64,000 nt of DNA from Pectobacterium wasabiae CFBP 3304 (GTDB taxonomy: Bacteria; Pseudomonadota; Gammaproteobacteria; Enterobacterales; Enterobacteriaceae). The notes beneath the pieces are model-generated. The model made no database searches, was not told where the DNA came from, and was given only the letters and a program-made list of their open reading frames with translations. Numbering within the stretch: the first letter of the stretch is position 1; every line of letters starts with the position of its first letter. Location: the NCBI RefSeq assembly GCF_001742185.1, contig NZ_CP015750.1, positions 1,922,001 to 1,986,000 of the forward strand. Reading direction: 5' to 3'. The position numbers and the translations under genes were made by a program. Below, one piece after another: positions 1-64,000 of the stretch.

Positions 1-28
1 TTCCGGGATAAATCGCTTTGGTTGTCAT
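1..28 (-). CDS. coaD: Phosphopantetheine adenylyltransferase, N-terminal 9 codons only
   Basis: The first codons read MTTKAIYPG, the usual N-terminus of CoaD, the coenzyme A pathway enzyme that adenylylates 4'-phosphopantetheine. The start codon is at 26-28 and the rest lies outside the window. It begins 36 bases after the waaA stop on the same strand, which is the waaA-coaD order of E. coli. The assignment rests on nine residues plus gene order. Confidence 0.85.
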
Positions 29-64
29 CATATCAGCCCTTTATTCACAATCTCGATAACGGCT

Positions 65-1342
65 TCACTGTGTCCGCTGGGGCAAATAAGGCTCCAATAG
101 CGTTAGCAGCATCTGTAGTGCACCCTGATTTTGGTGTAATACTTCTACGGCGTGTCGACCATAGTAGAGGCGATAATCTTCGTCAGCGAGCAGTTTTCCT
201 ACTTCTTTTCCAAGTGAGTCTGCATCGGTGACGGTAATCAGCCCGTCAGCCTGGTCTAGTTTGTTGCAGATATCTTTGAAATTGAACGTGTGTGGCCCCA
301 TTAATACCGGGATAGCATGCGCTGCCGCCTCTAACGGATTATGCCCGCCTCGCTCAACCAAACTTCCACCGACAAAAGCCAGATCGGCGATGCCGTACAA
401 CAGCATCAGTTCGCCCATTGTGTCACCAATTACCACTTGAGTGTTCGCCGGAGGCTGTTCACCACTGCTGCGCAGCGTGTAGGTGAATCCCAAATTTTCT
501 GCTAACACCTGTGTGGTAGAGAAACGTTCCGGGTGGCGAGGAACAAGAATCAGTAATAAGTCGGGGTAAGTGCCAAGCAACTGTCGGTGAGCGGCCAGAA
601 CGATTTCTTCTTCACCTTCATGTGTACTGGTCGCTATCCATACTGGACGGTGTGGTGCCCATTGTCGGCGTAATGTAACCGCTCTAGCAGCCAATTCCGG
701 CGTAACAGAGATATCAAACTTGAGACTTCCGGTCACTTTCAGGCTGGAGCGTTTCAGCCCAAGATCGATAAATCGATTCCCATCTTCCTGATTCTGTGCA
801 GCGACGAGTGTGATTCGCTGCAAAATATGGCGCATGAGCTTGCCGATCTTTTTGTAACCCGTCGCAGAGCGTTCTGATAACCGAGCATTTGCAATGACCA
901 GGGGAATTTCGCGTTTATGCAGTTCCGCGATCAAATTTGGCCATAGTTCGGTTTCCATAATGATGACGATTTTCGGACGAACCTGATTAAAAAAACGCTT
1001 TAGGGCACAGGGTAAATCATAAGGCAGATAAACATGATAGACCGTATCGCCAAAAGCGGAACGCACACGCTCAGAGCCAGTAGGTGTCATTGTTGTTACT
1101 GTGATCGGTAGATTGGGATAGCGATGACGCAGCGCTCTAACTAAAGGAATAGCGGCCAACGTTTCACCCACCGAGACCGAATGCAGCATGATACCGTCTG
1201 GTTTGACCTTCTCAGCACAAAAACCGTAGCGTTCACCCCAACGCCGACGATAAGCAGGCGCTTTGCGGCCACGAAGCCACAGGCGAAGCCAAATCAACGG
1301 CTGGATGAGGTACAGGATAATGGTGTAGAGAGTTTGTAACAT
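65..1342 (-). CDS. waaA: Kdo transferase WaaA (KdtA)
   Basis: WaaA is the GT30 enzyme that adds Kdo (3-deoxy-D-manno-octulosonic acid) residues from CMP-Kdo to lipid IVA at the inner membrane, the first step of LPS core assembly. The ATG at 1342 gives 425 residues, the E. coli length, and starts with the expected MLQTLYT plus a hydrophobic N-terminal anchor; an upstream in-frame start at 1414 would add 24 unlikely residues. The N-terminal half carries HSVSVGE, and the C-terminal half carries the nucleotide-binding segment FVGGSLVERGGHNPLEAA. It is followed closely by coaD. A hairpin at 1425-1457 separates it from the upstream glycosyltransferase operon. Confidence 0.95.
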   Translation of the reverse strand: MLQTLYTIILYLIQPLIWLRLWLRGRKAPAYRRRWGERYGFCAEKVKPDGIMLHSVSVGETLAAIPLVRALRHRYPNLPITVTTMTPTGSERVRSAFGDTVYHVYLPYDLPCALKRFFNQVRPKIVIIMETELWPNLIAELHKREIPLVIANARLSERSATGYKKIGKLMRHILQRITLVAAQNQEDGNRFIDLGLKRSSLKVTGSLKFDISVTPELAARAVTLRRQWAPHRPVWIATSTHEGEEEIVLAAHRQLLGTYPDLLLILVPRHPERFSTTQVLAENLGFTYTLRSSGEQPPANTQVVIGDTMGELMLLYGIADLAFVGGSLVERGGHNPLEAAAHAIPVLMGPHTFNFKDICNKLDQADGLITVTDADSLGKEVGKLLADEDYRLYYGRHAVEVLHQNQGALQMLLTLLEPYLPQRTQ

Positions 1343-1424
1343 AATACCTACTATTATTGATCTCTGGAGTAATTTTGTCGAGTTCATGGAGGTAAGATTA
1401 TAAGTAATAACCATAACTATCCAA

Positions 1425-1457
1425 TTAAATAGAAAGGTATAGGCCTTTTCTATTTAA
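1425..1457 (-). terminator. Hairpin between the core operon and waaA
   Basis: Arms of about 13 bases (TTAAATAGAAAGG type, one base bulged) enclose a short loop. The hairpin lies just after the GT4 gene and before waaA. No clear run of T follows on the minus strand, so termination is possible but not certain. Confidence 0.4.
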
Positions 1458-1517
1458 CTACTTCAAGATTAGAGTTTTTTTGGATAGAACGTTAATTTAT
1501 TAAGATTGTTATAAAAA

Positions 1518-2948
1518 TCATTTATTATTAATGAGGGTCATGTACTCATTATTTAATATGTGTAAGTGCTCTTTCAGTGAAATAGGTGTAAGTGAGTTTT
1601 CAAAGTAATTTAAATCAATATTATTGAAGTTGGAAAGCAAAAATATTAATTTTTCGTTGAAAGAGGATGCATCCCCAGAACGAAACGTAAAATATTTATT
1701 TCTATTATGTAATTCACTTGCTCCGCCAAGATCACTCGTCAATATTGGAATGTGACGACAATGCATTTCTATTGCAACTTGTGGTAAGTTATCTTCCCAA
1801 ATAGGAGGAACTATTCCGAGATCAACATTTTTTAAAATATCAGACAGATTGTCATGAGTGTAACCATCGTGGTATTCAATTTTATTAAATGACTTAGCTA
1901 CTTCATAGAGCATTGGTAAATATTCATTATCCTTTTTTGCAGCGATGACCAAGTTAATGTTTTTAGCAATACGCTGATCAAGTTTCCCTAAAGCTTCTAA
2001 AAGAAAAGGGAAACCTTTAGATTTCCTCATGTATCCTAAATAACATAAGGTAATCTTCTTGTTTTTTGAAAAATCAAGAAAAGCTCTTTCTTTACTGTTA
2101 TTGAAAAAACTACTATGTGCTGTCCCGATGTAAATGACTTTACTTTTTTTTCCGTTAATTCCGTGCCTTATAAATATCTCTTCTACTCTTTTAGAAACAG
2201 GAATGATAAGATCAACGTATTTATTTATAGAGTCTATGAAGTAATCTCTACGTTGAGAATTCATTTCATTTTCTGTAATTCCTCTCTCGTTTCTTACTTT
2301 TTTCTTGAATAATGTGCTTACTGTTTTTCTTGTGATTTTATGTATTATTCGGGATGCAATATCATTTTCCTTAATGTTGAATTTATCTAATACCCCCCCT
2401 ACATAATAATGACTTTTTACTAATGTGGCGCTTTTTCGTTTGGCGCACTTAAGGCATCTTTTTCCGTTATCGTAATTAATACAATTTTGATCGTTAGCAA
2501 AAAAGAGGTCTACTTGAGGGCAGAGAGTATAATAGTTATGTAAGGATAATACGATTTTTATTTTTGGGAATTTTTCTTTTATTATTTTTAGCGTTCTAAC
2601 AGGAATGCCTTCTAGGTTGTTAAAGTGTAAAATATCAATTTTTCCAAAAGAGGCTAAGGTAGAAATAAATACCTTCTCTGTGTCTGGTGCTTCAAGTTGT
2701 TCCGGAGAAGCGAAAGCGAAAGATGCTGGCGCAATAGTATTTGAATTATAAATTACTGCACAGTTTCCATCCTTGACGAAAAAAGGTTTTTTAAAAGGGG
2801 GGGTGAATGAGCACCCTGAGGAAATAAAAAAAACCTCACCATCAATTAATGATGAATTCTTGAGGATATTTCTTTGGTAAACATCTACTCCACCACCACG
2901 AATGTTTCTTTCTCTGACGTTGCTCCAGTTGTAATAACAAATATTCAT
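1518..2948 (-). CDS. GT4-family glycosyltransferase, LPS outer core
   Basis: This 476-residue protein has the GT4 (glycosyl transferases group 1, GT-B fold) layout. The N-terminal domain contains an RGGGVDVYQRNIL acceptor-side loop and LHNYYTLCPQ, followed by a cysteine-rich stretch (NC...CLKCAKR). The C-terminal domain has CYLGYMRKSKGF and the donor-binding segment EDNLPQVAIEMHCRHIPILTSDLGG. It presumably transfers a nucleotide-activated sugar to the growing core or to a surface glycan; donor and acceptor cannot be read from sequence. It is the last gene of the waa cluster on this strand and is cut off from glf by a decayed insertion sequence. The DNA is clearly more AT-rich than waaA, which suggests acquisition. 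Confidence 0.8.
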   Translation of the reverse strand: MNICYYNWSNVRERNIRGGGVDVYQRNILKNSSLIDGEVFFISSGCSFTPPFKKPFFVKDGNCAVIYNSNTIAPASFAFASPEQLEAPDTEKVFISTLASFGKIDILHFNNLEGIPVRTLKIIKEKFPKIKIVLSLHNYYTLCPQVDLFFANDQNCINYDNGKRCLKCAKRKSATLVKSHYYVGGVLDKFNIKENDIASRIIHKITRKTVSTLFKKKVRNERGITENEMNSQRRDYFIDSINKYVDLIIPVSKRVEEIFIRHGINGKKSKVIYIGTAHSSFFNNSKERAFLDFSKNKKITLCYLGYMRKSKGFPFLLEALGKLDQRIAKNINLVIAAKKDNEYLPMLYEVAKSFNKIEYHDGYTHDNLSDILKNVDLGIVPPIWEDNLPQVAIEMHCRHIPILTSDLGGASELHNRNKYFTFRSGDASSFNEKLIFLLSNFNNIDLNYFENSLTPISLKEHLHILNNEYMTLINNK

Positions 2949-3123
2949 AATATATATAAAACATCCTGATAAATGGTAATTGCTTTTTGTAAAAAATAGT
3001 TATAGATAAATAACTGCGCCGAATAGCATTACACTTTTTCCTTTCCATGGCTGGAGTCGGGAAAGGGATTTACTGTTCCTATAAAATGGCGAATTTTGTC
3101 CAGTAACTACCACATGAAACGGC
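2949..3123. other. AT-rich spacer between GT4 gene and IS remnant
   Basis: No convincing gene, promoter or hairpin is seen in these 175 bases. It probably contains the remains of the sequence that once joined glf to the GT4 gene. Confidence 0.4.
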
Positions 3124-4145
3124 TGATCCTACCCACGTAATGTGGACACAGCCCTAAGCGAGGTTCTGGTTTTCAAATTGTTCCGGGCTGAGACTGCCAC
3201 AAGCACTGTGACGTCGCCACCGATTGTAATCGCTCTCGATATAATTAAACACTGTTGTTCGCATTATTTCCCGGCTGATAAAGCGTTCCCCGTGGATGCA
3301 TTCCACTTTCAGTGAATGGAAAAAACTTTCCACACAGGAGTTATCGTAGCAACAACCCTTTGCACTCATGCTGCCATGCAGATTATGCCGTTTCAGCAGG
3401 ATCTGGTAATCCGCTGAACAGTACTGTCCGCCACAGTCGGTATGGACAATAACGTTTTTCGGTCGCTTACGACGCCAGAGCGCCATCTGTAACGCAACTG
3501 GCCAATAGCGGCTCGTGACCACAGGTCAATGACCACCGCGAGATACAGCCAGCCCTCATCCGTGCGAAGATACGTGATATCACCTGCCCACTTCTGGTTC
3601 GAGCCGCTGGCGATGAAGTCCTGCTTCAGCAGGTTTTCCGATACCGGCAGGCCATGTTCACGGTAGCTGACCGGACTGAATTTACGGCTGGCTTTCGCCC
3701 GCAACCCCTGACGGCGCAGGCTCGCAGCAATGGTTTTGATGCTGAACTCTGCCTGATGCTTTTCGATAAAGATATACTTTATTTCAGGCGCTTCGCGAAG
3801 TATGTCGCGGCCTTTTTGGAGACTAGCCAGTTCTTCATCGCGCTCCTCCAGTTGGCGCTTCAGGCGCGCATTTTCGGCAGCCAGTTCATTCTCGCGCAGT
3901 GATGAGTTCATCTGCTGGTGTTGTTTACTCCGTCAGTTGTAGAGTTGGGATTCATACAGGCTGAGTTCACGGGCAGCAGCAGCGATTCCAATACGCTCAG
4001 CCAATTTAAGGGCTTCATCGCGGAATTCGGGCGTGTACTGTTTACGGGGCGTTTTACTGATTGGTACTGGTTTTGTCATGAGTAATCACCTCTGATTGAG
4101 AGTTTACTCACTTAGCCGCGTGTCCACTATTGCTGGGTAGGATCA
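3124..4145 (-). mobile_element. IS3-family insertion sequence, degenerate
   Basis: The ends form an imperfect inverted repeat of about 35 bases. The left end starts TGATCCTACCCACGTAATGT, and the right end, read inward, starts TGATCCTACCCAGCAATAGT; both continue with GGACAC and end in AAG. The flanking bases (GGC left, GTT right) show no target duplication. At about 1.02 kb it is shorter than the usual 1.2-1.3 kb, in line with internal deletions seen in its transposase. The transposase is of the IS3 type, probably the IS51-like group. It lies inside the LPS core cluster between glf and a GT4 gene, in the same direction as the operon. Confidence 0.85.
3154..4079 (-). pseudogene. IS3-family transposase (orfA/orfB), inactivated
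   Basis: Reading starts at 4079 with MTKPVPISKTPRKQYTPEF, a helix-turn-helix orfA. An in-frame TGA then replaces the tryptophan codon expected in YNWRSKQ. A leucine-zipper-like stretch ([16 protein letters not shown]) continues after the stop. The orfB part jumps from HQAEFSIK straight to [15 protein letters not shown], which removes roughly 50 residues compared with what I recall of the family. A second, out-of-frame deletion after VVIDLWSRA shifts the rest ([36 protein letters not shown]) into another frame. Parts of the DDE domain remain, but the gene cannot make a working transposase. Confidence 0.85.
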
Positions 4146-4231
4146 GTTTTTGACGATTGATCAGATCGCAAAAATAGAACTGAGTTTCTTTCAAAGTGAT
4201 CTACTATTCAACGCAGTTATTTATATAAAAC

Positions 4232-5353
4232 TTATTCCACTACTATATTAGTATGTATTCTGTAAAGAGCGGCAGCAATGACTTGATGCATGTCATAATA
4301 CTTATATTCAGCTAATCGGCCACCAAAAATTACTTTTTCTTCCTTTTTAGATAATTCTCTATATTTTTTAAAAATTTCCATGTTCATTTCATCATTCACA
4401 GGGTAGTAGGGTATATCCTTAGGTGTACATTCAGAAGGAAATTCTTTAGTAATTATCGTGTGTTTAGTATTGACTCCATCAAAATGCTTATGTTCGATAA
4501 TTCGAGTAAATTTTACAGAGTCATCAGTATAGTTGATTACCGCATTACCTTGAAAGTTCTCTTTATTATGATTTTCATGTTGAAAATGAAGTGTACGGTA
4601 TGCCAATCTACCATATTGGTAATTATAATATTCATCTATAGGACCAGTATAGATGATTTTTTTTGCTATATTAATGTAATGTTCTTTTTCTTTAAGGAAA
4701 TCTGTATTAAGTACTACTTTTGAATTGGCCAGCATTTTTTCTATGATAGAGGTATAACCCCCAATAGGAATTCCCTGGTACCGATCAGAAAAGTAGTTAT
4801 TATCATAAGTGAATCTAACAGGTAAGCGATTGATTATGAATGCAGGAAGCTCTTTTGCACTACGACCCCATTGTTTTTCTGTGTATGATTTTATGAGAAT
4901 CTCATAGATATCTCTACCGACCAAAGATATTGCTTGTTCTTCGAGGTTTTTAGGTTCGATATGAGAAATTTCTTTCCTTTGTTGTTCTATTTTATTTTTT
5001 GCTTCTTCTGGTGTAATTGTGCCCCAAATTTGATAAAAAGTATTCATGTTAAAAGGGAGGTTATACAATTTCCCTTTATATGAAGCGAGCGGTGAATTAG
5101 TGAAACGATTGAATTCTGCGAATTGATTTATATAATCCCAAATCTTTTTTTCATTAGTATGAAAGATATGTGCTCCGTATTTATGGATGTTTATCCCATT
5201 ATTTTGTTCAGTATAAATATTCCCTCCCAAATGTTGTCTTTTTTCTAAAACAAGTACTTTTTTACCTAACTTTGTTAGTTCATAAGCACAAACTGCACCA
5301 TAAAGTCCAGAACCAACAATTAAATAGTCATATTCATAGTCGATTTTCTTCAC
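4232..5353 (-). CDS. glf: UDP-galactopyranose mutase
   Basis: Glf is a flavoenzyme that converts UDP-galactopyranose to UDP-galactofuranose, the donor for galactofuranose in surface glycans. The 373 residues match the family length. The N-terminus has the FAD-binding motif DYLIVGSGLYGAVCAYEL followed by LVLEKRQHLGGN, and the characteristic HKYGAHIFHTN substrate-side motif. TEKQWG and the C-terminal GGRLAEYKYYDMHQVIAAAL FAD segment are also present. It lies directly after two GT2 genes, one of which may be the galactofuranosyltransferase. The IS remnant follows it. Confidence 0.95.
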   Translation of the reverse strand: MKKIDYEYDYLIVGSGLYGAVCAYELTKLGKKVLVLEKRQHLGGNIYTEQNNGINIHKYGAHIFHTNEKKIWDYINQFAEFNRFTNSPLASYKGKLYNLPFNMNTFYQIWGTITPEEAKNKIEQQRKEISHIEPKNLEEQAISLVGRDIYEILIKSYTEKQWGRSAKELPAFIINRLPVRFTYDNNYFSDRYQGIPIGGYTSIIEKMLANSKVVLNTDFLKEKEHYINIAKKIIYTGPIDEYYNYQYGRLAYRTLHFQHENHNKENFQGNAVINYTDDSVKFTRIIEHKHFDGVNTKHTIITKEFPSECTPKDIPYYPVNDEMNMEIFKKYRELSKKEEKVIFGGRLAEYKYYDMHQVIAAALYRIHTNIVVE

Positions 5354-5487
5354 TTTTTAACCTCCGATTTTATATTCCAAATTTTATTTTTATTTTCAAA
5401 TTTCTATCAATGATGGAAATTTCATTGATTAAATTATTTTATGCGGTTAGCAATCGAATTTATATTATTTATCAACCTAGAAATCAT

Positions 5488-6384
5488 TCATGGTCTCCAG
5501 CGTGGATTATATATTTCATCGATTCCTTTTTTGTTTTCTTGCACGGAATATAGAACTGATTTTAATAATTCTTTCTCATGTGAAATATTTGATTTACTTA
5601 TTCTTTTTCTCAATTGGAATAGCATTTTTAGGTAGGTGAGGTAAGCATGTTTCTTGTACATGAAAAGTTTATTCCGTTCGCCATAAAATGTTTTCCATGT
5701 GATTTCGTTAGTTAGGTTCGGAGTGTCGTGATATATTTTTGCTTTAGGTATGCATATTATTTTCCCTATTTTACTTAATCGCCATGAATGCTCCGTATCA
5801 TCATTCCAGATAAAGTAATCTTTATCTGTTAGGCCTGCTTTTTTTATTTTATCTGCATTAATAACAGTACCTACGTAGGAAAACAGATCTAATTCAAATT
5901 CTGGTTTATTATACTCAATGAGTGGAACACTCCTCTCTTTTTTGAATATAACCTTATGGTTTAGAATTCTTCTTCTATGTGCTTTATCAATATATCCATT
6001 GTTGATAACGGAACAACATATAGCGGAATAATTATCAATTTTAATTTTTTTAATTTTATCTCTAATTAATGAGAAACAATTTTTATCTGGAAATGCGTCA
6101 TCATCAGATAACCAGATCCATTCCGCATTCAAATTTAATGCATACTTAATCCCTTCATAAAAACCACCGCTCCCACCTATATTTTCACTTAAATTAATAT
6201 GGTGTACATTAGTATATTTTGTTTTTTTATTCCAAGTTTTTATTACATCCTCTGTTCCATCTGTAGAGTTGTTGTTTACTATAATAATACTTTCAGGTGG
6301 AGATGTTAATTCATCAAAGTATTGTAATGTTTTAATTAATGATTCTTTTCTGTTATAGGTGACAATAACTGCAGAAATATTCAT
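5488..6384 (-). CDS. GT2-family glycosyltransferase, possible galactofuranosyltransferase
   Basis: The ATG at 6384 gives MNISAVIVTYNRKESL, a standard GT2 (GT-A fold) start, 4 bases after the preceding stop; an in-frame start at 6429 would add 15 residues and overlap the upstream gene. The nucleotide-binding side has VNNNSTDGT, the metal site is LSDDDAFPD, and IWNDDTEHSWRL supplies the catalytic-base region. The DDD-type metal motif and the HDTPN segment are typical of galactofuranosyl- and rhamnosyltransferases such as GlfT1 and WbbL. With glf next door, transfer of galactofuranose to the core is a reasonable inference, not a demonstrated function. Confidence 0.75.
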   Translation of the reverse strand: MNISAVIVTYNRKESLIKTLQYFDELTSPPESIIIVNNNSTDGTEDVIKTWNKKTKYTNVHHINLSENIGGSGGFYEGIKYALNLNAEWIWLSDDDAFPDKNCFSLIRDKIKKIKIDNYSAICCSVINNGYIDKAHRRRILNHKVIFKKERSVPLIEYNKPEFELDLFSYVGTVINADKIKKAGLTDKDYFIWNDDTEHSWRLSKIGKIICIPKAKIYHDTPNLTNEITWKTFYGERNKLFMYKKHAYLTYLKMLFQLRKRISKSNISHEKELLKSVLYSVQENKKGIDEIYNPRWRP

Positions 6385-6388
6385 TAAT

Positions 6389-7282
6389 TCAATCCTTGAA
6401 ATTGCTGGAAATACTTTTTTCATTAGCAATATGGAACCGTGTTCTTGGATGTTTCTTCGTTATGGCACATTGAATTAACTTTATAAAACCTAAGAGACTT
6501 ATTTTATACTTAATCTTTAAATTGATGCAGTATATAATATTTTTTAAAAGTATTTTTTTTCTATTGTAGATCCGTGATAATAATTTATCATATCCTACTT
6601 CTAATTTTTTTGATTCATGCATCTTCTGCGGGTCATCTTTTTCAGAAAGATGGTGTAGAGTCTTACCAACACAAATTCCCTTGAGTGAATTAAATTTCTT
6701 TATGTTATTAAAAAATTCGGTATCTACACGATAAAAAGCATATCTTTCATCAAAACATTTAGTTCCTGTAGATTTTATTAATGAAACTAAATGAGATGAG
6801 AATGATATACATGAACCTATAGCATAACAGTCTCCTAAATTAAATTCTCCATAATGAAAAGGCTTGTGGTCAGGATATGAAGGGCTTTTTATTTTCGTTT
6901 CATCATTGGGTGAATAAATTAATGGTAATATCACATGGTAATTTTTATTATCATAAATATTTTTGAAAAAATCTTTGCTTATCAGTGTATCTTGATCAAA
7001 TATTGTATAATAATCATTGTCAGGATTGTTTTCTATAAAAAAGTTGTAAATCATACTTAGTGAAATATTTCGGCAGTCTTGATATATTTCACTTTTTATA
7101 TTCTGCTCTTTACATCTTTCAAGATACTGTTGTATATCTTCTTTTTCCAATGTTGATGGGCCGTTATTCCATATTACTATGGTCAGTTCAATATCATTTT
7201 TTAGTGATTTAAATAAATTTGTTATTGTCTCGGAATTAAGAATTTTTGAATTATAGAGAACTACAACAGCAGCAATTTTCAA
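6389..7282 (-). CDS. GT2-family glycosyltransferase
   Basis: The 297 residues begin MKIAAVVVLYNSKILN, the GT2 nucleotide-binding start, followed by IVIWNNGPST and the metal-binding YTIFDQDTLISKDF. The arrangement resembles bacterial rhamnosyltransferases. A basic C-terminal segment (RKKILLKNIIYCINLKIKYK) could associate with the membrane surface. It is tightly spaced with the GT2 gene after it (4 bases) and the GT8 gene before it (13 bases), so it belongs to the core operon. The DNA is AT-rich. The sugar it transfers is not evident. Confidence 0.75.
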   Translation of the reverse strand: MKIAAVVVLYNSKILNSETITNLFKSLKNDIELTIVIWNNGPSTLEKEDIQQYLERCKEQNIKSEIYQDCRNISLSMIYNFFIENNPDNDYYTIFDQDTLISKDFFKNIYDNKNYHVILPLIYSPNDETKIKSPSYPDHKPFHYGEFNLGDCYAIGSCISFSSHLVSLIKSTGTKCFDERYAFYRVDTEFFNNIKKFNSLKGICVGKTLHHLSEKDDPQKMHESKKLEVGYDKLLSRIYNRKKILLKNIIYCINLKIKYKISLLGFIKLIQCAITKKHPRTRFHIANEKSISSNFKD

Positions 7283-7295
7283 TTATATTTCCTTG

Positions 7296-8327
7296 TCATT
7301 TTACTACGATTGATACCAGTTTCTTATAAAAATATTTTATTATTTTTATAAGAAATAAGGAATATTTTTTTTTCTTTAAATAATGTTTTGCACTATATCT
7401 TAGTTGACTAGGTGTGGTTGGCTTCTCAAGAGAAATGGAATCCCAAGGAGAACATTCTTTAGCAAGATAGAAAAACTTGGTACTAGGATATTCAGCCCAT
7501 TCATGCCATGGCTTTGTTGGGCCAATATAATGAATGAAAACTGTATTATCCGTTATAGGATGAGGATAGTGTTCACCAAATTTACATTTTAACTCGTAAT
7601 TAATGCTGAATTGAGTGTTGTATTTTTTATCAAGAAAAAGAATATGACCTGGTAGTAATATATTAAGAATATCCTGATCTGGGTAAGAGATCTTTCCTGT
7701 GATGTCTTTATCCATCAGCATAGTTATCGTTTTTGTTGTGATATTATTTTGGTGCCAGTTTTTTAAATTGATCAATAAGAAGCCTGAATTGAAATAACCA
7801 TTCTTGATGGCCGGTGTTCCCAAGCGGTCGGCACACTTTTTCCACCAAAGATTGTCGCCTTCCGCTACGGCGGCGACAATGTGCTGGCTGATATCTAGTG
7901 CGGCAAGTTCTTGCAGCGAACCGTTACACACAATGTCTGAATCAAGGTAGATGATCTTATCAAGTTGTTGATAAAAATAGTCAGTAACGAGAAAGCGAAA
8001 ATAAATAGCGTATGACCAATTCTTAGTACTAGGCAGGCGTTTGAGCCATTCACAGTTAACGTTATATAAGGTAATGGTGGTGTGGTATTGCTCGGCGAGT
8101 GTTTGAAAACGTTTTTTGCTATCTTCGTTTAATGTGTCGGTAAATATGTGAAATGCCAGCGACTGCTCTGGGTTTTTAAGCAGTATTGAAGTAATCGCAA
8201 TCGCACAACCAAATAGAAAATTTTTATCGGTGCCAAATGCAATATTCAACGGATTTTTATCGGGGGCCACCGGAATATATGAGAAACAGAGTGTTTCCGT
8301 TATGACATCTTCTTTTTTGAAATACAT
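7296..8327 (-). CDS. GT8-family LPS core glycosyltransferase (WaaI/WaaJ/WaaO type)
   Basis: The protein has 343 residues with LNIAFGTDKNFLFGCAIAI at the N-terminus, the metal-binding DSD in KIIYLDSDIVCNG, and YFNSGFLLINLKNW, the layout of the GT8 family enzymes that add glucose or galactose to the outer core. The C-terminal HYIGPTKPWHEWA segment is also typical, and the last 40 residues are lysine-rich. It follows waaB by 18 bases. I cannot say whether it is orthologous to WaaI, WaaJ, WaaO or WaaR, so no symbol is given. Confidence 0.85.
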   Translation of the reverse strand: MYFKKEDVITETLCFSYIPVAPDKNPLNIAFGTDKNFLFGCAIAITSILLKNPEQSLAFHIFTDTLNEDSKKRFQTLAEQYHTTITLYNVNCEWLKRLPSTKNWSYAIYFRFLVTDYFYQQLDKIIYLDSDIVCNGSLQELAALDISQHIVAAVAEGDNLWWKKCADRLGTPAIKNGYFNSGFLLINLKNWHQNNITTKTITMLMDKDITGKISYPDQDILNILLPGHILFLDKKYNTQFSINYELKCKFGEHYPHPITDNTVFIHYIGPTKPWHEWAEYPSTKFFYLAKECSPWDSISLEKPTTPSQLRYSAKHYLKKKKYSLFLIKIIKYFYKKLVSIVVK

Positions 8328-8345
8328 AAGAAATCCAGTAGGTGA

Positions 8346-9434
8346 TTATTCCATCACTTGGTGGTGAATGGCGGCATTGATAACTGCTTTCAGTTCTTTG
8401 TAATAGGTTTCACCATAGAAACGGTGAATGGATACTGAAATTTGTTTCGCATCCAGTAAAAGCTGCTGATCGACCACGTCCTGCAAACCACTCCTTAGTG
8501 CAGCCGTATCTCCGGGTGGGTAAAGCTGTCCATTTACGCCATTCTTAATAATATCCTCAGGCCCCGATGGACAATCACTGCTAACACAGTAAATTCCATA
8601 AGACATTGCTTCGAGCAACGTCATCGGCAGCCCCTCAAAAGCAGAGCTCATAACAAAAGCCGAGACATGTTTGATTTTATCCTGAATATATTCCCACGGC
8701 TTTTCTTGCCAGCCGTGCCAGTGCAAATGATCCGTAATACCCAGTTGTTGCGCGTAGGACTGGCACACTTTTGCGTCAGAGCCATCACCGATAAAATGGC
8801 ATTCCCAGTTACCTTCGAGCCCAGAAAAAGCATCTAGCATATCTTTGAGACGCTTTTGTCCTTCAAACTTAAGCCGCCCTACATAGATAAAGACGGTTTT
8901 ATTTGCCGGACGCGGGATGACGATGCTCTGTGGCGTGACCGGATTAAAAATGACAGAGATTCGTTCGGAAGGTACGCCACGCTTTATTAATTGCTGCTTG
9001 ATACCTGAACTGATGGCTAAGTGATAATCCGCAACCAGTACCTGCTCGGCATGTTTTTTATGATCGAGGGAGTAATGCAACCATGAAATCAGAGGCAGCG
9101 TTTTTTTACTATAACGGATCGCTTGTGCTGCAACTCGACAGGATGGTGCATCAAAAGCAATAACAGCATCGGGTTGGTTTTGCTTAATGAAACGAGTGAG
9201 CGCACAGGAGTGATTCATTCGACGCAGAAACGAGATCTTAATGCTGGAGCGATGGCAAACAAACCGCTTCCCTGCCAGCCACGCTTTATCCATACGATCG
9301 TCGCGGCACAGAAAGTACAGGGTGTAGTCGTTTTTTGTCTCGACGTCATTTTCAAGAAAGCTGGTCACTTTTTTCAGCACGGTTTCTATACCGCCGAACC
9401 CGGAAGTGGCCTCACCAACAAAGAGTATATTCAT
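8346..9434 (-). CDS. waaB: LPS core alpha-1,6-galactosyltransferase WaaB-like (GT4)
   Basis: The protein resembles E. coli WaaB along its length: MNILFVGEATSGFGGIETVL, CRDDRMDKAWLAGK, FLRRMNHSCAL and SWLHYSLDHKKHAE all have close counterparts. WaaB adds galactose from UDP-galactose to the first outer-core glucose. The GT4 donor site is visible at SAFEGLPMTLLEAMSYGIYC. It lies between waaP and the GT8 gene in the waaQ operon. The exact linkage in this strain is inferred from similarity. Confidence 0.85.
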   Translation of the reverse strand: MNILFVGEATSGFGGIETVLKKVTSFLENDVETKNDYTLYFLCRDDRMDKAWLAGKRFVCHRSSIKISFLRRMNHSCALTRFIKQNQPDAVIAFDAPSCRVAAQAIRYSKKTLPLISWLHYSLDHKKHAEQVLVADYHLAISSGIKQQLIKRGVPSERISVIFNPVTPQSIVIPRPANKTVFIYVGRLKFEGQKRLKDMLDAFSGLEGNWECHFIGDGSDAKVCQSYAQQLGITDHLHWHGWQEKPWEYIQDKIKHVSAFVMSSAFEGLPMTLLEAMSYGIYCVSSDCPSGPEDIIKNGVNGQLYPPGDTAALRSGLQDVVDQQLLLDAKQISVSIHRFYGETYYKELKAVINAAIHHQVME

Positions 9435-9455
9435 AAGTTTTATCAGATTAAGGCG

Positions 9456-10256
9456 TTACAATGCCTTGCGCTCCGTTCGCACGCGAATCTTTTCTGCCTT
9501 TACACGTGCTTGTTGAAATAGAGACTGCTCGTGTTGCAATGTGCTGTGCAACGTTTGTCGATCAAAGTAGATCTTTAAAAACCACAGTAAATCTTTTTTT
9601 GTTAGCCCAATGCCAAGCGATGAAAAATAGAGGCCGATAATATCTTTATTACGCCAGCGCAGAGGTACACGATCGCGAATTTGTGCTCGGTGTAGGTCAA
9701 TAACTGAAATTTTAAATTGTGTATCCGTTGGTTGATACGGCAAATGCAGTAAGAAATGGCAAATATAACAATCTCTATGATTAACGCCGCCAGCATGCAT
9801 CTTTCTAACCATCTCTGCGAGCCGTTGGATTAGGCGTCGCTTCTCTTTTACGGAGGGTGGGGATTCCTGCCAAGTGGCGCAGTAGTCTTCCAAACTGATG
9901 GTTGGGTTTAGATCTTCAGTGATAATGAAGGAATGCCGGTTTAGCGGATTGATGCCACGTTGCCCAAACCCAACTCCTTTCATTGTATCCACCCCTTGTT
10001 CCGTGAGGCGGTGGATCGCTTGCCATTCCCGATCGGCACCAAGTACTGGCAACCTGAATGATACCAAATTCTTTAGCGCTTCTTTGAGTGCCGTACCACG
10101 ATGTATTTTAATAAAATATGAGTTTTCTTTTAGCGTAAAACGCAGTGTTCGACGACTCTCCAGTGCACGAAATACTTCACCGTCTAATTTTTCAACTTCG
10201 ACAAAGGGATCTTTGTGTTTCCATAACGAGGCGAAAGGTTCGCATAGTTCAATCAT
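9456..10256 (-). CDS. waaP: LPS core heptose I kinase WaaP (RfaP)
   Basis: WaaP phosphorylates heptose I of the inner core, which allows divalent-cation bridging and outer-membrane stability. The 266 residues match the E. coli protein closely ([29 protein letters not shown]). The kinase catalytic loop is [13 protein letters not shown] and the metal-binding segment is VIDLHRAQ. It starts 2 bases after the waaG stop, so the two are probably translationally coupled. Confidence 0.95.
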
Positions 10257-10258
10257 CT

Positions 10259-11374
10259 TTATTCACCCGTAATCAGTGCGGCGGCTTTTTCCGGCAAACT
10301 GTAAATGTCTTCAGTATCCGCGAAATTGCGAGCATTTCTTGCCCAACGCGGTAATGTTTCGGGCTTGTTCAGAGCGTCATGTAAGGCGCTATTCAGTGAA
10401 GCCTGATGGTAAGGTGAGGAGATAACAGCCCCTGCCTGAGCCCTATCGATATAGAAGGCGTAGCCACATACATCGGTAACTATTATTGGTAATCCGGCCG
10501 CAATAGCCTCAAGCAATACAATGCCAGCCGCTTCCTGATAAGCCGGGTGCATCAGTAGGTCGGCTGCCGCCATGAAATATGGAATGTCGTCGCGGCCTGC
10601 AAAGAAATGTACGTTATCTCCGATGCCCAACTGGTTGGCCAATGACTGGTAGCGCCTAGGCTTATCTTGCCCGACGACGAGAAAAATGACTTTTTGGCGT
10701 AGGGCATCAGGTAGGTTGGCAATAGCTCGAATACTGCGTTCCACACCCTTGCGTTTAAAGTCTGAGCCGACCTGAAGCAAAACGATGGCATTGTCATCAA
10801 TGCCTTGTGCGCGACGAAAGGTCTTTCGAATATCGGATGCTTGACGATCGTATTTCCGGTCAGGCGTAATGCCCGGTGGCAGTATGTAGAAACGCTCGTC
10901 TTGTGTGCTGTAATGCTTTTTGAAATCCGCGATTTGGCGCTGCGTCAACATCAGCATTTTTGTGCGGCTATCGCGTTTAAACACTGCTTTTTCAAAGGCT
11001 GCATAATGCCTGTAACGTGGCATTAAGCGGTAGATAATCCCTTTCTCTTGCTCGACTTTCTCTGCATAACAGACATCGGCAGCATAGTAGAAATCCAGTC
11101 CTGGCATTTTGTTAAAACCAACTACTCGATCGACAGGATGTTGTTGGAGATGATGCTGAACCCACTCACTATAACGTTGATTACGAAGGTTATTGCTCAT
11201 GCCAACAGCAGGTACAAGGATAATCTCAAGGTTATCTGGTCTTTCACCTTGCCATGATAAAACATAGACGCGAACATGGTGGCCTAGCTTTACACAAGCC
11301 TGGGCAATACTGTAAAAATCGCGTTGCAGTCCGCCGAAAGGGAAATACTTATACAGGCAGATGGCAATATTCAT
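10259..11374 (-). CDS. waaG: LPS glucosyltransferase I WaaG (RfaG)
   Basis: WaaG adds the first outer-core glucose to heptose II from UDP-glucose. The 371 residues start [20 protein letters not shown] as in E. coli, with [17 protein letters not shown], then the C-terminal GT4 site ([21 protein letters not shown]). It overlaps the waaQ stop by four bases (ATGA), and waaP follows after 2 bases. Confidence 0.95.
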
Positions 11375-12444
11375 TGCGCTTTCTCGTTTGTAGAACGACC
11401 CGCCAATAGGTTATCCGTTGCGTGAATGACATCTTGCGCAGGGATGCAGGAAAGGTATTTCTGATTTCTATCGAGATTTTTCCTTTCCGGCATCGGTTGA
11501 TAGTCTCCGGCCCAAATAACAACGCTGTTGCCAGACCATGGTCGCCATTTTTTATGATCTGTCGGCCCAAACAAGCATACTAGCGGGGTATCGAGTGCGG
11601 CGGCCATGTGCATCGGCGCAGAATCGACACCAATGTAAAGCGCAGCGTTATCGATCAGCGCAGCCAGTTCTAAAAAGCTGGTTTTACCGGCTAATAAGGT
11701 ATTCGGCTTATGGATGCATTGAGCATGAATATCTTGCACAACACAAAGATCCTCCGGAGAGGGGCCACAGGTCAGGACAACCTCTAACCCTTTCTCTTTC
11801 AAATAATCAATGACGGCTGCAAATTTATCGTTGTCCCAGCACTTGAAATCCTGCCTTGCTGTCGGTTGGATGACGATGTAGGCCTGTTCGCGTAGTCGTG
11901 GGGCAAGGCTGAACACGCGTTTTGTATCCTCAGTTTTATAATAGAGTGACATGCGATCTTTTGGCTGAGGTATTGATAGATGAAGTGGTGAAAGTACAGA
12001 GCGATTTTGCTCAACAATATGCGTGCCTATTGGCGGAACGCAATCACTGAAAAATGAACGCCACATCTTTCCTTTCAGGTCATTGCCCCGATCGAGAGCA
12101 ATACTGCGACATCCCAATGATTTGGCCAATAGGGCAATGGGCCACTGGTCAGCCAGATTGACGATCAGATCGTAATTATTCTGCTTAAGCGCCTGTCTGA
12201 TTTCTGTGAAATTCCGGACTTTTTCCAAAAGTGTGCTGGTCTTTCTTTTGAGCCCATAAAGCTGATGTATCTCTGGGTTTGCGGAGAGAATCGGCATCGT
12301 ATCCTGATACAGTAATACGTCGATTTTAGCGTCAGGATAATTTGCTTTCAGCGTGCTGATGAGCGGAGTGGTCAGCAGCATATCGCCATGATATCTGAGC
12401 TTTACCACAAGAATCCGGTGATAAGGGATGATGCGTTGACTCAC
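11371..12444 (-). CDS. waaQ: LPS heptosyltransferase III WaaQ (RfaQ)
   Basis: WaaQ adds the branch heptose III to heptose II. The protein has 357 residues with a GT9 fold: RILVVKLRYHGDMLLTTPL at the N-terminus and ALYIGVDSAPMHMAAALDTP plus CLFGPTDHKKWRPW at the C-terminal ADP-heptose site. It is the first gene of the core operon, 45 bases after a JUMPstart/ops element, so elongation through the long operon is probably aided by RfaH. Confidence 0.93.
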   Translation of the reverse strand: MSQRIIPYHRILVVKLRYHGDMLLTTPLISTLKANYPDAKIDVLLYQDTMPILSANPEIHQLYGLKRKTSTLLEKVRNFTEIRQALKQNNYDLIVNLADQWPIALLAKSLGCRSIALDRGNDLKGKMWRSFFSDCVPPIGTHIVEQNRSVLSPLHLSIPQPKDRMSLYYKTEDTKRVFSLAPRLREQAYIVIQPTARQDFKCWDNDKFAAVIDYLKEKGLEVVLTCGPSPEDLCVVQDIHAQCIHKPNTLLAGKTSFLELAALIDNAALYIGVDSAPMHMAAALDTPLVCLFGPTDHKKWRPWSGNSVVIWAGDYQPMPERKNLDRNQKYLSCIPAQDVIHATDNLLAGRSTNEKAQ

Positions 12445-12488
12445 TCGTTTTCCTTCATATAATCAAAAGGGTATTGTTTTATTGTGGG

Positions 12489-12527
12489 CACGCTACCGCC
12501 CCTGGCTCGACAGCTACCAGTTAACTG
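12489..12527 (-). promoter_or_regulatory. JUMPstart element with ops core (RfaH loading site)
   Basis: On the minus strand this 39-base block agrees with the JUMPstart consensus for most of its length (GGTAGCTG, then AGCCAGGGGCGGTAGCGTG) and ends in the ops core GGCGGTAGCGTG at 12489-12500. It sits in the waaQ leader, as in E. coli. The ops element in the nontemplate DNA strand recruits RfaH to paused RNA polymerase and suppresses early termination. RfaH itself is not encoded in this window. Confidence 0.9.
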
Positions 12528-12872
12528 AGATGATCCAAAATTTCACGGCGATTTGCAGTACGCAAATGTATCGCGCTATGTTGCTACAGCACATATTCTG
12601 CTAAACCACCATATGGTACTAGAACCCACATTCCTCTCACAGTAGTAATTAAGAGTATACCGTTATCTTGAAGCTGCGCAGATGTGGCCTGAACCTGTTG
12701 CTTCTACAACTTCTCTATTTTCTCAACGTGTTTAGGGCCTATTTCACTGGGATTGGTTTTCTTGCGCACTCATTAAAAGAGATCGTCAATAGGGACTAAG
12801 AGCCCGATATCGTTTGTCGAAATAGGTCTGACGCAGTAAACTGACCATGTTATCAACTCACTTGTACAATTT
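12528..12872. other. Intergenic region between waaQ and phd
   Basis: No gene is seen. The stretch should hold the waaQ promoter on the minus strand and the phd-doc promoter on the plus strand; I could not place -35/-10 boxes with confidence. Confidence 0.4.
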
Positions 12873-12886
12873 AATTGATATCAATT
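12873..12886. promoter_or_regulatory. Palindrome upstream of phd, candidate autoregulatory operator
   Basis: AATTGATATCAATT is a perfect 14-base palindrome 24 bases before the phd start codon. Phd-type antitoxins bind palindromes in their own promoters, so it is a candidate operator; the function is inferred from position only. Confidence 0.4.
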
Positions 12887-12910
12887 TAAAGCTGCTTAAA
12901 GGAGTTGCTT

Positions 12911-13135
12911 ATGTTAACCCTGACTTTCTCTGATGTGCGGCAGAAATTTGCTAGTGTACTGGACACTGCCGTCAAGCAACCCGTGACGATTACCCGCCGT
13001 TCAGCGCCGGATATGGTAGTCATTACCGCGGAACAATTCGCGGAGTTGCAGCAGGCTAAATTTGAGGCTTCTCTTGCCAAGGTAATGAGTAAGCCAAAGA
13101 ATCAGGCGTTGTTCAAGGAACTTGCTGATAAATGA
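12911..13135 (+). CDS. phd: Phd/YefM-family antitoxin
   Basis: The ATG at 12911 follows AAAGGAG (12898-12904) with 6-base spacing, which decides this start over a TTG six bases earlier. The 74-residue protein has the Phd/YefM N-terminal DNA-binding fold (FSDVRQKFASVLDTA, PVTITRR, DMVVITAEQF) and a charged C-terminal tail that would neutralise the toxin. Its stop overlaps the doc start by four bases. It should repress its own operon and bind Doc. Confidence 0.88.
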   Translation: MLTLTFSDVRQKFASVLDTAVKQPVTITRRSAPDMVVITAEQFAELQQAKFEASLAKVMSKPKNQALFKELADK

Positions 13136-13506
13136 TCTTCTTCTTAACAGTTGAGCAGGTCATAGCAATTCACGACTGTCAGTTAGAAATATATGGTGGT
13201 TTGGCAGGGTTTAGGGATATTGGTCTGGTGGAGGGCATGGTTGCTCGCGTTGAGAATCTTCACACATACCAGGATGAGAATGATCTGTATGTGCTTGCCG
13301 CATCTCTGTTGCTTTCGATAGCGCGTGGTCATGGTTTTAATGATGCCAACAAAAGGACTTCAGCCGCGTCGGCTATGGTGTTTCTCGATATGAATGGCGC
13401 GTCAATCACGCCATCAGAAGATTTTGCTGATTTTGTGGTCATGGCGGCACAAGGTCTTCACGACGTGCATTCCGTCGCAGAAAAATTGAAAAAGCTCGCC
13501 GATTAG
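13132..13506 (+). CDS. doc: Doc toxin (Fic/Doc family, death on curing)
   Basis: The 124-residue protein carries the Doc variant of the Fic motif, HGFNDANKRTSA, around residues 66-77. Doc of phage P1 phosphorylates elongation factor Tu and blocks translation until Phd neutralises it. The N-terminal FLTVEQVIAIHD and YGGLAGFRDIGLVEG are typical of the family. Motif residues look intact, so the toxin is probably active. The pair is inserted between the waaQ operon and the waaL-hldD block and points the other way from its neighbours. Confidence 0.9.
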   Translation: MIFFLTVEQVIAIHDCQLEIYGGLAGFRDIGLVEGMVARVENLHTYQDENDLYVLAASLLLSIARGHGFNDANKRTSAASAMVFLDMNGASITPSEDFADFVVMAAQGLHDVHSVAEKLKKLAD

Positions 13507-13537
13507 AACCCGCAGGTAGCTCTGCGAATTTTTACCA

Positions 13538-14827
13538 TCATTGCGGCGGCTTTAGCCATTTTCCAGTCAGCGTTGTGCCGAGGCAAAACGTCATTAGCCA
13601 TGCAATGAGCATATCCCGTGAATAAAGGATGACATCGCTAAGCCCATACATAATCAGGGCAAAAAGCAGTGCGGCGGAGAGGTGGCTGCGTAGAACAAAA
13701 AATGAAAAATAAAATAAGGAGGCATAGAGCAATATTAGCAATATTGCTCCTGGTAACCCTTTAAGAGAAAAGGCATCAACCACTTCGTTATGTAGATGAA
13801 CATTCAGAAACCCGACTGCACCGGCTAAGCTCGGTTTTTGTTCCGCTTGTGCAATGATCCGAGCGGCGCGCTGTTCGGCAGATTGCCCCAATAATGCGTC
13901 TTCCCCTGCTTCGACACCAGATTGGTACATGGCGATTCGTGCACCCACTGATGTTTTGCTGTTATTCATGTTGTAGCTGTGTACGTCATTGAATAGGTCG
14001 TTGACGCGTTGATGAATCGTATCCTGAAACAGGAATAAGCACAGAAGCAGCGTTGCCGCTGAACCGACGAATGCCTTTATGAACAAACGTTTATTGTGCC
14101 TGACTTCTGACAGTAAAATGGTCGCGCCAACAATAGGATAGACAAATATGGCTGCCCGGGTTTCTGTCAGTAGAATGGCTACAGTGACTAACAGAAAATG
14201 CCCCAAATAGAGATAATACTTATAGGTTGAATCGAGCTTCAGCAGCGCCTGTGCGCTTAACGCACCAATAAAAGTAAGAAAATAGGCGGCGCTGGTTGCT
14301 GTACCAAATGCCAACCCAATGCGATGCATTCCACTGAACAGTGACTGATAGAACGCATAACTCAGCGCTAACATACAGATTGCTATGATGTAGAAGAGCG
14401 ACTGTTTTTGCTGTTGTTGCGCGATATGTAGGGCCGTCAGCAGGATAAATGCGCCCAAAATACCTGCATGTGCAGATGTCCTGTAGGCGTTATACACATA
14501 AGAGAAAAGGCTGTCGGGCTGATAATAGTGGTAGTACCAAATGAGATTGGTTATGCCGATAGCCAGCAGGCACAGTGGAATCAGTAAGCGTCGTTTAGCG
14601 ACTATGACGGTTCTTAGGTGTGTCACGACATAGAAAACGGATAGCGAACCCGTGAGATAAAAAAGCCATCCGGCAAGAATGCTACTAAATGGCATAATGG
14701 CTAATGTAAGTAAACAGCCGGGGAAGACGGCGTTAAGTGCGACAGCCGAACTTATACTGGGCGTTTTGCCCAGTTCGTACCTTAATTCATTAAGCATGTA
14801 TTTGTTCACAGTCGGGAGCGATATCAC
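13538..14827 (-). CDS. waaL: O-antigen ligase WaaL (RfaL)
   Basis: WaaL transfers undecaprenyl-linked O-polysaccharide onto lipid A-core in the periplasm. The 429-residue protein is built of about 11-12 hydrophobic segments with one large periplasmic loop (about residues 260-350) containing [15 protein letters not shown] and [17 protein letters not shown]; the latter has the conserved ligase histidine. The GTG at 14827 overlaps the waaC stop (GTGA), suggesting coupling; an ATG at 14797 is a possible alternative start. Confidence 0.85.
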
Positions 14828-15807
14828 TCGCCTGATACAGGTAATACTATCAGCTTCTCTAATTTCTGATGGACGAGGCTAGCGGGAATTGTCACCATTT
14901 TCTGGCTTTCAGACATTTCCACCACCTGATTCATCCCGTAGCCGCCAATCAGCCCTGGATCGGTTGGTCCATATAGCGTGATATTTGGGCGATCCAGTGC
15001 CGCCGTCAGGTGGCTAAGCCCGGTATCAACGGAGACGACAGCGTTAGCGCCCGCGAGCACCTCGGCGACCTGTTGCAGCGTCAGGCGTGGTAAGACCTCT
15101 ACGTGTGGAAAGCCTTCCGCCAGCCGTAGTGCGCGCTGGTGCTCATGCTCCGCTCCCCAGGGGAGTTTGATGCGCAGCCCACTCGGAGCCAATAGGGCAA
15201 TCAGTTCACGCCAGTGTGCTTCCGGCCAATGCTTTTCATCACGCGTTGTAGCATGGAGAAACACCAGATAGCGGTTGGCATCTACGGGTAATTGGGCGAG
15301 GAAGCGCTGGGCAATCGCATAATCACCGCGTTCGGTCGGTTTCTTATAGCCCAGACTGGAGGCCAGTAGCTCCCGCACGCGTTCTACGGCATGTTGTTGA
15401 CGGCTTATCGGGTGGCGATAGTTATAAAACCAGCTTGCCAGCGGCTCACGCGCACTCTTGCAATCCAATCCGTGTTTCTTCCCGTTGGCGAGCCGCGTCA
15501 CCAGCAGTGCGCTTTTAATCAGCCCCTGTGCGTCGATAACCGCATCGTAGCGGTATTGGCGTAATTGGCGTGTAAACTCTGCACGTTCCTGACGTATCGG
15601 GGCACTGAACCAACTTTTGCGCCAGCGGCGTATCGCCACCGGAATAACACGGGAAACCGCAGGGTGCCAACTGGGAATTTGTGCAAAGCCTTCTTCAACC
15701 ACCCAGTCGAACTGGATACCGGGAATAGCCTGCATCGCGTCGGTCAAGGCTGGCAACGTATGCAGCACATCACCCATCGACGACGTTTTTACGATCAGCA
15801 CTCTCAT
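14824..15807 (-). CDS. waaC: LPS heptosyltransferase I WaaC (RfaC)
   Basis: WaaC adds the first L-glycero-D-manno-heptose to Kdo from ADP-heptose. The protein has 327 residues in the GT9 family, with [21 protein letters not shown] at the N-terminus, [11 protein letters not shown], and the donor-site segments [17 protein letters not shown] and [14 protein letters not shown]. It overlaps the waaF stop by four bases and the waaL start by four, so hldD-waaF-waaC-waaL form one transcription unit. Confidence 0.95.
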
Positions 15808-16871
15808 GCATTTGCTCCCGGAATGAGACTTCCTTCCGAAATGAGATACTTATCCAGCGCGCTGAGCACGCGTTCGGGCTGAATGTCGATCAAACTCTGA
15901 TGATAACCTTGTTCGGCATCCCCTTTACGCACTCGGTGATAACCGGTAATCAGGCGAATCACCTCGGCTTGATGAGATAACGGCGGGGTGAAGTCGGGGC
16001 TACTCGGGCCATAAAGCGCGACAAGTGGGCGATGGAGCGCGGCGGCAACGTGCATGAGCCCTGAATCATTGCTGACAACGGCATGGCAGGCGGCAATGAG
16101 CACCACCGCCTGTTCCAGCGAGGTTTTCCCCGCCAGATTGGCGCAATGCTGCCGGGCGTCTTCCGTCAGCCCTTGAAGGATGTCGTCACAGGCTGCACGA
16201 TCGTTGGCCGAACCGAACAACGTTATCTGGTAGCCGCGTTCAATCAGCGCTTGCGCCAATGCTGCATAGTGATAATGCGGCCAGCGTTTGGCGGGTCCGA
16301 ACTCGGCACCGGGGCAAAAACCGATGATGGGGCGCGTATCGCTGAGATCAAAGGCTTGCGTCATGTCCGCAATTTCGGCCTGATTGACCTGTAGCTGTGG
16401 CCAAAGCAGCGGCTGCGGTAGGTCCTCAGCACGACGGATACGGCTACGATCATAGGCTAATGCGGTGTAGCGCTGGACCATCAGCGGAAAGGCGGCTTTA
16501 TCCAGCACGCGTAAGTCGTTCAACAGCCCGTAACGCATTTCGCCGCGCCAGCCTGTGCGCTGCGGAATGTTGGCAAAGAACGGCACCAGCGCAGACTTAA
16601 AGGAGTTGGGCAGCACGTAAGCGCGATCATAGCCCGCATCACGCAGCGATACGCCAAGACGGCGACGTTCGCCCAGTTCAAGTGCGCCGTGACCTAGCGG
16701 CATGGCTAACGCCTGATTGACTTCCGGCATCCGTGCCAGCAGCGGACGGCACCAGGCTGGTGCCATCACGTCAATGACCGCTTCCGGGTGTTCAGCCTTC
16801 AATGTGCGATAAAGGCTGTGCGACATCATCATATCGCCGACCCAGGAAGGGCCGATGACCAAAATTTTCAT
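15804..16871 (-). CDS. waaF: LPS heptosyltransferase II WaaF (RfaF)
   Basis: WaaF adds heptose II to heptose I. The 355-residue GT9 protein starts MKILVIGPSWVGDMMMSHSL and carries the FCPGAEFGPAKRWP segment and VVSNDSGLMHVAAALHRP at the ADP-heptose site. It lies 23 bases after hldD, which supplies its substrate, and overlaps waaC by four bases. Confidence 0.96.
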   Translation of the reverse strand: MKILVIGPSWVGDMMMSHSLYRTLKAEHPEAVIDVMAPAWCRPLLARMPEVNQALAMPLGHGALELGERRRLGVSLRDAGYDRAYVLPNSFKSALVPFFANIPQRTGWRGEMRYGLLNDLRVLDKAAFPLMVQRYTALAYDRSRIRRAEDLPQPLLWPQLQVNQAEIADMTQAFDLSDTRPIIGFCPGAEFGPAKRWPHYHYAALAQALIERGYQITLFGSANDRAACDDILQGLTEDARQHCANLAGKTSLEQAVVLIAACHAVVSNDSGLMHVAAALHRPLVALYGPSSPDFTPPLSHQAEVIRLITGYHRVRKGDAEQGYHQSLIDIQPERVLSALDKYLISEGSLIPGANA

Positions 16872-16894
16872 ACCGCTTATGAATCCTTATCCGA

Positions 16895-17827
16895 TTAAAC
16901 GGTACGGTTCAGCCAGGCCATATATTCCGCTACGCCTTCGGCGACGGTTTTGAACGGCTTATCGTAGCCCGCAGCACGTAAGTTAGTGAGGTCGGCCTGC
17001 GTATAGGCTTGATAACGGCCTTTCAGCTTCTCAGGGAATTCGATGTATTCCACGTTGCCTTTGTTATGGAAGGCCAGTGTGGCGTCAGCGACAGCCTGGA
17101 AGGATTCGGCACGACCCGTACCGCAGTTGAAGATGCCGGAAACACCATTTTGCCAGAACCACAGGTTGACGGCGGCGACATCACCGACGTAAATGAAGTC
17201 ACGCTTGAAACTCTCACTACCGGAGAACAGCTTCGGATTTTCACCCTGATTAATCTGGTTGTTCAGGTGGAACGCGACGCTCGCCATGTTGCCTTTGTGG
17301 CCTTCACGCGGTCCGTAGACGTTGAAATAGCGGAAACCGCAGATCTGAGATTCCGCTTCCGGCAGAATCTCACGCACGTACTGATCGAACAGAAATTTGG
17401 AGTAGCCATAGACGTTCAGCGGCTGTTCGTATTGACGGTCTTCGATGAAGTTATCGTTGCGGCCGCCGTAAGTCGCAGCAGAAGAGGCATACAGGAACGG
17501 AATACTGCGATCGAGACAGTAGTGCAGCACGTCTTTGGAATACTGATAATTGTTATCCATCATGTATTTGCCATCCCACTCGGTGGTGGAAGAGCAAGCA
17601 CCTTCATGGAATACGGCATCGATATCGCCCAGATCGTCACCCGCTACGATGCTGGCGATGAAATCTTCTTTATCCACGTAATCTGCGATGTCCAGATCGA
17701 CCAGATTGACGAACTTGGTGCCGTCTTTCAGGTTATCGACAACCAGAATGTCTCGGTAGCCGATGTTATTCAGAGCTTTTACGATATTGCTGCCGATAAA
17801 ACCGGCTCCGCCAGTAACGATAATCAT
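16895..17827 (-). CDS. hldD: ADP-L-glycero-D-manno-heptose 6-epimerase HldD (RfaD)
   Basis: HldD makes the activated heptose used by WaaC, WaaF and WaaQ. The ATG at 17827 gives [19 protein letters not shown] and 310 residues, the E. coli length; the longer reading from 17872 adds 15 residues with no family counterpart. The short-chain dehydrogenase features are the GGAGFIGSN nucleotide loop and YGYSKFLFD with the catalytic Tyr and Lys. It heads the waaF-waaC-waaL unit and is divergent from kbl. Confidence 0.97.
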
Positions 17828-18069
17828 GGACGCGACCTTTGTTAATCTTGCCAGTGAGGCACCGCGCCCCACGCTGTTTATGACCGCTATAATAGCATTT
17901 CATTTTACTGCTAGCAGCCAGAGGTTAATTTATCCCGTGTTGCTCCCGTTTTTTTAAGATGATTCAGGCCGTGACGACGCCAGCATTTTCAGACTGTTTA
18001 CCCCGCATTTCTGCCCATATCCGCTAGCTTAAAAACCATAAAGCGATCTTTTTATGGGAGAGTGACGCG

Positions 18070-19266
18070 ATGCCTGCTGCCTTTTATCAACGACTTACTG
18101 CACAAATCATGGCTGCACGTACCGAGGGTGTATTCAAGGAAGAACGCATCATTACCTCTGCGCAGCGAGCTGAAATCGAGGTGATGGACAGTGACCGCCT
18201 GCTCAATTTCTGTGCCAATAATTATCTTGGCCTGGCGGACAGCCCCGAGCTGATTACCGCCGCAAAAGCGGGATTGGACAGCCACGGCTTCGGCATGGCA
18301 TCGGTGCGCTTTATCTGTGGAACGCAGGATATCCACAAACAACTGGAGCGTAAGCTGGCGGATTTTCTGGGAATGGAGGACGTGATTCTCTATTCCTCCT
18401 GCTTTGATGCCAATGGCGGGCTGTTTGAAACGCTGGTGGGCCCGGAGGATGCGATTATTTCCGATGCGCTTAACCATGCCTCGATCATTGACGGTGTTCG
18501 GCTATCGAAGGCGCGACGCTACCGTTACGCCAATAACGATATGAACCAACTGGAAGCACAACTGCAACTAGCCAGAGCGGAAGGGGCGAAACACATCATG
18601 ATTGCCACCGACGGCGTTTTCTCAATGGATGGCGTGATTGCGGATTTGCAGGGGATTTGCGATCTGGCCGATCGTTATGATGCGCTCGTGATGGTTGATG
18701 ATTCCCATGCCGTGGGATTTGTCGGTGAACATGGGCGCGGGACGCATGAACATCGTGGGGTAATGGGCCGCGTCGATATTATCACCGGCACGTTAGGCAA
18801 GGCATTGGGCGGTGCATCGGGCGGTTATACGGCGGGCAAACGCGAGGTGATCGACTGGCTGCGCCAGCGTTCTCGTCCCTATCTGTTTTCCAACTCGCTC
18901 GCGCCTGCCATTGTCACCGCATCACTCAAGGTGCTGGATCTGCTGGAACATGGCGGAGAGCGACGTGGGCGCCTGTGGGCAAACGCCTGTTTGTTCCGTG
19001 AAAAGATGACCGCCGCGGGGTTCACGCTGGCGGGAGCCGATCACGCCATTATTCCCGTAATGCTAGGCGAGGCGCAGTTGGCACAGAATTTTGCGCAGGC
19101 GCTACAGCGGGAAGGTGTTTATGTCGCGGGTTTTTTCTATCCTGTTGTTCCCCTTGGTCAGGCGCGTATTCGTACTCAAATGTCGGCTGCTCATACACCG
19201 CAGCAAATCCAATTCGCCGTCGAGGCTTTTATCCGCGTGGGCAAGCGCTTGGGTGTGATCATCTGA
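18070..19266 (+). CDS. kbl: Glycine C-acetyltransferase (2-amino-3-ketobutyrate CoA ligase)
   Basis: Kbl cleaves 2-amino-3-oxobutyrate with coenzyme A to glycine and acetyl-CoA, the second step of threonine breakdown by the Tdh route. The 398-residue alpha-oxoamine synthase has [17 protein letters not shown] (PLP-binding aspartate) and the Schiff-base lysine in [20 protein letters not shown]-type Shine-Dalgarno bases (ATGGGAGAG) precede the ATG. tdh follows after 10 bases. Confidence 0.97.
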
Positions 19267-19276
19267 GGATACCGTC

Positions 19277-20308
19277 ATGAAAGCATTGGCAAAATTGCGG
19301 CCGGAAGAAGGTATCTGGATGATGGATGCCCCCACGCCGGAGCTTGGACATAACGATATTATGATTAAAATCCGCAAAAGCGCGATATGCGGAACGGATG
19401 TGCATATCTATAACTGGGATGAGTGGTCGCAGAAGACTATTCCGGTTCCGATGGTTGTCGGGCATGAGTACGTGGGCGAAATCGTTGCTATCGGTCAGGA
19501 AGTTAACGGTTTTCATATTGGCGATCGGGTTTCTGGTGAGGGGCATATTACCTGTGGCTACTGCCGTAACTGCCGTGCCGGGCGGCGTCATTTATGCCGT
19601 AATGCGATTGGCGTCGGGGTAAACCGCCCCGGTTCATTCGCGGAGTATCTGGTGATCCCTGCCTACAACGCGTTTCGCATTCCCGACAATATTTCTGATG
19701 AGCTGGCCGCCATTTTCGATCCCTTCGGCAACGCGGTGCATACCGCACTGTCCTTCGATTTAGTGGGGGAAGATGTGTTGATTGCCGGAGCGGGGCCGAT
19801 TGGCATGATGGCGGCGGCGGTGTGCTGTCACGTTGGTGCAAGGAATGTCGTGATTACCGATGTGAATGCGTATCGTCTGGAGTTGGCTAGTAAAATGGGG
19901 GCAACGCGCGCCGTCAATGTGGCTCAGGAAAATCTGGCTGATGTGATGATAGAACTGGGCATGACCGAGGGGTTTGATATTGGGTTGGAGATGTCGGGCG
20001 CGCCATCGGCTTTTCGTGCGATGTTGAAAGCGATGAATCACGGTGGGCGTATCGCCATGCTGGGTATTCCGCACGAACCAATGTCGATTGACTGGGGAGA
20101 GGTGATTTTTAAAGGGCTGTTCATCAAAGGGATCTACGGACGGGAAATGTTCGAAACCTGGTACAAAATGTCGGCACTGATTCAGTCTGGGCTGGATTTG
20201 TCCCCGATTATCACCCACCGCTTTCATATTGATGAGTTTCAGAAAGGGTTCGATGCCATGCGCTCGGGTCAATCGGGCAAGGTGATTCTCAATTGGGATG
20301 AGACATAA
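19277..20308 (+). CDS. tdh: L-threonine 3-dehydrogenase
   Basis: Tdh oxidises threonine to 2-amino-3-oxobutyrate with NAD. The protein has 343 residues, against 341 in E. coli. Catalytic zinc ligands are in ICGTDVH and GHEYVGE, the structural zinc cysteines are in [15 protein letters not shown], and the NAD-binding loop is [11 protein letters not shown]. It is co-transcribed with kbl. Its end faces yibQ with a 38-base gap. Confidence 0.97.
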
Positions 20309-20346
20309 CCCTGCCGTGGATAACCCGTGCGAACACGCGTCTGACG

Positions 20347-21312
20347 TTACGGTTGCCTGTGCGTTTCGGCGTTGGTGGGAGCAATCCAGGTCTGCCAGCG
20401 GTGCTTGATAAACAGCACGGGGGCGCTTTCCCGAATGCTGCTACTCACCAACCTGAAGAACACATCGTTCTTCACCGGTTCCGGTGGCTGTTTGACCTGA
20501 CACTGCGGTATGCCACGGAACGGATTACGCGGTTTGGCTGGCGGCTGTGGCTGAGACTCATATTGCCGCGTTGGTTCATTCAGCAACTGGCTAGGACGCA
20601 CTAAGACAATATCGGCATCCAGCGTGGGCAGCATCTGCTGTAAGACACGGATGGTTGAAGGATGAGGATGCCCAATCGCGATAGCGGAACCGCTACGACG
20701 AGCGATTTGCACCGCACGGGTAAACTGTTTACGAATCTCGGCTTCGTTTTGCGAATCATCCAGAAAGACTTTGCGTTTGATGACTTTGACGCCGGTTCCT
20801 GCTGCGGCCTGGCTCGATTGGCTACTGCCAATGGTCATGCTATCGAGGAAATAGAGCTGATAGGCGCTCAACGCCTGCATGACTTTTTGCATGCCGGGCA
20901 GGCTGGCGGTCATCGCGCTGCCCATATGGTTATTCAACCCCACAGCGTAAGGCACGTTATTGACCGATTGGCGAATAATGCGCTGAATTTCATCACTGCT
21001 CATGTCTGGGCGTAACGTGTCACGCTCCAGCGGTTGCTTGCTCATCGGTGCCATCGGTAGATGGATTAGCACTTCGCGCCCTTGCTGGTGGGCTTTGGTT
21101 GCCATTTCACGGGCATAGGGCGCATTAGGTAATACTGCGACGGAAATCGCCGTAGGCATCGCCAGAATCTGGTTCTCATTATGCGGCCGATAGCCGAAAT
21201 CATCGATGACGATAGAAAGTTTTCCGGCCAGTGCCAAAGGAGAAAGCGCGAACAGACTCAATGCTAATAACGGTGCTTTGGTTAAATAAGACAAGACTAT
21301 CTTCCCAGCCAA
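20347..21312 (-). CDS. yibQ: YibQ, divergent polysaccharide deacetylase family, exported
   Basis: The protein has a signal peptide (LLALSLFALSPLALAG) followed by KLSIVIDDFGYRPHNENQ and HLPMAPMSKQPLERDTLRP, typical of YibQ. The DD pair, NNHMGS and IAIGHPHPSTI correspond to the deacetylase metal and active-site positions; its substrate is not established. No ATG is available before residue 50, so translation must begin at a TTG, either at 21312 or at 21294; the first overlaps the envC stop by 16 bases. The C-terminal 60 residues are proline-rich and variable. Confidence 0.88.
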   Translation of the reverse strand: MAGKIVLSYLTKAPLLALSLFALSPLALAGKLSIVIDDFGYRPHNENQILAMPTAISVAVLPNAPYAREMATKAHQQGREVLIHLPMAPMSKQPLERDTLRPDMSSDEIQRIIRQSVNNVPYAVGLNNHMGSAMTASLPGMQKVMQALSAYQLYFLDSMTIGSSQSSQAAAGTGVKVIKRKVFLDDSQNEAEIRKQFTRAVQIARRSGSAIAIGHPHPSTIRVLQQMLPTLDADIVLVRPSQLLNEPTRQYESQPQPPAKPRNPFRGIPQCQVKQPPEPVKNDVFFRLVSSSIRESAPVLFIKHRWQTWIAPTNAETHRQP

Positions 21313-22598
21313 GGTTGTGGATTGACCGCCTGACCCTGGCGACGGATTTCAAAATACAGTCCAGGCTGGCTCTGCCCGCCGCTGGTGCCGACCAATGCGA
21401 TGGGTTGACCAGCCTTGACCTGAGCACCAACGGAGACCAATGCGCTTTGGTTATAGCCGTACAGGCTCATATCACCTTTACCATGTTGCACAACCACCAC
21501 CAGTCCGTAGCCCTGTAGCCAGTCAGCCATCAACACCGTACCATCAGCGATGGCTTTCACTTCAGTCCCCTCTGGTGCGGTAATCACCAGACCTTTCCAG
21601 CGTAGCTCACCCTGTAGCGGCTCGCCGAAACGGTGCTCAATACGTCCGTTAACCGGCCAGATGGCTTGACCGGAAGGTCGCCCTAAACCGCCGGTGCGCG
21701 CCATAAGTGAGCGTTCACCTTCAGTCGGTTTGTAGCTGCTACCGCTGCGTTTGGCCTGCTCTTCTTTGGCGCGAACTTTAGCGGCTTCACGCGCTTCTCG
21801 TTCGGCGCGGGCTTTCGCTTCCCGCTCGGCGCGTGCGATTTGATCGCGCAATCGGGTTTCATTCTGGCGCAGCTCCGTCAACTGCTGCTGATCTTTTTCC
21901 AACGAGCTTTCCAGCGTTGATAGCGTTTTCTTCCGGTCGGACTGCGCCTGCTCCAGTGTCTGCTGTTGCTGCTGTTGGTCACTTAACAGCGTTTTTTGCT
22001 GCGTCTGTTTTTGTTCCAACTGACGTTTTTGGTTAGCCAGTTCCACGCGGGTTTGCTGCAAGTCGTTGATGGATTTCTGTCGCGCTTCATTCAGGTAGCC
22101 GAAGTAAGCGAGAATGCGCTCATTGCGCTGGCTTTCCTCTCCGCTCAGCATGAGTTGCAGCGCGCTGTGCTGGCCTTGTCGAAAGGCGGCATCCAACTGG
22201 CGGGAGAGGAGCGTTTGTTGCTTATTCTGCTGAGATTGCAGTTTTGCGATAGAGGCACTGAGGCTGGTTAATTCTTTATTGAGCGTAGACAGCGTATTGC
22301 GTGTTTCATGCAGTTGGCGACTGGCCTGAGAGATGGACTGCTCCTGCTTTTTCAACTGCTGAACTAAGGTACTGCGCTGTTGCTGCTGCTGCTGGACGCT
22401 TTTTTCTTTCGCGGCGATATCTTGTTGCAGGGTTTTAAGCTGTGCCTGATTATCTTCCGCCTGGCCGAGCGCGGGCAACAGCAAAACGCCAACGCAGAGC
22501 GCGCTGGCGCAGCGGGTGAGTAGCCTGTGTAATGCGGATAACTGGCGATCGGCGCTACATGCTACTCGACTCTGTACAAATAACGCGTTTTTACTCAT
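21297..22598 (-). CDS. envC: Murein hydrolase activator EnvC
   Basis: EnvC activates the amidases AmiA and AmiB at the division septum. Signal peptide: ALCVGVLLLPALGQAED. Residues about 50-270 form a long Gln-rich coiled coil that binds FtsEX. The C-terminal LytM/M23 domain (from about residue 310) starts RIEHRFGEPLQGELRWKG; the zinc ligands are missing (LYFEIR where active enzymes have HxH), as expected of an activator and not a peptidase. In E. coli envC follows gpmM; here the gene upstream is yibN on the other strand and no gpmM lies between. Confidence 0.95.
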   Translation of the reverse strand: MSKNALFVQSRVACSADRQLSALHRLLTRCASALCVGVLLLPALGQAEDNQAQLKTLQQDIAAKEKSVQQQQQQRSTLVQQLKKQEQSISQASRQLHETRNTLSTLNKELTSLSASIAKLQSQQNKQQTLLSRQLDAAFRQGQHSALQLMLSGEESQRNERILAYFGYLNEARQKSINDLQQTRVELANQKRQLEQKQTQQKTLLSDQQQQQQTLEQAQSDRKKTLSTLESSLEKDQQQLTELRQNETRLRDQIARAEREAKARAEREAREAAKVRAKEEQAKRSGSSYKPTEGERSLMARTGGLGRPSGQAIWPVNGRIEHRFGEPLQGELRWKGLVITAPEGTEVKAIADGTVLMADWLQGYGLVVVVQHGKGDMSLYGYNQSALVSVGAQVKAGQPIALVGTSGGQSQPGLYFEIRRQGQAVNPQPWLGR

Positions 22599-22842
22599 AT
22601 CGATAAATTATTCCACGATGAACAGCGGCTTACCAGTTGTCTCTTGTCTGATTTCTATTTCCAGACGTGACAAGCATGGCACAAAGGCGCGTGTCTATGC
22701 GTATCAATAATAGATAAATGGAAAGCGCGCCGCAGATTCGATACGCTATATTGGCTTACTGGCTGTAATTGCCGTATCGCGCAGGTATACTCAGGAACCT
22801 TATATTTTTGTTGCTTAACTGATCCGGGAGCCGTTACACCCC

Positions 22843-23274
22843 ATGCAAGAGATTATGCCATTCGTTAGCAAGAACCCTATTTTGAGCATCGCCTGGGTTG
22901 CGTTGTTGGTTGCGGTAATTGTACTTACTGTGAAGAGTAAATTGTCGAACGTGAAAGACGTAGTTCGCGGTGAAGCGATCCGACTGATTAATAAAGAAGA
23001 TGCTGTCATTGTTGATATCCGTAACCGTGACGACTATCGCCGTGGCCATATTGCCAGCGCATTTAACCTGTTGCCGAACGACATTAAAAACGGCAGCGTG
23101 GGTGAACTTGAAAAACATAAGTCGCAGCCGATTATCGTAGTCTGCGCCAACGGCCTCTCTTCACGCGAAGCGGCCGAGAATTTGCACAAAGCCGGTTTTG
23201 AGCGTGTGCAGGTACTGAAAGATGGTTTGGCTGGCTGGACCGGTGAGAATCTGCCTTTAGTCCGCGGCAAATAA
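22843..23274 (+). CDS. yibN: YibN, membrane-anchored rhodanese-domain protein
   Basis: The 143-residue protein has an N-terminal membrane segment ([17 protein letters not shown]) and a cytoplasmic rhodanese domain: [18 protein letters not shown] and the active-site cysteine in [15 protein letters not shown]. Sulfurtransferase activity is likely, but the acceptor is unknown. In E. coli grxC follows; here the next gene is secB. Confidence 0.9.
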
Positions 23275-23461
23275 AACGGTTTGTGGTAAAACTATCCGCA
23301 TCGTGCCATGAGTATCAGCCGTACACAGCGAAAATGGCAACGACTTGGCAGGATAACTGACAGGCTGATTGCAGTACGATAATGACAGAAATGTGCTGAC
23401 GTCCGCCCACTTATGACGACGGAAGACGTCAAGAAAATCTAACAAAAGGGTATTACTTAAC

Positions 23462-23938
23462 ATGTCTGAACAAAACAACACAGAAATGGCTTTCCAAATC
23501 CAGCGTATCTACACTAAAGATATCTCTTTTGAAGCGCCGAATGCGCCTCAGGTGTTTCAGCAGGAATGGCAGCCAGAAGTAAAACTGGATCTGGATACAG
23601 CTTCTAGCCAACTGGCTGATGACATCTATGAAGTTGTACTGCGCGTGACCGTAACAGCTTCTCTGGGTGAAGAAACTGCGTTTCTGTGTGAAGTTCAGCA
23701 AGGTGGTATCTTTACCGTTGGCGGTATCGAAGGAACCCAACTGGCGCACTGCCTGGGTGCATACTGCCCGAACATTCTGTTCCCTTATGCGCGTGAGTGC
23801 ATCACCAGCCTGGTTTCTCGCGGTACTTTCCCGCAATTGAACCTGGCACCGGTTAACTTCGATGCGCTGTTCATGAATTACCTGCAGCAGCAAACCGAGG
23901 GTGAAGGTGAAGGCGCTGTGCAGCATCAGGATGCCTGA
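23462..23938 (+). CDS. secB: Protein-export chaperone SecB
   Basis: SecB keeps preproteins unfolded and delivers them to SecA. The 158 residues match E. coli throughout ([46 protein letters not shown]). The acidic, flexible C-terminus ([13 protein letters not shown]) is family-like. Its TGA overlaps the gpsA ATG by one base (TGATG), so translation is coupled. Confidence 0.97.
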
Positions 23939-24957
23939 TGAACGCGTCTGACGCTTCCATGACTGTCATCGGTGCCGGTTCATACGGCACCGCATTAGCC
24001 ATTACGCTGGCGCGTAATGGCCATCGAGTTGTGCTGTGGGGCCACAACTCTACGCACATTCAGGCGTTACAGGCTGCTCGCTGTAATCAGGCATTCCTGC
24101 CTGATGTGCCTTTCCCTGATTCGCTACAGTTGGAAACTAATTTGGCGCAAGCGCTCGCTGCCAGCAGAAATGTGTTGGTTGTCGTGCCGAGCCATGTGTT
24201 TGGTGATGTCTTACGTCAGTTGAAACCTCATTTGCGCGCCGATGCGCGTATCGTGTGGGCGACCAAAGGGCTGGAAGCGGAAACAGGGCGTCTGTTGCAG
24301 GATGTCGCACGCGAAGCGTTGGGTGAAACCATCCCGCTTGCGGTGGTGTCCGGCCCGACATTTGCCAAAGAATTAGCCGCTGGCATGCCGACGGCGATTG
24401 CGCTGGCATCAACGGACAGTGAGTTTGCTGACGATCTACAACGACTGCTGCATTGTGGGAAGAGCTTCCGTGTTTACAGCAACCCGGATTTTATCGGTGT
24501 ACAGTTGGGCGGTGCGGTGAAAAACGTCATTGCTATCGGTGCCGGTATGTCTGACGGCATTGGGTTTGGTGCTAACGCACGAACCGCCTTGATCACTCGC
24601 GGATTGGCGGAAATGACCCGGCTTGGCGCGGCACTGGGGGCGGACCCTACCACCTTTATGGGGATGGCTGGACTTGGCGATCTGGTGCTGACCTGTACTG
24701 ATAATCAGTCCCGTAACCGACGCTTTGGCATGATGCTGGGGCAGGGAATGGATGTGCAGAGCGCGCAGGATAGCATTGGTCAGGTTGTTGAAGGATACCG
24801 CAATACGAAAGAGGTTCTGGCATTAGCGCAGCGCTACGGCGTTGAAATGCCGATTACCGAACAACTCTGGCAGGTTCTGTATTGTGGGAAAGACGCCCGA
24901 GAGGCAGCGCTGAGCCTGTTGGGGCGCACGCGTAAAGACGAAACCGCCAAATTGTAA
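23938..24957 (+). CDS. gpsA: Glycerol-3-phosphate dehydrogenase (NAD(P)+)
   Basis: GpsA reduces dihydroxyacetone phosphate to sn-glycerol 3-phosphate for phospholipid synthesis. The 339 residues have the dinucleotide loop [19 protein letters not shown], the catalytic-lysine segment [13 protein letters not shown], and [20 protein letters not shown]. It is translationally coupled to secB; cysE follows after a gap that contains a repeat fragment. Confidence 0.97.
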
Positions 24958-24982
24958 AACACGTCGTTCTATGCTCTAACTC

Positions 24983-25118
24983 ATTCGAGTTTCAGGACAA
25001 AACGTTAACGTTTTGGGCAACGTAAAGCGTTGACTCTTTGGGTAAGGCATGTGTAGGTGTGCCGCGTAGCGCAGCCAGCGCACATGCAACTTGAAGAAGT
25101 ATGGCAAGTCTATGCTGG
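24983..25118 (-). repeat. Short copy of hairpin-rich intergenic repeat
   Basis: Its left end shares ATTCGAGTTTCAGGACAAAA (24983-25002) with the opposite-strand end of the long repeat at 33606-33948. Its right end carries the complement of CATACTTCAAGTTGCATGTGCG with a 3-base insertion. Between them are an 18-base palindrome (CAAAACGTTAACGTTTTG, 24998-25015) and a small hairpin (CAACG/CGTTG, 25018-25032). It fills most of the gpsA-cysE gap. Confidence 0.75.
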
Positions 25119-25238
25119 GCTTCCTAATCCTGGAAGCTCATAGTATCTTCATTTTCTTGTATACGAACGATGGGCTATAAGCCTGTCGTTTGAGAACAGA
25201 TATACGTTGTGGTGTGTGGTATCTCGGAGAGTAAGGCA

Positions 25239-26060
25239 ATGTCAACAGAAGAACTGAAACTGGTCTGGGCCAATATCAAAACAGAAGCGCGTAATCTTGC
25301 GGACTGTGAACCGATGCTGGCCAGCTTTTTTCATGCCACATTGCTGAAGCACGAGAATTTAGGTAGCGCACTGAGCTACATGTTGGCGAACAAGCTCGCC
25401 AATTCGATTATGCCCGCGATTGCGATCCGTGAGGTGGTGGAAGAGGCGTACCACGCCGAGCCGCAGATGATCGTTTCTGCCGCGCGTGATATTCAGGCCG
25501 TCTGCCTGCGCGATCCGGCGGTGGACAAATACTCGACACCACTGCTTTACCTGAAAGGGTTTCATGCATTACAGGCTTACCGCATTGGTCACTGGCTTTG
25601 GTCGCAGGATCGTAAAGCGCTGGCGGTCTATTTCCAGAACCAGATCTCGGTTTCTTTCGGCGTTGATATCCACCCGGCGGCGAGAATCGGCTGTGGGATC
25701 ATGCTCGATCATGCAACAGGTATTGTGATCGGTGAAACGGCCGTGGTTGAAAATGATGTCTCTATTCTGCAATCTGTGACGCTGGGTGGTACGGGTAAAA
25801 CCAGCGGCGATCGTCACCCTAAAATTCGTGAAGGTGTGATGATTGGCGCAGGCGCTAAAATTCTGGGGAACATTGAGGTCGGCTGTGGCGCAAAAATTGG
25901 TGCCGGCTCTGTCGTGCTGCAATCCGTTCCTCCACACACGACGGCGGCAGGGGTTCCGGCTCGCATCGTCGGTCGCCCGGAAAGCGATAAACCTGCGATG
26001 GATATGGATCAGTATTTCAACGGTATCAACCGTGGCTTTGAATACGGCGACGGCATCTAA
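25239..26060 (+). CDS. cysE: Serine O-acetyltransferase
   Basis: CysE makes O-acetylserine from serine and acetyl-CoA, the committed step of cysteine synthesis. The ATG at 25239 gives 273 residues beginning MSTEELKLVW, matching E. coli length; a GTG-type extension upstream adds ten residues and is unlikely. The left-handed beta-helix repeats carry DIHPAARIG, GIMLDHATGIVIGETAV, GGTGKTSGDRHPKI and GVMIGAGAKILGNI. The C-terminal GDGI ends in the isoleucine that docks into CysK in the cysteine synthase complex. Confidence 0.97.
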   Translation: MSTEELKLVWANIKTEARNLADCEPMLASFFHATLLKHENLGSALSYMLANKLANSIMPAIAIREVVEEAYHAEPQMIVSAARDIQAVCLRDPAVDKYSTPLLYLKGFHALQAYRIGHWLWSQDRKALAVYFQNQISVSFGVDIHPAARIGCGIMLDHATGIVIGETAVVENDVSILQSVTLGGTGKTSGDRHPKIREGVMIGAGAKILGNIEVGCGAKIGAGSVVLQSVPPHTTAAGVPARIVGRPESDKPAMDMDQYFNGINRGFEYGDGI

Positions 26061-26126
26061 CCCTGCTACGTCAGTGGTTCTATCCAATCTGAGATTGATG
26101 CTGCGTTTTACCTCCATCAGAATATA

Positions 26127-26155
26127 AACCACCGACAAATAAGGTGGTTTCTTGT
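26127..26155 (+). terminator. Hairpin after cysE
   Basis: AAACCACC (26127-26134) and GGTGGTTT (26144-26151) form an 8-base-pair stem with a 9-base loop, followed by CTTG. The U tract is contained in the stem end only, so it is a moderate terminator. Confidence 0.6.
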
Positions 26156-26373
26156 TATTGCAGCTAAGAAACGTCTGAAACCCACTCTTAGTTCACTATC
26201 TATTTAAGCACAATTGCTGTTTATCCCTTCATAATAGGCTGTTTTAGTTTTCCTCTTATCTTATATAGGCAGATTACGTAAGTTGAACTATATATTTTGG
26301 TAACGATCAGAATAGCTTTGTTGGGATCACCTTTGTTTGAATGGAATCGTGACGCTGTTACAGAGAACCTTAT

Positions 26374-27003
26374 ATGCATTTGAAGCGAACTTTAATCACG
26401 TTGAGTTTGATTACACTACCCATCATCCCTTTTTCGAGTTACGCAGTAGAAAGCATAAATAATACGGGCAGCATGGAAAACCCTGCGTCCGTCGCGGTGG
26501 ATTCTACGTCGAATAAGCAGGATGAAAGTTGGTGGCAGAGAAGTAAAAATAACCTGTCTACGACCTGGAATGCGCCGCAGAGTCACGATATTTATGTCCC
26601 TGCTATCACCTGGCATAACCGCTGGACGTACGACAAAGAAAAGACTGACAGATATAATGAAAGGCCGTGGGGCGCAGGTTATGGGGTTTCCCGCTTGGAT
26701 CAGGATGGGGATTGGCACGGGCTTTATCTCATGGCATTCAAAGACTCCTATAATAAATGGGAGCCTATTGGTGGCTACGGTTATGAAAAGCGCTGGCGGC
26801 CGACCCGCGATCAGGATTTTCAACTGGGTCTGGGATTTACGGCGGGTTTCACGATGCGTGATAATTGGAACTATATCCCGATCCCTGTATTGTTGCCTTT
26901 GGCGTCAATAAGTTATAGCAAACTTTCTTTCCAGGCGACGTATATTCCCGGAACGTATAATAACGGTAATGTTTTCTTTGCCTGGTTCAGATGGCAGATT
27001 TAA
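26374..27003 (+). CDS. pagP: Lipid A palmitoyltransferase PagP
   Basis: PagP is an outer-membrane beta-barrel enzyme that moves palmitate from phospholipid to lipid A, raising resistance to cationic peptides. The 209 residues start with a signal peptide ([16 protein letters not shown]) and a longer than usual linker (E. coli is 186). The catalytic residues are visible: His in [14 protein letters not shown], and Asp-Ser in [14 protein letters not shown]. The barrel strands end in aromatic residues, and the C-terminus is FFAWFRWQI. About 310 bases upstream hold its promoter; PhoP control is known in relatives, but I could not identify a clean PhoP box. Confidence 0.95.
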
Positions 27004-27016
27004 TTATTAAGTTAGC

Positions 27017-27050
27017 GAGCCTCTTTTTTCACAAAACGAGGCTCTATTTA
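27017..27050 (+). terminator. Terminator after pagP
   Basis: GAGCCTC (27017-27023) pairs with GAGGCTC (27038-27044), followed by TATTTATT, 14 bases after the pagP stop. Confidence 0.7.
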
Positions 27051-27247
27051 TTCAGTAGCGTGCGGTATTGATGAAATATATTGAACCGTGTGTGTTATCT
27101 GGATAAGGGTATTTAACGTCACATCTTTTCTTCGCTGAGCTTATTTTTCAATTGATTGTTATTTGCTCTGATGTAAACCACTTTGCCTGAAATCCATTCA
27201 GCCATCTCCGCTACAATGGCGATACTTTTTTCTCAGTGGATGCTGTC

Positions 27248-28147
27248 GTGCCATTACTTATTATCACCACGATCTTGTGGGCATTTTCATTCAGCCTGAT
27301 TGGCGAATATCTGGCGGGTCAGGTCGATAGCTGGTTTTCTGCGATGTTCCGCCTGACGGCGGCGGCGGTAGTCTTTTTGCCATTCTTACGTTGGCGGGGC
27401 TACACGCCGCGCGTTATTTTTTTGTATATGTTAGTGGGTGCTTGCCAACTTGGTATCATGTACCTGTTCGTGTTCCAGGCTTACCTGTACCTGACCGTAC
27501 CTGAGTTTTTACTCTTCACAGTGATGACGCCGTTGTACGTCACGCTAATTTACGATCTGCTTGCTCGGCAGCGCTTGCGCTGGGGCTATGCGATGAGTGC
27601 GCTGCTGGCAGTATTCGGCGCAGCCGTGATCCACTATCACGGTGTGAGTGAGCATTTCTGGTGGGGATTCCTGCTGGTGCAGGTGGCTAACGTGTGTTTT
27701 GCCGCAGGCCAAGTTGGCTATAAGCGCCTGATGGAGATTCATCCTGTGCCGCAGCACTGCGCGTTTTCCTGGTTTTATCTGGGAGCGGCAATCGTGACGA
27801 TAGTCGCGTGGCTGCTCTTCGGCAATATGGCTAAGCTACCCACCACAACCTTGCAGTGGGGTGTACTGGCCTGGCTGGGGATTGGCGCTTCAGGCCTGGG
27901 TTATTTTATGTGGAACTATGGCGCAACCCAGGTGGATGCCGGAACGCTCAGCATAATGAATAACTTTCACGTGCCGGCTGGGCTACTGGTCAACTTCGCC
28001 ATCTGGCACAAAACGCCAGACTGGCTGAGCTTTATCGTGGGGACAGCAATCATTACGTCCTCGCTGTGGGTACACCAGCATTGGGTCGTGAAGCGTCCTT
28101 CACGAACGGTAAATGATCACAAGCGTGCTGACGCGCCGAACGAATAA
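27248..28147 (+). CDS. yigM: EamA/DMT-family transporter YigM (biotin transporter)
   Basis: The GTG at 27248 gives [15 protein letters not shown] after the initiator and 299 residues, aligning end to end with what I know of E. coli YigM, the biotin importer; a GTG at 27236 would add four residues. Ten hydrophobic segments in two EamA repeats are visible. The position beside metR-metE is that of E. coli yigM. Its last 95 bases overlap the 3' end of metR on the opposite strand. Confidence 0.85.
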
Positions 28148-28988
28148 ATGCATCAAGCACTGGTTGGCGCTGTTCTCCATCGCGGACGGCGGCGTACAAC
28201 CGGCTCCAAAGCCCATCACCCAGCGATTTGGTCACAATGAGTCCTTGGCGTTCAAAACTTTCCACCACCCAGTGCGGTAGCGCGGCGATGCCCATACGGG
28301 CGGCGACCATCTGAATCAACAGCAGTGTGTTATCCACGCTTTTCAGCGCAGGGCTGACGCCGGCTGGCTGTAAAAAGTGACGCCAGACGTCCAACCGCTG
28401 CCGCTGTACCGGATAGATCATCAGAGTTTCTGTGCTGAAATCCTCCGGTTCGATCTTCTCTTTTTTTGCCAGTGGATGCTCGGGAGCAAGCACCAGCCTG
28501 ACCTCAAAATCAAACAGAGGCGAATAGTGCAGGCCGCTGCGCGGCATGATGTCGGAGGTCATGACCAGATCCAATTCGCCTTGCTGGAGCGCTGGCTGAG
28601 GGTCGAATGTCACACCCGATTTAAAATCCATTACGACCTGCGGCCAGTGCTGATGAAACTCGTCTAGCGCAGGCGTCAGCCACTGAATACAGCTATGACA
28701 CTCGATGGCCAGACGCAGTGTGGTTTGGTGCGGCTCGTGGCAGGCCTGCAATGCCTGCTGGATCTGCGGTAACACCTGCTCTGCCAACTGCAACAGAATT
28801 TCTCCCTGAGGCGTAAAACGTAGCGGCTGGCTTTTACGCACGAATAGCCTGAACCCAAGGCGTTGTTCCAGATCGCTGAACTGGTGGGACAACGCCGATT
28901 GGGTTTGGTGAAGTGCAGCGGCAGCGGCGGCTAACGATCCGGTATTGCGCAGTGCTTGCAGCGTTCGCAGGTGTTTGAATTCGATCAT
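28053..28988 (-). CDS. metR: LysR-family methionine regulator MetR
   Basis: MetR activates metE (and metH) with homocysteine as co-inducer. The 311 residues start [20 protein letters not shown], with the winged helix-turn-helix at about 1-60 ([20 protein letters not shown]) and a LysR substrate domain. The gene is divergent from metE, sharing a 104-base promoter region. The tail overlaps yigM convergently by 95 bases. Confidence 0.95.
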
Positions 28989-29000
28989 GAGAGTCCTTCA
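28988..29000. promoter_or_regulatory. Candidate MetR box
   Basis: TGAG-AGTCC-TTCA differs by one base from the MetR half-site pattern TGAA-N5-TTCA. It abuts the metR start codon in the shared metR-metE promoter region. Assignment is by pattern and position. Confidence 0.5.
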
Positions 29001-29052
29001 CAGTGACAGTGAATAAATTGCGCTTGTGCTTACTACACTACCTGCGGATTAT

Positions 29053-29076
29053 GGATGTGTAAACATCTGGACGGCT
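29053..29076. promoter_or_regulatory. Candidate tandem met boxes (MetJ operator)
   Basis: Three consecutive 8-mers, GGATGTGT, AAACATCT and GGACGGCT, match the MetJ consensus AGACGTCT at 5, 6 and 6 of 8 positions. They lie 17 bases before the metE start, where MetJ with S-adenosylmethionine would repress metE. Confidence 0.65.
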
Positions 29077-29092
29077 AAATGAGGAATTAACG

Positions 29093-31357
29093 ATGGCGAT
29101 TGTGAATCACACACTGGGTTTTCCGCGCGTTGGACTACGCCGTGAACTGAAAAAAGCGCAGGAAAGCTACTGGGCAGGTAACGCGACACAGGAAGAGTTG
29201 CTGACCGTCGGACGTGAGCTGCGTGCGCGTCATTGGCAACAACAGAAGGATGCTGGCGTTGATCTGCTGCCGGTGGGTGATTTCGCCTGGTACGACCATG
29301 TGCTGACCACGAGTCTGCTGCTGGGTAACGTACCTGCGCGTCATCAGAATGAAGACGGCTCGGTCGATCTGGACACGCTGTTCCGTATTGGTCGTGGACG
29401 TGCGCCAACCGGTCAGCCTGCCGCTGCGGCAGAAATGACCAAATGGTTTAACACGAACTATCACTACATGGTGCCAGAATTCACTCAGGGGCAGCAGTTT
29501 AAGTTGACCTGGACGCAACTGCTGGATGAGGTGGATGAAGCATTGGCGTTGGGCCATAAAGTGAAGCCTGTTCTGCTAGGCCCGGTGACCTACCTGTGGC
29601 TGGGCAAAGTGAAAGGCGAACAGTTTGACCGCCTGTCGCTGCTGCAAGACATTCTGCCGGTTTACCAGCAGGTGCTGGCTGAATTGGCGAAGCGCGGCAT
29701 TGAGTGGGTGCAGATCGATGAGCCTGCACTGGCGCTGGAACTGCCGCAAGAGTGGCTGGCCGCGTTTAAACCGGCTTACGATGCGCTGCAAGGTCAGGTG
29801 AAATTGCTGCTGACGACCTATTTCGATAGCGTTAGCCAGAATCTGGAAACGATCAAAGCGCTGCCGGTTCAGGGGCTGCATATCGATCTGGTTCACGGTA
29901 AGGACGATGCGGCTACGCTGAGCGCCCAACTGCCTGCTAATTGGGTGCTGTCTCTGGGGGTGATTAACGGCCGTAACGTATGGCGTGCTGACCTGAGTAG
30001 CTGGTTTGAGCGCCTGCAACCGCTGGTGGGGACGCGTGATCTGTGGCTGGGCAGTTCATGCTCTTTGCTGCATAGCCCTATCGACCTGAGTGTTGAAGTG
30101 CGTCTGGATGATGAAGTGAAGAGCTGGTTTGCCTTTGCGATTCAGAAATGTGCGGAATTGTCACTGCTGTCTCAGGCGCTGAACAGCGGGAACGGTCAGG
30201 CACTGGAAGCCTACAGCGCGCCGATTCGCGCTCGCCGCACTTCTACCCGTGTGAATAACGCCGCTGTTGCGCAGCGTCTGGCGGCCATCACCGCACAGGA
30301 CAGCCAGCGTCAGAATGTGTATTCCGTGCGTGCCGATGCTCAGCGCGAGCGCTTTAATCTGCCAGCATGGCCGACTACTACGATTGGTTCTTTCCCACAA
30401 ACCACCGAAATTCGCGGCCTGCGTCTGGATTTCAAACAGGGTCGTTTGGACGGGAATAACTACCGCACTGGTATTGCCGAGCACATCAAGCAAGCTGTGG
30501 TTGAGCAAGAGCGTCTGGGTCTAGACGTACTGGTGCACGGTGAAGCCGAGCGTAACGACATGGTCGAGTATTTCGGTGAGCATCTGGATGGCTTTGTCTT
30601 TACCCAGAACGGCTGGGTGCAGAGCTACGGTTCTCGCTGCGTGAAGCCGCCGGTCATCATTGGTGATGTGAGTCGTCCAGAAGCAATCACCGTTGAATGG
30701 GCGAAATACGCACAGTCTCTGACTGACAAGCCGATGAAAGGCATGCTGACAGGTCCGGTGACGATCCTGTGCTGGTCTTTCCCGCGTGAAGACGTCACAC
30801 GTGAAACCATCGCTAAGCAGATTGCGCTGGCGCTGCGTGATGAAGTCGCCGATTTGGAAGCCGCAGGCATTGGCATCATCCAGATTGACGAACCGGCGCT
30901 GCGTGAAGGTCTGCCGCTGCACCGCTCGGATTGGGATGCTTATCTGACCTGGGCTGTGGATGCCTTCCGTCTGAATGCTGCGGTGGCGAAAGACGATACG
31001 CAGATCCATACCCACATGTGTTATTGCGAGTTCAACGACATCATGGATTCCATTGCCGCGCTGGATGCGGACGTGATTACCATTGAAACCTCTCGCTCCG
31101 ATATGGAGTTGTTGGAATCGTTTGAAGAGTTCGAATACCCGAATGAAATCGGTCCAGGCGTCTACGATATTCACTCTCCAAACGTACCGAGCGTGGAATG
31201 GATGGAAGCTCTGCTGAAGAAAGCGGCACAGCGTATTCCTGCTGAACGCCTGTGGGTGAACCCGGATTGTGGTCTGAAAACCCGTGGCTGGCCGGAAACA
31301 CGTCAGGCTCTGGCAAATATGGTTCAGGCAGCACAGCGTCTGCGTGAAGCTCAATAA
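29093..31357 (+). CDS. metE: Cobalamin-independent methionine synthase
   Basis: MetE transfers a methyl group from 5-methyltetrahydropteroyl-triglutamate to homocysteine. The 754 residues form two related barrels. The C-terminal domain holds the zinc ligands: His and Cys in HTHMCYCEF and Cys in [11 protein letters not shown], with Glu in [18 protein letters not shown]. The N-terminus reads [24 protein letters not shown] lies before the ATG. Control by MetR and MetJ is suggested by upstream sites. Confidence 0.97.
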
Positions 31358-31375
31358 GCGTTAATTATCGATGAT

Positions 31376-31405
31376 ATCAGGGAGTCTATTGGCTCCCTGA
31401 TTTTT
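31376..31405 (+). terminator. Intrinsic terminator of metE
   Basis: ATCAGGGAG (31376-31384) and CTCCCTGAT (31393-31401) form a perfect 9-base-pair stem with an 8-base loop, followed by TTTT. It lies just after the metE stop. Confidence 0.9.
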
Positions 31406-31638
31406 CATGTATAAGTGGTAAATAAAATACATGTTTTGTTTTTTAATTCTACGTAAAATTGCTATTTCCTTCTTCGGTTTTTTCCCTTCTTCATATTAAA
31501 TATAGTGTTTTTACTTTAATAAAATTGCCACGCGATCGCGCTTTATTTTTTGTTTTTGATGGGATTTTATTCGTGATAAATGAATATTTTTTCGCTGAAT
31601 TAACCTGTCTTGTTTTGAATATTTAAATGACCTAATCA

Positions 31639-31665
31639 TAAAGCTAAGAAATCTTGTGCCGATAA
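31639..31665 (+). promoter_or_regulatory. Sigma-28 (FliA) promoter of first chemoreceptor gene
   Basis: TAAAGCTA, an 11-base spacer and GCCGATAA match the FliA consensus TAAAGTTT-N11-GCCGATAA with 2 mismatches in the -35 and a perfect -10. The start codon lies about 233 bases downstream, so the transcript has a long leader. The rest of the AT-rich 31406-31897 interval has no gene. Confidence 0.85.
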
Positions 31666-31897
31666 GGTAAACGGCATAGATGCAGGTCAGGATGCACGAA
31701 CAAGGAGGGGTTGTTTATATTTTTGATAGATTGGTTATGTTGAAAATATACCGCCAATTATACTTTATAGGTAGCAACTATATACCTATAAAGAGAGTTT
31801 ATTTTTCCGAAAAGCCATTATTTTCCATCCTGCAACATTATTAGGCAATAACTCTGCGTCATCGACATTATTATACTTTACCTAAAAGGAGTGAGAT

Positions 31898-33520
31898 GTG
31901 AATTTAGCGAATTGGCGTATCGGCTATCGATTGGGAGGCGGGTTTGCCGTCCTGATTCTGATGTTATTTGCTGTGAGTCTATTTTCTCTGTCTAAACTAT
32001 CCGGTTTTCAGGATGGTGCCAGAGACATCGTCAAAGAGGTTTATCCACAAACGGTAGATGCTAATGAGCTCATCGATAACGTGAATGGGCATTTTGTCGC
32101 TTATTTGCAGATGATGCTGGTATCCGGTCAGGAACAGCGTCAGGGATATGTCGATCGGATTATGGCGTACCGCAAGGAAATTAGCCGTCTGCTTGATAAT
32201 CTGGAAAGCAATGCCTCAGGAGAGCGTTCCCGCAAGCAGGTGGGGGTTGTCCGCGGGTTTCGTGCCGAGTTCATCAAGTCCGGCGATAAAATAATCAGTG
32301 ATGCGTTGGCGGGTAATAACGACGTCGCCATAGCGGAATTCAATGACACCCTGAACGTGATTCAGCGCAATTACCGTGACTCGGTGAAACAGTTGGTGAA
32401 TTACCAGGATGAGGCGATGAATACGTCTGTCGAAACCATGGCAGACGTATACAGCAGTACGCGTCTCATTTTACTGCTTATTTTGGTGCTCGGCGCGGCT
32501 GCTGGCGCACTGATTGCCTGGTTGATCACCCGTAGCGTTACCCGTCCGATAGAGCAGGCTTTACACGTTGCAGACCGAGTGGCACAGGGCGATCTGACCT
32601 CACACATCACGGTGACCAGCAAGGATGAAACTGGGCTGCTGCTACAATCGTTGGATCGTATGAATACTAGCCTGAGCTCGATTGTCGGCCAGGTCCGTGA
32701 CGGCGCGGAAACGATTTCGACGGCGGCGTCGCAAATCACGGCAGGGAATCAGGATCTGTCATCGCGTACAGAGGAACAGGCCAGCTCGCTGGAAGAAACG
32801 GCAGCCTCAATGGAGCAACTGGCATCCACCATTAAAAATACCGCGGAAAACACCCAACAGGCGACGGAGATTGCGAATAAAGCCACGGGTGCGGCGAAAC
32901 AAAGCGGTGAGGTGATGCTTTCCGTGACGCAGAAAATGCGTGGGATACACGATTCATCCCAGCGTATGGCAGAGATCATCGGTGTGATCGACGGCATTGC
33001 GTTCCAGACCAACATTCTGGCGCTGAACGCGGCGGTTGAAGCGGCGCGTGCCGGTGAGCAGGGGCGCGGCTTTGCGGTGGTGGCAGGAGAAGTTCGCTCG
33101 CTGGCGCAGCGCAGTGCGACAGCAGCACGAGAAATCAAGGCTCTAATTGATGATTCCGTGGGCAAAATCCGTGAAGGTATGGGGCTTGTCGATACCGCTG
33201 AAGAGACAATGGGGGGATTAACGGCTCACGTCAGAGATGTACACGACATTATCAGTGAGATTTCACAGGCCAGTCGCGAACAGAGTGATGGCATTAACCA
33301 GATGAATCTGGCAATTGGACAAATTGATACCACGACACAACAGAACGCGGCCCTGGTTGAAGAATCGGCTTCTGCGGCACAGTCCCTGCAATCACAGGCA
33401 ACAGTGCTGGCGGAAGCGGTGAGTGCGTTTAAAATACAGTCGCATAGCCGCGGTAATGCCGAGTCTTATGCAGCGAGGCCGATGAGCACACCTATGCTGG
33501 CGCTGGCAAATAAAGAGTAA
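31898..33520 (+). CDS. Methyl-accepting chemotaxis protein, first of a tandem pair
   Basis: This 540-residue transmembrane chemoreceptor starts at a GTG preceded by AAAAGGAGTGAGAT. TM1 is at about residues 10-30, a periplasmic four-helix ligand domain at 31-188, and TM2 at about 189-211 ([21 protein letters not shown]). HAMP follows ([22 protein letters not shown]), then methylation helices and the hairpin tip ([29 protein letters not shown]). The C-terminus ends LALANKE with no CheR-binding pentapeptide. The ligand is unknown. A neighbouring gene at 34549 is a close paralogue. Confidence 0.95.
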
Positions 33521-33565
33521 ATTTACCGCCATAATTTGCCCGCGTTGCATCGCGACGTCTGCTTC

Positions 33566-33592
33566 ATCAGGGGGGTAATGGCCTCCCTGATT
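33566..33592 (+). terminator. Hairpin after first chemoreceptor gene
   Basis: ATCAGGGGGG pairs with CCTCCCTGAT across a short loop. Few T follow, so it is a weak intrinsic terminator or an RNA-stabilising stem. Confidence 0.5.
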
Positions 33593-33605
33593 CCGTTATC
33601 TCGCG

Positions 33606-33948
33606 ATACCCGTCATACTTCAAGTTGCATGTGCGTTGGCTGCGCTACTCGGTACACTTACGTGCACCTCGCCCCGTTGGGGCCGCTGCCAGCAGCGTTC
33701 AAATCTGCCTTTGGCAGATTTGTCACTCACCCGAATCACTTACCCGAGTAAGCTCATCGGGATGAAATGAGAGACATCCTGTCTCTCACCGGATGCCAGC
33801 CGTTGGCTGGTCAAATTCGTTCCCGACGAATTTGTCCTTCCCTTGCCGCGTTATTCGGCCTTATGGCCTCACCCCTTCGGGGTCAGCGCAAGCGCTGCTC
33901 AAAAACGCCTTGCCGTTTTTGTCCTGAAACTCGAATTATTTAGGGTAT
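33606..33948 (+). repeat. Long hairpin-rich modular repeat between the two mcp genes
   Basis: The element is bounded by ATACCC (33606-33611) and GGGTAT (33943-33948). It holds at least eleven short perfect hairpins in a row. Examples are GCCCC/GGGGC at 33671-33683, CAAATCTGCC/GGCAGATTTG at 33700-33722, GAGAGAC/GTCTCTC at 33769-33787, CCAGCC/GGCTGG at 33796-33810, CAAATTCGT/ACGAATTTG at 33812-33834, ACCCC/GGGGT at 33871-33883, AGCGC/GCGCT at 33885-33896 and CAAAAACG/CGTTTTTG at 33900-33921. Its two ends reappear in inverted orientation in the short copy near 25.0 kb. No protein is coded. Confidence 0.85.
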
Positions 33949-34182
33949 ATAGAGTAAATACGTTTTTTTCCCCTGCTTATTCAGTTTGTTGTCCTTTTTT
34001 AAGAAATATTCCATCTATTTATTTTTAATATCAAATATGTCTGACTATCATTTGATGTGGTTGAGGCGTTATTTTTGTTAATTATTGTTGAATTAACCTG
34101 TGATTTTTCCGATCGAAACTTAATTTTTGATAGTTACAATCTATTTATTGTCTGTTTTTGAATGATTTAAACGATCAATTTG

Positions 34183-34209
34183 TAAAGTTCAGAAACAAGT
34201 TGCCGATAA
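34183..34209 (+). promoter_or_regulatory. Sigma-28 (FliA) promoter of second chemoreceptor gene
   Basis: TAAAGTTC, an 11-base spacer and GCCGATAA match the FliA consensus with one mismatch. The start codon is about 340 bases downstream. The leader resembles that of the first mcp gene (GGATGCACGAA followed by a GGAG-rich stretch). Confidence 0.9.
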
Positions 34210-34548
34210 AACGAATAACACAGGAACGGCTATGGATGCACGAATACGGAGAGGGAAGGTCATCATTTCACCTCGATAACGTCTCCGCGGTCTTATCAAC
34301 CGTATTTGTACCACTGTTAGATTTATTGCCACTTTTGCACCTCAACACCTGAGGAAAACTATTTGATTTTCGATCGCGCCTCTCATGCTGAGAACGTGCG
34401 TAAAAATGCCTGCCTCAAGGTATCTCTGGTATATCAGAAGGAAACCGCTTTTTCCTTCGGACAGCCAGCCATTCTCCGCCCTGTGGTCTATCACGCTGCG
34501 ACATGTGCGCAACTGACCTTGCTATGCATTACCTAAAAGGAGTGAGAC

Positions 34549-36213
34549 ATGAATTTAGCAAACTGGCGTATTGGTTATCGATTGGGGGCTGGATTTTCCA
34601 TCCTGATTCTGATGTTGTTTGCCGTAAGTATTTTTTCCCTGTCTAAGTTATCCGGCTTTCAGGACGGTGCCAGAGGCATTGTCAAAGACGTCTATCCACA
34701 AACGATGGATGCTAATAATCTCATCGACAATGTCACGAGTATTCTGGTGGCGTATCAGCGGCTGATGCTGGTTTCGGGTGAGGAACAGATCCAGACAAAC
34801 GTGACTCGCGTGAATGAATTCCGTCAGGAAATTGGTCGTCTACTGGACAAGCTAGAAAGTCAAACTGTTGAAGAACGTTCGGTCACCCAGCTACGTGCGA
34901 TTCGCGCGATTCGTACTGAGTTTCTGAAGTCTGGCGATAAAATCATTAGCGAAGTAGTCGCGGGCAATAGGGAAGCGGCGATCGAGGAGTTCAACAACAA
35001 CCTGAACGTGGTTCAACGCCAATACCGTGATGCGGTGAAGCAATTAGTGAACTACCAGGATGATGCGATGGACACCTCTATTGAAGCCATGGCTGAGGTA
35101 TACAGCGAGACACGTATTATTCTGCTGCTCATTCTGGCGTTAGGTGCCGTATTTGGGGCATTGATTGCCTGGTCGATCACGCGCAGCGTAACCCGGCCGA
35201 TACAGCAGGCTTTGCAAGTAGCAGACAGAGTAGCGCAGGGCGACCTGACCTCACGCATCACTGTTACCAGCAAAGATGAAACGGGATTGCTGCTGCAATC
35301 GTTGGATCACATGAACACCAGCCTGAGCACGATTGTCGGACAGGTACGTGACGGAGCGGAAACGATCTCGACGGCGGCTTCACAGATTGCCGCAGGTAAT
35401 CAGGATCTGTCATCGCGCACTGAAGAGCAGGCCAGCTCACTGGAAGAAACGGCGGCCTCGATGGAACAACTGACCTCCACCATTAAAAATACGGCGGAAA
35501 ACACCCAACAGGCGACAGACATTGCGAATAAAGCCTCTGGTGCCGCCAAACAAAGCGGTGATGTCATGGTGTCCGTGACGCAGAAAATGCGCGGTATTCG
35601 TGATTCATCCCAACGTATGGCCGAGATTATTGGTGTGATCGACGGCATTGCCTTCCAGACCAATATTCTGGCACTGAACGCGGCGGTTGAAGCGGCGCGT
35701 GCGGGTGAGCAAGGACGTGGCTTTGCGGTGGTGGCAGGCGAAGTACGTTCTCTGGCACAGCGCAGTGCGACGGCCGCGCGTGAGATTAAGGACTTGATCG
35801 ACGATTCTGTGAACAAAATTCAGGAAGGTATGTCGCTGGTGGATACTGCTGAAGAAACCATGGGCGGATTAACCGGCTATGTTCGGGATGTGAATGAGAT
35901 CATCAGCGAAATCTCACAGGCCAGTCGTGAACAGAGCGACGGGATTAACCAGATGAATCTGGCGGTGGGACAAATTGATACCACGACTCAGCAGAATGCG
36001 GCTCTGGTTGAAGAATCTGCCTCTGCGGCACTTTCCCTGCAAGCACAGGCTTCCGTTCTGGCGGAAGCGGTGAGCGCGTTTAAACTGCTGCCGTATGGCA
36101 ATGGCAAAGCCGCTTCTTATGCATCGACCCCAACACGAACCCCAACGCTGTCTTTAGCACCCGTGACGCCTGCGAAAGATCAAGGCAACAATGGTGACTG
36201 GACGACGTTCTAA
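34549..36213 (+). CDS. Methyl-accepting chemotaxis protein, second of a tandem pair
   Basis: The 554-residue protein is nearly identical to its upstream neighbour in TM1, HAMP and the signalling domain but differs more in the periplasmic four-helix domain (residues about 55-160), which suggests a changed ligand range after duplication. TM2 is [20 protein letters not shown]. Its tail ends GDWTTF, close to the NWETF-type pentapeptide that tethers CheR and CheB; the first copy lacks this. The ATG follows CTAAAAGGAGTGAGAC, the same leader end as in the first copy. Confidence 0.95.
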
Positions 36214-36240
36214 GGTTGCTGGTGTAAAACGCTGAAACAC

Positions 36241-36270
36241 AAACGCCGCCGTTGTTCGGTGGCGTTTTAG
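36241..36270 (+). terminator. Terminator after second chemoreceptor gene
   Basis: AAACGCC (36241-36247) pairs with GGCGTTT (36261-36267) and is followed by TAG; the U tract is short. Confidence 0.6.
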
Positions 36271-36300
36271 ATCGTAGGTAAGAACATACGTGTGATGGTG

Positions 36301-37128
36301 CTACGCTACACCGTTTTTCTGGAACCATGCCAGCATCCGTTGCCAGCCGTCGCGTGCGGATTCTTCATGATAGCTAGGGCGATAATCGGCATGAAAAGCA
36401 TGCCCGGCATCGGGGTAGACGATGATTTCTGCCGTCGCGTTCGCAGCGCGTAGCGCCTGTCGCATGATATCCACTTTTTCCAGCGGAATACTCTCGTCTT
36501 TCGCTCCGTATAATCCCAACACGGGCGCTTCCAATTCCGTTGCAATATCGACCGGATGTTTGGGGCTATTCAGCGTTTTCTCACCGGTGAATTTGCCGTA
36601 CCAGGCTACGGCCGCTTTGAGTTGTGGATTGTGCGCGGCGTAGAGCCAGGTGATGCGTCCGCCCCAACAGAACCCCGTTATTGCTAGCTTGCTGGCATCG
36701 CCGCCCTGCTTAATCGCCCAGTTGGCGCTGTGATCGAGATCGGACAGCACCTGTGAATCGGGAACCTTATGCACCAGCTCAGTCAGGATTTGTTGAATGT
36801 CGTTATATTGGCTGGGGTCGCCCTGACGGAAATACAGCTCTGGGGCGATGGCCATATAGCCCTGTTTAGCCAGCCTGCGACAAACATCCTGAATGTGTTG
36901 ATGAACGCCGAAAATTTCCTGCACCACCAGAACGATAGGGAGTGGTCCATCATGGTTCGTTGGCTTGGCGATATAGGCGGGTAGCTGCTCACCCTGAGAA
37001 GGGATGGTGGTTTCACTGGCAACGATACCGACAGAATCCGTGGTAATGATGGAGAAGCCCTGCGGTTTTACCGCCGGGGATAACCCTTGAGGAAGATGTT
37101 TGAAGGTCGTCTGTTCATCAGTCTTCAT
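36301..37128 (-). CDS. ysgA: Dienelactone hydrolase family protein YsgA
   Basis: This 275-residue alpha/beta hydrolase starts at the ATG at 37128, preceded by GGAGAGCGTA; a start at 37197 would add 23 residues without support. The catalytic triad is Cys in ITGFCWGGRITW, Asp in LYGAKDESIP and His in YPDAGHAFHADY. The QEIFGVHQHIQDVCRRLAKQGY segment is typical of dienelactone hydrolases. Its true substrate is unknown. The metE-ysgA-udp order is that of E. coli, here with the mcp pair inserted between metE and ysgA. Confidence 0.88.
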   Translation of the reverse strand: MKTDEQTTFKHLPQGLSPAVKPQGFSIITTDSVGIVASETTIPSQGEQLPAYIAKPTNHDGPLPIVLVVQEIFGVHQHIQDVCRRLAKQGYMAIAPELYFRQGDPSQYNDIQQILTELVHKVPDSQVLSDLDHSANWAIKQGGDASKLAITGFCWGGRITWLYAAHNPQLKAAVAWYGKFTGEKTLNSPKHPVDIATELEAPVLGLYGAKDESIPLEKVDIMRQALRAANATAEIIVYPDAGHAFHADYRPSYHEESARDGWQRMLAWFQKNGVA

Positions 37129-37259
37129 TACGCGCTCTCCTGTTATCGGTCTGCCGGGTTTCATGTGAAAGAGGGATGTCATGATAAATACTATCAATGA
37201 TTAAAGAATCTACACTAGAAGACAATTAATCGGCAAAAATGAATTCCTTACCCAATAAA

Positions 37260-37277
37260 AAGTGATTTATGTCACGT
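37260..37277. promoter_or_regulatory. Distal CRP site of udp
   Basis: GTGA-TTTATG-TCAC (37262-37275) is a symmetrical core CRP site. It is exactly 52 bases from the second site, the same spacing as the -93.5 and -41.5 CRP sites of E. coli udp. Confidence 0.8.
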
Positions 37278-37311
37278 TTTTTATGTATGTTGACTATTGT
37301 TTCTTTTTTAT

Positions 37312-37329
37312 AGGTGACTGGCGTCACTC
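37312..37329. promoter_or_regulatory. Proximal CRP site of udp
   Basis: GTGA-CTGGCG-TCAC (37314-37327). A TAAAGT -10 candidate at 37350-37355 gives a start near 37362, placing this site near -41.5. The DNA between the two CRP sites is where CytR would bind in the E. coli model. Confidence 0.8.
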
Positions 37330-37454
37330 AAAAAGACGTAATGATGCGCTAAAGTCTTTTATTAGACGGATGCTTACAGACTGCGACAAGCGGGTTCGAT
37401 GAGGCATTCGGCGCGATTTCTCTGAATACCCAATTGATTGCCCGGGAGGCAGTT

Positions 37455-38225
37455 ATGTCTACATCTGATGTGTTCCATCTTGGTCTGGTCAAGAACGATT
37501 TACAGGGCGCGACGCTGGCTATCGTGCCCGGCGATCCTGAACGTGTCGAAAAAATTGCTCGCCTGATGGATAACCCGGTACATCTGGCATCACACCGTGA
37601 ATTTACCTCCTGGCGTGCAGAGCTGGACGGTAAGGCAATCATTGTCTGCTCGACCGGTATCGGTGGGCCGTCAACGTCAATCGCGGTAGAAGAGCTGGCG
37701 CAGCTCGGCATCCGCACTTTCCTGCGCGTCGGTACAACGGGGGCGATTCAACCCGGTATCAATGTCGGTGATGTTCTGGTCACTACCGCCGCTGTTCGTC
37801 TTGATGGCGCGAGTCTGCACTTCGCACCAATGGAATTCCCCGCCGTCGCTGATTTCGGCTGTACCACGGCGCTGGTGGATGCGGCGAAGGCGTCAGGTAT
37901 CGCGTTGCACGTGGGCATTACGGCGTCTTCCGATACGTTCTATCCCGGCCAGGAACGCTATGACACGTTCTCTGGACGTGTGGTGCGTCGCTTCCGTGGA
38001 TCGATGGAAGAGTGGCAGAGCATGGGGGTGCTGAACTATGAAATGGAATCCGCCACGCTGCTGACTATGTGTGCCAGTCAGGGGCTAAAAGCCGGTATGA
38101 TCGCTGGGATTATCGTGAATCGTACCCAACAGGAAATTCCTGATGTTGCCACCATGAAGCTGGCCGAGACGAATGTGATCAAGGTGCTGTTGGATGCGAC
38201 ACGCCGTTTGTTAGCGGCTGAATAA
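37455..38225 (+). CDS. udp: Uridine phosphorylase
   Basis: Udp splits uridine with phosphate into uracil and ribose 1-phosphate for pyrimidine salvage. The ATG at 37455 follows GGGAGG and gives [17 protein letters not shown] and 256 residues. Active-site segments are [50 protein letters not shown] and [12 protein letters not shown]. Two CRP sites upstream indicate catabolite control. Confidence 0.97.
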
Positions 38226-38248
38226 ACACAAAAGTTGATGTTATTTTG

Positions 38249-38280
38249 GGCTGGTCATCGCAGAGGCCAGCCTTTATCTT
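38249..38280 (+). terminator. Terminator after udp
   Basis: GGCTGG (38249-38254) pairs with CCAGCC (38267-38272), followed by TTTATCTT. Confidence 0.65.
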
Positions 38281-38374
38281 AATAACTTGTTCTGGTTTAT
38301 TGGGTTAACCTGCGACGCGCTCTGTGTGTGTAATACGGTTGCCTTGCTCGCCTTTCAACCTCGCAAGGAGATGT

Positions 38375-39157
38375 ATGACCGAATCAACGTTGCTTCATCC
38401 CTCTTTATTACCGCTGGACGGCGGGATCAACTTCCGTGATTTAGGTGGTAACCGGGCTGCTGACGGGCGGCTTATCCGACACGGTAAACTTTTTCGCTCC
38501 GGTTCGCTGGATCTGCTGAGTCCGGCGGATTGTGAACACCTTGCTGGTGTGCCGATTTCTCACGTGGTGGACTATCGAGATACCGATGAAATTGCGCAGA
38601 AACCCGATGTACTGTGGACTGGGGCCAATTATCACGCTTATCCGGCCAATCCATTACGCCACGAGGTGACGGCCAACCTGGATTCGTTGGGGTCCGATGT
38701 ACTGGCGGCATTTGATTCCCGCGCGTTTATGTTAGAACTCTACCGCCGTTTGCCCTTCAATAATTCCGCCTATAAGCAACTGGTGTCGCTACTATTACGG
38801 CCAGATGAGGGCGGGCTGGTACAGCACTGCGCGGTGGGGAAAGATCGCACAGGTATCGGTTCGGCACTGGTGATGTTTGCATTGGGAGCCGATGAACAGA
38901 CCGTGATGGAAGATTACCTGCTCACAGATACCACGCTGACGCCATTCCGTCAGCAGTTGCTGGCGCATTTATCGGAAACGCTGAATGAGAAAGCGCTAGG
39001 GCAGTTCTCTTATGTGCTCTCCGTGCAGGAAGAGTTCATCGTGACGGCGTTGCAGGCGATCTATGAACGACATGGTTCGATCGATAGCTGGCTTGAAGTG
39101 GAATATGGGCTGGATAATCGTGCGAGGAATTATTTGCAGGATAAGTATTTGGCGTAG
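38375..39157 (+). CDS. Tyrosine/serine protein phosphatase family protein
   Basis: The 260-residue protein begins at the ATG at 38375, 5 bases after AAGGAG. GGINFRDLGGNRAADGR near the N-terminus and the phosphatase loop VQHCAVGKDRTGIG (C-x5-R) place it in the bacterial tyrosine phosphatase family (Y_phosphatase3 type). The aspartate in VVDYRDTDEI may support the active site. It could act on phosphoprotein or phosphoinositide; targets are unknown. No signal peptide is seen. It stands alone, with a strong bidirectional terminator after it. Confidence 0.85.
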   Translation: MTESTLLHPSLLPLDGGINFRDLGGNRAADGRLIRHGKLFRSGSLDLLSPADCEHLAGVPISHVVDYRDTDEIAQKPDVLWTGANYHAYPANPLRHEVTANLDSLGSDVLAAFDSRAFMLELYRRLPFNNSAYKQLVSLLLRPDEGGLVQHCAVGKDRTGIGSALVMFALGADEQTVMEDYLLTDTTLTPFRQQLLAHLSETLNEKALGQFSYVLSVQEEFIVTALQAIYERHGSIDSWLEVEYGLDNRARNYLQDKYLA

Positions 39158-39170
39158 GGTATGTGTTTTA

Positions 39171-39199
39171 GGCCGGTCAACTGACCGGCCTTTATTTTT
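39171..39199. terminator. Bidirectional terminator between phosphatase gene and ppc
   Basis: GGCCGGTC (39171-39178) and GACCGGCC (39183-39190) form a perfect 8-base-pair stem around AACT, with TTTATTTTT on the plus side and TAAAACA on the other. It serves the two converging genes. Confidence 0.9.
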
Positions 39200-39229
39200 G
39201 CTTCTGTATAGCTTTTACTGCCGGGGTGA

Positions 39230-41869
39230 TTAACCCGTATTACGCATACCCGCTGCGACACCCGCGATGGTGACCATCAACGCCAGTTCCAGATCGGCGT
39301 CCGGTTGTTCCTGTCGACGTGAACGATGCAGCAGTTCTGCCTGCAACACGTTCAGGGGATCGGTGTAGACGTTACGCAGTGCGATGGATTCAGCGATCCA
39401 CGGTAGGTCTGCCATCAGGTGATCGTCGTTGGAGATCGCCAGCACAATGCTGATATCGGCGGCCAACTGATCGCGTAGTTGCTTCCCTAATGGCCATAGC
39501 TTTTCTTCTACCAGACGCTGATCGTAATACTCCGCCAGCCACAGGTCGGCTTTGGCAAACACCATCTCCAGCATGCCGATACGCGTCGAGAAGAACGGCC
39601 AGTTGCGGCACATTTCTTCCAACTGCCCCTGCTTGCCGTCATCCACCACTTTCTGCAACGCGGCACCTGCACCGAGCCATGCGGGCAGCATCAGACGGTT
39701 CTGCGTCCAGGCGAAAATCCACGGGATCGCGCGCAGGCTTTCCACTCCGCCGTTCGGACGACGTTTGGCCGGGCGTGAGCCCAACGGCAGTTTACCCAGC
39801 TCCAGCTCCGGCGTAGCGGCGCGGAAGTACGGAACGAAATCTGGGTTTTCGCGCACGTAGCCACGGTACATATCGCAGGACACGCGGGACAGTTCGTCCA
39901 TTACCTGATGCCATTCTTGTTTTGGCTCCGGCGGTGGCAGCAGGTTCGCTTCCAGAATCGCACCGGTATACAGCGCCAGGCTGCTGATGGTGACTTCTGG
40001 CAGGCCGTATTTAAAGCGGATCATCTCGCCCTGTTCCGTCACGCGCAGGCCGCCTTTCAGGCTACCCGGCGGTTGTGACAACAGCGCGGCATGAGCTGGC
40101 GCACCACCGCGACCGATGGAACCCCCGCGTCCGTGGAATAGCGTCAGGGCGATGCCCGCTTTCTCACAGGTTTTGATCAGCGCGTCTTGCGCACGGTACT
40201 GCGCCCAGGATGCGGCCATCACGCCTGCGTCTTTCGCAGAGTCGGAATAGCCGATCATGACCATCTGCTTGCCTTGAATAAAGCCGCGATACCAGTCAAT
40301 GCTTAGCAACTGCGTCATGACATCGTCGGCGTTGTTCAGGTCATCCAGTGTTTCAAACAGCGGCGCGACGGGCAGAGCAAACGGGCAGCCGGCTTCTTTG
40401 AGCAGCAGTTGAACGGCCAGCACGTCGGAAGGCGTGCGCGCCATTGAAATAACGTAAGCAGCAATAGAACCCTGTGGCGCTTTCGCGATCACCCGGCAGG
40501 TATCCAGCACTTCTTTGGTATCTGCACTGGGTTCCCAGTAGCGCGGCAGCAGCGGACGCTTGGAGCTGAGTTCGCGGATCAGGAAGGCTTGCTTATCGGA
40601 TTCTGACCAGCTTTCATAATCGCCCAGACCCAGATAGCGGGTAATTTCGGCCAGTGCGTCGGTGTGGCGAGTACTCTCCTGACGGACATCAATGCGCACC
40701 AACGGTACACCGAAGCAGCGCACGCGGCGCAGCGTATCCAGCAGGCGACCATCGGCGATGATACCCATGCCGCAGGTTTTCAGAGACTGATAGCAGGCGT
40801 GGAGCGGTTCCCATAGCTGCTCGTTGGTAACTAGCAGGTCTTTAGGGGGCAGACGTTCTTCACCCGTCAGGCGTGCTTCGAGATAGCTCAGCGTGCTGCT
40901 CAACTGCGAACGCAGTGACTTCATGATGGCGCGGTACGGCTCCTGTACCTCGCTGCCACCGGCCAGCTCTAACAGATCTGGTGTACATTCGGACATCGAC
41001 AGCTCGGAAACCAGTACCTGAATATCACGCAGGAACAGATCGGCGGCTTTCCAGCGGCTGAGTAACAGCACATGACGCGTCACTTCTGCTGTGACGTTCG
41101 GGTTACCGTCGCGGTCGCCGCCCATCCAGGAGGTAAAGCGTACCGGTACGGCGTCAACTGGCAGACGGTAGCCGAAAGCCTGTTCCAACTGCTCATCGAG
41201 CTCACGTAAAAATGCAGGTACGCCTTCCCACAGACTGTTTTCCACTACGGCGAAACCCCATTTGGCTTCATCTACCGGGGTAGGGCGAATTTTGCGGATC
41301 TCATCGGTATGCCAGGACTGTGCGATCAACTGGCGCAGACGGCGCATGATCTGATTGCGCTCATAATCAGCCAAATCGTTGTGGTCGAGCTGCTTAAGGC
41401 AGGTGTTCACTTCTACCAGTTTGTGGATCAGCGTCCGGCGGGTGATCTCGGTCGGGTGTGCGGTCAGTACCAGCTCGATCGACAGCGATTCTACCGCGTC
41501 GCGGATATCGCGTTCGGTCAGATCTTTATTTTCTTTTAGACGCTCAAAGGCGTTGGAAAGCTGCGCTGGGTTACTCGCTGCTTCGCCGTGTGGTGAAATC
41601 GTATGATATTGCTCAGCGGTATTGGTCAGGTTAAGGAACTGGCTAAATGCGCGGGCCACGGGCAACAGCTCATCGTTAGACAGGTTTTGCAGTGTAGTCA
41701 GCAGTTCCTGACGATGTTTTTCATTACCTGCACGGGATGACTTTGACAACTTGCGGATTGTTTCGACTTTATCAAGGATGTTTTCACCCAGTGCTTCCTT
41801 GATAGTATCGCCGAGTAGTTTGCCGAGCATACTGACGTTACTGCGCATTGCGGAATATTGTTCGTTCAT
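39230..41869 (-). CDS. ppc: Phosphoenolpyruvate carboxylase
   Basis: Ppc carboxylates phosphoenolpyruvate to oxaloacetate to refill the tricarboxylic acid cycle. The 879 residues (883 in E. coli) carry the catalytic His in [50 protein letters not shown], and the glycine loop [16 protein letters not shown]. The C-terminus [13 protein letters not shown] provides the aspartate-site asparagine. The ATG at 41869 agrees with E. coli [20 protein letters not shown]. The accessory island begins just upstream. Confidence 0.97.
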
Positions 41870-42215
41870 AGTTACCCTGACCCACCCCTACCATTTTTGT
41901 AAGTTTATTTCACTTGACATATTTTTACGCACTGCCTCCATCTAGCCACGATAAGGCGTGTTCGTCAATTGACGATTCTTTCTTCTCCCTATTCTTTGTA
42001 CTTGCATTGATGCGGACTTGGCAATTTGTGAAATTTAATTACAGCGGCGCGGATATTAGGTGAACTTATACACTCGCCATCCTTACGCGTAGCGTCGGCG
42101 TTGACAGCCTTTGGTCGCCTGAGGGAACTGGCAGTGTTTGTCTCTGTACCGCAACGAACTGAGGCTGGCGTAAGCAAAAAACCAGAGGCAATCTTATGAT
42201 CCTTCCGATTTTTAT
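41870..42215. other. Ppc promoter region and island boundary
   Basis: The ppc promoter should lie in the first 100 bases. A minus-strand reading frame at 41989-42231 (80 codons, ending in AAVIKFHKLPSPHQCKYKE) is open. It has no Shine-Dalgarno and overlaps the next gene's end, and I do not recognise it; it may be a remnant tied to the island edge. Confidence 0.3.
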
Positions 42216-42752
42216 TTATAAGCAAGACCAAAAAAACTTATCTTCACTTCCGACTAACCCCTCTACATCAGTAGGGTTTACTTTATTTAAAAACGTGGTT
42301 CCGACACCTCTAAAGAAAAAACAAAAATCAAAAGAGATGGGTTTAATGTTATTTAAGTCGGATTCATTTGTAATCGCATAAATACGACCAGAATCTACTT
42401 CCAATAAAATAGAATAAGGATCGTTATAGGCAACAAGAAGTAAGTTTTTAGGGCGGTCAGCCTTCCCCCACCACTGAACTAAATCATTTTTACTATTTAA
42501 TTCAAAAAGCTTATCAAGATAATTACCACCATCCCCAAACATAAAACTACCTAGGGAAAAATCATCCAGACTGTAATTTAAGACAAATTTTTTAAATTCA
42601 TCATGTAATTTAATATCTAACCGTTTTTCTAACGCATGAACTTCATCAATAGAAAAACCACCTTTTTTCATCATTAGATCATCCATCTCCCCTTCAAAAA
42701 TAGAAAATTTCTCATGCAGCTTAGATTCTATTTCCGTTAACTCCAGTAACAT
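42216..42752 (-). CDS. SMI1/KNR4 (SUKH)-family protein, probable toxin immunity
   Basis: The ATG at 42752 is preceded by ACGAGG and gives 178 residues; a GTG at 42809 would overlap the preceding gene by four bases. The protein shows the SUKH pattern: FSIDEVHALEKRLDIKLHDEFKKFVLNYS, then LDDFSLGSFMFGDGGNYLDKLFELN and NLLLVAYNDPYSILLEVDSGRIYAI. SUKH proteins commonly serve as immunity proteins against nuclease and other polymorphic toxins. It is the last gene of the minus-strand immunity array. The matching toxin is not in the window. Confidence 0.7.
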   Translation of the reverse strand: MLLELTEIESKLHEKFSIFEGEMDDLMMKKGGFSIDEVHALEKRLDIKLHDEFKKFVLNYSLDDFSLGSFMFGDGGNYLDKLFELNSKNDLVQWWGKADRPKNLLLVAYNDPYSILLEVDSGRIYAITNESDLNNIKPISFDFCFFFRGVGTTFLNKVNPTDVEGLVGSEDKFFWSCL

Positions 42753-42805
42753 AATAACCTCGTTTTTAAGGGCTTTATAATGAACATATTCCAAAAAACT
42801 AAATA

Positions 42806-43042
42806 TCACTCCAAAAAATCAATTAACCTCACTATTTTTTGATATTCAGCGTTATCAAACTCCCCATGAGCTAAATATCCGCAAAAATTTCTATGTAAAC
42901 TCTTTAATTCGGATTTTTTTGAATTTTCACTTCTCAATACACGCATGGCGGATTTATAAAAATCAATACCTTGCTCTCGATTATTGTGTTCTGAATCAGT
43001 TATGATGTCAGCTAATAGAACCATCGCACTATCTATATTCAT
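42806..43042 (-). CDS. Small helical protein, possible immunity protein
   Basis: The 78 residues are predicted all-helical from composition (MNIDSAMVLLADIITDSEH, then a Lys/Ser-rich middle and EYQKIVRLIDFLE). I do not recognise the family. The start codon lies in a twice-repeated ATATGAATATAG block with no clear Shine-Dalgarno. The position in the array suggests immunity. A SymE-like fragment on the other strand lies just upstream. Confidence 0.45.
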   Translation of the reverse strand: MNIDSAMVLLADIITDSEHNNREQGIDFYKSAMRVLRSENSKKSELKSLHRNFCGYLAHGEFDNAEYQKIVRLIDFLE

Positions 43043-43074
43043 ATTGCTATATTCATATTGGCCTTAGACCTTTA

Positions 43075-43167
43075 CGCTATCAGATCCTCTGCATCATAGT
43101 AACGATGCCGGTGACCGTTACGGTAGAGTGGGGCAGGAACATTATTAAAACCGAGGTCAATGTGTAG
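43075..43167 (+). pseudogene. SymE-family toxin C-terminal fragment (copy 1)
   Basis: In frame with the stop at 43165-43167 the plus strand reads MPVTVTVEWGRNIIKTEVNV from 43105. It aligns with the fragment at 62052-62162 (TGMPAIVTVERGRLIIETEITL) and resembles the end of SymE-type SpoVT/AbrB-fold toxins. Nothing of the N-terminal half is left. Confidence 0.5.
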
Positions 43168-43187
43168 TGACTAATCAATGGAATAAA

Positions 43188-43646
43188 TCACAACATTTCT
43201 TTTAATTTTATTAGATCTTCTCTTTCTAGATTTTTATACTCATCATCGAAATCAGTATGACAAATAAAAATTTTATCACTACCAACTGCCGCGTATACCC
43301 CTTCGGACATTTCATTCGGATCAAACAACCCCGGCGGCTCTGAAAAACAACCGTCTAACCCACACCAACTCACTACTGACAGATTTTCAATAAAATATAA
43401 TAATGTTTTCTCTGTGTTATCAAGCCAGTCATGCGGATGAGCGTTGAATTTAACATCCCACAACCATACAACCCAATCGTCACCAACTATTTTTTGAGAT
43501 TTTAACTCCACATCGTGCCAAATAGCTGAAGGGAATTCTGGTGGAGAATAATTCACATCATTAGAATATGAATAAAAAGTTTGCCCATTAACATCGCCAG
43601 TCATACTGTCCCAGTAAACACCTAATACTTCCTTGAGTTTCATCAT
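43188..43646 (-). CDS. Unrecognised 152-residue protein, probable immunity
   Basis: The protein is acidic and rich in Trp, with features MTGDVNGQTFYSYSN, PSAIWHDVELKSQKIVGDDWVVWLWD and SWCGLDGCFSEPPGLFDPNE. No signal peptide or membrane segment is seen. The family is not known to me. AT-rich DNA and location between other immunity-like genes are the only hints of function. Confidence 0.55.
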   Translation of the reverse strand: MMKLKEVLGVYWDSMTGDVNGQTFYSYSNDVNYSPPEFPSAIWHDVELKSQKIVGDDWVVWLWDVKFNAHPHDWLDNTEKTLLYFIENLSVVSWCGLDGCFSEPPGLFDPNEMSEGVYAAVGSDKIFICHTDFDDEYKNLEREDLIKLKEML

Positions 43647-43780
43647 TTCAATCTCTAATTAGCACCTTGTTGCACACCTGTAACTATCTGTGTAGCTATT
43701 TCCCCTTGGTTTTGACCTGTTTTATTGACCATATAAGTAACCCGTTTTTCATCCATAATCCTTTCGATTTAATTAAGCGG

Positions 43781-44155
43781 TTAATTTAATATTGCAGTCA
43801 CCTCTGTGGGATTTGAAATTTTAACTTCCAACCACATTCCTGTAGTTAAACCAAATCCGCGTAAAAAAACATCATCATCAATCAATAGCTCACAGACATC
43901 CTTTAATACCTCTCCCACGATGTCATCCACCCATTTTCCTTCTTCATGATAATATCGGCTAATTTTTATCTCATTAGGGGATGCTATGATTAACTCGCAA
44001 CACCTAAAGATATCTTTCACCTCCTTCATAGAAAAAAGAGTAGCACCATCAGTATGTAAAACAACAGTTTTGCGATCCTCTGATAACGTCATGCTTGAAA
44101 TAGAATAATCAGAGAGAGACAAATTACATAGCTCTGTTTTCGTTAACTTAATCAT
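43781..44155 (-). CDS. Unrecognised small protein, probable immunity
   Basis: The ATG at 44155 (after TGATGAG) gives MIKLTKTELCNLSLSDYSIS and about 124 residues; starts at 44164 and 44203 are possible. Short beta strands alternate (KTVVLHTDGATLFSM, IIASPNEIKISRYYHEEGKWVD). The C-terminus is LTTGMWLEVKISNPTEVTAIL. I do not recognise the family. Confidence 0.5.
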   Translation of the reverse strand: MIKLTKTELCNLSLSDYSISSMTLSEDRKTVVLHTDGATLFSMKEVKDIFRCCELIIASPNEIKISRYYHEEGKWVDDIVGEVLKDVCELLIDDDVFLRGFGLTTGMWLEVKISNPTEVTAILN

Positions 44156-44215
44156 TATACTCATCAATGGAAAAATAATTATACCGTAATATATTAAAAT
44201 CAATGTCAGTCCACT

Positions 44216-44479
44216 CTACCTTAGGAGGTCATTGAATTTCTTGAATGACTTTATTATTTCGGCTATGTCAGAAAGTTCCGCTCTTTCATTTATAATGTAT
44301 TTTTCCGTGTCAATAGTCATGATTTCCAACATACATGATTTATCATCCCATACCGTAAATTTGGCGATCTTATTTTCACCTTCGAAATCAACGACCAAGC
44401 TACTCGTGTACTCATTTCTATTAATTTCAACGTGGTGGGTAGTGTTAGATAGGATCCAGTCCTTTATTTCACTTAACAT
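44216..44479 (-). CDS. Small immunity protein, TriTu-like
   Basis: The ATG at 44479 follows GAGAGGAAA and gives 87 residues. MLSEIKDWILSNTTHHVEINR followed by SLVVDFEGENKIAKFTVWDDKSCMLEI and a helical C-terminus resembles the TriTu immunity family (partners of TreTu-type toxins) as I remember it. This is a similarity by eye and should be tested by profile search. Confidence 0.5.
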   Translation of the reverse strand: MLSEIKDWILSNTTHHVEINRNEYTSSLVVDFEGENKIAKFTVWDDKSCMLEIMTIDTEKYIINERAELSDIAEIIKSFKKFNDLLR

Positions 44480-44507
44480 TTTCCTCTCTTTCTTTTGTCT
44501 ATGTTTT

Positions 44508-44717
44508 TTAATCCAATAAAAATTCCATTCCAATCATATTTCCATTACTATCAAAGTCTAAATATATTTCTGGTCCCTGATAATTTTCTATTATTGTTCG
44601 CAAAGCAATATGTTTAACAGCTACTCCGGCCTTTCCCTTCCCCGGATGATTTGGTAGAACGAGGTAAGCCATATCGCCATCACCACTGACTTCTAAATTA
44701 ATTTTATTTTTTTTCAT
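44508..44717 (-). CDS. DUF2283-like small protein
   Basis: The 69 residues show the DUF2283 pattern: short strands with DMAYLVLPN, a central KHIALRT and the closing IYLDFDSNGNMIGMEFLL. The role of this family is unknown; it is often seen near toxin and immunity genes. It lies 28 bases before the next array gene. Confidence 0.6.
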   Translation of the reverse strand: MKKNKINLEVSGDGDMAYLVLPNHPGKGKAGVAVKHIALRTIIENYQGPEIYLDFDSNGNMIGMEFLLD

Positions 44718-44747
44718 GTCATGTTCTACAGTTAATTTTATGCTTAT

Positions 44748-45416
44748 TTATAATGACTTTAAGACGTTAGTCAAACGCTTTGAATATATTACATTATCAG
44801 CTTTATTTACAACCTCGACAACATAATCATCAGTGATATTGAATTTATTAAGATGGTAATAAAAAACAAAATCATTGGGGTGATCCGTTACGACGTTTTC
44901 TTCATAGACAACCTTGTCTTCATTAATAATTTGGAAGTCCATGAAAAAATTATCTAAAGTTAATCGGCATTTAAGCAAACCTGTCAATTTATAACCTTTT
45001 AATTTCTTTCGCTTAAAAACCCACTCATTTATAAAACCCGAACTTTCAAACTCATCGATCGCATTAACGATAAGATCCTTGGGCAAAGAGTATCGACCAT
45101 CAACCTTATCTAGCCCATTAATGACAAGCTTAGCGAAATATTTATTTAATTCACTCTTTAATGTATGGCGATATTCATTTTCATCAATAAATATCTCAAC
45201 ACCAAGGACATTACATGAATTAACGTATGATTCACCAATCGGATCTTTTTTACCAATAAAACAGACCCTATTAAATCCAGCAGTGTCATATTTAGCTTGT
45301 TTTACCCTTCTGCCAAGATAATTACATAATGATCTGGTTAACTCTTTGAACGGATATGTTAATTCCTCTCCGTAATCCAAAACCTCTGGATAAAGATATA
45401 TGTCTTTTAATATCAT
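44748..45416 (-). CDS. Unrecognised 222-residue protein in immunity array
   Basis: No family recognised. The N-terminal part reads MILKDIYLYPEVLDYGEELTYP; the C-terminal part looks like beta strands (LTGLLKCRLTLDNFFMDFQII). No membrane segment. GAGG lies 11 bases before the ATG, a wide spacing. Soluble, AT-rich coding, likely an immunity or accessory protein by position. Confidence 0.5.
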   Translation of the reverse strand: MILKDIYLYPEVLDYGEELTYPFKELTRSLCNYLGRRVKQAKYDTAGFNRVCFIGKKDPIGESYVNSCNVLGVEIFIDENEYRHTLKSELNKYFAKLVINGLDKVDGRYSLPKDLIVNAIDEFESSGFINEWVFKRKKLKGYKLTGLLKCRLTLDNFFMDFQIINEDKVVYEENVVTDHPNDFVFYYHLNKFNITDDYVVEVVNKADNVIYSKRLTNVLKSL

Positions 45417-45522
45417 GACACGTTATACCTCATAGGGTCTACTCTTCATCTCTATTTATTCCTACATCGTTACTATATTTCCCGTATCGATAATCTCATC
45501 TTGTCGCCTAATCAGTGAATTA

Positions 45523-45813
45523 TTAATACAGATTAAATTTAAAAACATCCTCTTTAAATTCAGAGAATTCATCTATTCTATTAAAGACCGACAACAATCT
45601 TACAAATTCATCTGGGTAATTTTTCTTAAAAACAGAACTATTACGCCATTCTACTATTAAGGGTTTATCTTCATGATCTATGGGGATCATAAAATCATAT
45701 AAAGCATCTGAATTTCTTCCAAAGTAGGGGCCAAAGTCAAATTTCTGTGAAAAATAATCATAAATATCAGTTGGCGTTTTTTGTTTCTCGCCATCGAGAG
45801 TAATTAACTTCAT
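45523..45813 (-). CDS. Barstar-family ribonuclease inhibitor
   Basis: The 96 residues match the barstar pattern: LITLDGEKQKTPTDIYDYFSQKF, then DFGPYFGRNSDALYDFMI, then PLIVEWRNSSVFKKNY. Barstar blocks barnase-type RNases by plugging the active site with an acidic helix. As an orphan here it probably protects against an RNase toxin delivered by neighbouring cells. The frame stays open upstream into a stretch that reads like Rhs core. Confidence 0.8.
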   Translation of the reverse strand: MKLITLDGEKQKTPTDIYDYFSQKFDFGPYFGRNSDALYDFMIPIDHEDKPLIVEWRNSSVFKKNYPDEFVRLLSVFNRIDEFSEFKEDVFKFNLY

Positions 45814-45890
45814 GTTATTAACCTTTGCATTTATTTCTGCGGTGTACCGTTGTCCCTGATAGCGTAACTCGCTGTTCGCTTCCCCACTTG
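45814..45890 (-). pseudogene. Possible Rhs core remnant before barstar gene
   Basis: In the frame of the barstar gene, the upstream bases read ASGEANSELRYQGQRYTAE. This resembles the end of Rhs cores (NPLRFQGQYYD type). It is short, and the identification is tentative. Confidence 0.35.
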
Positions 45891-45993
45891 CCTAATCCCC
45901 AGATAACGCTGTGGTAGGATAGGGTATGGTTCTTCGCGATGGTCTACCAATTAGTATATTTTCTCTATATATTCAATTTTTTATAATATAAAT

Positions 45994-46260
45994 TTATAAC
46001 GTTTTTAATTGAGAGTTGATCATCTTAATAAGATCACTCAGCATATTTTCTTCATAATAAGAAAAGTTGGCGTATTGAGCCATTGCTCTACACCGCGACA
46101 GTTCTTCCATTGTTTTTATCTTATTGTTAAGTGATAAATTCATATCTTTTAATTTAACTAATTTATCGATAAAAAAACTGGCGTTTTCATTTTTCCCATT
46201 ATTATTTAATTCAATTATCAAATTTTCAAAAGATATAATTAATTCGTTAGATATTTTCAC
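45994..46260 (-). CDS. Small helical protein, possible immunity protein
   Basis: The GTG at 46260 is preceded by ACGAGGG; a TTG at 46263 is the alternative. The 88 residues are helical (ELIISFENLIIELNNNGKN, KDMNLSLNNKIKTMEELSRC). Family not recognised. The 90 bases upstream (46264-46354) hold an open frame of about 30 codons ending four bases before the gene, perhaps a toxin remnant. Confidence 0.45.
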   Translation of the reverse strand: MKISNELIISFENLIIELNNNGKNENASFFIDKLVKLKDMNLSLNNKIKTMEELSRCRAMAQYANFSYYEENMLSDLIKMINSQLKTL

Positions 46261-46354
46261 CAATTAACCCTCGTTGTTTTTATTATCCATGGTTGAGGTA
46301 AGTTTGAAGGAAAATAGCCGGAATGGTCGTTTCGGTTGCTTCTGGCCGACCATA

Positions 46355-46729
46355 TTAAAATATTTCTTTATCTTCCACTTCCCCTAAAAATATATCCTGT
46401 AAATCACCCTGTATCTCATCTTCATCCGAAATAAGTTTGAAATCATTATCAATACCAGGAGGGAAGTGAGTGCCATCAATAGTACCCAATATTAAAGATG
46501 CTGTATCTATAGATACTATTTTAAAAAAATCAAACACGGATTTTTTTTCTTCTTCATCAAGGGATGACAATGTTATACTTATTTTTCTATATGCATCGTT
46601 ACCATTGCTTTTATTTTCACTTATCGTTTTTTCATAGCGAGGTAAATTGTCATTAAATATTTCTTCGAATATTCCGTTAACGAATTTTTCGTCCTTTTTC
46701 ATTCTATTCATCATCTTGTTTTGGCTCAT
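46355..46729 (-). CDS. Unrecognised 124-residue protein in immunity array
   Basis: The ATG at 46729 follows AGGGAA; a longer reading from 46771 has no Shine-Dalgarno. The sequence includes KISITLSSLDEEEKKSVFDFFKIVSIDTASLILGTIDG and a strongly acidic tail (DEDEIQGDLQDIFLGEVEDKE), the charge pattern expected of an inhibitor of a basic nuclease. The family is not recognised. Confidence 0.5.
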   Translation of the reverse strand: MSQNKMMNRMKKDEKFVNGIFEEIFNDNLPRYEKTISENKSNGNDAYRKISITLSSLDEEEKKSVFDFFKIVSIDTASLILGTIDGTHFPPGIDNDFKLISDEDEIQGDLQDIFLGEVEDKEIF

Positions 46730-46915
46730 TTCCCTGTTCCTTACGTGGGGGGGATAACGAGGAACTGACATCGACGGGCGATCGACTGACGTAAAGCAGG
46801 TTAACTTGTCAGTCGCTAATACTGGGTAATATCACCATTCAGACAGAACGTGGGAATATGCTGGTTGCATAAAATAAAAAATTTGAAGGGTTGTTGCGAT
46901 CGCTTTAGGCTTTTT

Positions 46916-47305
46916 TTATAAAAATGCTATCTCTGAACTTCCTATTTTTTTAACTGATAGACCTGAGAATTTAATACCTATTCCGTGCTCTGTATCGCCA
47001 CGCCATCTAAATAAAAAACCAAATTCATTTTCAATGTCAGGATAAATATAAATCTTCATCAATTTAAACGATACATCCTTATTTTTGTAAATGCTATAAA
47101 CATATGAAGCTATTTTTTCTTCTGATAATTTAAAAAATGCATCTTGATTTTTTAGTATGAAATTAATGTCACTTACCATTTTTTCATCACTAGAATTTGA
47201 TTCTAGATAAATCACTGTAACCTTATTTTCATTAAAAATGTCAAAAACGATATTTGCTGAGATACCCTCATCATCTTCATAAAAATCAAAAACCTCACTG
47301 TCCAT
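46916..47305 (-). CDS. Acidic immunity-like protein (DUF6985/DUF2004-like C-terminus)
   Basis: The 129 residues start after AGAGAGG. The C-terminus FLFRWRGDTEHGIGIKFSGLSVKKIG resembles the EHGIG motif of DUF2004/DUF6985-type proteins, which are frequent in immunity arrays. The N-terminus is acidic (MDSEVFDFYEDDEG). Confidence 0.45.
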   Translation of the reverse strand: MDSEVFDFYEDDEGISANIVFDIFNENKVTVIYLESNSSDEKMVSDINFILKNQDAFFKLSEEKIASYVYSIYKNKDVSFKLMKIYIYPDIENEFGFLFRWRGDTEHGIGIKFSGLSVKKIGSSEIAFL

Positions 47306-47353
47306 TTAAACCTCTCTGTTTCTGTTTATAAATCTTAGGTAGTTTAGATCTAT

Positions 47354-47683
47354 TTATTCTTCCCTTATATTATATTCTGTGCGACTTATCCAAGATATAA
47401 CTTTGTATTTTCCAGAATAAACGCCATTACACTTATAATAAGCCATAACCTCTGAAGGATACCAACCATATCCGAATGAAAATAAAGCATCCATCTTAAC
47501 CAATTCACTTATGATGGTTATTTTTTCTTTTTCATCCACAACTGTTTTTACCATAAGCTCTTTAAAACAGGTAAAACCAAGTGATTTTAAATTTTCTTTT
47601 AGATTATCCCCAGATACTTTAATTTTCAATGTGTTGTTTGAAATGTCAATAACAACAATAGCGTTGTTTGGCATTACGTTCAT
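47354..47683 (-). CDS. Unrecognised 109-residue protein in immunity array
   Basis: The sequence contains AIVVIDISNNTLKIKVSGDNLKE, then LFSFGYGWYPSEVMAYYKCNG. Likely a small alpha/beta protein; no membrane segment. The family is not recognised. GAAGAAAAA precedes the ATG. Confidence 0.45.
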   Translation of the reverse strand: MNVMPNNAIVVIDISNNTLKIKVSGDNLKENLKSLGFTCFKELMVKTVVDEKEKITIISELVKMDALFSFGYGWYPSEVMAYYKCNGVYSGKYKVISWISRTEYNIREE

Positions 47684-47739
47684 AATATATTTTTCTTCAA
47701 GAAGGAGTGTTTATATAGTAAGAGATTAAAATAATCCAC

Positions 47740-48069
47740 TTATGAAGAATCGCATTCAATTATTACCTTACAATAAAATCCCTTCATTTTTTCATTGGCG
47801 GTGATTAATTCATAAATAATCTTGTCATCAATAACATTGTTTATATAACAGGTTAGGTACGAATATTGAATGAAATTGACAAATGAAAAAATCATGTTGT
47901 TATAAGATTTTCTATCGCCTTCTCCCTTCAATAAAACATTATATCTATCTTCAATGATGTTTATTTCACAGGCAGAGATAGTGTCTTGTGAAAGAAAAAA
48001 GTCTCTTATTTCAAAATAAATTCCTGAATCAACAATCAACGTTACGTCATTTAATTTCTCATAAAACAT
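47740..48069 (-). CDS. Unrecognised 109-residue protein in immunity array
   Basis: Begins MFYEKLNDVTLIVDSGIYFE after AAGGTGAG. The protein is acidic overall with two cysteines near the C-terminus (GFYCKVIIECDSS). It starts 3 bases after the stop of a short open frame that could be a toxin tail, the usual toxin-immunity spacing. Confidence 0.45.
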   Translation of the reverse strand: MFYEKLNDVTLIVDSGIYFEIRDFFLSQDTISACEINIIEDRYNVLLKGEGDRKSYNNMIFSFVNFIQYSYLTCYINNVIDDKIIYELITANEKMKGFYCKVIIECDSS

Positions 48070-48072
48070 AAC

Positions 48073-48180
48073 TCACCTTAATTTAGGCTTATAGGTACTA
48101 CTGCTAGCACTCTTAGGATGAGAATAGACAGTGACGATTGGTTCGGCGACGGTTCTGCTGCTGGCGTAATCACACTGATT
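48073..48180 (-). pseudogene. Possible toxin C-terminal remnant
   Basis: The minus strand reads QCDYASSRTVAEPIVTVYSH followed by a Ser/Lys-rich tail (PKSASSSTYKPKLR) and stop at 48073-48075. Nothing larger remains upstream, where the frame hits a stop inside the neighbouring gene. The tail-then-immunity layout is the reason for the call. Confidence 0.3.
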
Positions 48181-48760
48181 GTTCAATGTTTATATACTCT
48201 CTGTTTTTCTTATCAAAAAACACATATAGAAATGAAACGTCATTTTTTAAATTAGAGATATCAATCTGGCCAATAAATAACAACGGACTGTTGTTATTTA
48301 TTGGCCAATCAGGAGATTGCAACCATTTTGGTTTTGTCTTTAGAAATTTAAAGGATGAGTGTATTTCATTTTTCAATAATCCCTCTAATTCCCTTCCTTG
48401 AACACCTTTGAATTTATCGACAAGATGTTTTAAATAATTGCCACTAATATTAATCCATGATGGCTTCGTTTTCAGAATAGCATCGTATATTTTTTCATGT
48501 TCCTCATTGAATTTAAAATCAACCCCTTTGATCTTAAGGAACTGTGAAAGCAAATCTTTTGCATTTATTTCACCAGATAGTGATAATAAATCAACTTCAA
48601 GAAGATAAATATATATGCTTCCAGAAGTGGTATATGGAGGTATGTTTATTTCTTCAGATAAAACTAACTCAATATCTTTATTGTAATAAATCTCATTTTT
48701 AAAATCTTTTGATGAAATATTTCCTTCAAGATAATTTTTGATGATGTCAAATTCACTCAT
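48170..48760 (-). CDS. Immunity-like protein with DUF1963-like C-terminus
   Basis: The 196-residue protein starts after AGAGGA. The N-terminus is helical (SEFDIIKNYLEGNISSKDF). The C-terminus KPKWLQSPDWPINNNSPLLF, then IGQIDISNL, resembles the FIGQ segment of DUF1963/YwqG-type proteins. A perfect 18-base inverted repeat lies inside the coding sequence (48267-48307). It is the first gene of the array. Confidence 0.5.
   Translation of the reverse strand: MSEFDIIKNYLEGNISSKDFKNEIYYNKDIELVLSEEINIPPYTTSGSIYIYLLEVDLLSLSGEINAKDLLSQFLKIKGVDFKFNEEHEKIYDAILKTKPSWINISGNYLKHLVDKFKGVQGRELEGLLKNEIHSSFKFLKTKPKWLQSPDWPINNNSPLLFIGQIDISNLKNDVSFLYVFFDKKNREYINIEQSV
48267..48307. repeat. Perfect 18-base inverted repeat within coding sequence
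   Basis: TGGCCAATAAATAACAAC (48267-48284), a GGACT loop, and GTTGTTATTTATTGGCCA (48290-48307). It codes the WPINNN...FIGQ part of the overlapping gene. Outer bases can extend the stem with a bulge (CAATCT/AGATTG). Confidence 0.95.
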
Positions 48761-48782
48761 TTCATTCCTCTTATAAATGCCG

Positions 48783-48802
48783 ATACGGTTCGAGAACCGT
48801 AT
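48783..48802. repeat. Hairpin upstream of the first array gene
   Basis: ATACGGTT-CGAG-AACCGTAT, a perfect 8-base-pair stem 23 bases before the start of the 48170-48760 gene. It could be an operator or the terminator stem of a lost gene. Confidence 0.6.
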
Positions 48803-49208
48803 GTTGTTCTCGAGTTACTTTCTTAAAATTAATTGAGTTGTCAACATTATCACCTTCATTTCGCTGAGAAATATGATGGCGTCATTCATATGATTTTTCA
48901 TTTGAATCAAGAGGGGAGTTTTCGTTTTTTATCTGTTCTAAATTCTTGTCGGTAAATCCACCAGAGCCCTTAGGATCATAGGTGTGATCCCAGTGCTGTC
49001 GAGCCTTTTATCGTGCTCTTCTATTGGATACACGGCCTTTTTAGGAAGCATTTTCGGCCTGTTTAGTACGTCCGTAACCCGAACATCCCGCCGCCCCCTT
49101 TTGCCCTTGGACACGCTACCGCCGCGCTATGACTTCCTTGTCTGCCTGTCCCGTATCATAGCAGCGGCGATAGTTGCTGGCATTATCGTTTTGCTGCTAT
49201 GGCAAGCC
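48803..49208. other. Degenerate sequence at the island edge
   Basis: No intact gene is supported. On the minus strand broken frames read HWDHTYDPKGSGGFTDKNLE (before 48,890) and RGGSVSKGKRG (near 49,110). The plus strand has a weak hydrophobic frame, 48984-49298, of doubtful reality. It looks like the wreck of a toxin gene. Confidence 0.4.
49049..49195 (-). repeat. Degenerate element, copy A
   Basis: Read on the minus strand, this segment aligns with 62849-62998 on the plus strand; both contain GCTGCTATGATA, CAGGCAGACA and GGCGGTAGCGTGTC in the same order and end with AGGCCGAAA. One frame gives RGGSV in this copy and HGGSV in the other. Confidence 0.7.
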
Positions 49209-49298
49209 CAACCGCCCTCTGTTATCAATCTTAGACGCCGCTGTGGCTTTATTACCGGCATGCCAGTGATTGTCACTAACTACGGCGTTATTAGATAG
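49209..49298 (+). pseudogene. SymE-family toxin C-terminal fragment (copy 2)
   Basis: Reads QPPSVINLRRRCGFITGMPV followed by IVTNYGVIR and a stop. The GFITGMPVIV core matches the SymE-like fragment near 62.1 kb. It abuts the end of the ABC importer gene. Confidence 0.5.
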
Positions 49299-49342
49299 CG
49301 AGGTGCCTGGAACAACTCAATTTTTACGGATATTCCCACCTA

Positions 49343-50086
49343 TCAGGCCTGATGCAGTGCTTGGCTGACCGCTTGCCGTTGTTCCAATAACGCGGTGCTG
49401 GTTCGGTCGCGGGGATAAGCCAAATTGACTGGCAGAATCGCGCTAATTCGACCGGGTCGGGGTGACATCACCACCACCCTGTCGGCCAGAAAAACGGCTT
49501 CTTCCACGTCATGCGTCACCAGCAATATTGTCAAATCCGTTTGTCGGCGAATCTCCGCCAGACGTTCCTGCAACTGCTGTTTGGTCAGTGCATCCAGCGC
49601 GCCGAAAGGTTCATCCAGCAAGAGAATTCGTGGCGTCGACACCAGCCCACGAGCGATCGCTACGCGCTGCGCCATCCCGCCTGATAGCTGATGCGGCCAT
49701 GCGTCGGCAAAGCCTTCCAGCCCCATCATCTGAAGATAGTGAGTAATACGTTGTGTAGCGTCCGCAGAGGAAAGGTTGAGGTTAAGCATGCCGAGGCGAA
49801 TATTGTCCGTCACGGTGAGCCACGGAAACAGGCGCGGCTCCTGAAACACCAGGCTGACATCGTCGGGAATTCCGCGCACAGACCGATCGCCAATCAGAAT
49901 ACGCCCACGCTCGGTGGTATCAATCCCGGCGGCCAAACGCAGCAGCGTCGATTTACCGCAGCCGCTGGCCCCGATGACTGCAACCAGTTCGCCCGTGAGC
50001 AGCGACAGATCGATGTCCTGTAACACCGTCAGCGGTGCGCCGTTGACGGTAAAATACTTGGTAATATGCTGAAAATGCAGGGACAT
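49343..50086 (-). CDS. ABC transporter ATPase, SsuB/TauB type
   Basis: The ATG at 50086 follows GGAGG and gives 247 residues beginning MSLHFQHITKYFTVNG. Walker A is GASGCGKSTLLRL, the Q-loop is VFQEPRLFPWLTV, the signature is LSGGMAQRVAIARGL, Walker B is ILLLDEPFGALDAL, and the H-loop is LLVTHDVEEA. The family energises import of nitrate, taurine and aliphatic sulfonates. It follows the permease gene and ends the tonB-led minus-strand unit. Confidence 0.92.
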   Translation of the reverse strand: MSLHFQHITKYFTVNGAPLTVLQDIDLSLLTGELVAVIGASGCGKSTLLRLAAGIDTTERGRILIGDRSVRGIPDDVSLVFQEPRLFPWLTVTDNIRLGMLNLNLSSADATQRITHYLQMMGLEGFADAWPHQLSGGMAQRVAIARGLVSTPRILLLDEPFGALDALTKQQLQERLAEIRRQTDLTILLVTHDVEEAVFLADRVVVMSPRPGRISAILPVNLAYPRDRTSTALLEQRQAVSQALHQA

Positions 50087-50103
50087 AGAGCCTCCGTTAA
50101 CGG

Positions 50104-51714
50104 TCACGCAAAGCGCCAGCGGGTCAACCGCCGTTCAGATAAGGTCATCAAGCGGGAAAAGAGCGCGGCCACGATCGCAATCAGTACGACCCCGGCCATG
50201 ATGCGATCGGATTCAAGTAACTGCTGTGCACGGATCATCATGCCGCCCAGTCCTTCTCCCGACGGCATGAAATACTCTGCGCCAATGGCTCCGGTCCACG
50301 CATGCATTAAGGCCAGCCGTAAACCGGAAAACAGTGGTGGCAATACGCTGGGAAACACCAGCGTGCGCAGCGTCTGCGTGGAGGTAAGGCGCAGAACCTG
50401 CGCGACTTCCAACAGCGCGGGGGGAAGCTGGGCAATGCCCTGACGGGTTGCCAGCATCACGGGAAAGAACGCGGCCACGGCGATAAATACGATTTTGGCG
50501 CTCTCCCCTAAACCGAACCAGGCCGTGATCAGCGGCAGCCAAGCGAATAGTGCCACGCAGCGCAGTGCAGATAGCGCCGGATTAAACAGCCTGTCGGCGA
50601 TGCGCCAGTTGCCGAGTAATGCCCCCACCAGCGCACCGATCCCGCTCCCCAGCAGAAAGCCCTGTAACGCACGCAGCAGGCTGGCATTCAGGTCGGCCAG
50701 CAGCCCACCCTGAACCAGCCCTGACCACAGCGCACCAATCACATCACTCGGCGCAGGAAGAAAAGCCACATTCACCCACTCGCGTGTGCCGCTAACCTGC
50801 CACAGCGCAACCAGAACCAATGGCGCAAGCCAAGGCGTCAGCGACAAACTCGGTAGCGCAGAGCTCAGGCTATCGCGCCCCAGTACCGGTGCAGGCCAGT
50901 GAATCCAACGACGCTCAAGCTTCAGCAGCACGCGTTCCCCGGCAAACCCTAGTATCCCGATGATCAAAATGCAGACAAACACCAGATCCAACATGAACAG
51001 TTGGCGGCTTTGTACCAGCAGGTAGCCCAGCCCTTCGCTGGATGCCAGCAACTCAACTGCAATCAGCGCCACCCATCCGGTGGAAAACGCCAGCCGAACC
51101 CCCGTCATGACATACGGCAGCATTGCGGGCAGGATCAGGTAACGCAGAAAGGCGATAGGCGGTAAACGCAGGCTACGCGCCATTTCATGCAACTTTTGTG
51201 GCGTCTGTTGAATACCGGCGCAGGTGTAAAGCGTCACCGGCACCGTCACTGATTTCACCAATACCACCAGTTTCAGCGCTTCACCAATACCGAGTGACAG
51301 CATCAAAAGCGGTATCCAGGCTAACGTTGGAATCTGTGCGATGACGGTGAAGAGTGGCATAAACAGCGCATTCAGGCGTCGATTCAGGCCGAACAGACTA
51401 CCAAGCACCAGACCCAGCGCGATGCCGCCGCTAAAACCAATCGCAAGCCGCATCAGACTAATTGGCAACTGGTGAATCAGTTCTTCGGGAACAAAATCCC
51501 GCGCACTGTCGATGACCGCCAGCGGCGAAGGCAATATCTGCTCAGACATCCACCCGTGCCGACTGGCAAGCCACCATCCGGCTAATACCAGCACTGGCAC
51601 GAGCAGTGACGTGATCAACGACGTGGCCAGCGCAGAATATCCCGCCGATAGCGCACCCGTGGACAGCGAAGCATCAGAAGCGGAACGTATTCGCAGTGTG
51701 TATTTGGGCATCAT
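50104..51714 (-). CDS. ABC transporter permease, two fused SsuC-like domains
   Basis: This 536-residue protein holds two complete permease units in one chain, where SsuC or TauC has about 250-275 residues and works as a dimer. Copy 1 runs from about residue 30 to 265 and copy 2 from about 285 to 530; each has about six membrane spans. The EAA-type loops are in MARSLRLPPIAFLRYLILPAMLP and VAQVLRLTSTQTLRTLVFPSVLP. PTLAWIPLLMLSLGIGEALK and CVALFAWLPLITAWFGLGESAK are corresponding segments. It lies between exbD and the ATPase gene. Confidence 0.9.
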   Translation of the reverse strand: MMPKYTLRIRSASDASLSTGALSAGYSALATSLITSLLVPVLVLAGWWLASRHGWMSEQILPSPLAVIDSARDFVPEELIHQLPISLMRLAIGFSGGIALGLVLGSLFGLNRRLNALFMPLFTVIAQIPTLAWIPLLMLSLGIGEALKLVVLVKSVTVPVTLYTCAGIQQTPQKLHEMARSLRLPPIAFLRYLILPAMLPYVMTGVRLAFSTGWVALIAVELLASSEGLGYLLVQSRQLFMLDLVFVCILIIGILGFAGERVLLKLERRWIHWPAPVLGRDSLSSALPSLSLTPWLAPLVLVALWQVSGTREWVNVAFLPAPSDVIGALWSGLVQGGLLADLNASLLRALQGFLLGSGIGALVGALLGNWRIADRLFNPALSALRCVALFAWLPLITAWFGLGESAKIVFIAVAAFFPVMLATRQGIAQLPPALLEVAQVLRLTSTQTLRTLVFPSVLPPLFSGLRLALMHAWTGAIGAEYFMPSGEGLGGMMIRAQQLLESDRIMAGVVLIAIVAALFSRLMTLSERRLTRWRFA

Positions 51715-51735
51715 GAGCGTCAGTATCCGGCTAGG

Positions 51736-52137
51736 TTATTTCTGCGTCAGCAGAGATAAACGCGTAATCCCCGCCTGCTCAACATCGGCTAGCAGCGCCG
51801 CTACCGTGCCGTAGTTGGCCTCTTTGTCCGCTTGTACCTGCACCACCAAATCGGTGTTACCCGCTTTCGCCTGCTGCAAGCGTGGCACCAGTTGCTCGCG
51901 TGCCAGGTTTTCTTTATTGATGAAGACGCGCTGCTCGGCATCAATACTAATAACAATCGGATCGGCGCGATCGACCGGAGCCACCGCTGCTGTTTTCGGT
52001 AGCTGAATAGGAATGGCATTGGTCAGCATCGGCGCAGTAACAATGAACACCACCAGCAATACCAGCATGACATCCACGAGCGGTGTGATATTCATTTCAC
52101 TCATGACATCGTCATCATTACGCGAGGTAAACGCCAT
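51736..52137 (-). CDS. exbD: ExbD-family energy transducer
   Basis: The 133 residues have a short cytoplasmic N-terminus, one membrane span with the essential aspartate (ITPLVDVMLVLLVVFIVTAPM) and a periplasmic domain ending in a predicted strand (GITRLSLLTQK). Partner of ExbB in the proton-driven motor that powers TonB. It follows exbB by 1 base. Confidence 0.93.
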   Translation of the reverse strand: MAFTSRNDDDVMSEMNITPLVDVMLVLLVVFIVTAPMLTNAIPIQLPKTAAVAPVDRADPIVISIDAEQRVFINKENLAREQLVPRLQQAKAGNTDLVVQVQADKEANYGTVAALLADVEQAGITRLSLLTQK

Positions 52138-52138
52138 C

Positions 52139-52855
52139 TCACACTACCTCTCTCAGATTCTTTACCGAGAAAGCCGCAGAGGATGGCTCCTCGCTAGCCT
52201 GAAATGTACTGACGTGAAAATCGTTCGCCTGCATCACGCTGTAGACGTCATGGGCGAAGTCATCCATATCTGCGACGGCCAGCTTGAGACGACGTAAAAA
52301 GTAGTTGTAGATCAGCACCGCAGGCACCGCGACCGCAATCCCGATCCCGGTGGCGATCAGCGCGTTGCCAATCGGCCCCGCCACAGTGTCGAGACTGGCA
52401 GAACCAGAAAGCCCGATCTCCTGCAACGCCGCCATAATGCCCCAAACGGTGCCAAACAGGCCGATAAACGGCGACGTACTGCCGATACTCGCCAACACCG
52501 CCAGCCCGCTTTCCAGCGAGCGGCGTTCGCGCTGAATCTGCTGTTGCAGTGCGCGTTCGACCCGATCGGGAAGATGAATATTCAAAGCAAGCTGGCCGCT
52601 AATCCGCTCCGGCGCTTTAACGGCGGCCAGTGCCAAATTAGCCAGTGAGCCGGGCTGTTTCGCGCTAGTTTCTGGCGTTTGGCTCACGTCATCCTGCTGC
52701 CAGAAAGCTGCACGGAAACGCCGATCGCGTCGCTGCGACAGCCGGTATTGAATGAACTTCAGCAACCCCAGTCCCCAGGTGACGAGAGAAAACAGCAGCA
52801 GTAACAGAACCACTGCGCCTTCAGCAGAAAAGAGTTCAATGTGTCCGAGCGTCAT
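52139..52855 (-). CDS. exbB: ExbB-family proton channel
   Basis: The ATG at 52855 gives 238 residues beginning MTLGHIELFSAEGAVVLLLL; a TTG 6 bases upstream is possible. Three membrane spans are seen. The conserved segments are GSTSPFIGLFGTVWGIMAAL and NALIATGIGIAVAVPAVLIYNYF. Forms the pentameric motor component with ExbD. It lies between tonB and exbD. Confidence 0.93.
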   Translation of the reverse strand: MTLGHIELFSAEGAVVLLLLLFSLVTWGLGLLKFIQYRLSQRRDRRFRAAFWQQDDVSQTPETSAKQPGSLANLALAAVKAPERISGQLALNIHLPDRVERALQQQIQRERRSLESGLAVLASIGSTSPFIGLFGTVWGIMAALQEIGLSGSASLDTVAGPIGNALIATGIGIAVAVPAVLIYNYFLRRLKLAVADMDDFAHDVYSVMQANDFHVSTFQASEEPSSAAFSVKNLREVV

Positions 52856-52865
52856 AACCAATACC

Positions 52866-53732
52866 TCATGAGTTCAGCGAAAAATCGACAGGAACCACCA
52901 CCCAACCGCTAACTGGCTGATTGCCGCGCCGCGCTGGAACGAAAGACCAACGCACCACGGTGTCTCTGGCAGCCTCGTCCAGCGACGGATAGCCGCTTGA
53001 TTGATGAATCCGAATGGTTTGTACCTTGCCGTCAGCACGGACCTGCACATTTAGCAGCACCGTGCCTTCATAGCCGCGGCTAATCGCCACGTCGGGATAA
53101 GATGGCGAAGGGTTATGCAGGTAGTCGGCATTGGCCAGCGGCGGCGTTAGCGGCGCGTCGACGGGTTGTACCGCCGCCTTTTGCGCTACTGGCGCAGGCG
53201 TTATCGGTGCCACTGCCGATGCAGTTTCCGTCTGGGGCTGCGGCGTCGGTTTAGGCGCGGGCGTGCTCTTTTTCACCGGCGTCTTTTTCAGTACAGGTTC
53301 AGGTTTTTTCTCCGGCATTTTTTTCTCCGGGGCAGGGGGCAGCAATGCACTTTCATCCACCAGCGGCTCGGTTATCGTTGGCTCTTCCTGCGGTTGTGGC
53401 GTCGGCGTCTCAGGTTCGGCAACCGGAACGACCTCTTGCTGCACGGGCTCTGCAACCATCGAAACCAGTTCAACGCTGACAGGCTGCGGCCGAGCGGGCA
53501 CCGTAACCGGCGGTGTCGCCGCGCCGTTGAACAACGCCAGCACCGCCGCATGCAATAGCAACGTCGCCATCACCGCCAGCCAGCGCTCCGGCCGGGATGA
53601 AACCGCTGTATTTAGCTGTGATAAGCGCTGCTGCACTACGCCGTTCACTTGCTTAGCGTTGGCATGCGGCGTTGGCTCCGGTGAATAGGACTGAGGTATC
53701 GGCGCGGCTCCCGCATAGAGTAATTCCGTCAT
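52866..53732 (-). CDS. tonB: TonB-family protein
   Basis: The 288-residue protein has an N-terminal cytoplasmic stretch of about 50 residues, longer than in classic TonB. It is followed by one span (RWLAVMATLLLHAAVLALF, containing the conserved His), a Pro/Lys-rich linker (PEKKMPEKKPEPVLKK) and the C-terminal domain PSYPDVAISRGYEGTVLLNV with SSGYPSLDEAARDTVVRWSF. It is the first gene of the minus-strand unit and faces the receptor genes; probably dedicated to the receptor at 55267-57537. Confidence 0.92.
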   Translation of the reverse strand: MTELLYAGAAPIPQSYSPEPTPHANAKQVNGVVQQRLSQLNTAVSSRPERWLAVMATLLLHAAVLALFNGAATPPVTVPARPQPVSVELVSMVAEPVQQEVVPVAEPETPTPQPQEEPTITEPLVDESALLPPAPEKKMPEKKPEPVLKKTPVKKSTPAPKPTPQPQTETASAVAPITPAPVAQKAAVQPVDAPLTPPLANADYLHNPSPSYPDVAISRGYEGTVLLNVQVRADGKVQTIRIHQSSGYPSLDEAARDTVVRWSFVPARRGNQPVSGWVVVPVDFSLNS

Positions 53733-53792
53733 GATGGGTTGCTCCTGACAATATATCTTTATCGCCCTATTTTACGTTGCAGGCGTCAATGA

Positions 53793-53810
53793 CTATTTCA
53801 CCTGAAATAG
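53793..53810. promoter_or_regulatory. Perfect palindrome, candidate operator 1
   Basis: CTATTTCA-CC-TGAAATAG, 8-base arms with a 2-base centre, about 61 bases before the tonB start. Confidence 0.5.
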
Positions 53811-53813
53811 CGA

Positions 53814-53836
53814 TTGGGATAATCAATTTTTCCCAA
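53814..53836. promoter_or_regulatory. Palindrome with 11-base spacer, candidate LysR-type operator
   Basis: TTGGGA-N11-TCCCAA. LysR-type regulators often bind interrupted dyads of the T-N11-A kind; a LysR gene lies at the end of this locus. It is 3 bases from the other palindrome. Confidence 0.5.
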
Positions 53837-54173
53837 CCATTTAATAAAGTCAACGTATGTATCTGCATATCGATATTCATTCCATTCTTTATTTAATAAG
53901 GCGATGGCGTTAATAATCGATACCCAGACTAAAGGAGAAAATTGCTGTCAGGCTAATGCATAGTTGGAATAGTTTTTTTTCGTTCGCTGCATAGCGGTGA
54001 AATAGACGATGGATACTGATTTAGCTATTTATTAAGAATAATAATGCTTTTTTTGTATTAGTCAGTTTATTGCCAAGCCTTTAAATGTGGTTCTGCAACG
54101 ATATGACGCCGTTCGAAACAGGCGCAATAACACAATTTCTATTCATCGATTTCATTACTGGCGGGTAAAAATA

Positions 54174-55181
54174 ATGACGACATCAGGACGAAAATGGTTA
54201 GTGACCAGCATATTGGCAATGGGTATGGCCTGGTCAGGTATCGCGTCAGCGATCACTGAAATTCGTATTGCCGCGCCAGACATTGGCGCGGGCACAAAAC
54301 CCAGCGGCGGTGGCCTGCTCGACGTCATCCACAGTCAGAAACTGCTGGAGCGCGAGTTTAGCAAAGATGGGATCAACGTGCGTTGGACGTTCATCAAAGG
54401 TGCCGGCCCCGTCATCAACGAGGCGTTTGGTAACCATCAGGTCGATGTGGCCTATCTGGGTGATTTGGCCAGCATTATCGGCCGTTCACGCGGTCTGGAT
54501 ACCCGGGTGATCGCCGTGGCGTCACGCGGTATCAATCACTATCTGGCCGTGGCAAAAGGCTCTGGTATCGAGAAAATTGCCGACCTAAAAGGCAAACGCA
54601 TCGGGATCTTTCGTGGAACGGCAGGTGAACTTTCCTTTGTCAGCGCGCTTGATTCACAAGGCCTGAAACCGTCTGACGTTAAGCTGATCAATCTCGATTT
54701 CGCAGCAGCCAGCGCGGCGTTAGCTGCCGGGCAAATTGATGCCACCTGGGGCGGTAGCAATACGCTTTCATTGCGGGATAAAGGGCTGGCCGATATTCCA
54801 CTCTCCAGTCGCGATTTGAACGGGGCAGGCCAACTCAGCGGCTTCCTGCTGGTGGATGAGAAATTTGCCAAAGGCAACGAGGATATTCTACGACGCTTAG
54901 TCAAAGTTCAGCGAGAAGCAGCAAATTGGGCTAGCGATAATAAGAATAAAGATGAATTTATTCGCTTATTAGCGACTCAATCAGGTTACCCGGAAAATAT
55001 ATTACGCGTCGAATGGGATACATTACCGCCATTAACTGAGCGCCTTTCACCCGAATTGGATGCTGCTTTCGTGGCAAAATTAAAACGCGCGGTCACATTG
55101 GCCGACGAATCGCGTCTTATTCGGCAGCCGTTTGATGTCGATAAATGGCTGGATGATTCTTATCTAAAAGCAACGCAGTAA
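54174..55181 (+). CDS. ABC transporter substrate-binding protein, sulfonate/nitrate type
   Basis: The ATG at 54174 begins a signal peptide (WLVTSILAMGMAWSGIASA) and a 335-residue protein of the SsuA/TauA/NrtA fold: IRIAAPDIGAGTKPSGGGLLD, INVRWTFIKGAGPVINEAFG, VDVAYLGDLASIIGR and LKGKRIGIFRGTAGELSFVSAL. It should deliver ligand to the ABC importer encoded across the divergent promoter. The family binds aliphatic sulfonates, sulfate esters or related anions; the actual ligand is not evident. The upstream extension to 54087 is unsupported. Confidence 0.85.
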   Translation: MTTSGRKWLVTSILAMGMAWSGIASAITEIRIAAPDIGAGTKPSGGGLLDVIHSQKLLEREFSKDGINVRWTFIKGAGPVINEAFGNHQVDVAYLGDLASIIGRSRGLDTRVIAVASRGINHYLAVAKGSGIEKIADLKGKRIGIFRGTAGELSFVSALDSQGLKPSDVKLINLDFAAASAALAAGQIDATWGGSNTLSLRDKGLADIPLSSRDLNGAGQLSGFLLVDEKFAKGNEDILRRLVKVQREAANWASDNKNKDEFIRLLATQSGYPENILRVEWDTLPPLTERLSPELDAAFVAKLKRAVTLADESRLIRQPFDVDKWLDDSYLKATQ

Positions 55182-55266
55182 TTTATTTCCCCTAAAAATT
55201 ATAACCCACGTATTGCCGTGACATTCACGGCAATCGGCAGCATATTGACGACATTCGGAAGAAGCC

Positions 55267-57537
55267 ATGTATTTAAAAAAGCACCAACAGTATTTAAAAA
55301 AACATCAGCACAAAATAACGTCAGGCATTTTAATGAGCTGCGTTTTAACGCTCCCCGTCACGACGCAAGCAGCCGATCCGCAAACCGCAACGGATAATGT
55401 TCCTCGAACCGAGGCGACAACCGCTGCCCCCGTCCAACTAAAACGCGTGAAAGTGAACGCCCAGCGCGCCCCCATTCAGCCACCGACCACGCTGGCATCG
55501 GTAATCGACGGCAAAACGCTCGAAGAAGAGCGGATATATCGCTTTGAGGAGCTGTCACAGCTAGTGACGGGGCTGGATGTCGATACCGTCGATGTGATGG
55601 ACACTACCGTGACCATTCGTGGGATTGGCGATGGTGGCGAGAGCGGCACCAACATCGGTATGTCGGGCAGCGTGGGCCTGTTTGTTGATGGTGTCTATTT
55701 GTCCCGCCCCGGCGTTATCTCTAACGATTTGCTGGATATTGACAGCACCCGCGTATTGAAAGGTCCGCAGGGCGCAGCCTATGGCTTTAATACCACTGGC
55801 GGTGCGATTGATATTCGCACCCGCAAACCGACGTTCACCCCCGAATACTCACTGGAGCAATCGTTCGGACAACGCGGCTATCTGCAATCCAAACTGATGG
55901 CATCCGGGCCGCTCAGCGACCACTGGGCGGGGCGCATCAACCTGTCACGAACCGAACGCGGCGGAAACGTCACGAATATCGAAAACGGCCATAAGCTCGG
56001 TGGCAGCACCAATAACGGCGTGCGCGGCCAGTTACTGTATCAGCCCAATGACAGCTTTAACCTCAGAATCACTGGCGACTATAGCGATTCCACCCAGCGC
56101 CCCGTTTCGGTTCTGGTGAGTGCAACCGACGCCTTTCGCACTCGCGCAGAACAAACCGGCCTCAAGGTCGTCGGTGGTCGTCAGGTCGCTATGGATGACG
56201 AGAACGTCATTCGTGTCGCACAAGGTGGCGGCTCGGTAGAAGCCAACTGGAGACTGAAGAGTGGATTTAGCCTGAATTCTCTCTCCTCGTTGCGCTATTT
56301 CCGTGTCTTGCCCAGTACGGCGGATAACTGGAACATTCCGCTCTATCACGACAGCGGTGCCGATGTACGCGATCGCGTCTGGTCGCAAAGCTTTTGGCTG
56401 GATTCGCCCAAAGGCAATAAGGTCGATTACTCACTCGGCGTCGATTACTGGGGAGAGAATCTCGATACCGAGGCAAACAGTCGCTACTACAACGACAATC
56501 GCGTGCGAACGTGGGTAGGGAATGGCTATCAGGGCATTAACGTTCAGCGCTTTGGTACGTTAGATGACACCGTTTATTCCGTCTATGGTCGTGGAACCTG
56601 GCACGCTGCCGATAAGCTGGACGTCATTGTCGGCCTGCGCCACACCTACGAGAAAAAAGAGGGAACGTTTGTCCGCAGGAACCGTGCGACCTTCGACTCT
56701 GGTCCACTCTCGCAAACCAACCACCTGCCTTCGGGCTCCATTAGCCTGAACTGGTTTGCCGCACCCAACGCCACCCCTTACCTCACGCTGGGCTACGGGG
56801 AAAAGTCCGGCGGCCTGAATGTGTCATCCGGGGCTGCAAGGCAACTGGGGATCGACTCGCTGTACGTCGATCCAGAGAAAACCCGCTCGGCGGAGTTGGG
56901 GATCAAAACACACTGGCTACAGCGCAAAGTGGAATGGAATACTGCGCTGTTCTGGAGTGTCGTCGAAGATTTCCAGAATAACGCCTATGACGAAGAAACG
57001 GATACCAGCTACCTGATTAATGCCGGGAAATTCCGCTCACGCGGCGGGGAATCTCAGTTGACGCTGCGCCCGCTTGATGGCCTGAGCATCAGTCTGGCCG
57101 GTACGCTGCTGGATGCCAGCTATCTGAATTTCCCTAACGCCCGCTGCCCGGCAGAAATCTCCGCCGTCTCGTGCGATATGTCAGGAAAACGCGTCTTCAA
57201 ATCCCCCACGCTGAGTTACAACACGCGTGTGCGTTATCAGTGGGATACGCCAAACAATCTGCAAGCCTCGGTTTCCGGGCAATGGTCATGGCGGAGTTGG
57301 GCCTATGGCACGCTCGATGATTCCGAGAGCAATCGTATTCCGGCCTATGGTGTCCTGAACCTGTCTAGCGGGCTGAGCGGCAAGCAGGGCGACAACCGTT
57401 GGAACGTGTCGCTGTGGGTGAAAAACGCGCTGGATAAGAACTACTACCGCTCCGTCAGAGGCTCCAGCGCCACAACGGGCGTGATTGGCGAACCGCGCAT
57501 GGTCGGAATATCGGTCGGTTACGACTTCAAGGGGTAA
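55267..57537 (+). CDS. TonB-dependent outer-membrane receptor
   Basis: The 756-residue protein has a signal peptide (GILMSCVLTLPVTTQAAD), a short linker with a possible TonB box near LKRVKVNAQR, then the plug domain (VTIRGIGDGGESGTN, GLFVDGVYLSRPG, TRVLKGPQGAAYGFNTTGGAIDI) and a beta-barrel ending SVGYDFKG. There is no N-terminal signalling domain, so regulation through an anti-sigma factor is unlikely. The first 12 residues contain a duplicated YLKKHQ. It lies after the binding-protein gene and before the lyase; the lyase reading frame begins 4 bases after its stop. Confidence 0.93.
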   Translation: MYLKKHQQYLKKHQHKITSGILMSCVLTLPVTTQAADPQTATDNVPRTEATTAAPVQLKRVKVNAQRAPIQPPTTLASVIDGKTLEEERIYRFEELSQLVTGLDVDTVDVMDTTVTIRGIGDGGESGTNIGMSGSVGLFVDGVYLSRPGVISNDLLDIDSTRVLKGPQGAAYGFNTTGGAIDIRTRKPTFTPEYSLEQSFGQRGYLQSKLMASGPLSDHWAGRINLSRTERGGNVTNIENGHKLGGSTNNGVRGQLLYQPNDSFNLRITGDYSDSTQRPVSVLVSATDAFRTRAEQTGLKVVGGRQVAMDDENVIRVAQGGGSVEANWRLKSGFSLNSLSSLRYFRVLPSTADNWNIPLYHDSGADVRDRVWSQSFWLDSPKGNKVDYSLGVDYWGENLDTEANSRYYNDNRVRTWVGNGYQGINVQRFGTLDDTVYSVYGRGTWHAADKLDVIVGLRHTYEKKEGTFVRRNRATFDSGPLSQTNHLPSGSISLNWFAAPNATPYLTLGYGEKSGGLNVSSGAARQLGIDSLYVDPEKTRSAELGIKTHWLQRKVEWNTALFWSVVEDFQNNAYDEETDTSYLINAGKFRSRGGESQLTLRPLDGLSISLAGTLLDASYLNFPNARCPAEISAVSCDMSGKRVFKSPTLSYNTRVRYQWDTPNNLQASVSGQWSWRSWAYGTLDDSESNRIPAYGVLNLSSGLSGKQGDNRWNVSLWVKNALDKNYYRSVRGSSATTGVIGEPRMVGISVGYDFKG

Positions 57538-57541
57538 TGTC

Positions 57542-60313
57542 ATGAAGCAGATGACGTATTCACGCCGACGCTTCCTGCGTGACAGTACACTGCTGGCGCT
57601 GTCGGCACCGTTCTGGACCTCTGCCGCTGCGCCTCTGGCGGAGGCTTCCAACCGCACTGACGAGGCCGCACCGCAGGCCAGCCTGCGCTGGTTGGACGGG
57701 CAGATCCCCCGCTCGTTTACGGGCGTCACCTGGGGCGTTCCCTGGCCGCAGGGGGCGGTGCGCAGCGATAGCGATTTCCAGTTACACGGCACTCAGCAGC
57801 AGGTTTACGACCTACAAAGCTGGCCGCTCGCCCGTTGGCCAGACGGTTCGATTAAATGGTCGGCACATGCCCTGGGCGGCGATACCGCGCCAGAAAACGA
57901 CCTGACGCTGCGGCCGACCCTTGCTAAGGATGTGCCGACGGGCTCAGAGATGGTTAGCGAGCATGAGCGCGGCTGGACAATCGATACTGGTTCTATTCGT
58001 TGCGTGATTCCACGCTCAGGCGCTCGCCTGATCGAAGAAATTTGGCGAGATGGTCGGCTAGCGTTAACCAACGGCAGGCTGGTGCTGCGCATGCAGCGCG
58101 GCGCCGAAACGGACAGTACGCTGACGCAGGACGCGTATCAGGGGGTGATCGACACGGTCACCGTAGAACAAAGCGGGCCGCAGCGAACGGTGATTGCGCT
58201 ACGTGGCACGCATCACGCCGAACCACAGGGGGTTACGCACATCCCCTTTATTATCCGGCTGTATAGCTATGCGAATACCGATTCGCTGCGCGTGGTACAC
58301 ACCCTCCTCTATGACAACGATGACGATCAGCTTAGCCTGAAAGGACTTGGGCTGGCGTTCGACGTTCCGCTACAGGGAGAGCTACACGATCGCCATGTAC
58401 GCTTTGCCTCGGATCAGGGGGGGCTCTTTCGTGAAGCGGTACGCGGCCTGAGTGGATTACGTCGCGATCCCGGTGCAGCCGTTATCGCAGCGCAGCTAGC
58501 CGGGCAGGGCACGCCACCGATCGCAGATTTTTCACCGGAGGTCGGCAAACGGCTGGATTACATCCCCGCGTTTGGCAGTTACCGCCTGACCCAGCACCAT
58601 CCCGACGGTTTCCAGATCCACAAACGCACAGCGGCCGGACAGGGTTGGCTGCTGTCCGCCACGGGTGAACGGGCGGCAGGTGTCGGCTATCTCGGCACGC
58701 CAACAGGCGGCGTGGCGTTCGGCCTGCGCAATTTCTGGCAGAGTTACCCCGCCTGTCTGGAAATCGACAAGGCTCACACCGACGTGGCAACCGTCACGCT
58801 CTGGCTATGGTCACCGTTGGCGGAACCGATGGATATGCGTTTTTATCATGATGGCTTGGGTCAGGATACCCATGACAAACAGCGTGAAGGGCTGGCAATC
58901 ACCTATGAGGATTACGAACCGGGCTTCGGCTCCGCAGTTGGCGTAGCGCGCACCAGCGAACTGTTTATCGATGTGCTGCCCGCGACGCCCGACGCGGAAA
59001 ATCTGGTGAATCGGGCACGGCGTATGCAGCAACCACCGCTGCTGGTGGCGAACTCACAGGATTTGTACCGCGCACAGGCGTTTGGATCGATGTGGTCTCC
59101 TGCCTCTGCCGCAACACCTGCCCGTACCAGTCTAGAGAAGCAGTTGGGGGCGTATTTCGACGCCTACCAGCAGGAAGTTGAACAGCGAAAATGGTACGGC
59201 TTCTGGGATTTCGGCGATGTCATGCACACCTATGACAGCGACCGTCACGTCTGGCGCTACGATGTGGGCGGCTATGCGTGGGATAACTCAGAACTGAGCA
59301 CCGATCTGTGGCTCTGGTATTACTTCCTGCACAGCGGACGCGCCGACGTGTTTCGTATGGCGGAAGCCATGACGCGCCACACTGGTGAAGTTGACGTGCA
59401 TCATCTGGGGCGCTTTAGTCCGCTAGGCTCCCGGCACAATGTCCGCCACTGGGGCGACAGCGCCAAACAGTTGCGGATTTCTACCGTCGCCAACCGCCGT
59501 TTTCTCTACTACCTCACTGCCGATGAACGCATCGGTGAACTGATGGATGAACAGGTTGAGGCGCTGCGCACGCTAAGCGCGGTGCTGCCTGGCCGCAAAA
59601 TCGGCCAGACGCATCCCGACAGCCCCAATCATATCAGTCTGGGTTTCGGCACCGACTGGGGGGCGGTCGCAGCCGCCTGGCTCACCGCCTGGGAACGCCA
59701 CGGCAATCCGGCAATGCGCGAACGCTTGCTCAACAGCATGCAAACGCTGGCGGCCCAGCCACACGGTTTTTTCACCGGTAGCGCCGCCATCGACCCCGAT
59801 ACCGGCAGATTCCTTCCCGCACCTGCGGATCAGGTAGAAATTTCTCATTTGAGTGCAGTCTTTGGTCTGACAGAAATCTGTAGCGAGTTGGTTGAGGTGC
59901 TGCCCGATCCGGCCTTTACGCGCGCGTGGCTCGACTACTGTCGGCTGTATAACGATCCGGTCGCGTTAAGCGCACGGGTTGGCAAGACGGTGAAAAAGCT
60001 CAATCTGGCTCAAGGGCATGCCCGGCTGACCGCTTTTGCCGCACGGCAACTGAATGACCGCGCGTTGGCGCAGCGCGCGTGGGCAGAATTTACCGCTGGC
60101 AGCGGCGGCATTGCCAACCCGACGCTCACGCAGCGACGCCTTACGCCCCCTGACGTGCTCTACTCCATCAACGAACCGGTGATCAATTCCACCATTGATA
60201 AACAGTCCGGCAGTACCGCGACAACCAATCTGGCGACCAACGCCGTCGCCCAATGGGGATTAACCGCCATCGCCCTGCTGGCCTTGCTGGATGACATTCC
60301 CGCTTCTTCTTAA
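57542..60313 (+). CDS. Tat-exported exo-rhamnogalacturonan lyase-like protein (PL26 type)
   Basis: The ATG at 57542 starts a twin-arginine signal: SRRRFLRDSTLLALSAPFWT, with cleavage probable after AAA. The 923-residue protein begins the mature part with LRWLDGQIPRSFTGVTWGVP, WPLARWPDGSIKWSAHALGG, typical of PcRGLX/YesW-related exo-rhamnogalacturonan lyases. The central region has HVWRYDVGGYAWDNSELSTD and the C-terminal region is an all-helical barrel (HPDSPNHISLGFGTDWGAVAAAWLTA). Tat export means it folds in the cytoplasm and acts in periplasm or outside. It starts 4 bases after the receptor gene. The substrate is inferred from family. Confidence 0.8.
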   Translation: MKQMTYSRRRFLRDSTLLALSAPFWTSAAAPLAEASNRTDEAAPQASLRWLDGQIPRSFTGVTWGVPWPQGAVRSDSDFQLHGTQQQVYDLQSWPLARWPDGSIKWSAHALGGDTAPENDLTLRPTLAKDVPTGSEMVSEHERGWTIDTGSIRCVIPRSGARLIEEIWRDGRLALTNGRLVLRMQRGAETDSTLTQDAYQGVIDTVTVEQSGPQRTVIALRGTHHAEPQGVTHIPFIIRLYSYANTDSLRVVHTLLYDNDDDQLSLKGLGLAFDVPLQGELHDRHVRFASDQGGLFREAVRGLSGLRRDPGAAVIAAQLAGQGTPPIADFSPEVGKRLDYIPAFGSYRLTQHHPDGFQIHKRTAAGQGWLLSATGERAAGVGYLGTPTGGVAFGLRNFWQSYPACLEIDKAHTDVATVTLWLWSPLAEPMDMRFYHDGLGQDTHDKQREGLAITYEDYEPGFGSAVGVARTSELFIDVLPATPDAENLVNRARRMQQPPLLVANSQDLYRAQAFGSMWSPASAATPARTSLEKQLGAYFDAYQQEVEQRKWYGFWDFGDVMHTYDSDRHVWRYDVGGYAWDNSELSTDLWLWYYFLHSGRADVFRMAEAMTRHTGEVDVHHLGRFSPLGSRHNVRHWGDSAKQLRISTVANRRFLYYLTADERIGELMDEQVEALRTLSAVLPGRKIGQTHPDSPNHISLGFGTDWGAVAAAWLTAWERHGNPAMRERLLNSMQTLAAQPHGFFTGSAAIDPDTGRFLPAPADQVEISHLSAVFGLTEICSELVEVLPDPAFTRAWLDYCRLYNDPVALSARVGKTVKKLNLAQGHARLTAFAARQLNDRALAQRAWAEFTAGSGGIANPTLTQRRLTPPDVLYSINEPVINSTIDKQSGSTATTNLATNAVAQWGLTAIALLALLDDIPASS

Positions 60314-60348
60314 TGCTGCCACTCGGCGGCACGTTACAGGACATCATC

Positions 60349-61041
60349 ATGATTGACCCTAGCTGTACTGAAAACACGCTCTTCCTGTCGCCGCAGACAA
60401 GCGACACACATGACATTATTGCTTCGCTCCACCGTTCAGCGCTTATCTGGTCCACCGATTCAGAGGGGCAGCCGCTACGCTGGCAGGTAGAGCAGGAAGA
60501 TCCCGATCGCACGGCGATCCAGAGTACGTCCGAACGTCTAACGTTGGAGAGCGCTGCCGGGTTGACGATCTGGCTGGATGCGCCGCTCTCAGGCACCTAT
60601 CGCATCGCCTTCACGCGGGAGGTTCTGGTCGCGGATCGTCCTTACGACCGCGTGTCTGACCTTAACCAATTTTGGGCCGCGCGCGACCTGCATAATCCGA
60701 AGCTGTTTACCCGGCACGGCAAACTCAACGAATACGACAGCTTGAACCTGTACTATGTCGGCATAGGCGGCAATTGGAACAGTACTACGCGTTTTCGTTA
60801 CTACGACGGTCACGGCGAGCGCCTGCTACTTGGCGAATACACGGATGCCGCGCATTTACTGCGTCCTAATCATCGCTATCGCATCGTGATTGACGTGGAT
60901 CGGCGAGAAACGCGTCTCTGGGTCGATGATGTGCTCTATTTCCGCGCCAGCTACCCGAACACGCCCGCTCCGGGCTATTTCGGCTTTAGGACGGTATTTT
61001 CACGTCAAGAAATCAGCGAGTTCAGCATCACACCGCTGTAA
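60349..61041 (+). CDS. DUF6250-like protein
   Basis: The ATG at 60349 (after AGGA) gives 230 residues; an ATG at 60313 overlapping the lyase stop lacks a Shine-Dalgarno. The protein has a concanavalin-like jelly roll pattern: FTREVLVADRPYDRVSDLNQ, NEYDSLNLYYVGIGGNWNST, HRYRIVIDVDRRETRLWVDD and APGYFGFRTVFSRQEISEF. No signal peptide is seen. Similar DUF6250 proteins occur beside rhamnogalacturonan lyases; it may bind sugar or cleave the product. Its last 14 bases overlap the end of the LysR gene. Confidence 0.65.
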   Translation: MIDPSCTENTLFLSPQTSDTHDIIASLHRSALIWSTDSEGQPLRWQVEQEDPDRTAIQSTSERLTLESAAGLTIWLDAPLSGTYRIAFTREVLVADRPYDRVSDLNQFWAARDLHNPKLFTRHGKLNEYDSLNLYYVGIGGNWNSTTRFRYYDGHGERLLLGEYTDAAHLLRPNHRYRIVIDVDRRETRLWVDDVLYFRASYPNTPAPGYFGFRTVFSRQEISEFSITPL

Positions 61042-61957
61042 GCGCCGCTGGCGTACCATGCAGGTCGCTATCGACCTGCACGAAAGCGTCGATCAGTTTA
61101 CGCGCCAGCAGAGACAGACGGGCGTCCGCCAAATAAATGATGCCGTAGTGGGTATAAAATTCATCGGTATTGTCGTCTAAGCCTGCAATCTTCAACATAT
61201 GAATGCCGTGCCGATCGGGCTCATTGAAATGATTGGTCGTCCCGATAGCATCTGAATGGCGTACCACGTCCAGCAGACTGTAGCCATTTTCACACTCAAT
61301 ATTGGTGCGGATATCCAGCTTACCGCTCAGTTGCACCAGCGCACGGTGCAGGTTGGGTGGACGAATCGTTGCCGCCAGCGGGTAGGAAAAGAATTGCTCG
61401 ACGGTAATCGCTTCCTGCGCCGCCAACGGGTGCCCGCTGCGGCAGCAAAATCCCCAACGATGCTGGCTCAGCGGCTGTACCCGATAGCGGGTATCGAATT
61501 CAAAATTACGCATATCTGCCACAATGAAATCCAGTTCTTCGGCCATGAGTCGATGGCCCAGCGCCTGCCAGTTATCAACGCGAAAGACCATCCGCACTTT
61601 AGGGTACAGCCGGGAGAACGCCCCAATCACCTGTGGCATCAGCCAGGCGGCGGGTGCTGGGCCGCAGCCAAAATTTACTTCGCCCGCTTCTTTCTCATTA
61701 AATTGCTGAATATCGTTAAATAGATCGTGCGTCTGATTAATCAGGCGGCGCGCATGTTCCAGCACCACCAACCCTTTCGGTGTGGGTTCCAACTGGTTCA
61801 TGCGATCGATCAGACGGGTGCCGATGGTTTGTTCCAGCGATTGGATGCTGCGGCTAAAGGCAGATTGGGACAGTTTCATCGCCTGTGCCGCCGACGTAAA
61901 ATTGCGATGCTCAATCAGGGCAATAAAGTGACGCAGTTGGCGAAGATCGATATTCAT
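61028..61957 (-). CDS. LysR-family transcriptional regulator
   Basis: The ATG at 61957 gives MNIDLRQLRHFIALIEHRNF and 309 residues, the normal LysR length; an apparent extension to 62251 is the reverse complement of a SymE-like fragment and is rejected. The winged helix is TSAAQAMKLSQSAFSRSIQSLE. The effector domain has GCGPAPAAWLMPQV. It faces the DUF6250 gene tail to tail and is the only regulator in the locus, so it is the likely controller of the importer and lyase genes. Confidence 0.9.
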   Translation of the reverse strand: MNIDLRQLRHFIALIEHRNFTSAAQAMKLSQSAFSRSIQSLEQTIGTRLIDRMNQLEPTPKGLVVLEHARRLINQTHDLFNDIQQFNEKEAGEVNFGCGPAPAAWLMPQVIGAFSRLYPKVRMVFRVDNWQALGHRLMAEELDFIVADMRNFEFDTRYRVQPLSQHRWGFCCRSGHPLAAQEAITVEQFFSYPLAATIRPPNLHRALVQLSGKLDIRTNIECENGYSLLDVVRHSDAIGTTNHFNEPDRHGIHMLKIAGLDDNTDEFYTHYGIIYLADARLSLLARKLIDAFVQVDSDLHGTPAALTAV

Positions 61958-62051
61958 AGCGCGGCGTGTAATCAGGACGGGAGGAGTTTTCAGGCTAACA
62001 GGTCTGGCCGTGAAGAAAAAAGAATAAAACCGTTTTTTATATGCTCGGTAG

Positions 62052-62162
62052 TTATATGTACAAGGGCGCTGGCTGGAAGCATCGAGCTTTATGACTGGAA
62101 TGCCAGCGATCGTCACGGTGGAACGCGGCAGGCTGATTATTGAGACCGAGATTACTCTGTAG
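62052..62162 (+). pseudogene. SymE-family toxin C-terminal fragment (copy 3)
   Basis: Reads LYVQGRWLEASSFMTGMPAI, then VTVERGRLIIETEITL and stop. It resembles the C-terminal half of SymE proteins (GRWLEEAGF-TGMPV pattern). Upstream the frame has stops, so only the end is left. Confidence 0.55.
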
Positions 62163-62237
62163 TGACTAACCAGAGCATAGAGTAAAAAGGTAGAAGGATC
62201 GTTGTCATCGCTTCCGGCTATTTTTAGCGTGGTCCCG

Positions 62238-62714
62238 TTAGCTTTTATCACTTTTTATCAATGCGATTCCTTTGGGATTACTCCAATCTAAACTTTCTTT
62301 TATAATCGAGAGTGCATCTGTATTATTATCAATGTTATAAAATTCATCAAATTTATCACAATCAATTAAAGTTAACGCCACCCAATAATTTATTTGGTTT
62401 AAAAAATCATTAAATAATAAATGAATTGGATTGTTAGTTGTATCCATGTGTTTGTTGATGCACCATTCAAAATCAGAAATGGCGCTCCCCTTCAAAACGT
62501 ATGCAGAATAGCTATTCAAACAGATATGCTTACCTAGTAATCTTTCATAAGATTGAATGTTCTTATCTAATTCAAATGAAATTAAATCATTCCATTTATA
62601 TAACTGAGGATCCTGAGAGTATTTTTCCTCACCCCATTCAATATAAACCTCCTTCCAGTTAAGAATATTAATATCTATATTATTTGGCAAAAAAATTGCA
62701 AATGAAACATCCAT
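62238..62714 (-). CDS. Unrecognised 158-residue protein, probable immunity
   Basis: The ATG at 62714 follows AGGTGATTTT; another at 62738 would add eight residues. Sequence features: VSFAIFLPNNIDINILNWKE, LGKHICLNSYSAYVLKGSAI, HLLFNDFLNQINYWVALTLI. No membrane span is certain. The family is not recognised. AT-rich coding and neighbours suggest an immunity protein. Confidence 0.5.
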   Translation of the reverse strand: MDVSFAIFLPNNIDINILNWKEVYIEWGEEKYSQDPQLYKWNDLISFELDKNIQSYERLLGKHICLNSYSAYVLKGSAISDFEWCINKHMDTTNNPIHLLFNDFLNQINYWVALTLIDCDKFDEFYNIDNNTDALSIIKESLDWSNPKGIALIKSDKS

Positions 62715-62738
62715 AAAATCACCTATCTGAATTTCCAT

Positions 62739-63122
62739 TAGTGGGATGAAAAATGACTGAATTCATCGCTTATTCTCTGCTGACAAACCGCTTTGCTGTC
62801 CCACAGGTAAGCTGCGGAACGGCAAAGCGCCACGATAAACCCCGGTTCAGCAACAAACGAGTACTGGCAGCGGCGTCAGTCGCTGCTATGATATGGTGCA
62901 GGCAGACAGGGACGTCACAGCATGGCGGTAGCGTGTCTGGGTGCAAACATGCGCGTCGGAAGTTGTGGGTTATAACGTTGTTTAATAGGCCGAAAGCGCA
63001 GCCAGAAAAGGCAATGATTTCAATAGCAAGGCACTAAAACTAAAAATGGCGGAGTAAACTTCTCCAGGCAATAAAAGTACTAAACAGTGATATGTTCATA
63101 TTTATAATCGGAAATATCAACT
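62739..63122. other. Degenerate interval with copy B of an island element
   Basis: A frame at 62753-63037 reads through the segment that aligns with 49049-49195. It contains GTSQHGGSVSG, a pattern seen in PAAR-type spike proteins, but no further PAAR features, so it is treated as a remnant. Confidence 0.4.
62849..62998 (+). repeat. Degenerate element, copy B
   Basis: Aligns with 49049-49195 (minus strand) over about 150 bases, including CGCTGCTATGATA, GCAGGCAGACA and GGCGGTAGCGTGTC (from 62924). Confidence 0.7.
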
Positions 63123-63599
63123 ATGAATAACGATGCAAAAATAAACTTTAACTTTGATTGTTCTCAACTTGTTTCTTTCAAATTTAGTGATGTAGATAGG
63201 AATCAACTCAAAGGATTAACGTTGATTGAAAATATGGGGTTCAAGGTGTTAATTGATCATAATATTAAAGAGGTAAAGAAAGAATATTTTAGATCTAGTG
63301 ATGATGAGTTTTTTATTGAATTTGAAGATAAAGAGTTTGTTGGTGATATTGAGGATTGGAGTGATTTCGATAATCCTCCTGAACGAATTGTAGATTTTGC
63401 AAACAATATATTGAAACTAAAGGAATTAAATGGATTGCGAAGTGTTAGTATATTCATTTCTATTTTTTCTGAATTGGGTAAAACATCCAATTGCATTATT
63501 GATATAAGTCCAGAGGAACTGATGAAAACTCTCTATTTTATGTCAAGAAGCAATTTTGATGTTTGGGTTGATAATTTAACCATGCATTTAATTGACTAG
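63123..63599 (+). CDS. Unrecognised 158-residue acidic protein, probable immunity
   Basis: The protein is strongly acidic (FIEFEDKEFVGDIEDWSDFD) with alternating strands and helices and a C-terminal SNFDVWVDNLTMHLID. The family is not recognised. It lies on the plus strand between two minus-strand immunity-like genes and tail to tail with the SUKH gene. Confidence 0.5.
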   Translation: MNNDAKINFNFDCSQLVSFKFSDVDRNQLKGLTLIENMGFKVLIDHNIKEVKKEYFRSSDDEFFIEFEDKEFVGDIEDWSDFDNPPERIVDFANNILKLKELNGLRSVSIFISIFSELGKTSNCIIDISPEELMKTLYFMSRSNFDVWVDNLTMHLID

Positions 63600-63607
63600 C
63601 CTTTATT

Positions 63608-64000
63608 TCACTTTCGCTCTGACCTCAAATTAATACAAAAATCATAAAATGATGGGGATATAATTACCACATTATTAGGATTGTCATCGCTTTCCCATCT
63701 AATATACTTAACGAAACCGTTTTTAATATCAATCCAGTAATCATTATCACCGGCATCGGCTGCAAAAGGAAAGTGAGACAAACAAAAGTCATTTATTTCA
63801 TTAGAGTATTTCCTTCTACGTTTCCAGACATCAATCAAAGATAAAATATAAGGGCTGTCATCATCAAGATGCTGGGGGATGAAATTAAATCCCTCAACTT
63901 CCATTAAGTTATGATCACCATCATGAATGTGATAAAAAACATCTCTGTAATAAAATGCCCCACCTTCAAGGTAGCCGCCGTTATTAGTCATGTAAAAATC
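63608..64000 (-). CDS. SMI1/KNR4 (SUKH)-family protein, 5' end outside the window
   Basis: The frame stays open to the window edge and reads DFYMTNNGGYLEGGAFYYRD at the start, the F-Y-x3-NGG signature of SUKH proteins, and later FCLSHFPFAADAGDNDYWID, also typical. The methionine at 63991 is inside the NGG signature, so the true start is beyond 64000. Likely immunity protein. Confidence 0.75.
   Translation of the reverse strand, partial: DFYMTNNGGYLEGGAFYYRDVFYHIHDGDHNLMEVEGFNFIPQHLDDDSPYILSLIDVWKRRRKYSNEINDFCLSHFPFAADAGDNDYWIDIKNGFVKYIRWESDDNPNNVVIISPSFYDFCINLRSERK

Follow-up and report, generated by a model that had tools for sequence, protein, structure and literature searches.

Why is a lyase of the pectin-degrading type encoded side by side with an importer of the organosulfur type? 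This question is raised by a block of genes at positions 49343-61957 of a 64,000-nucleotide stretch of the 5.04-Mb chromosome of Pectobacterium wasabiae CFBP 3304 (G000:C1:1922001-1986000, hereafter the window). The original prediction had described a set of nine genes for a TonB-dependent receptor, a TonB-ExbB-ExbD motor, a binding protein, an ABC importer, a Tat-exported lyase, a DUF6250 protein and a LysR regulator, and had called the pairing of importer and lyase unexpected. All of these parts are present and open, and the pairing is indeed as described; the genes number ten, all with intact open reading frames (Table 1). The further claim that every step is encoded stands as far as the named genes go, and fails in that none of the ten codes for a cytosolic sugar- or sulfur-processing enzyme. 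Also missing from the ten are a sulfatase, arylsulfotransferase, AtsK-type dioxygenase or other desulfurising enzyme, as well as GH105 and rhamnose enzymes.

Table 1. Genes and promoter element of the block, in positions of the 64,000-nucleotide window.
Feature	Position	Strand	Match
ABC ATPase, AtsC/SsuB-type	49343-50107	-	ABC_tran E 6e-32
Fused double permease, AtsB-type, 536 aa	50104-51714	-	two BPD_transp_1 stretches
ExbD	51736-52137	-	PF02472 E 2e-30
ExbB	52139-52861	-	PF01618 E 3e-34
TonB	52866-53732	-	PF03544 E 9e-23
Operator-like box, 30 bp, divergent promoter	53953-53982	+	weight matrix
Periplasmic binding protein (SBP), AtsR/SsuA-type	54174-55181	+	
TonB-dependent receptor, SftP-like	55267-57537	+	Plug + barrel domains
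Tat-signal PL26-type exo-rhamnogalacturonan lyase relative	57542-60313	+	three PcRGLX domains
DUF6250 lectin-like protein, no signal peptide	60313-61041	+	PF19763 E 1e-60
LysR-type regulator	61028-61957	-	PF00126 + PF03466

The minus-strand genes from the ATPase to TonB diverge from the plus-strand genes, and the LysR gene is convergent at the end. SBP, receptor, lyase and DUF6250 follow one another in the same orientation with short gaps, and the DUF6250 start overlaps the lyase stop (TAATG). The permease is a single chain that amounts to two permeases, and the start ATG of the SBP was picked by comparison with locus L009. Two TonB_C matches were found in the genome, the TonB of the locus and one at C1:4125531. 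On both flanks of the block (43781-48760, 62238-64000) lie AT-rich small genes that by eye look like orphan immunity or Rhs-like genes.

Judged by homology, the enzyme is a putative relative of PL26 exo-rhamnogalacturonan lyases with a three-domain architecture. The three PcRGLX Pfam domains were matched with E values of 6e-29, 4e-142 and 1e-172, and PcRGLX of Penicillium chrysogenum (PDB 5xq3) with an E value of 1e-223 over 854 residues. A second entry, 5xqo, is titled as a complex with a tetrameric substrate; a Tyr-to-Phe change was the one difference from 5xq3 noticed in the printed alignments. The tyrosine in question is present in the window lyase in similar surroundings. The protein thus shares with PcRGLX all three domains and this tyrosine, whereas it differs in being bacterial, in carrying a Tat signal (its N-terminus reads SRRRFLRD, a twin-arginine motif) and in having DUF6250 and an importer of the sulfate-ester type as its partners.

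In the case of the DUF6250 protein, a close tie to the lyase is seen beyond the overlapping codons, as both are fused into one protein in 13/13 Duganella/Pseudoduganella loci examined. The N-terminal hydrophobicity of DUF6250 was at most 1.76 in 13/13 clade-B proteins and at least 1.90 in 10/10 other stand-alone proteins, a narrow gap with some uncertain starts. With no signal peptide of its own and a start that overlaps the end of the lyase gene, DUF6250 may ride through the Tat system on the lyase. Both proteins would match the Tat hitchhiker pattern, in which a signal-less partner is coupled or fused to a protein with a Tat signal. The predicted lyase-lectin structure, calculated for a Duganella fusion and not for the window proteins, reached a mean pLDDT of 74.7. 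YesU of Bacillus subtilis (PDB 1oq1) is different, with about 17-18% identity, and DUF6250 is set apart from it by the link of its gene to PL26 through overlap or fusion. No paper was found in the literature search with the word DUF6250. A signal-less lectin partner would offer a clean case for Tat co-export of a carbohydrate-active enzyme.

The importer had been assigned to the sulfonate/nitrate type. This was too strong: the organosulfur part of the assignment stands, and the nearest relatives found belong to sulfate-ester, Ats/Sft-type clusters. The SBP (38-49% identity), the permease (46-51%) and the ATPase (55-58%) are related to proteins in or beside sulfatase, arylsulfotransferase or TauD clusters. 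The same genome carries a paralogous ats-type importer cluster with an arylsulfotransferase and without a lyase (L117), whose ATPase is 57% identical to that of the locus, and the Pseudomonas paralogues adjoin sulfatase and TauD genes. The receptor is 37-38% identical to receptors of sulfate-ester clusters, and LysR 39-53% to LysR proteins of such clusters. On this homology the importer half is predicted to be of the sulfate-ester (Ats/Sft) kind, with a putatively SftP-like receptor and SftR-like regulator. Work on SftR and AtsR was reportedly done in P. putida and is said to be classical.

A sulfate-ester cluster of this kind is atsACBR-sftR-atsK-sftP, for example in Pseudomonas sp. UW4, according to PMC3596284. 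The locus resembles it in having an SftP-like receptor, an AtsR-like SBP, an AtsB-like fused permease, an AtsC-like ATPase and a LysR gene. Unlike it, the locus has a PL26 lyase and DUF6250 in place of an arylsulfatase or AtsK-like dioxygenase, its own TonB-ExbB-ExbD and a separate group of SBP. As it lacks a sulfatase, arylsulfotransferase and AtsK-type dioxygenase, we regard it as built on an Ats/Sft chassis and do not file it as a sulfate-ester system. A set in genome G564 (L118, L120; G564:C17) likewise combines receptor, TonB-ExbB-ExbD, fused ABC and SBP, whereas an arylsulfotransferase and TauD take the place of lyase and DUF6250, and the promoter box is absent. This G564 set can be read as a locus of the sulfate-ester type that brings its own TonB. 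Separately, we observed single proteins that join an arylsulfotransferase to a C-terminal thioredoxin domain and adjoin an ats-type ABC importer (L117, 13100-14893; L140, 12736-14526).

The SBP tree, like the receptor tree, is unrooted; it was built without the L009 piece (7 aa). The SBP and lyase trees and the later comparisons cover a chosen set of loci rather than all of the best 80 lyase relatives. In the SBP tree, the lyase-linked SBPs form a group separate from the ats-linked ones (branch support 0.999), and since they stand as their own group, their ligand may have changed. None of the 50 matches listed in either fold search with the SBP was a sugar-binding SBP.

Within the genus, the locus is all-or-none: the lyase is present in 21 of the 25 Pectobacterium genomes searched, and the receptor in the same 21. 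The ten genes occur together at 74-99% identity in 20/20 other Pectobacterium loci (tblastn; L009, L144-L162), so the arrangement is not due to chance. Both permease and lyase are broken in L160/L072 (G413), which may reflect decay or faulty sequencing; for L149, the best LysR fragment spans 66%. Most copies of the block (19 of 21) have pfkA in their vicinity, the exceptions being the window copy and L155. Matches to the lyase of 87-93% were obtained in nine Pectobacterium records.

Outside the genus the picture is sparse. The C-terminal lyase domain had any match in 6/394 genomes of the order and a strong one in three (G000, G126, G214), G214 carrying it in a locus without any other gene of the set. 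The receptor was found in 2/149 genomes of the family, the own genome included, and the lyase in 4/298 Pseudomonadaceae genomes, centre included. Ten plasmid records match the lyase at 28-55% identity (tblastn); the near-identity DNA search gave just two 101-base ABC matches in plasmids and none in E. coli genomes. Of 513 lyase relatives, the best 80 were examined, and for 14 of these an SBP was detected within the stretch covered around the lyase.

A tree of the lyases, covering the window and 82 of 84 loci (L033 and L047 were dropped for stop codons within the aligned stretch, and L072 and L086 are represented by fragments), places Pectobacterium, Enterobacter and Pseudomonas in one clade (support 0.995). 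There an ats-type SBP adjoins every locus except L052 of P. typographi, where receptor, lyase, DUF6250 and LysR are kept. The sister clade consists of Duganella, Pseudoduganella and Paraburkholderia; most of its loci have receptor and DUF6250, none gave an ats-type SBP match, and a PL4 or a sugar-diacid regulator lies nearby. One of them (L067) has taurine-type ABC, TauD and TonB-ExbB-ExbD genes in its vicinity. GH105 and MFS neighbours belong to other, distant lyase branches. By eye, an ECF sigma factor- and/or FecR-like gene precedes the receptor in L040, L043, L055 and L067, which suggests cell-surface signalling in these loci.

Thus the original proposal that the two halves work together gains support within a single clade (Pectobacterium, one Enterobacter and Pseudomonas) and not outside it. 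Beyond this clade, the situation that the original prediction had named as its refutation is observed, as shown by the 14 of 80 relatives above and by importers without lyase in sulfate-ester clusters, L117 of this genome among them. Since lyase without importer and importer without lyase are both found, the pairing would be a derived recruitment and not a universal partnership. In the simplest history suggested by the trees, an older receptor-lyase-lectin triad would have been joined, in a single event, by an ats-type importer together with its regulator and promoter.

The promoter adds to this picture. With a weight matrix trained on the promoters of eight lyase loci, a single site was found in the window (53953-53982), and these 30 bp are identical in 21/21 Pectobacterium loci. 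Two lyase loci outside the training set also carry the box (L025, score 20.9; L052, 26.2). As a likeness to Pseudomonas ats-type clusters, related boxes were found in ats-type SBP promoters: L138 (20.2 and 17.3), L141 (24.2), L022 (22.9), L024 (8.4) and L139 (13.6, reached by 1/200 shuffles). The scores of these five loci exceed those of all 1200 control windows (highest 7.3), and 400 kb of control DNA held no site with a score of at least 8. At the same threshold no box was found in 13 of 14 Duganella, Paraburkholderia and Uliginosibacterium loci, L047 having one (9.2), and none was found in the ats-type clusters L117 of this genome, L118 of G564 and L140 of Enterobacter. Lyase loci and Pseudomonas sulfate-ester operons would accordingly seem to have a common operator class, which may reflect descent of the promoter with the chassis instead of a common signal. 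Ats-type genes moreover abut 3/8 Pseudomonas lyase loci.

Altogether, we consider it an even call that a sulfate-ester-type chassis, regulator and operator included, was recruited to a PL26 lyase-DUF6250 lectin pair and serves a sulfur-linked purpose. The SftP-like receptor, powered by its own TonB-ExbB-ExbD, would carry a glycan fragment or glycoconjugate rich in uronides to the periplasm. The lyase would be exported folded via Tat, probably with DUF6250 bound, so that DUF6250 could grip the glycan while the lyase, acting by beta-elimination, cleaves it at a galacturonate residue. The AtsR-type SBP would then take up a small anionic product for import by the fused permease and ATPase, and LysR would govern the divergent operons via the box. 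The purpose would most likely be access to a sulfur-bearing plant compound, either a sulfate ester or a sulfonate. A more specific version, in which the Tat co-exported PL26-lectin complex unwraps a sulfur-bearing uronide conjugate and the importer takes the sulfur part, we put forward tentatively, as possible and rather less probable. Homology, regulation and gene content lean towards a sulfur-containing ligand. Against it speak the lack of a desulfurising gene in the locus, the distinct SBP group, the possible inheritance of the box with the chassis and the absence of the box from the three clusters named above. We are not aware of any sulfated rhamnogalacturonan from land crops.

The neighbourhoods of the lyase loci bear on sulfur weakly. 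TauD, sulfatase, ASST, LLM or SfnB neighbours, with the seed's own locus excluded, were found in 2/12 lyase loci (L022, L067) and in 0/20 controls, the latter taken from six Pseudomonas genomes and none from Paraburkholderia or Enterobacter; this is a weak excess, and its weakness itself counts against the sulfur reading. Sulfur-type neighbours comprise an LLM monooxygenase (L025), an SfnB-type protein below the curated cut-off (L052) and the TauD and taurine-type genes of L067; TauD-family dioxygenases occur in 14/14 genomes, with one in G000. Polar amino-acid-type ABC genes adjoin 4/12 loci (L052, L061, L065, L137); cystine uptake by these was considered and rejected, as the families are not sulfur-specific. 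As side observations, a similar MFS gene adjoins the SBP in six Pseudomonas loci (L022, L023, L024, L135, L136, L137), and in five of these (not L135) an esterase-like alpha/beta hydrolase lies beside LysR; the L022 copies were profile-scanned.

The main alternative is that the chassis was repurposed for plain rhamnogalacturonan-I fragments as carbon, which we regard as less likely than the sulfur reading though it deserves weight. The receptor would import oligomers, PL26-DUF6250 would free unsaturated galacturonosyl-rhamnose, the AtsR-type SBP would bind its carboxylate, and cytosolic GH105 and rhamnose enzymes would finish the breakdown. The PL4 and sugar-diacid regulator genes of the sister loci and the distant GH105 neighbours point in this direction. 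The window genome has matches to GH88/105 (PF07470), PL1 (PF00544) and RhaA (PF06134), with one GH88/105 and one RhaA match outside the locus; GH88/105 and RhaA were also matched in Enterobacter G781, and GH88/105 together with PL1 in the two Duganella genomes. However, eight Pseudomonas genomes that carry receptor, lyase, DUF6250 and LysR, seven of them with an adjoining SBP, gave no match to these three families, nor did 2/2 Paraburkholderia genomes. This makes rhamnogalacturonan doubtful as a carbon source in these Pseudomonas, and it is unlikely that a function common with Pectobacterium consists in using the rhamnogalacturonan disaccharide for growth along the known pathway. The organosulfur type of the SBP and its fold matches also argue against plain carbon use. 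In the divergent promoter (53733-54173), the longer KdgR consensus had no match with at most three mismatches (six in the window, one at 62023); the shorter pattern had 39 matches in the window against 41 expected, one at 53786. These scans, run with no positive control, weigh little.

It is unlikely that a receptor-lyase-lectin unit and an ats-type importer merely share one promoter to handle different compounds released from one plant tissue, such as a glycan on one side and a free sulfate ester on the other: the triad without importer in Duganella and Paraburkholderia, the importer without triad in sulfate-ester clusters and P. typographi L052 would fit, whereas the all-or-none presence, the co-directional genes with short gaps and the single lyase-linked SBP group, which fits a changed, shared ligand, do not.

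Parts of the chassis have been named before. In PMC4079955, sftP, atsR and astB annotations exist for Dickeya dadantii 3937 and P. carotovorum WPP14, among host-interaction candidates predicted by machine learning without a function. For D. dadantii 3937, sftP (ABF-0019117), atsR (-0019118), ExbB (-0019122), ExbD (-0019124) and astB (-0019125) are listed there, with WPP14 counterparts of several, as are the hypothetical genes ABF-0019115 and -0019116, numbered next to sftP. From this gene order we infer that the latter two encode DUF6250 and the lyase. The pairing of lyase and importer was not described in the literature searched, mostly short of full texts (including PMC4079955, PMC7843439, PMC3596284, PMC6120924 and PMC12581299, the last with nothing bearing on the locus in its accessible part).

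Polysaccharide lyases are usually read as carbon-getting and Ats/Sft systems as sulfur-getting. Here, a PL26 lyase and an Ats/Sft chassis are united by a common regulator gene and promoter box, in most of the genomes searched of a genus that causes soft rot of crops. At stake is an unrecognised plant sulfur source or a new pectin route, and the locus hints at a way of feeding on plant material that has gone unrecognised. If the proposed unwrapping of a sulfur-bearing uronide conjugate were true, plants would contain sulfated or sulfonated uronides as a pool missing from the textbooks.
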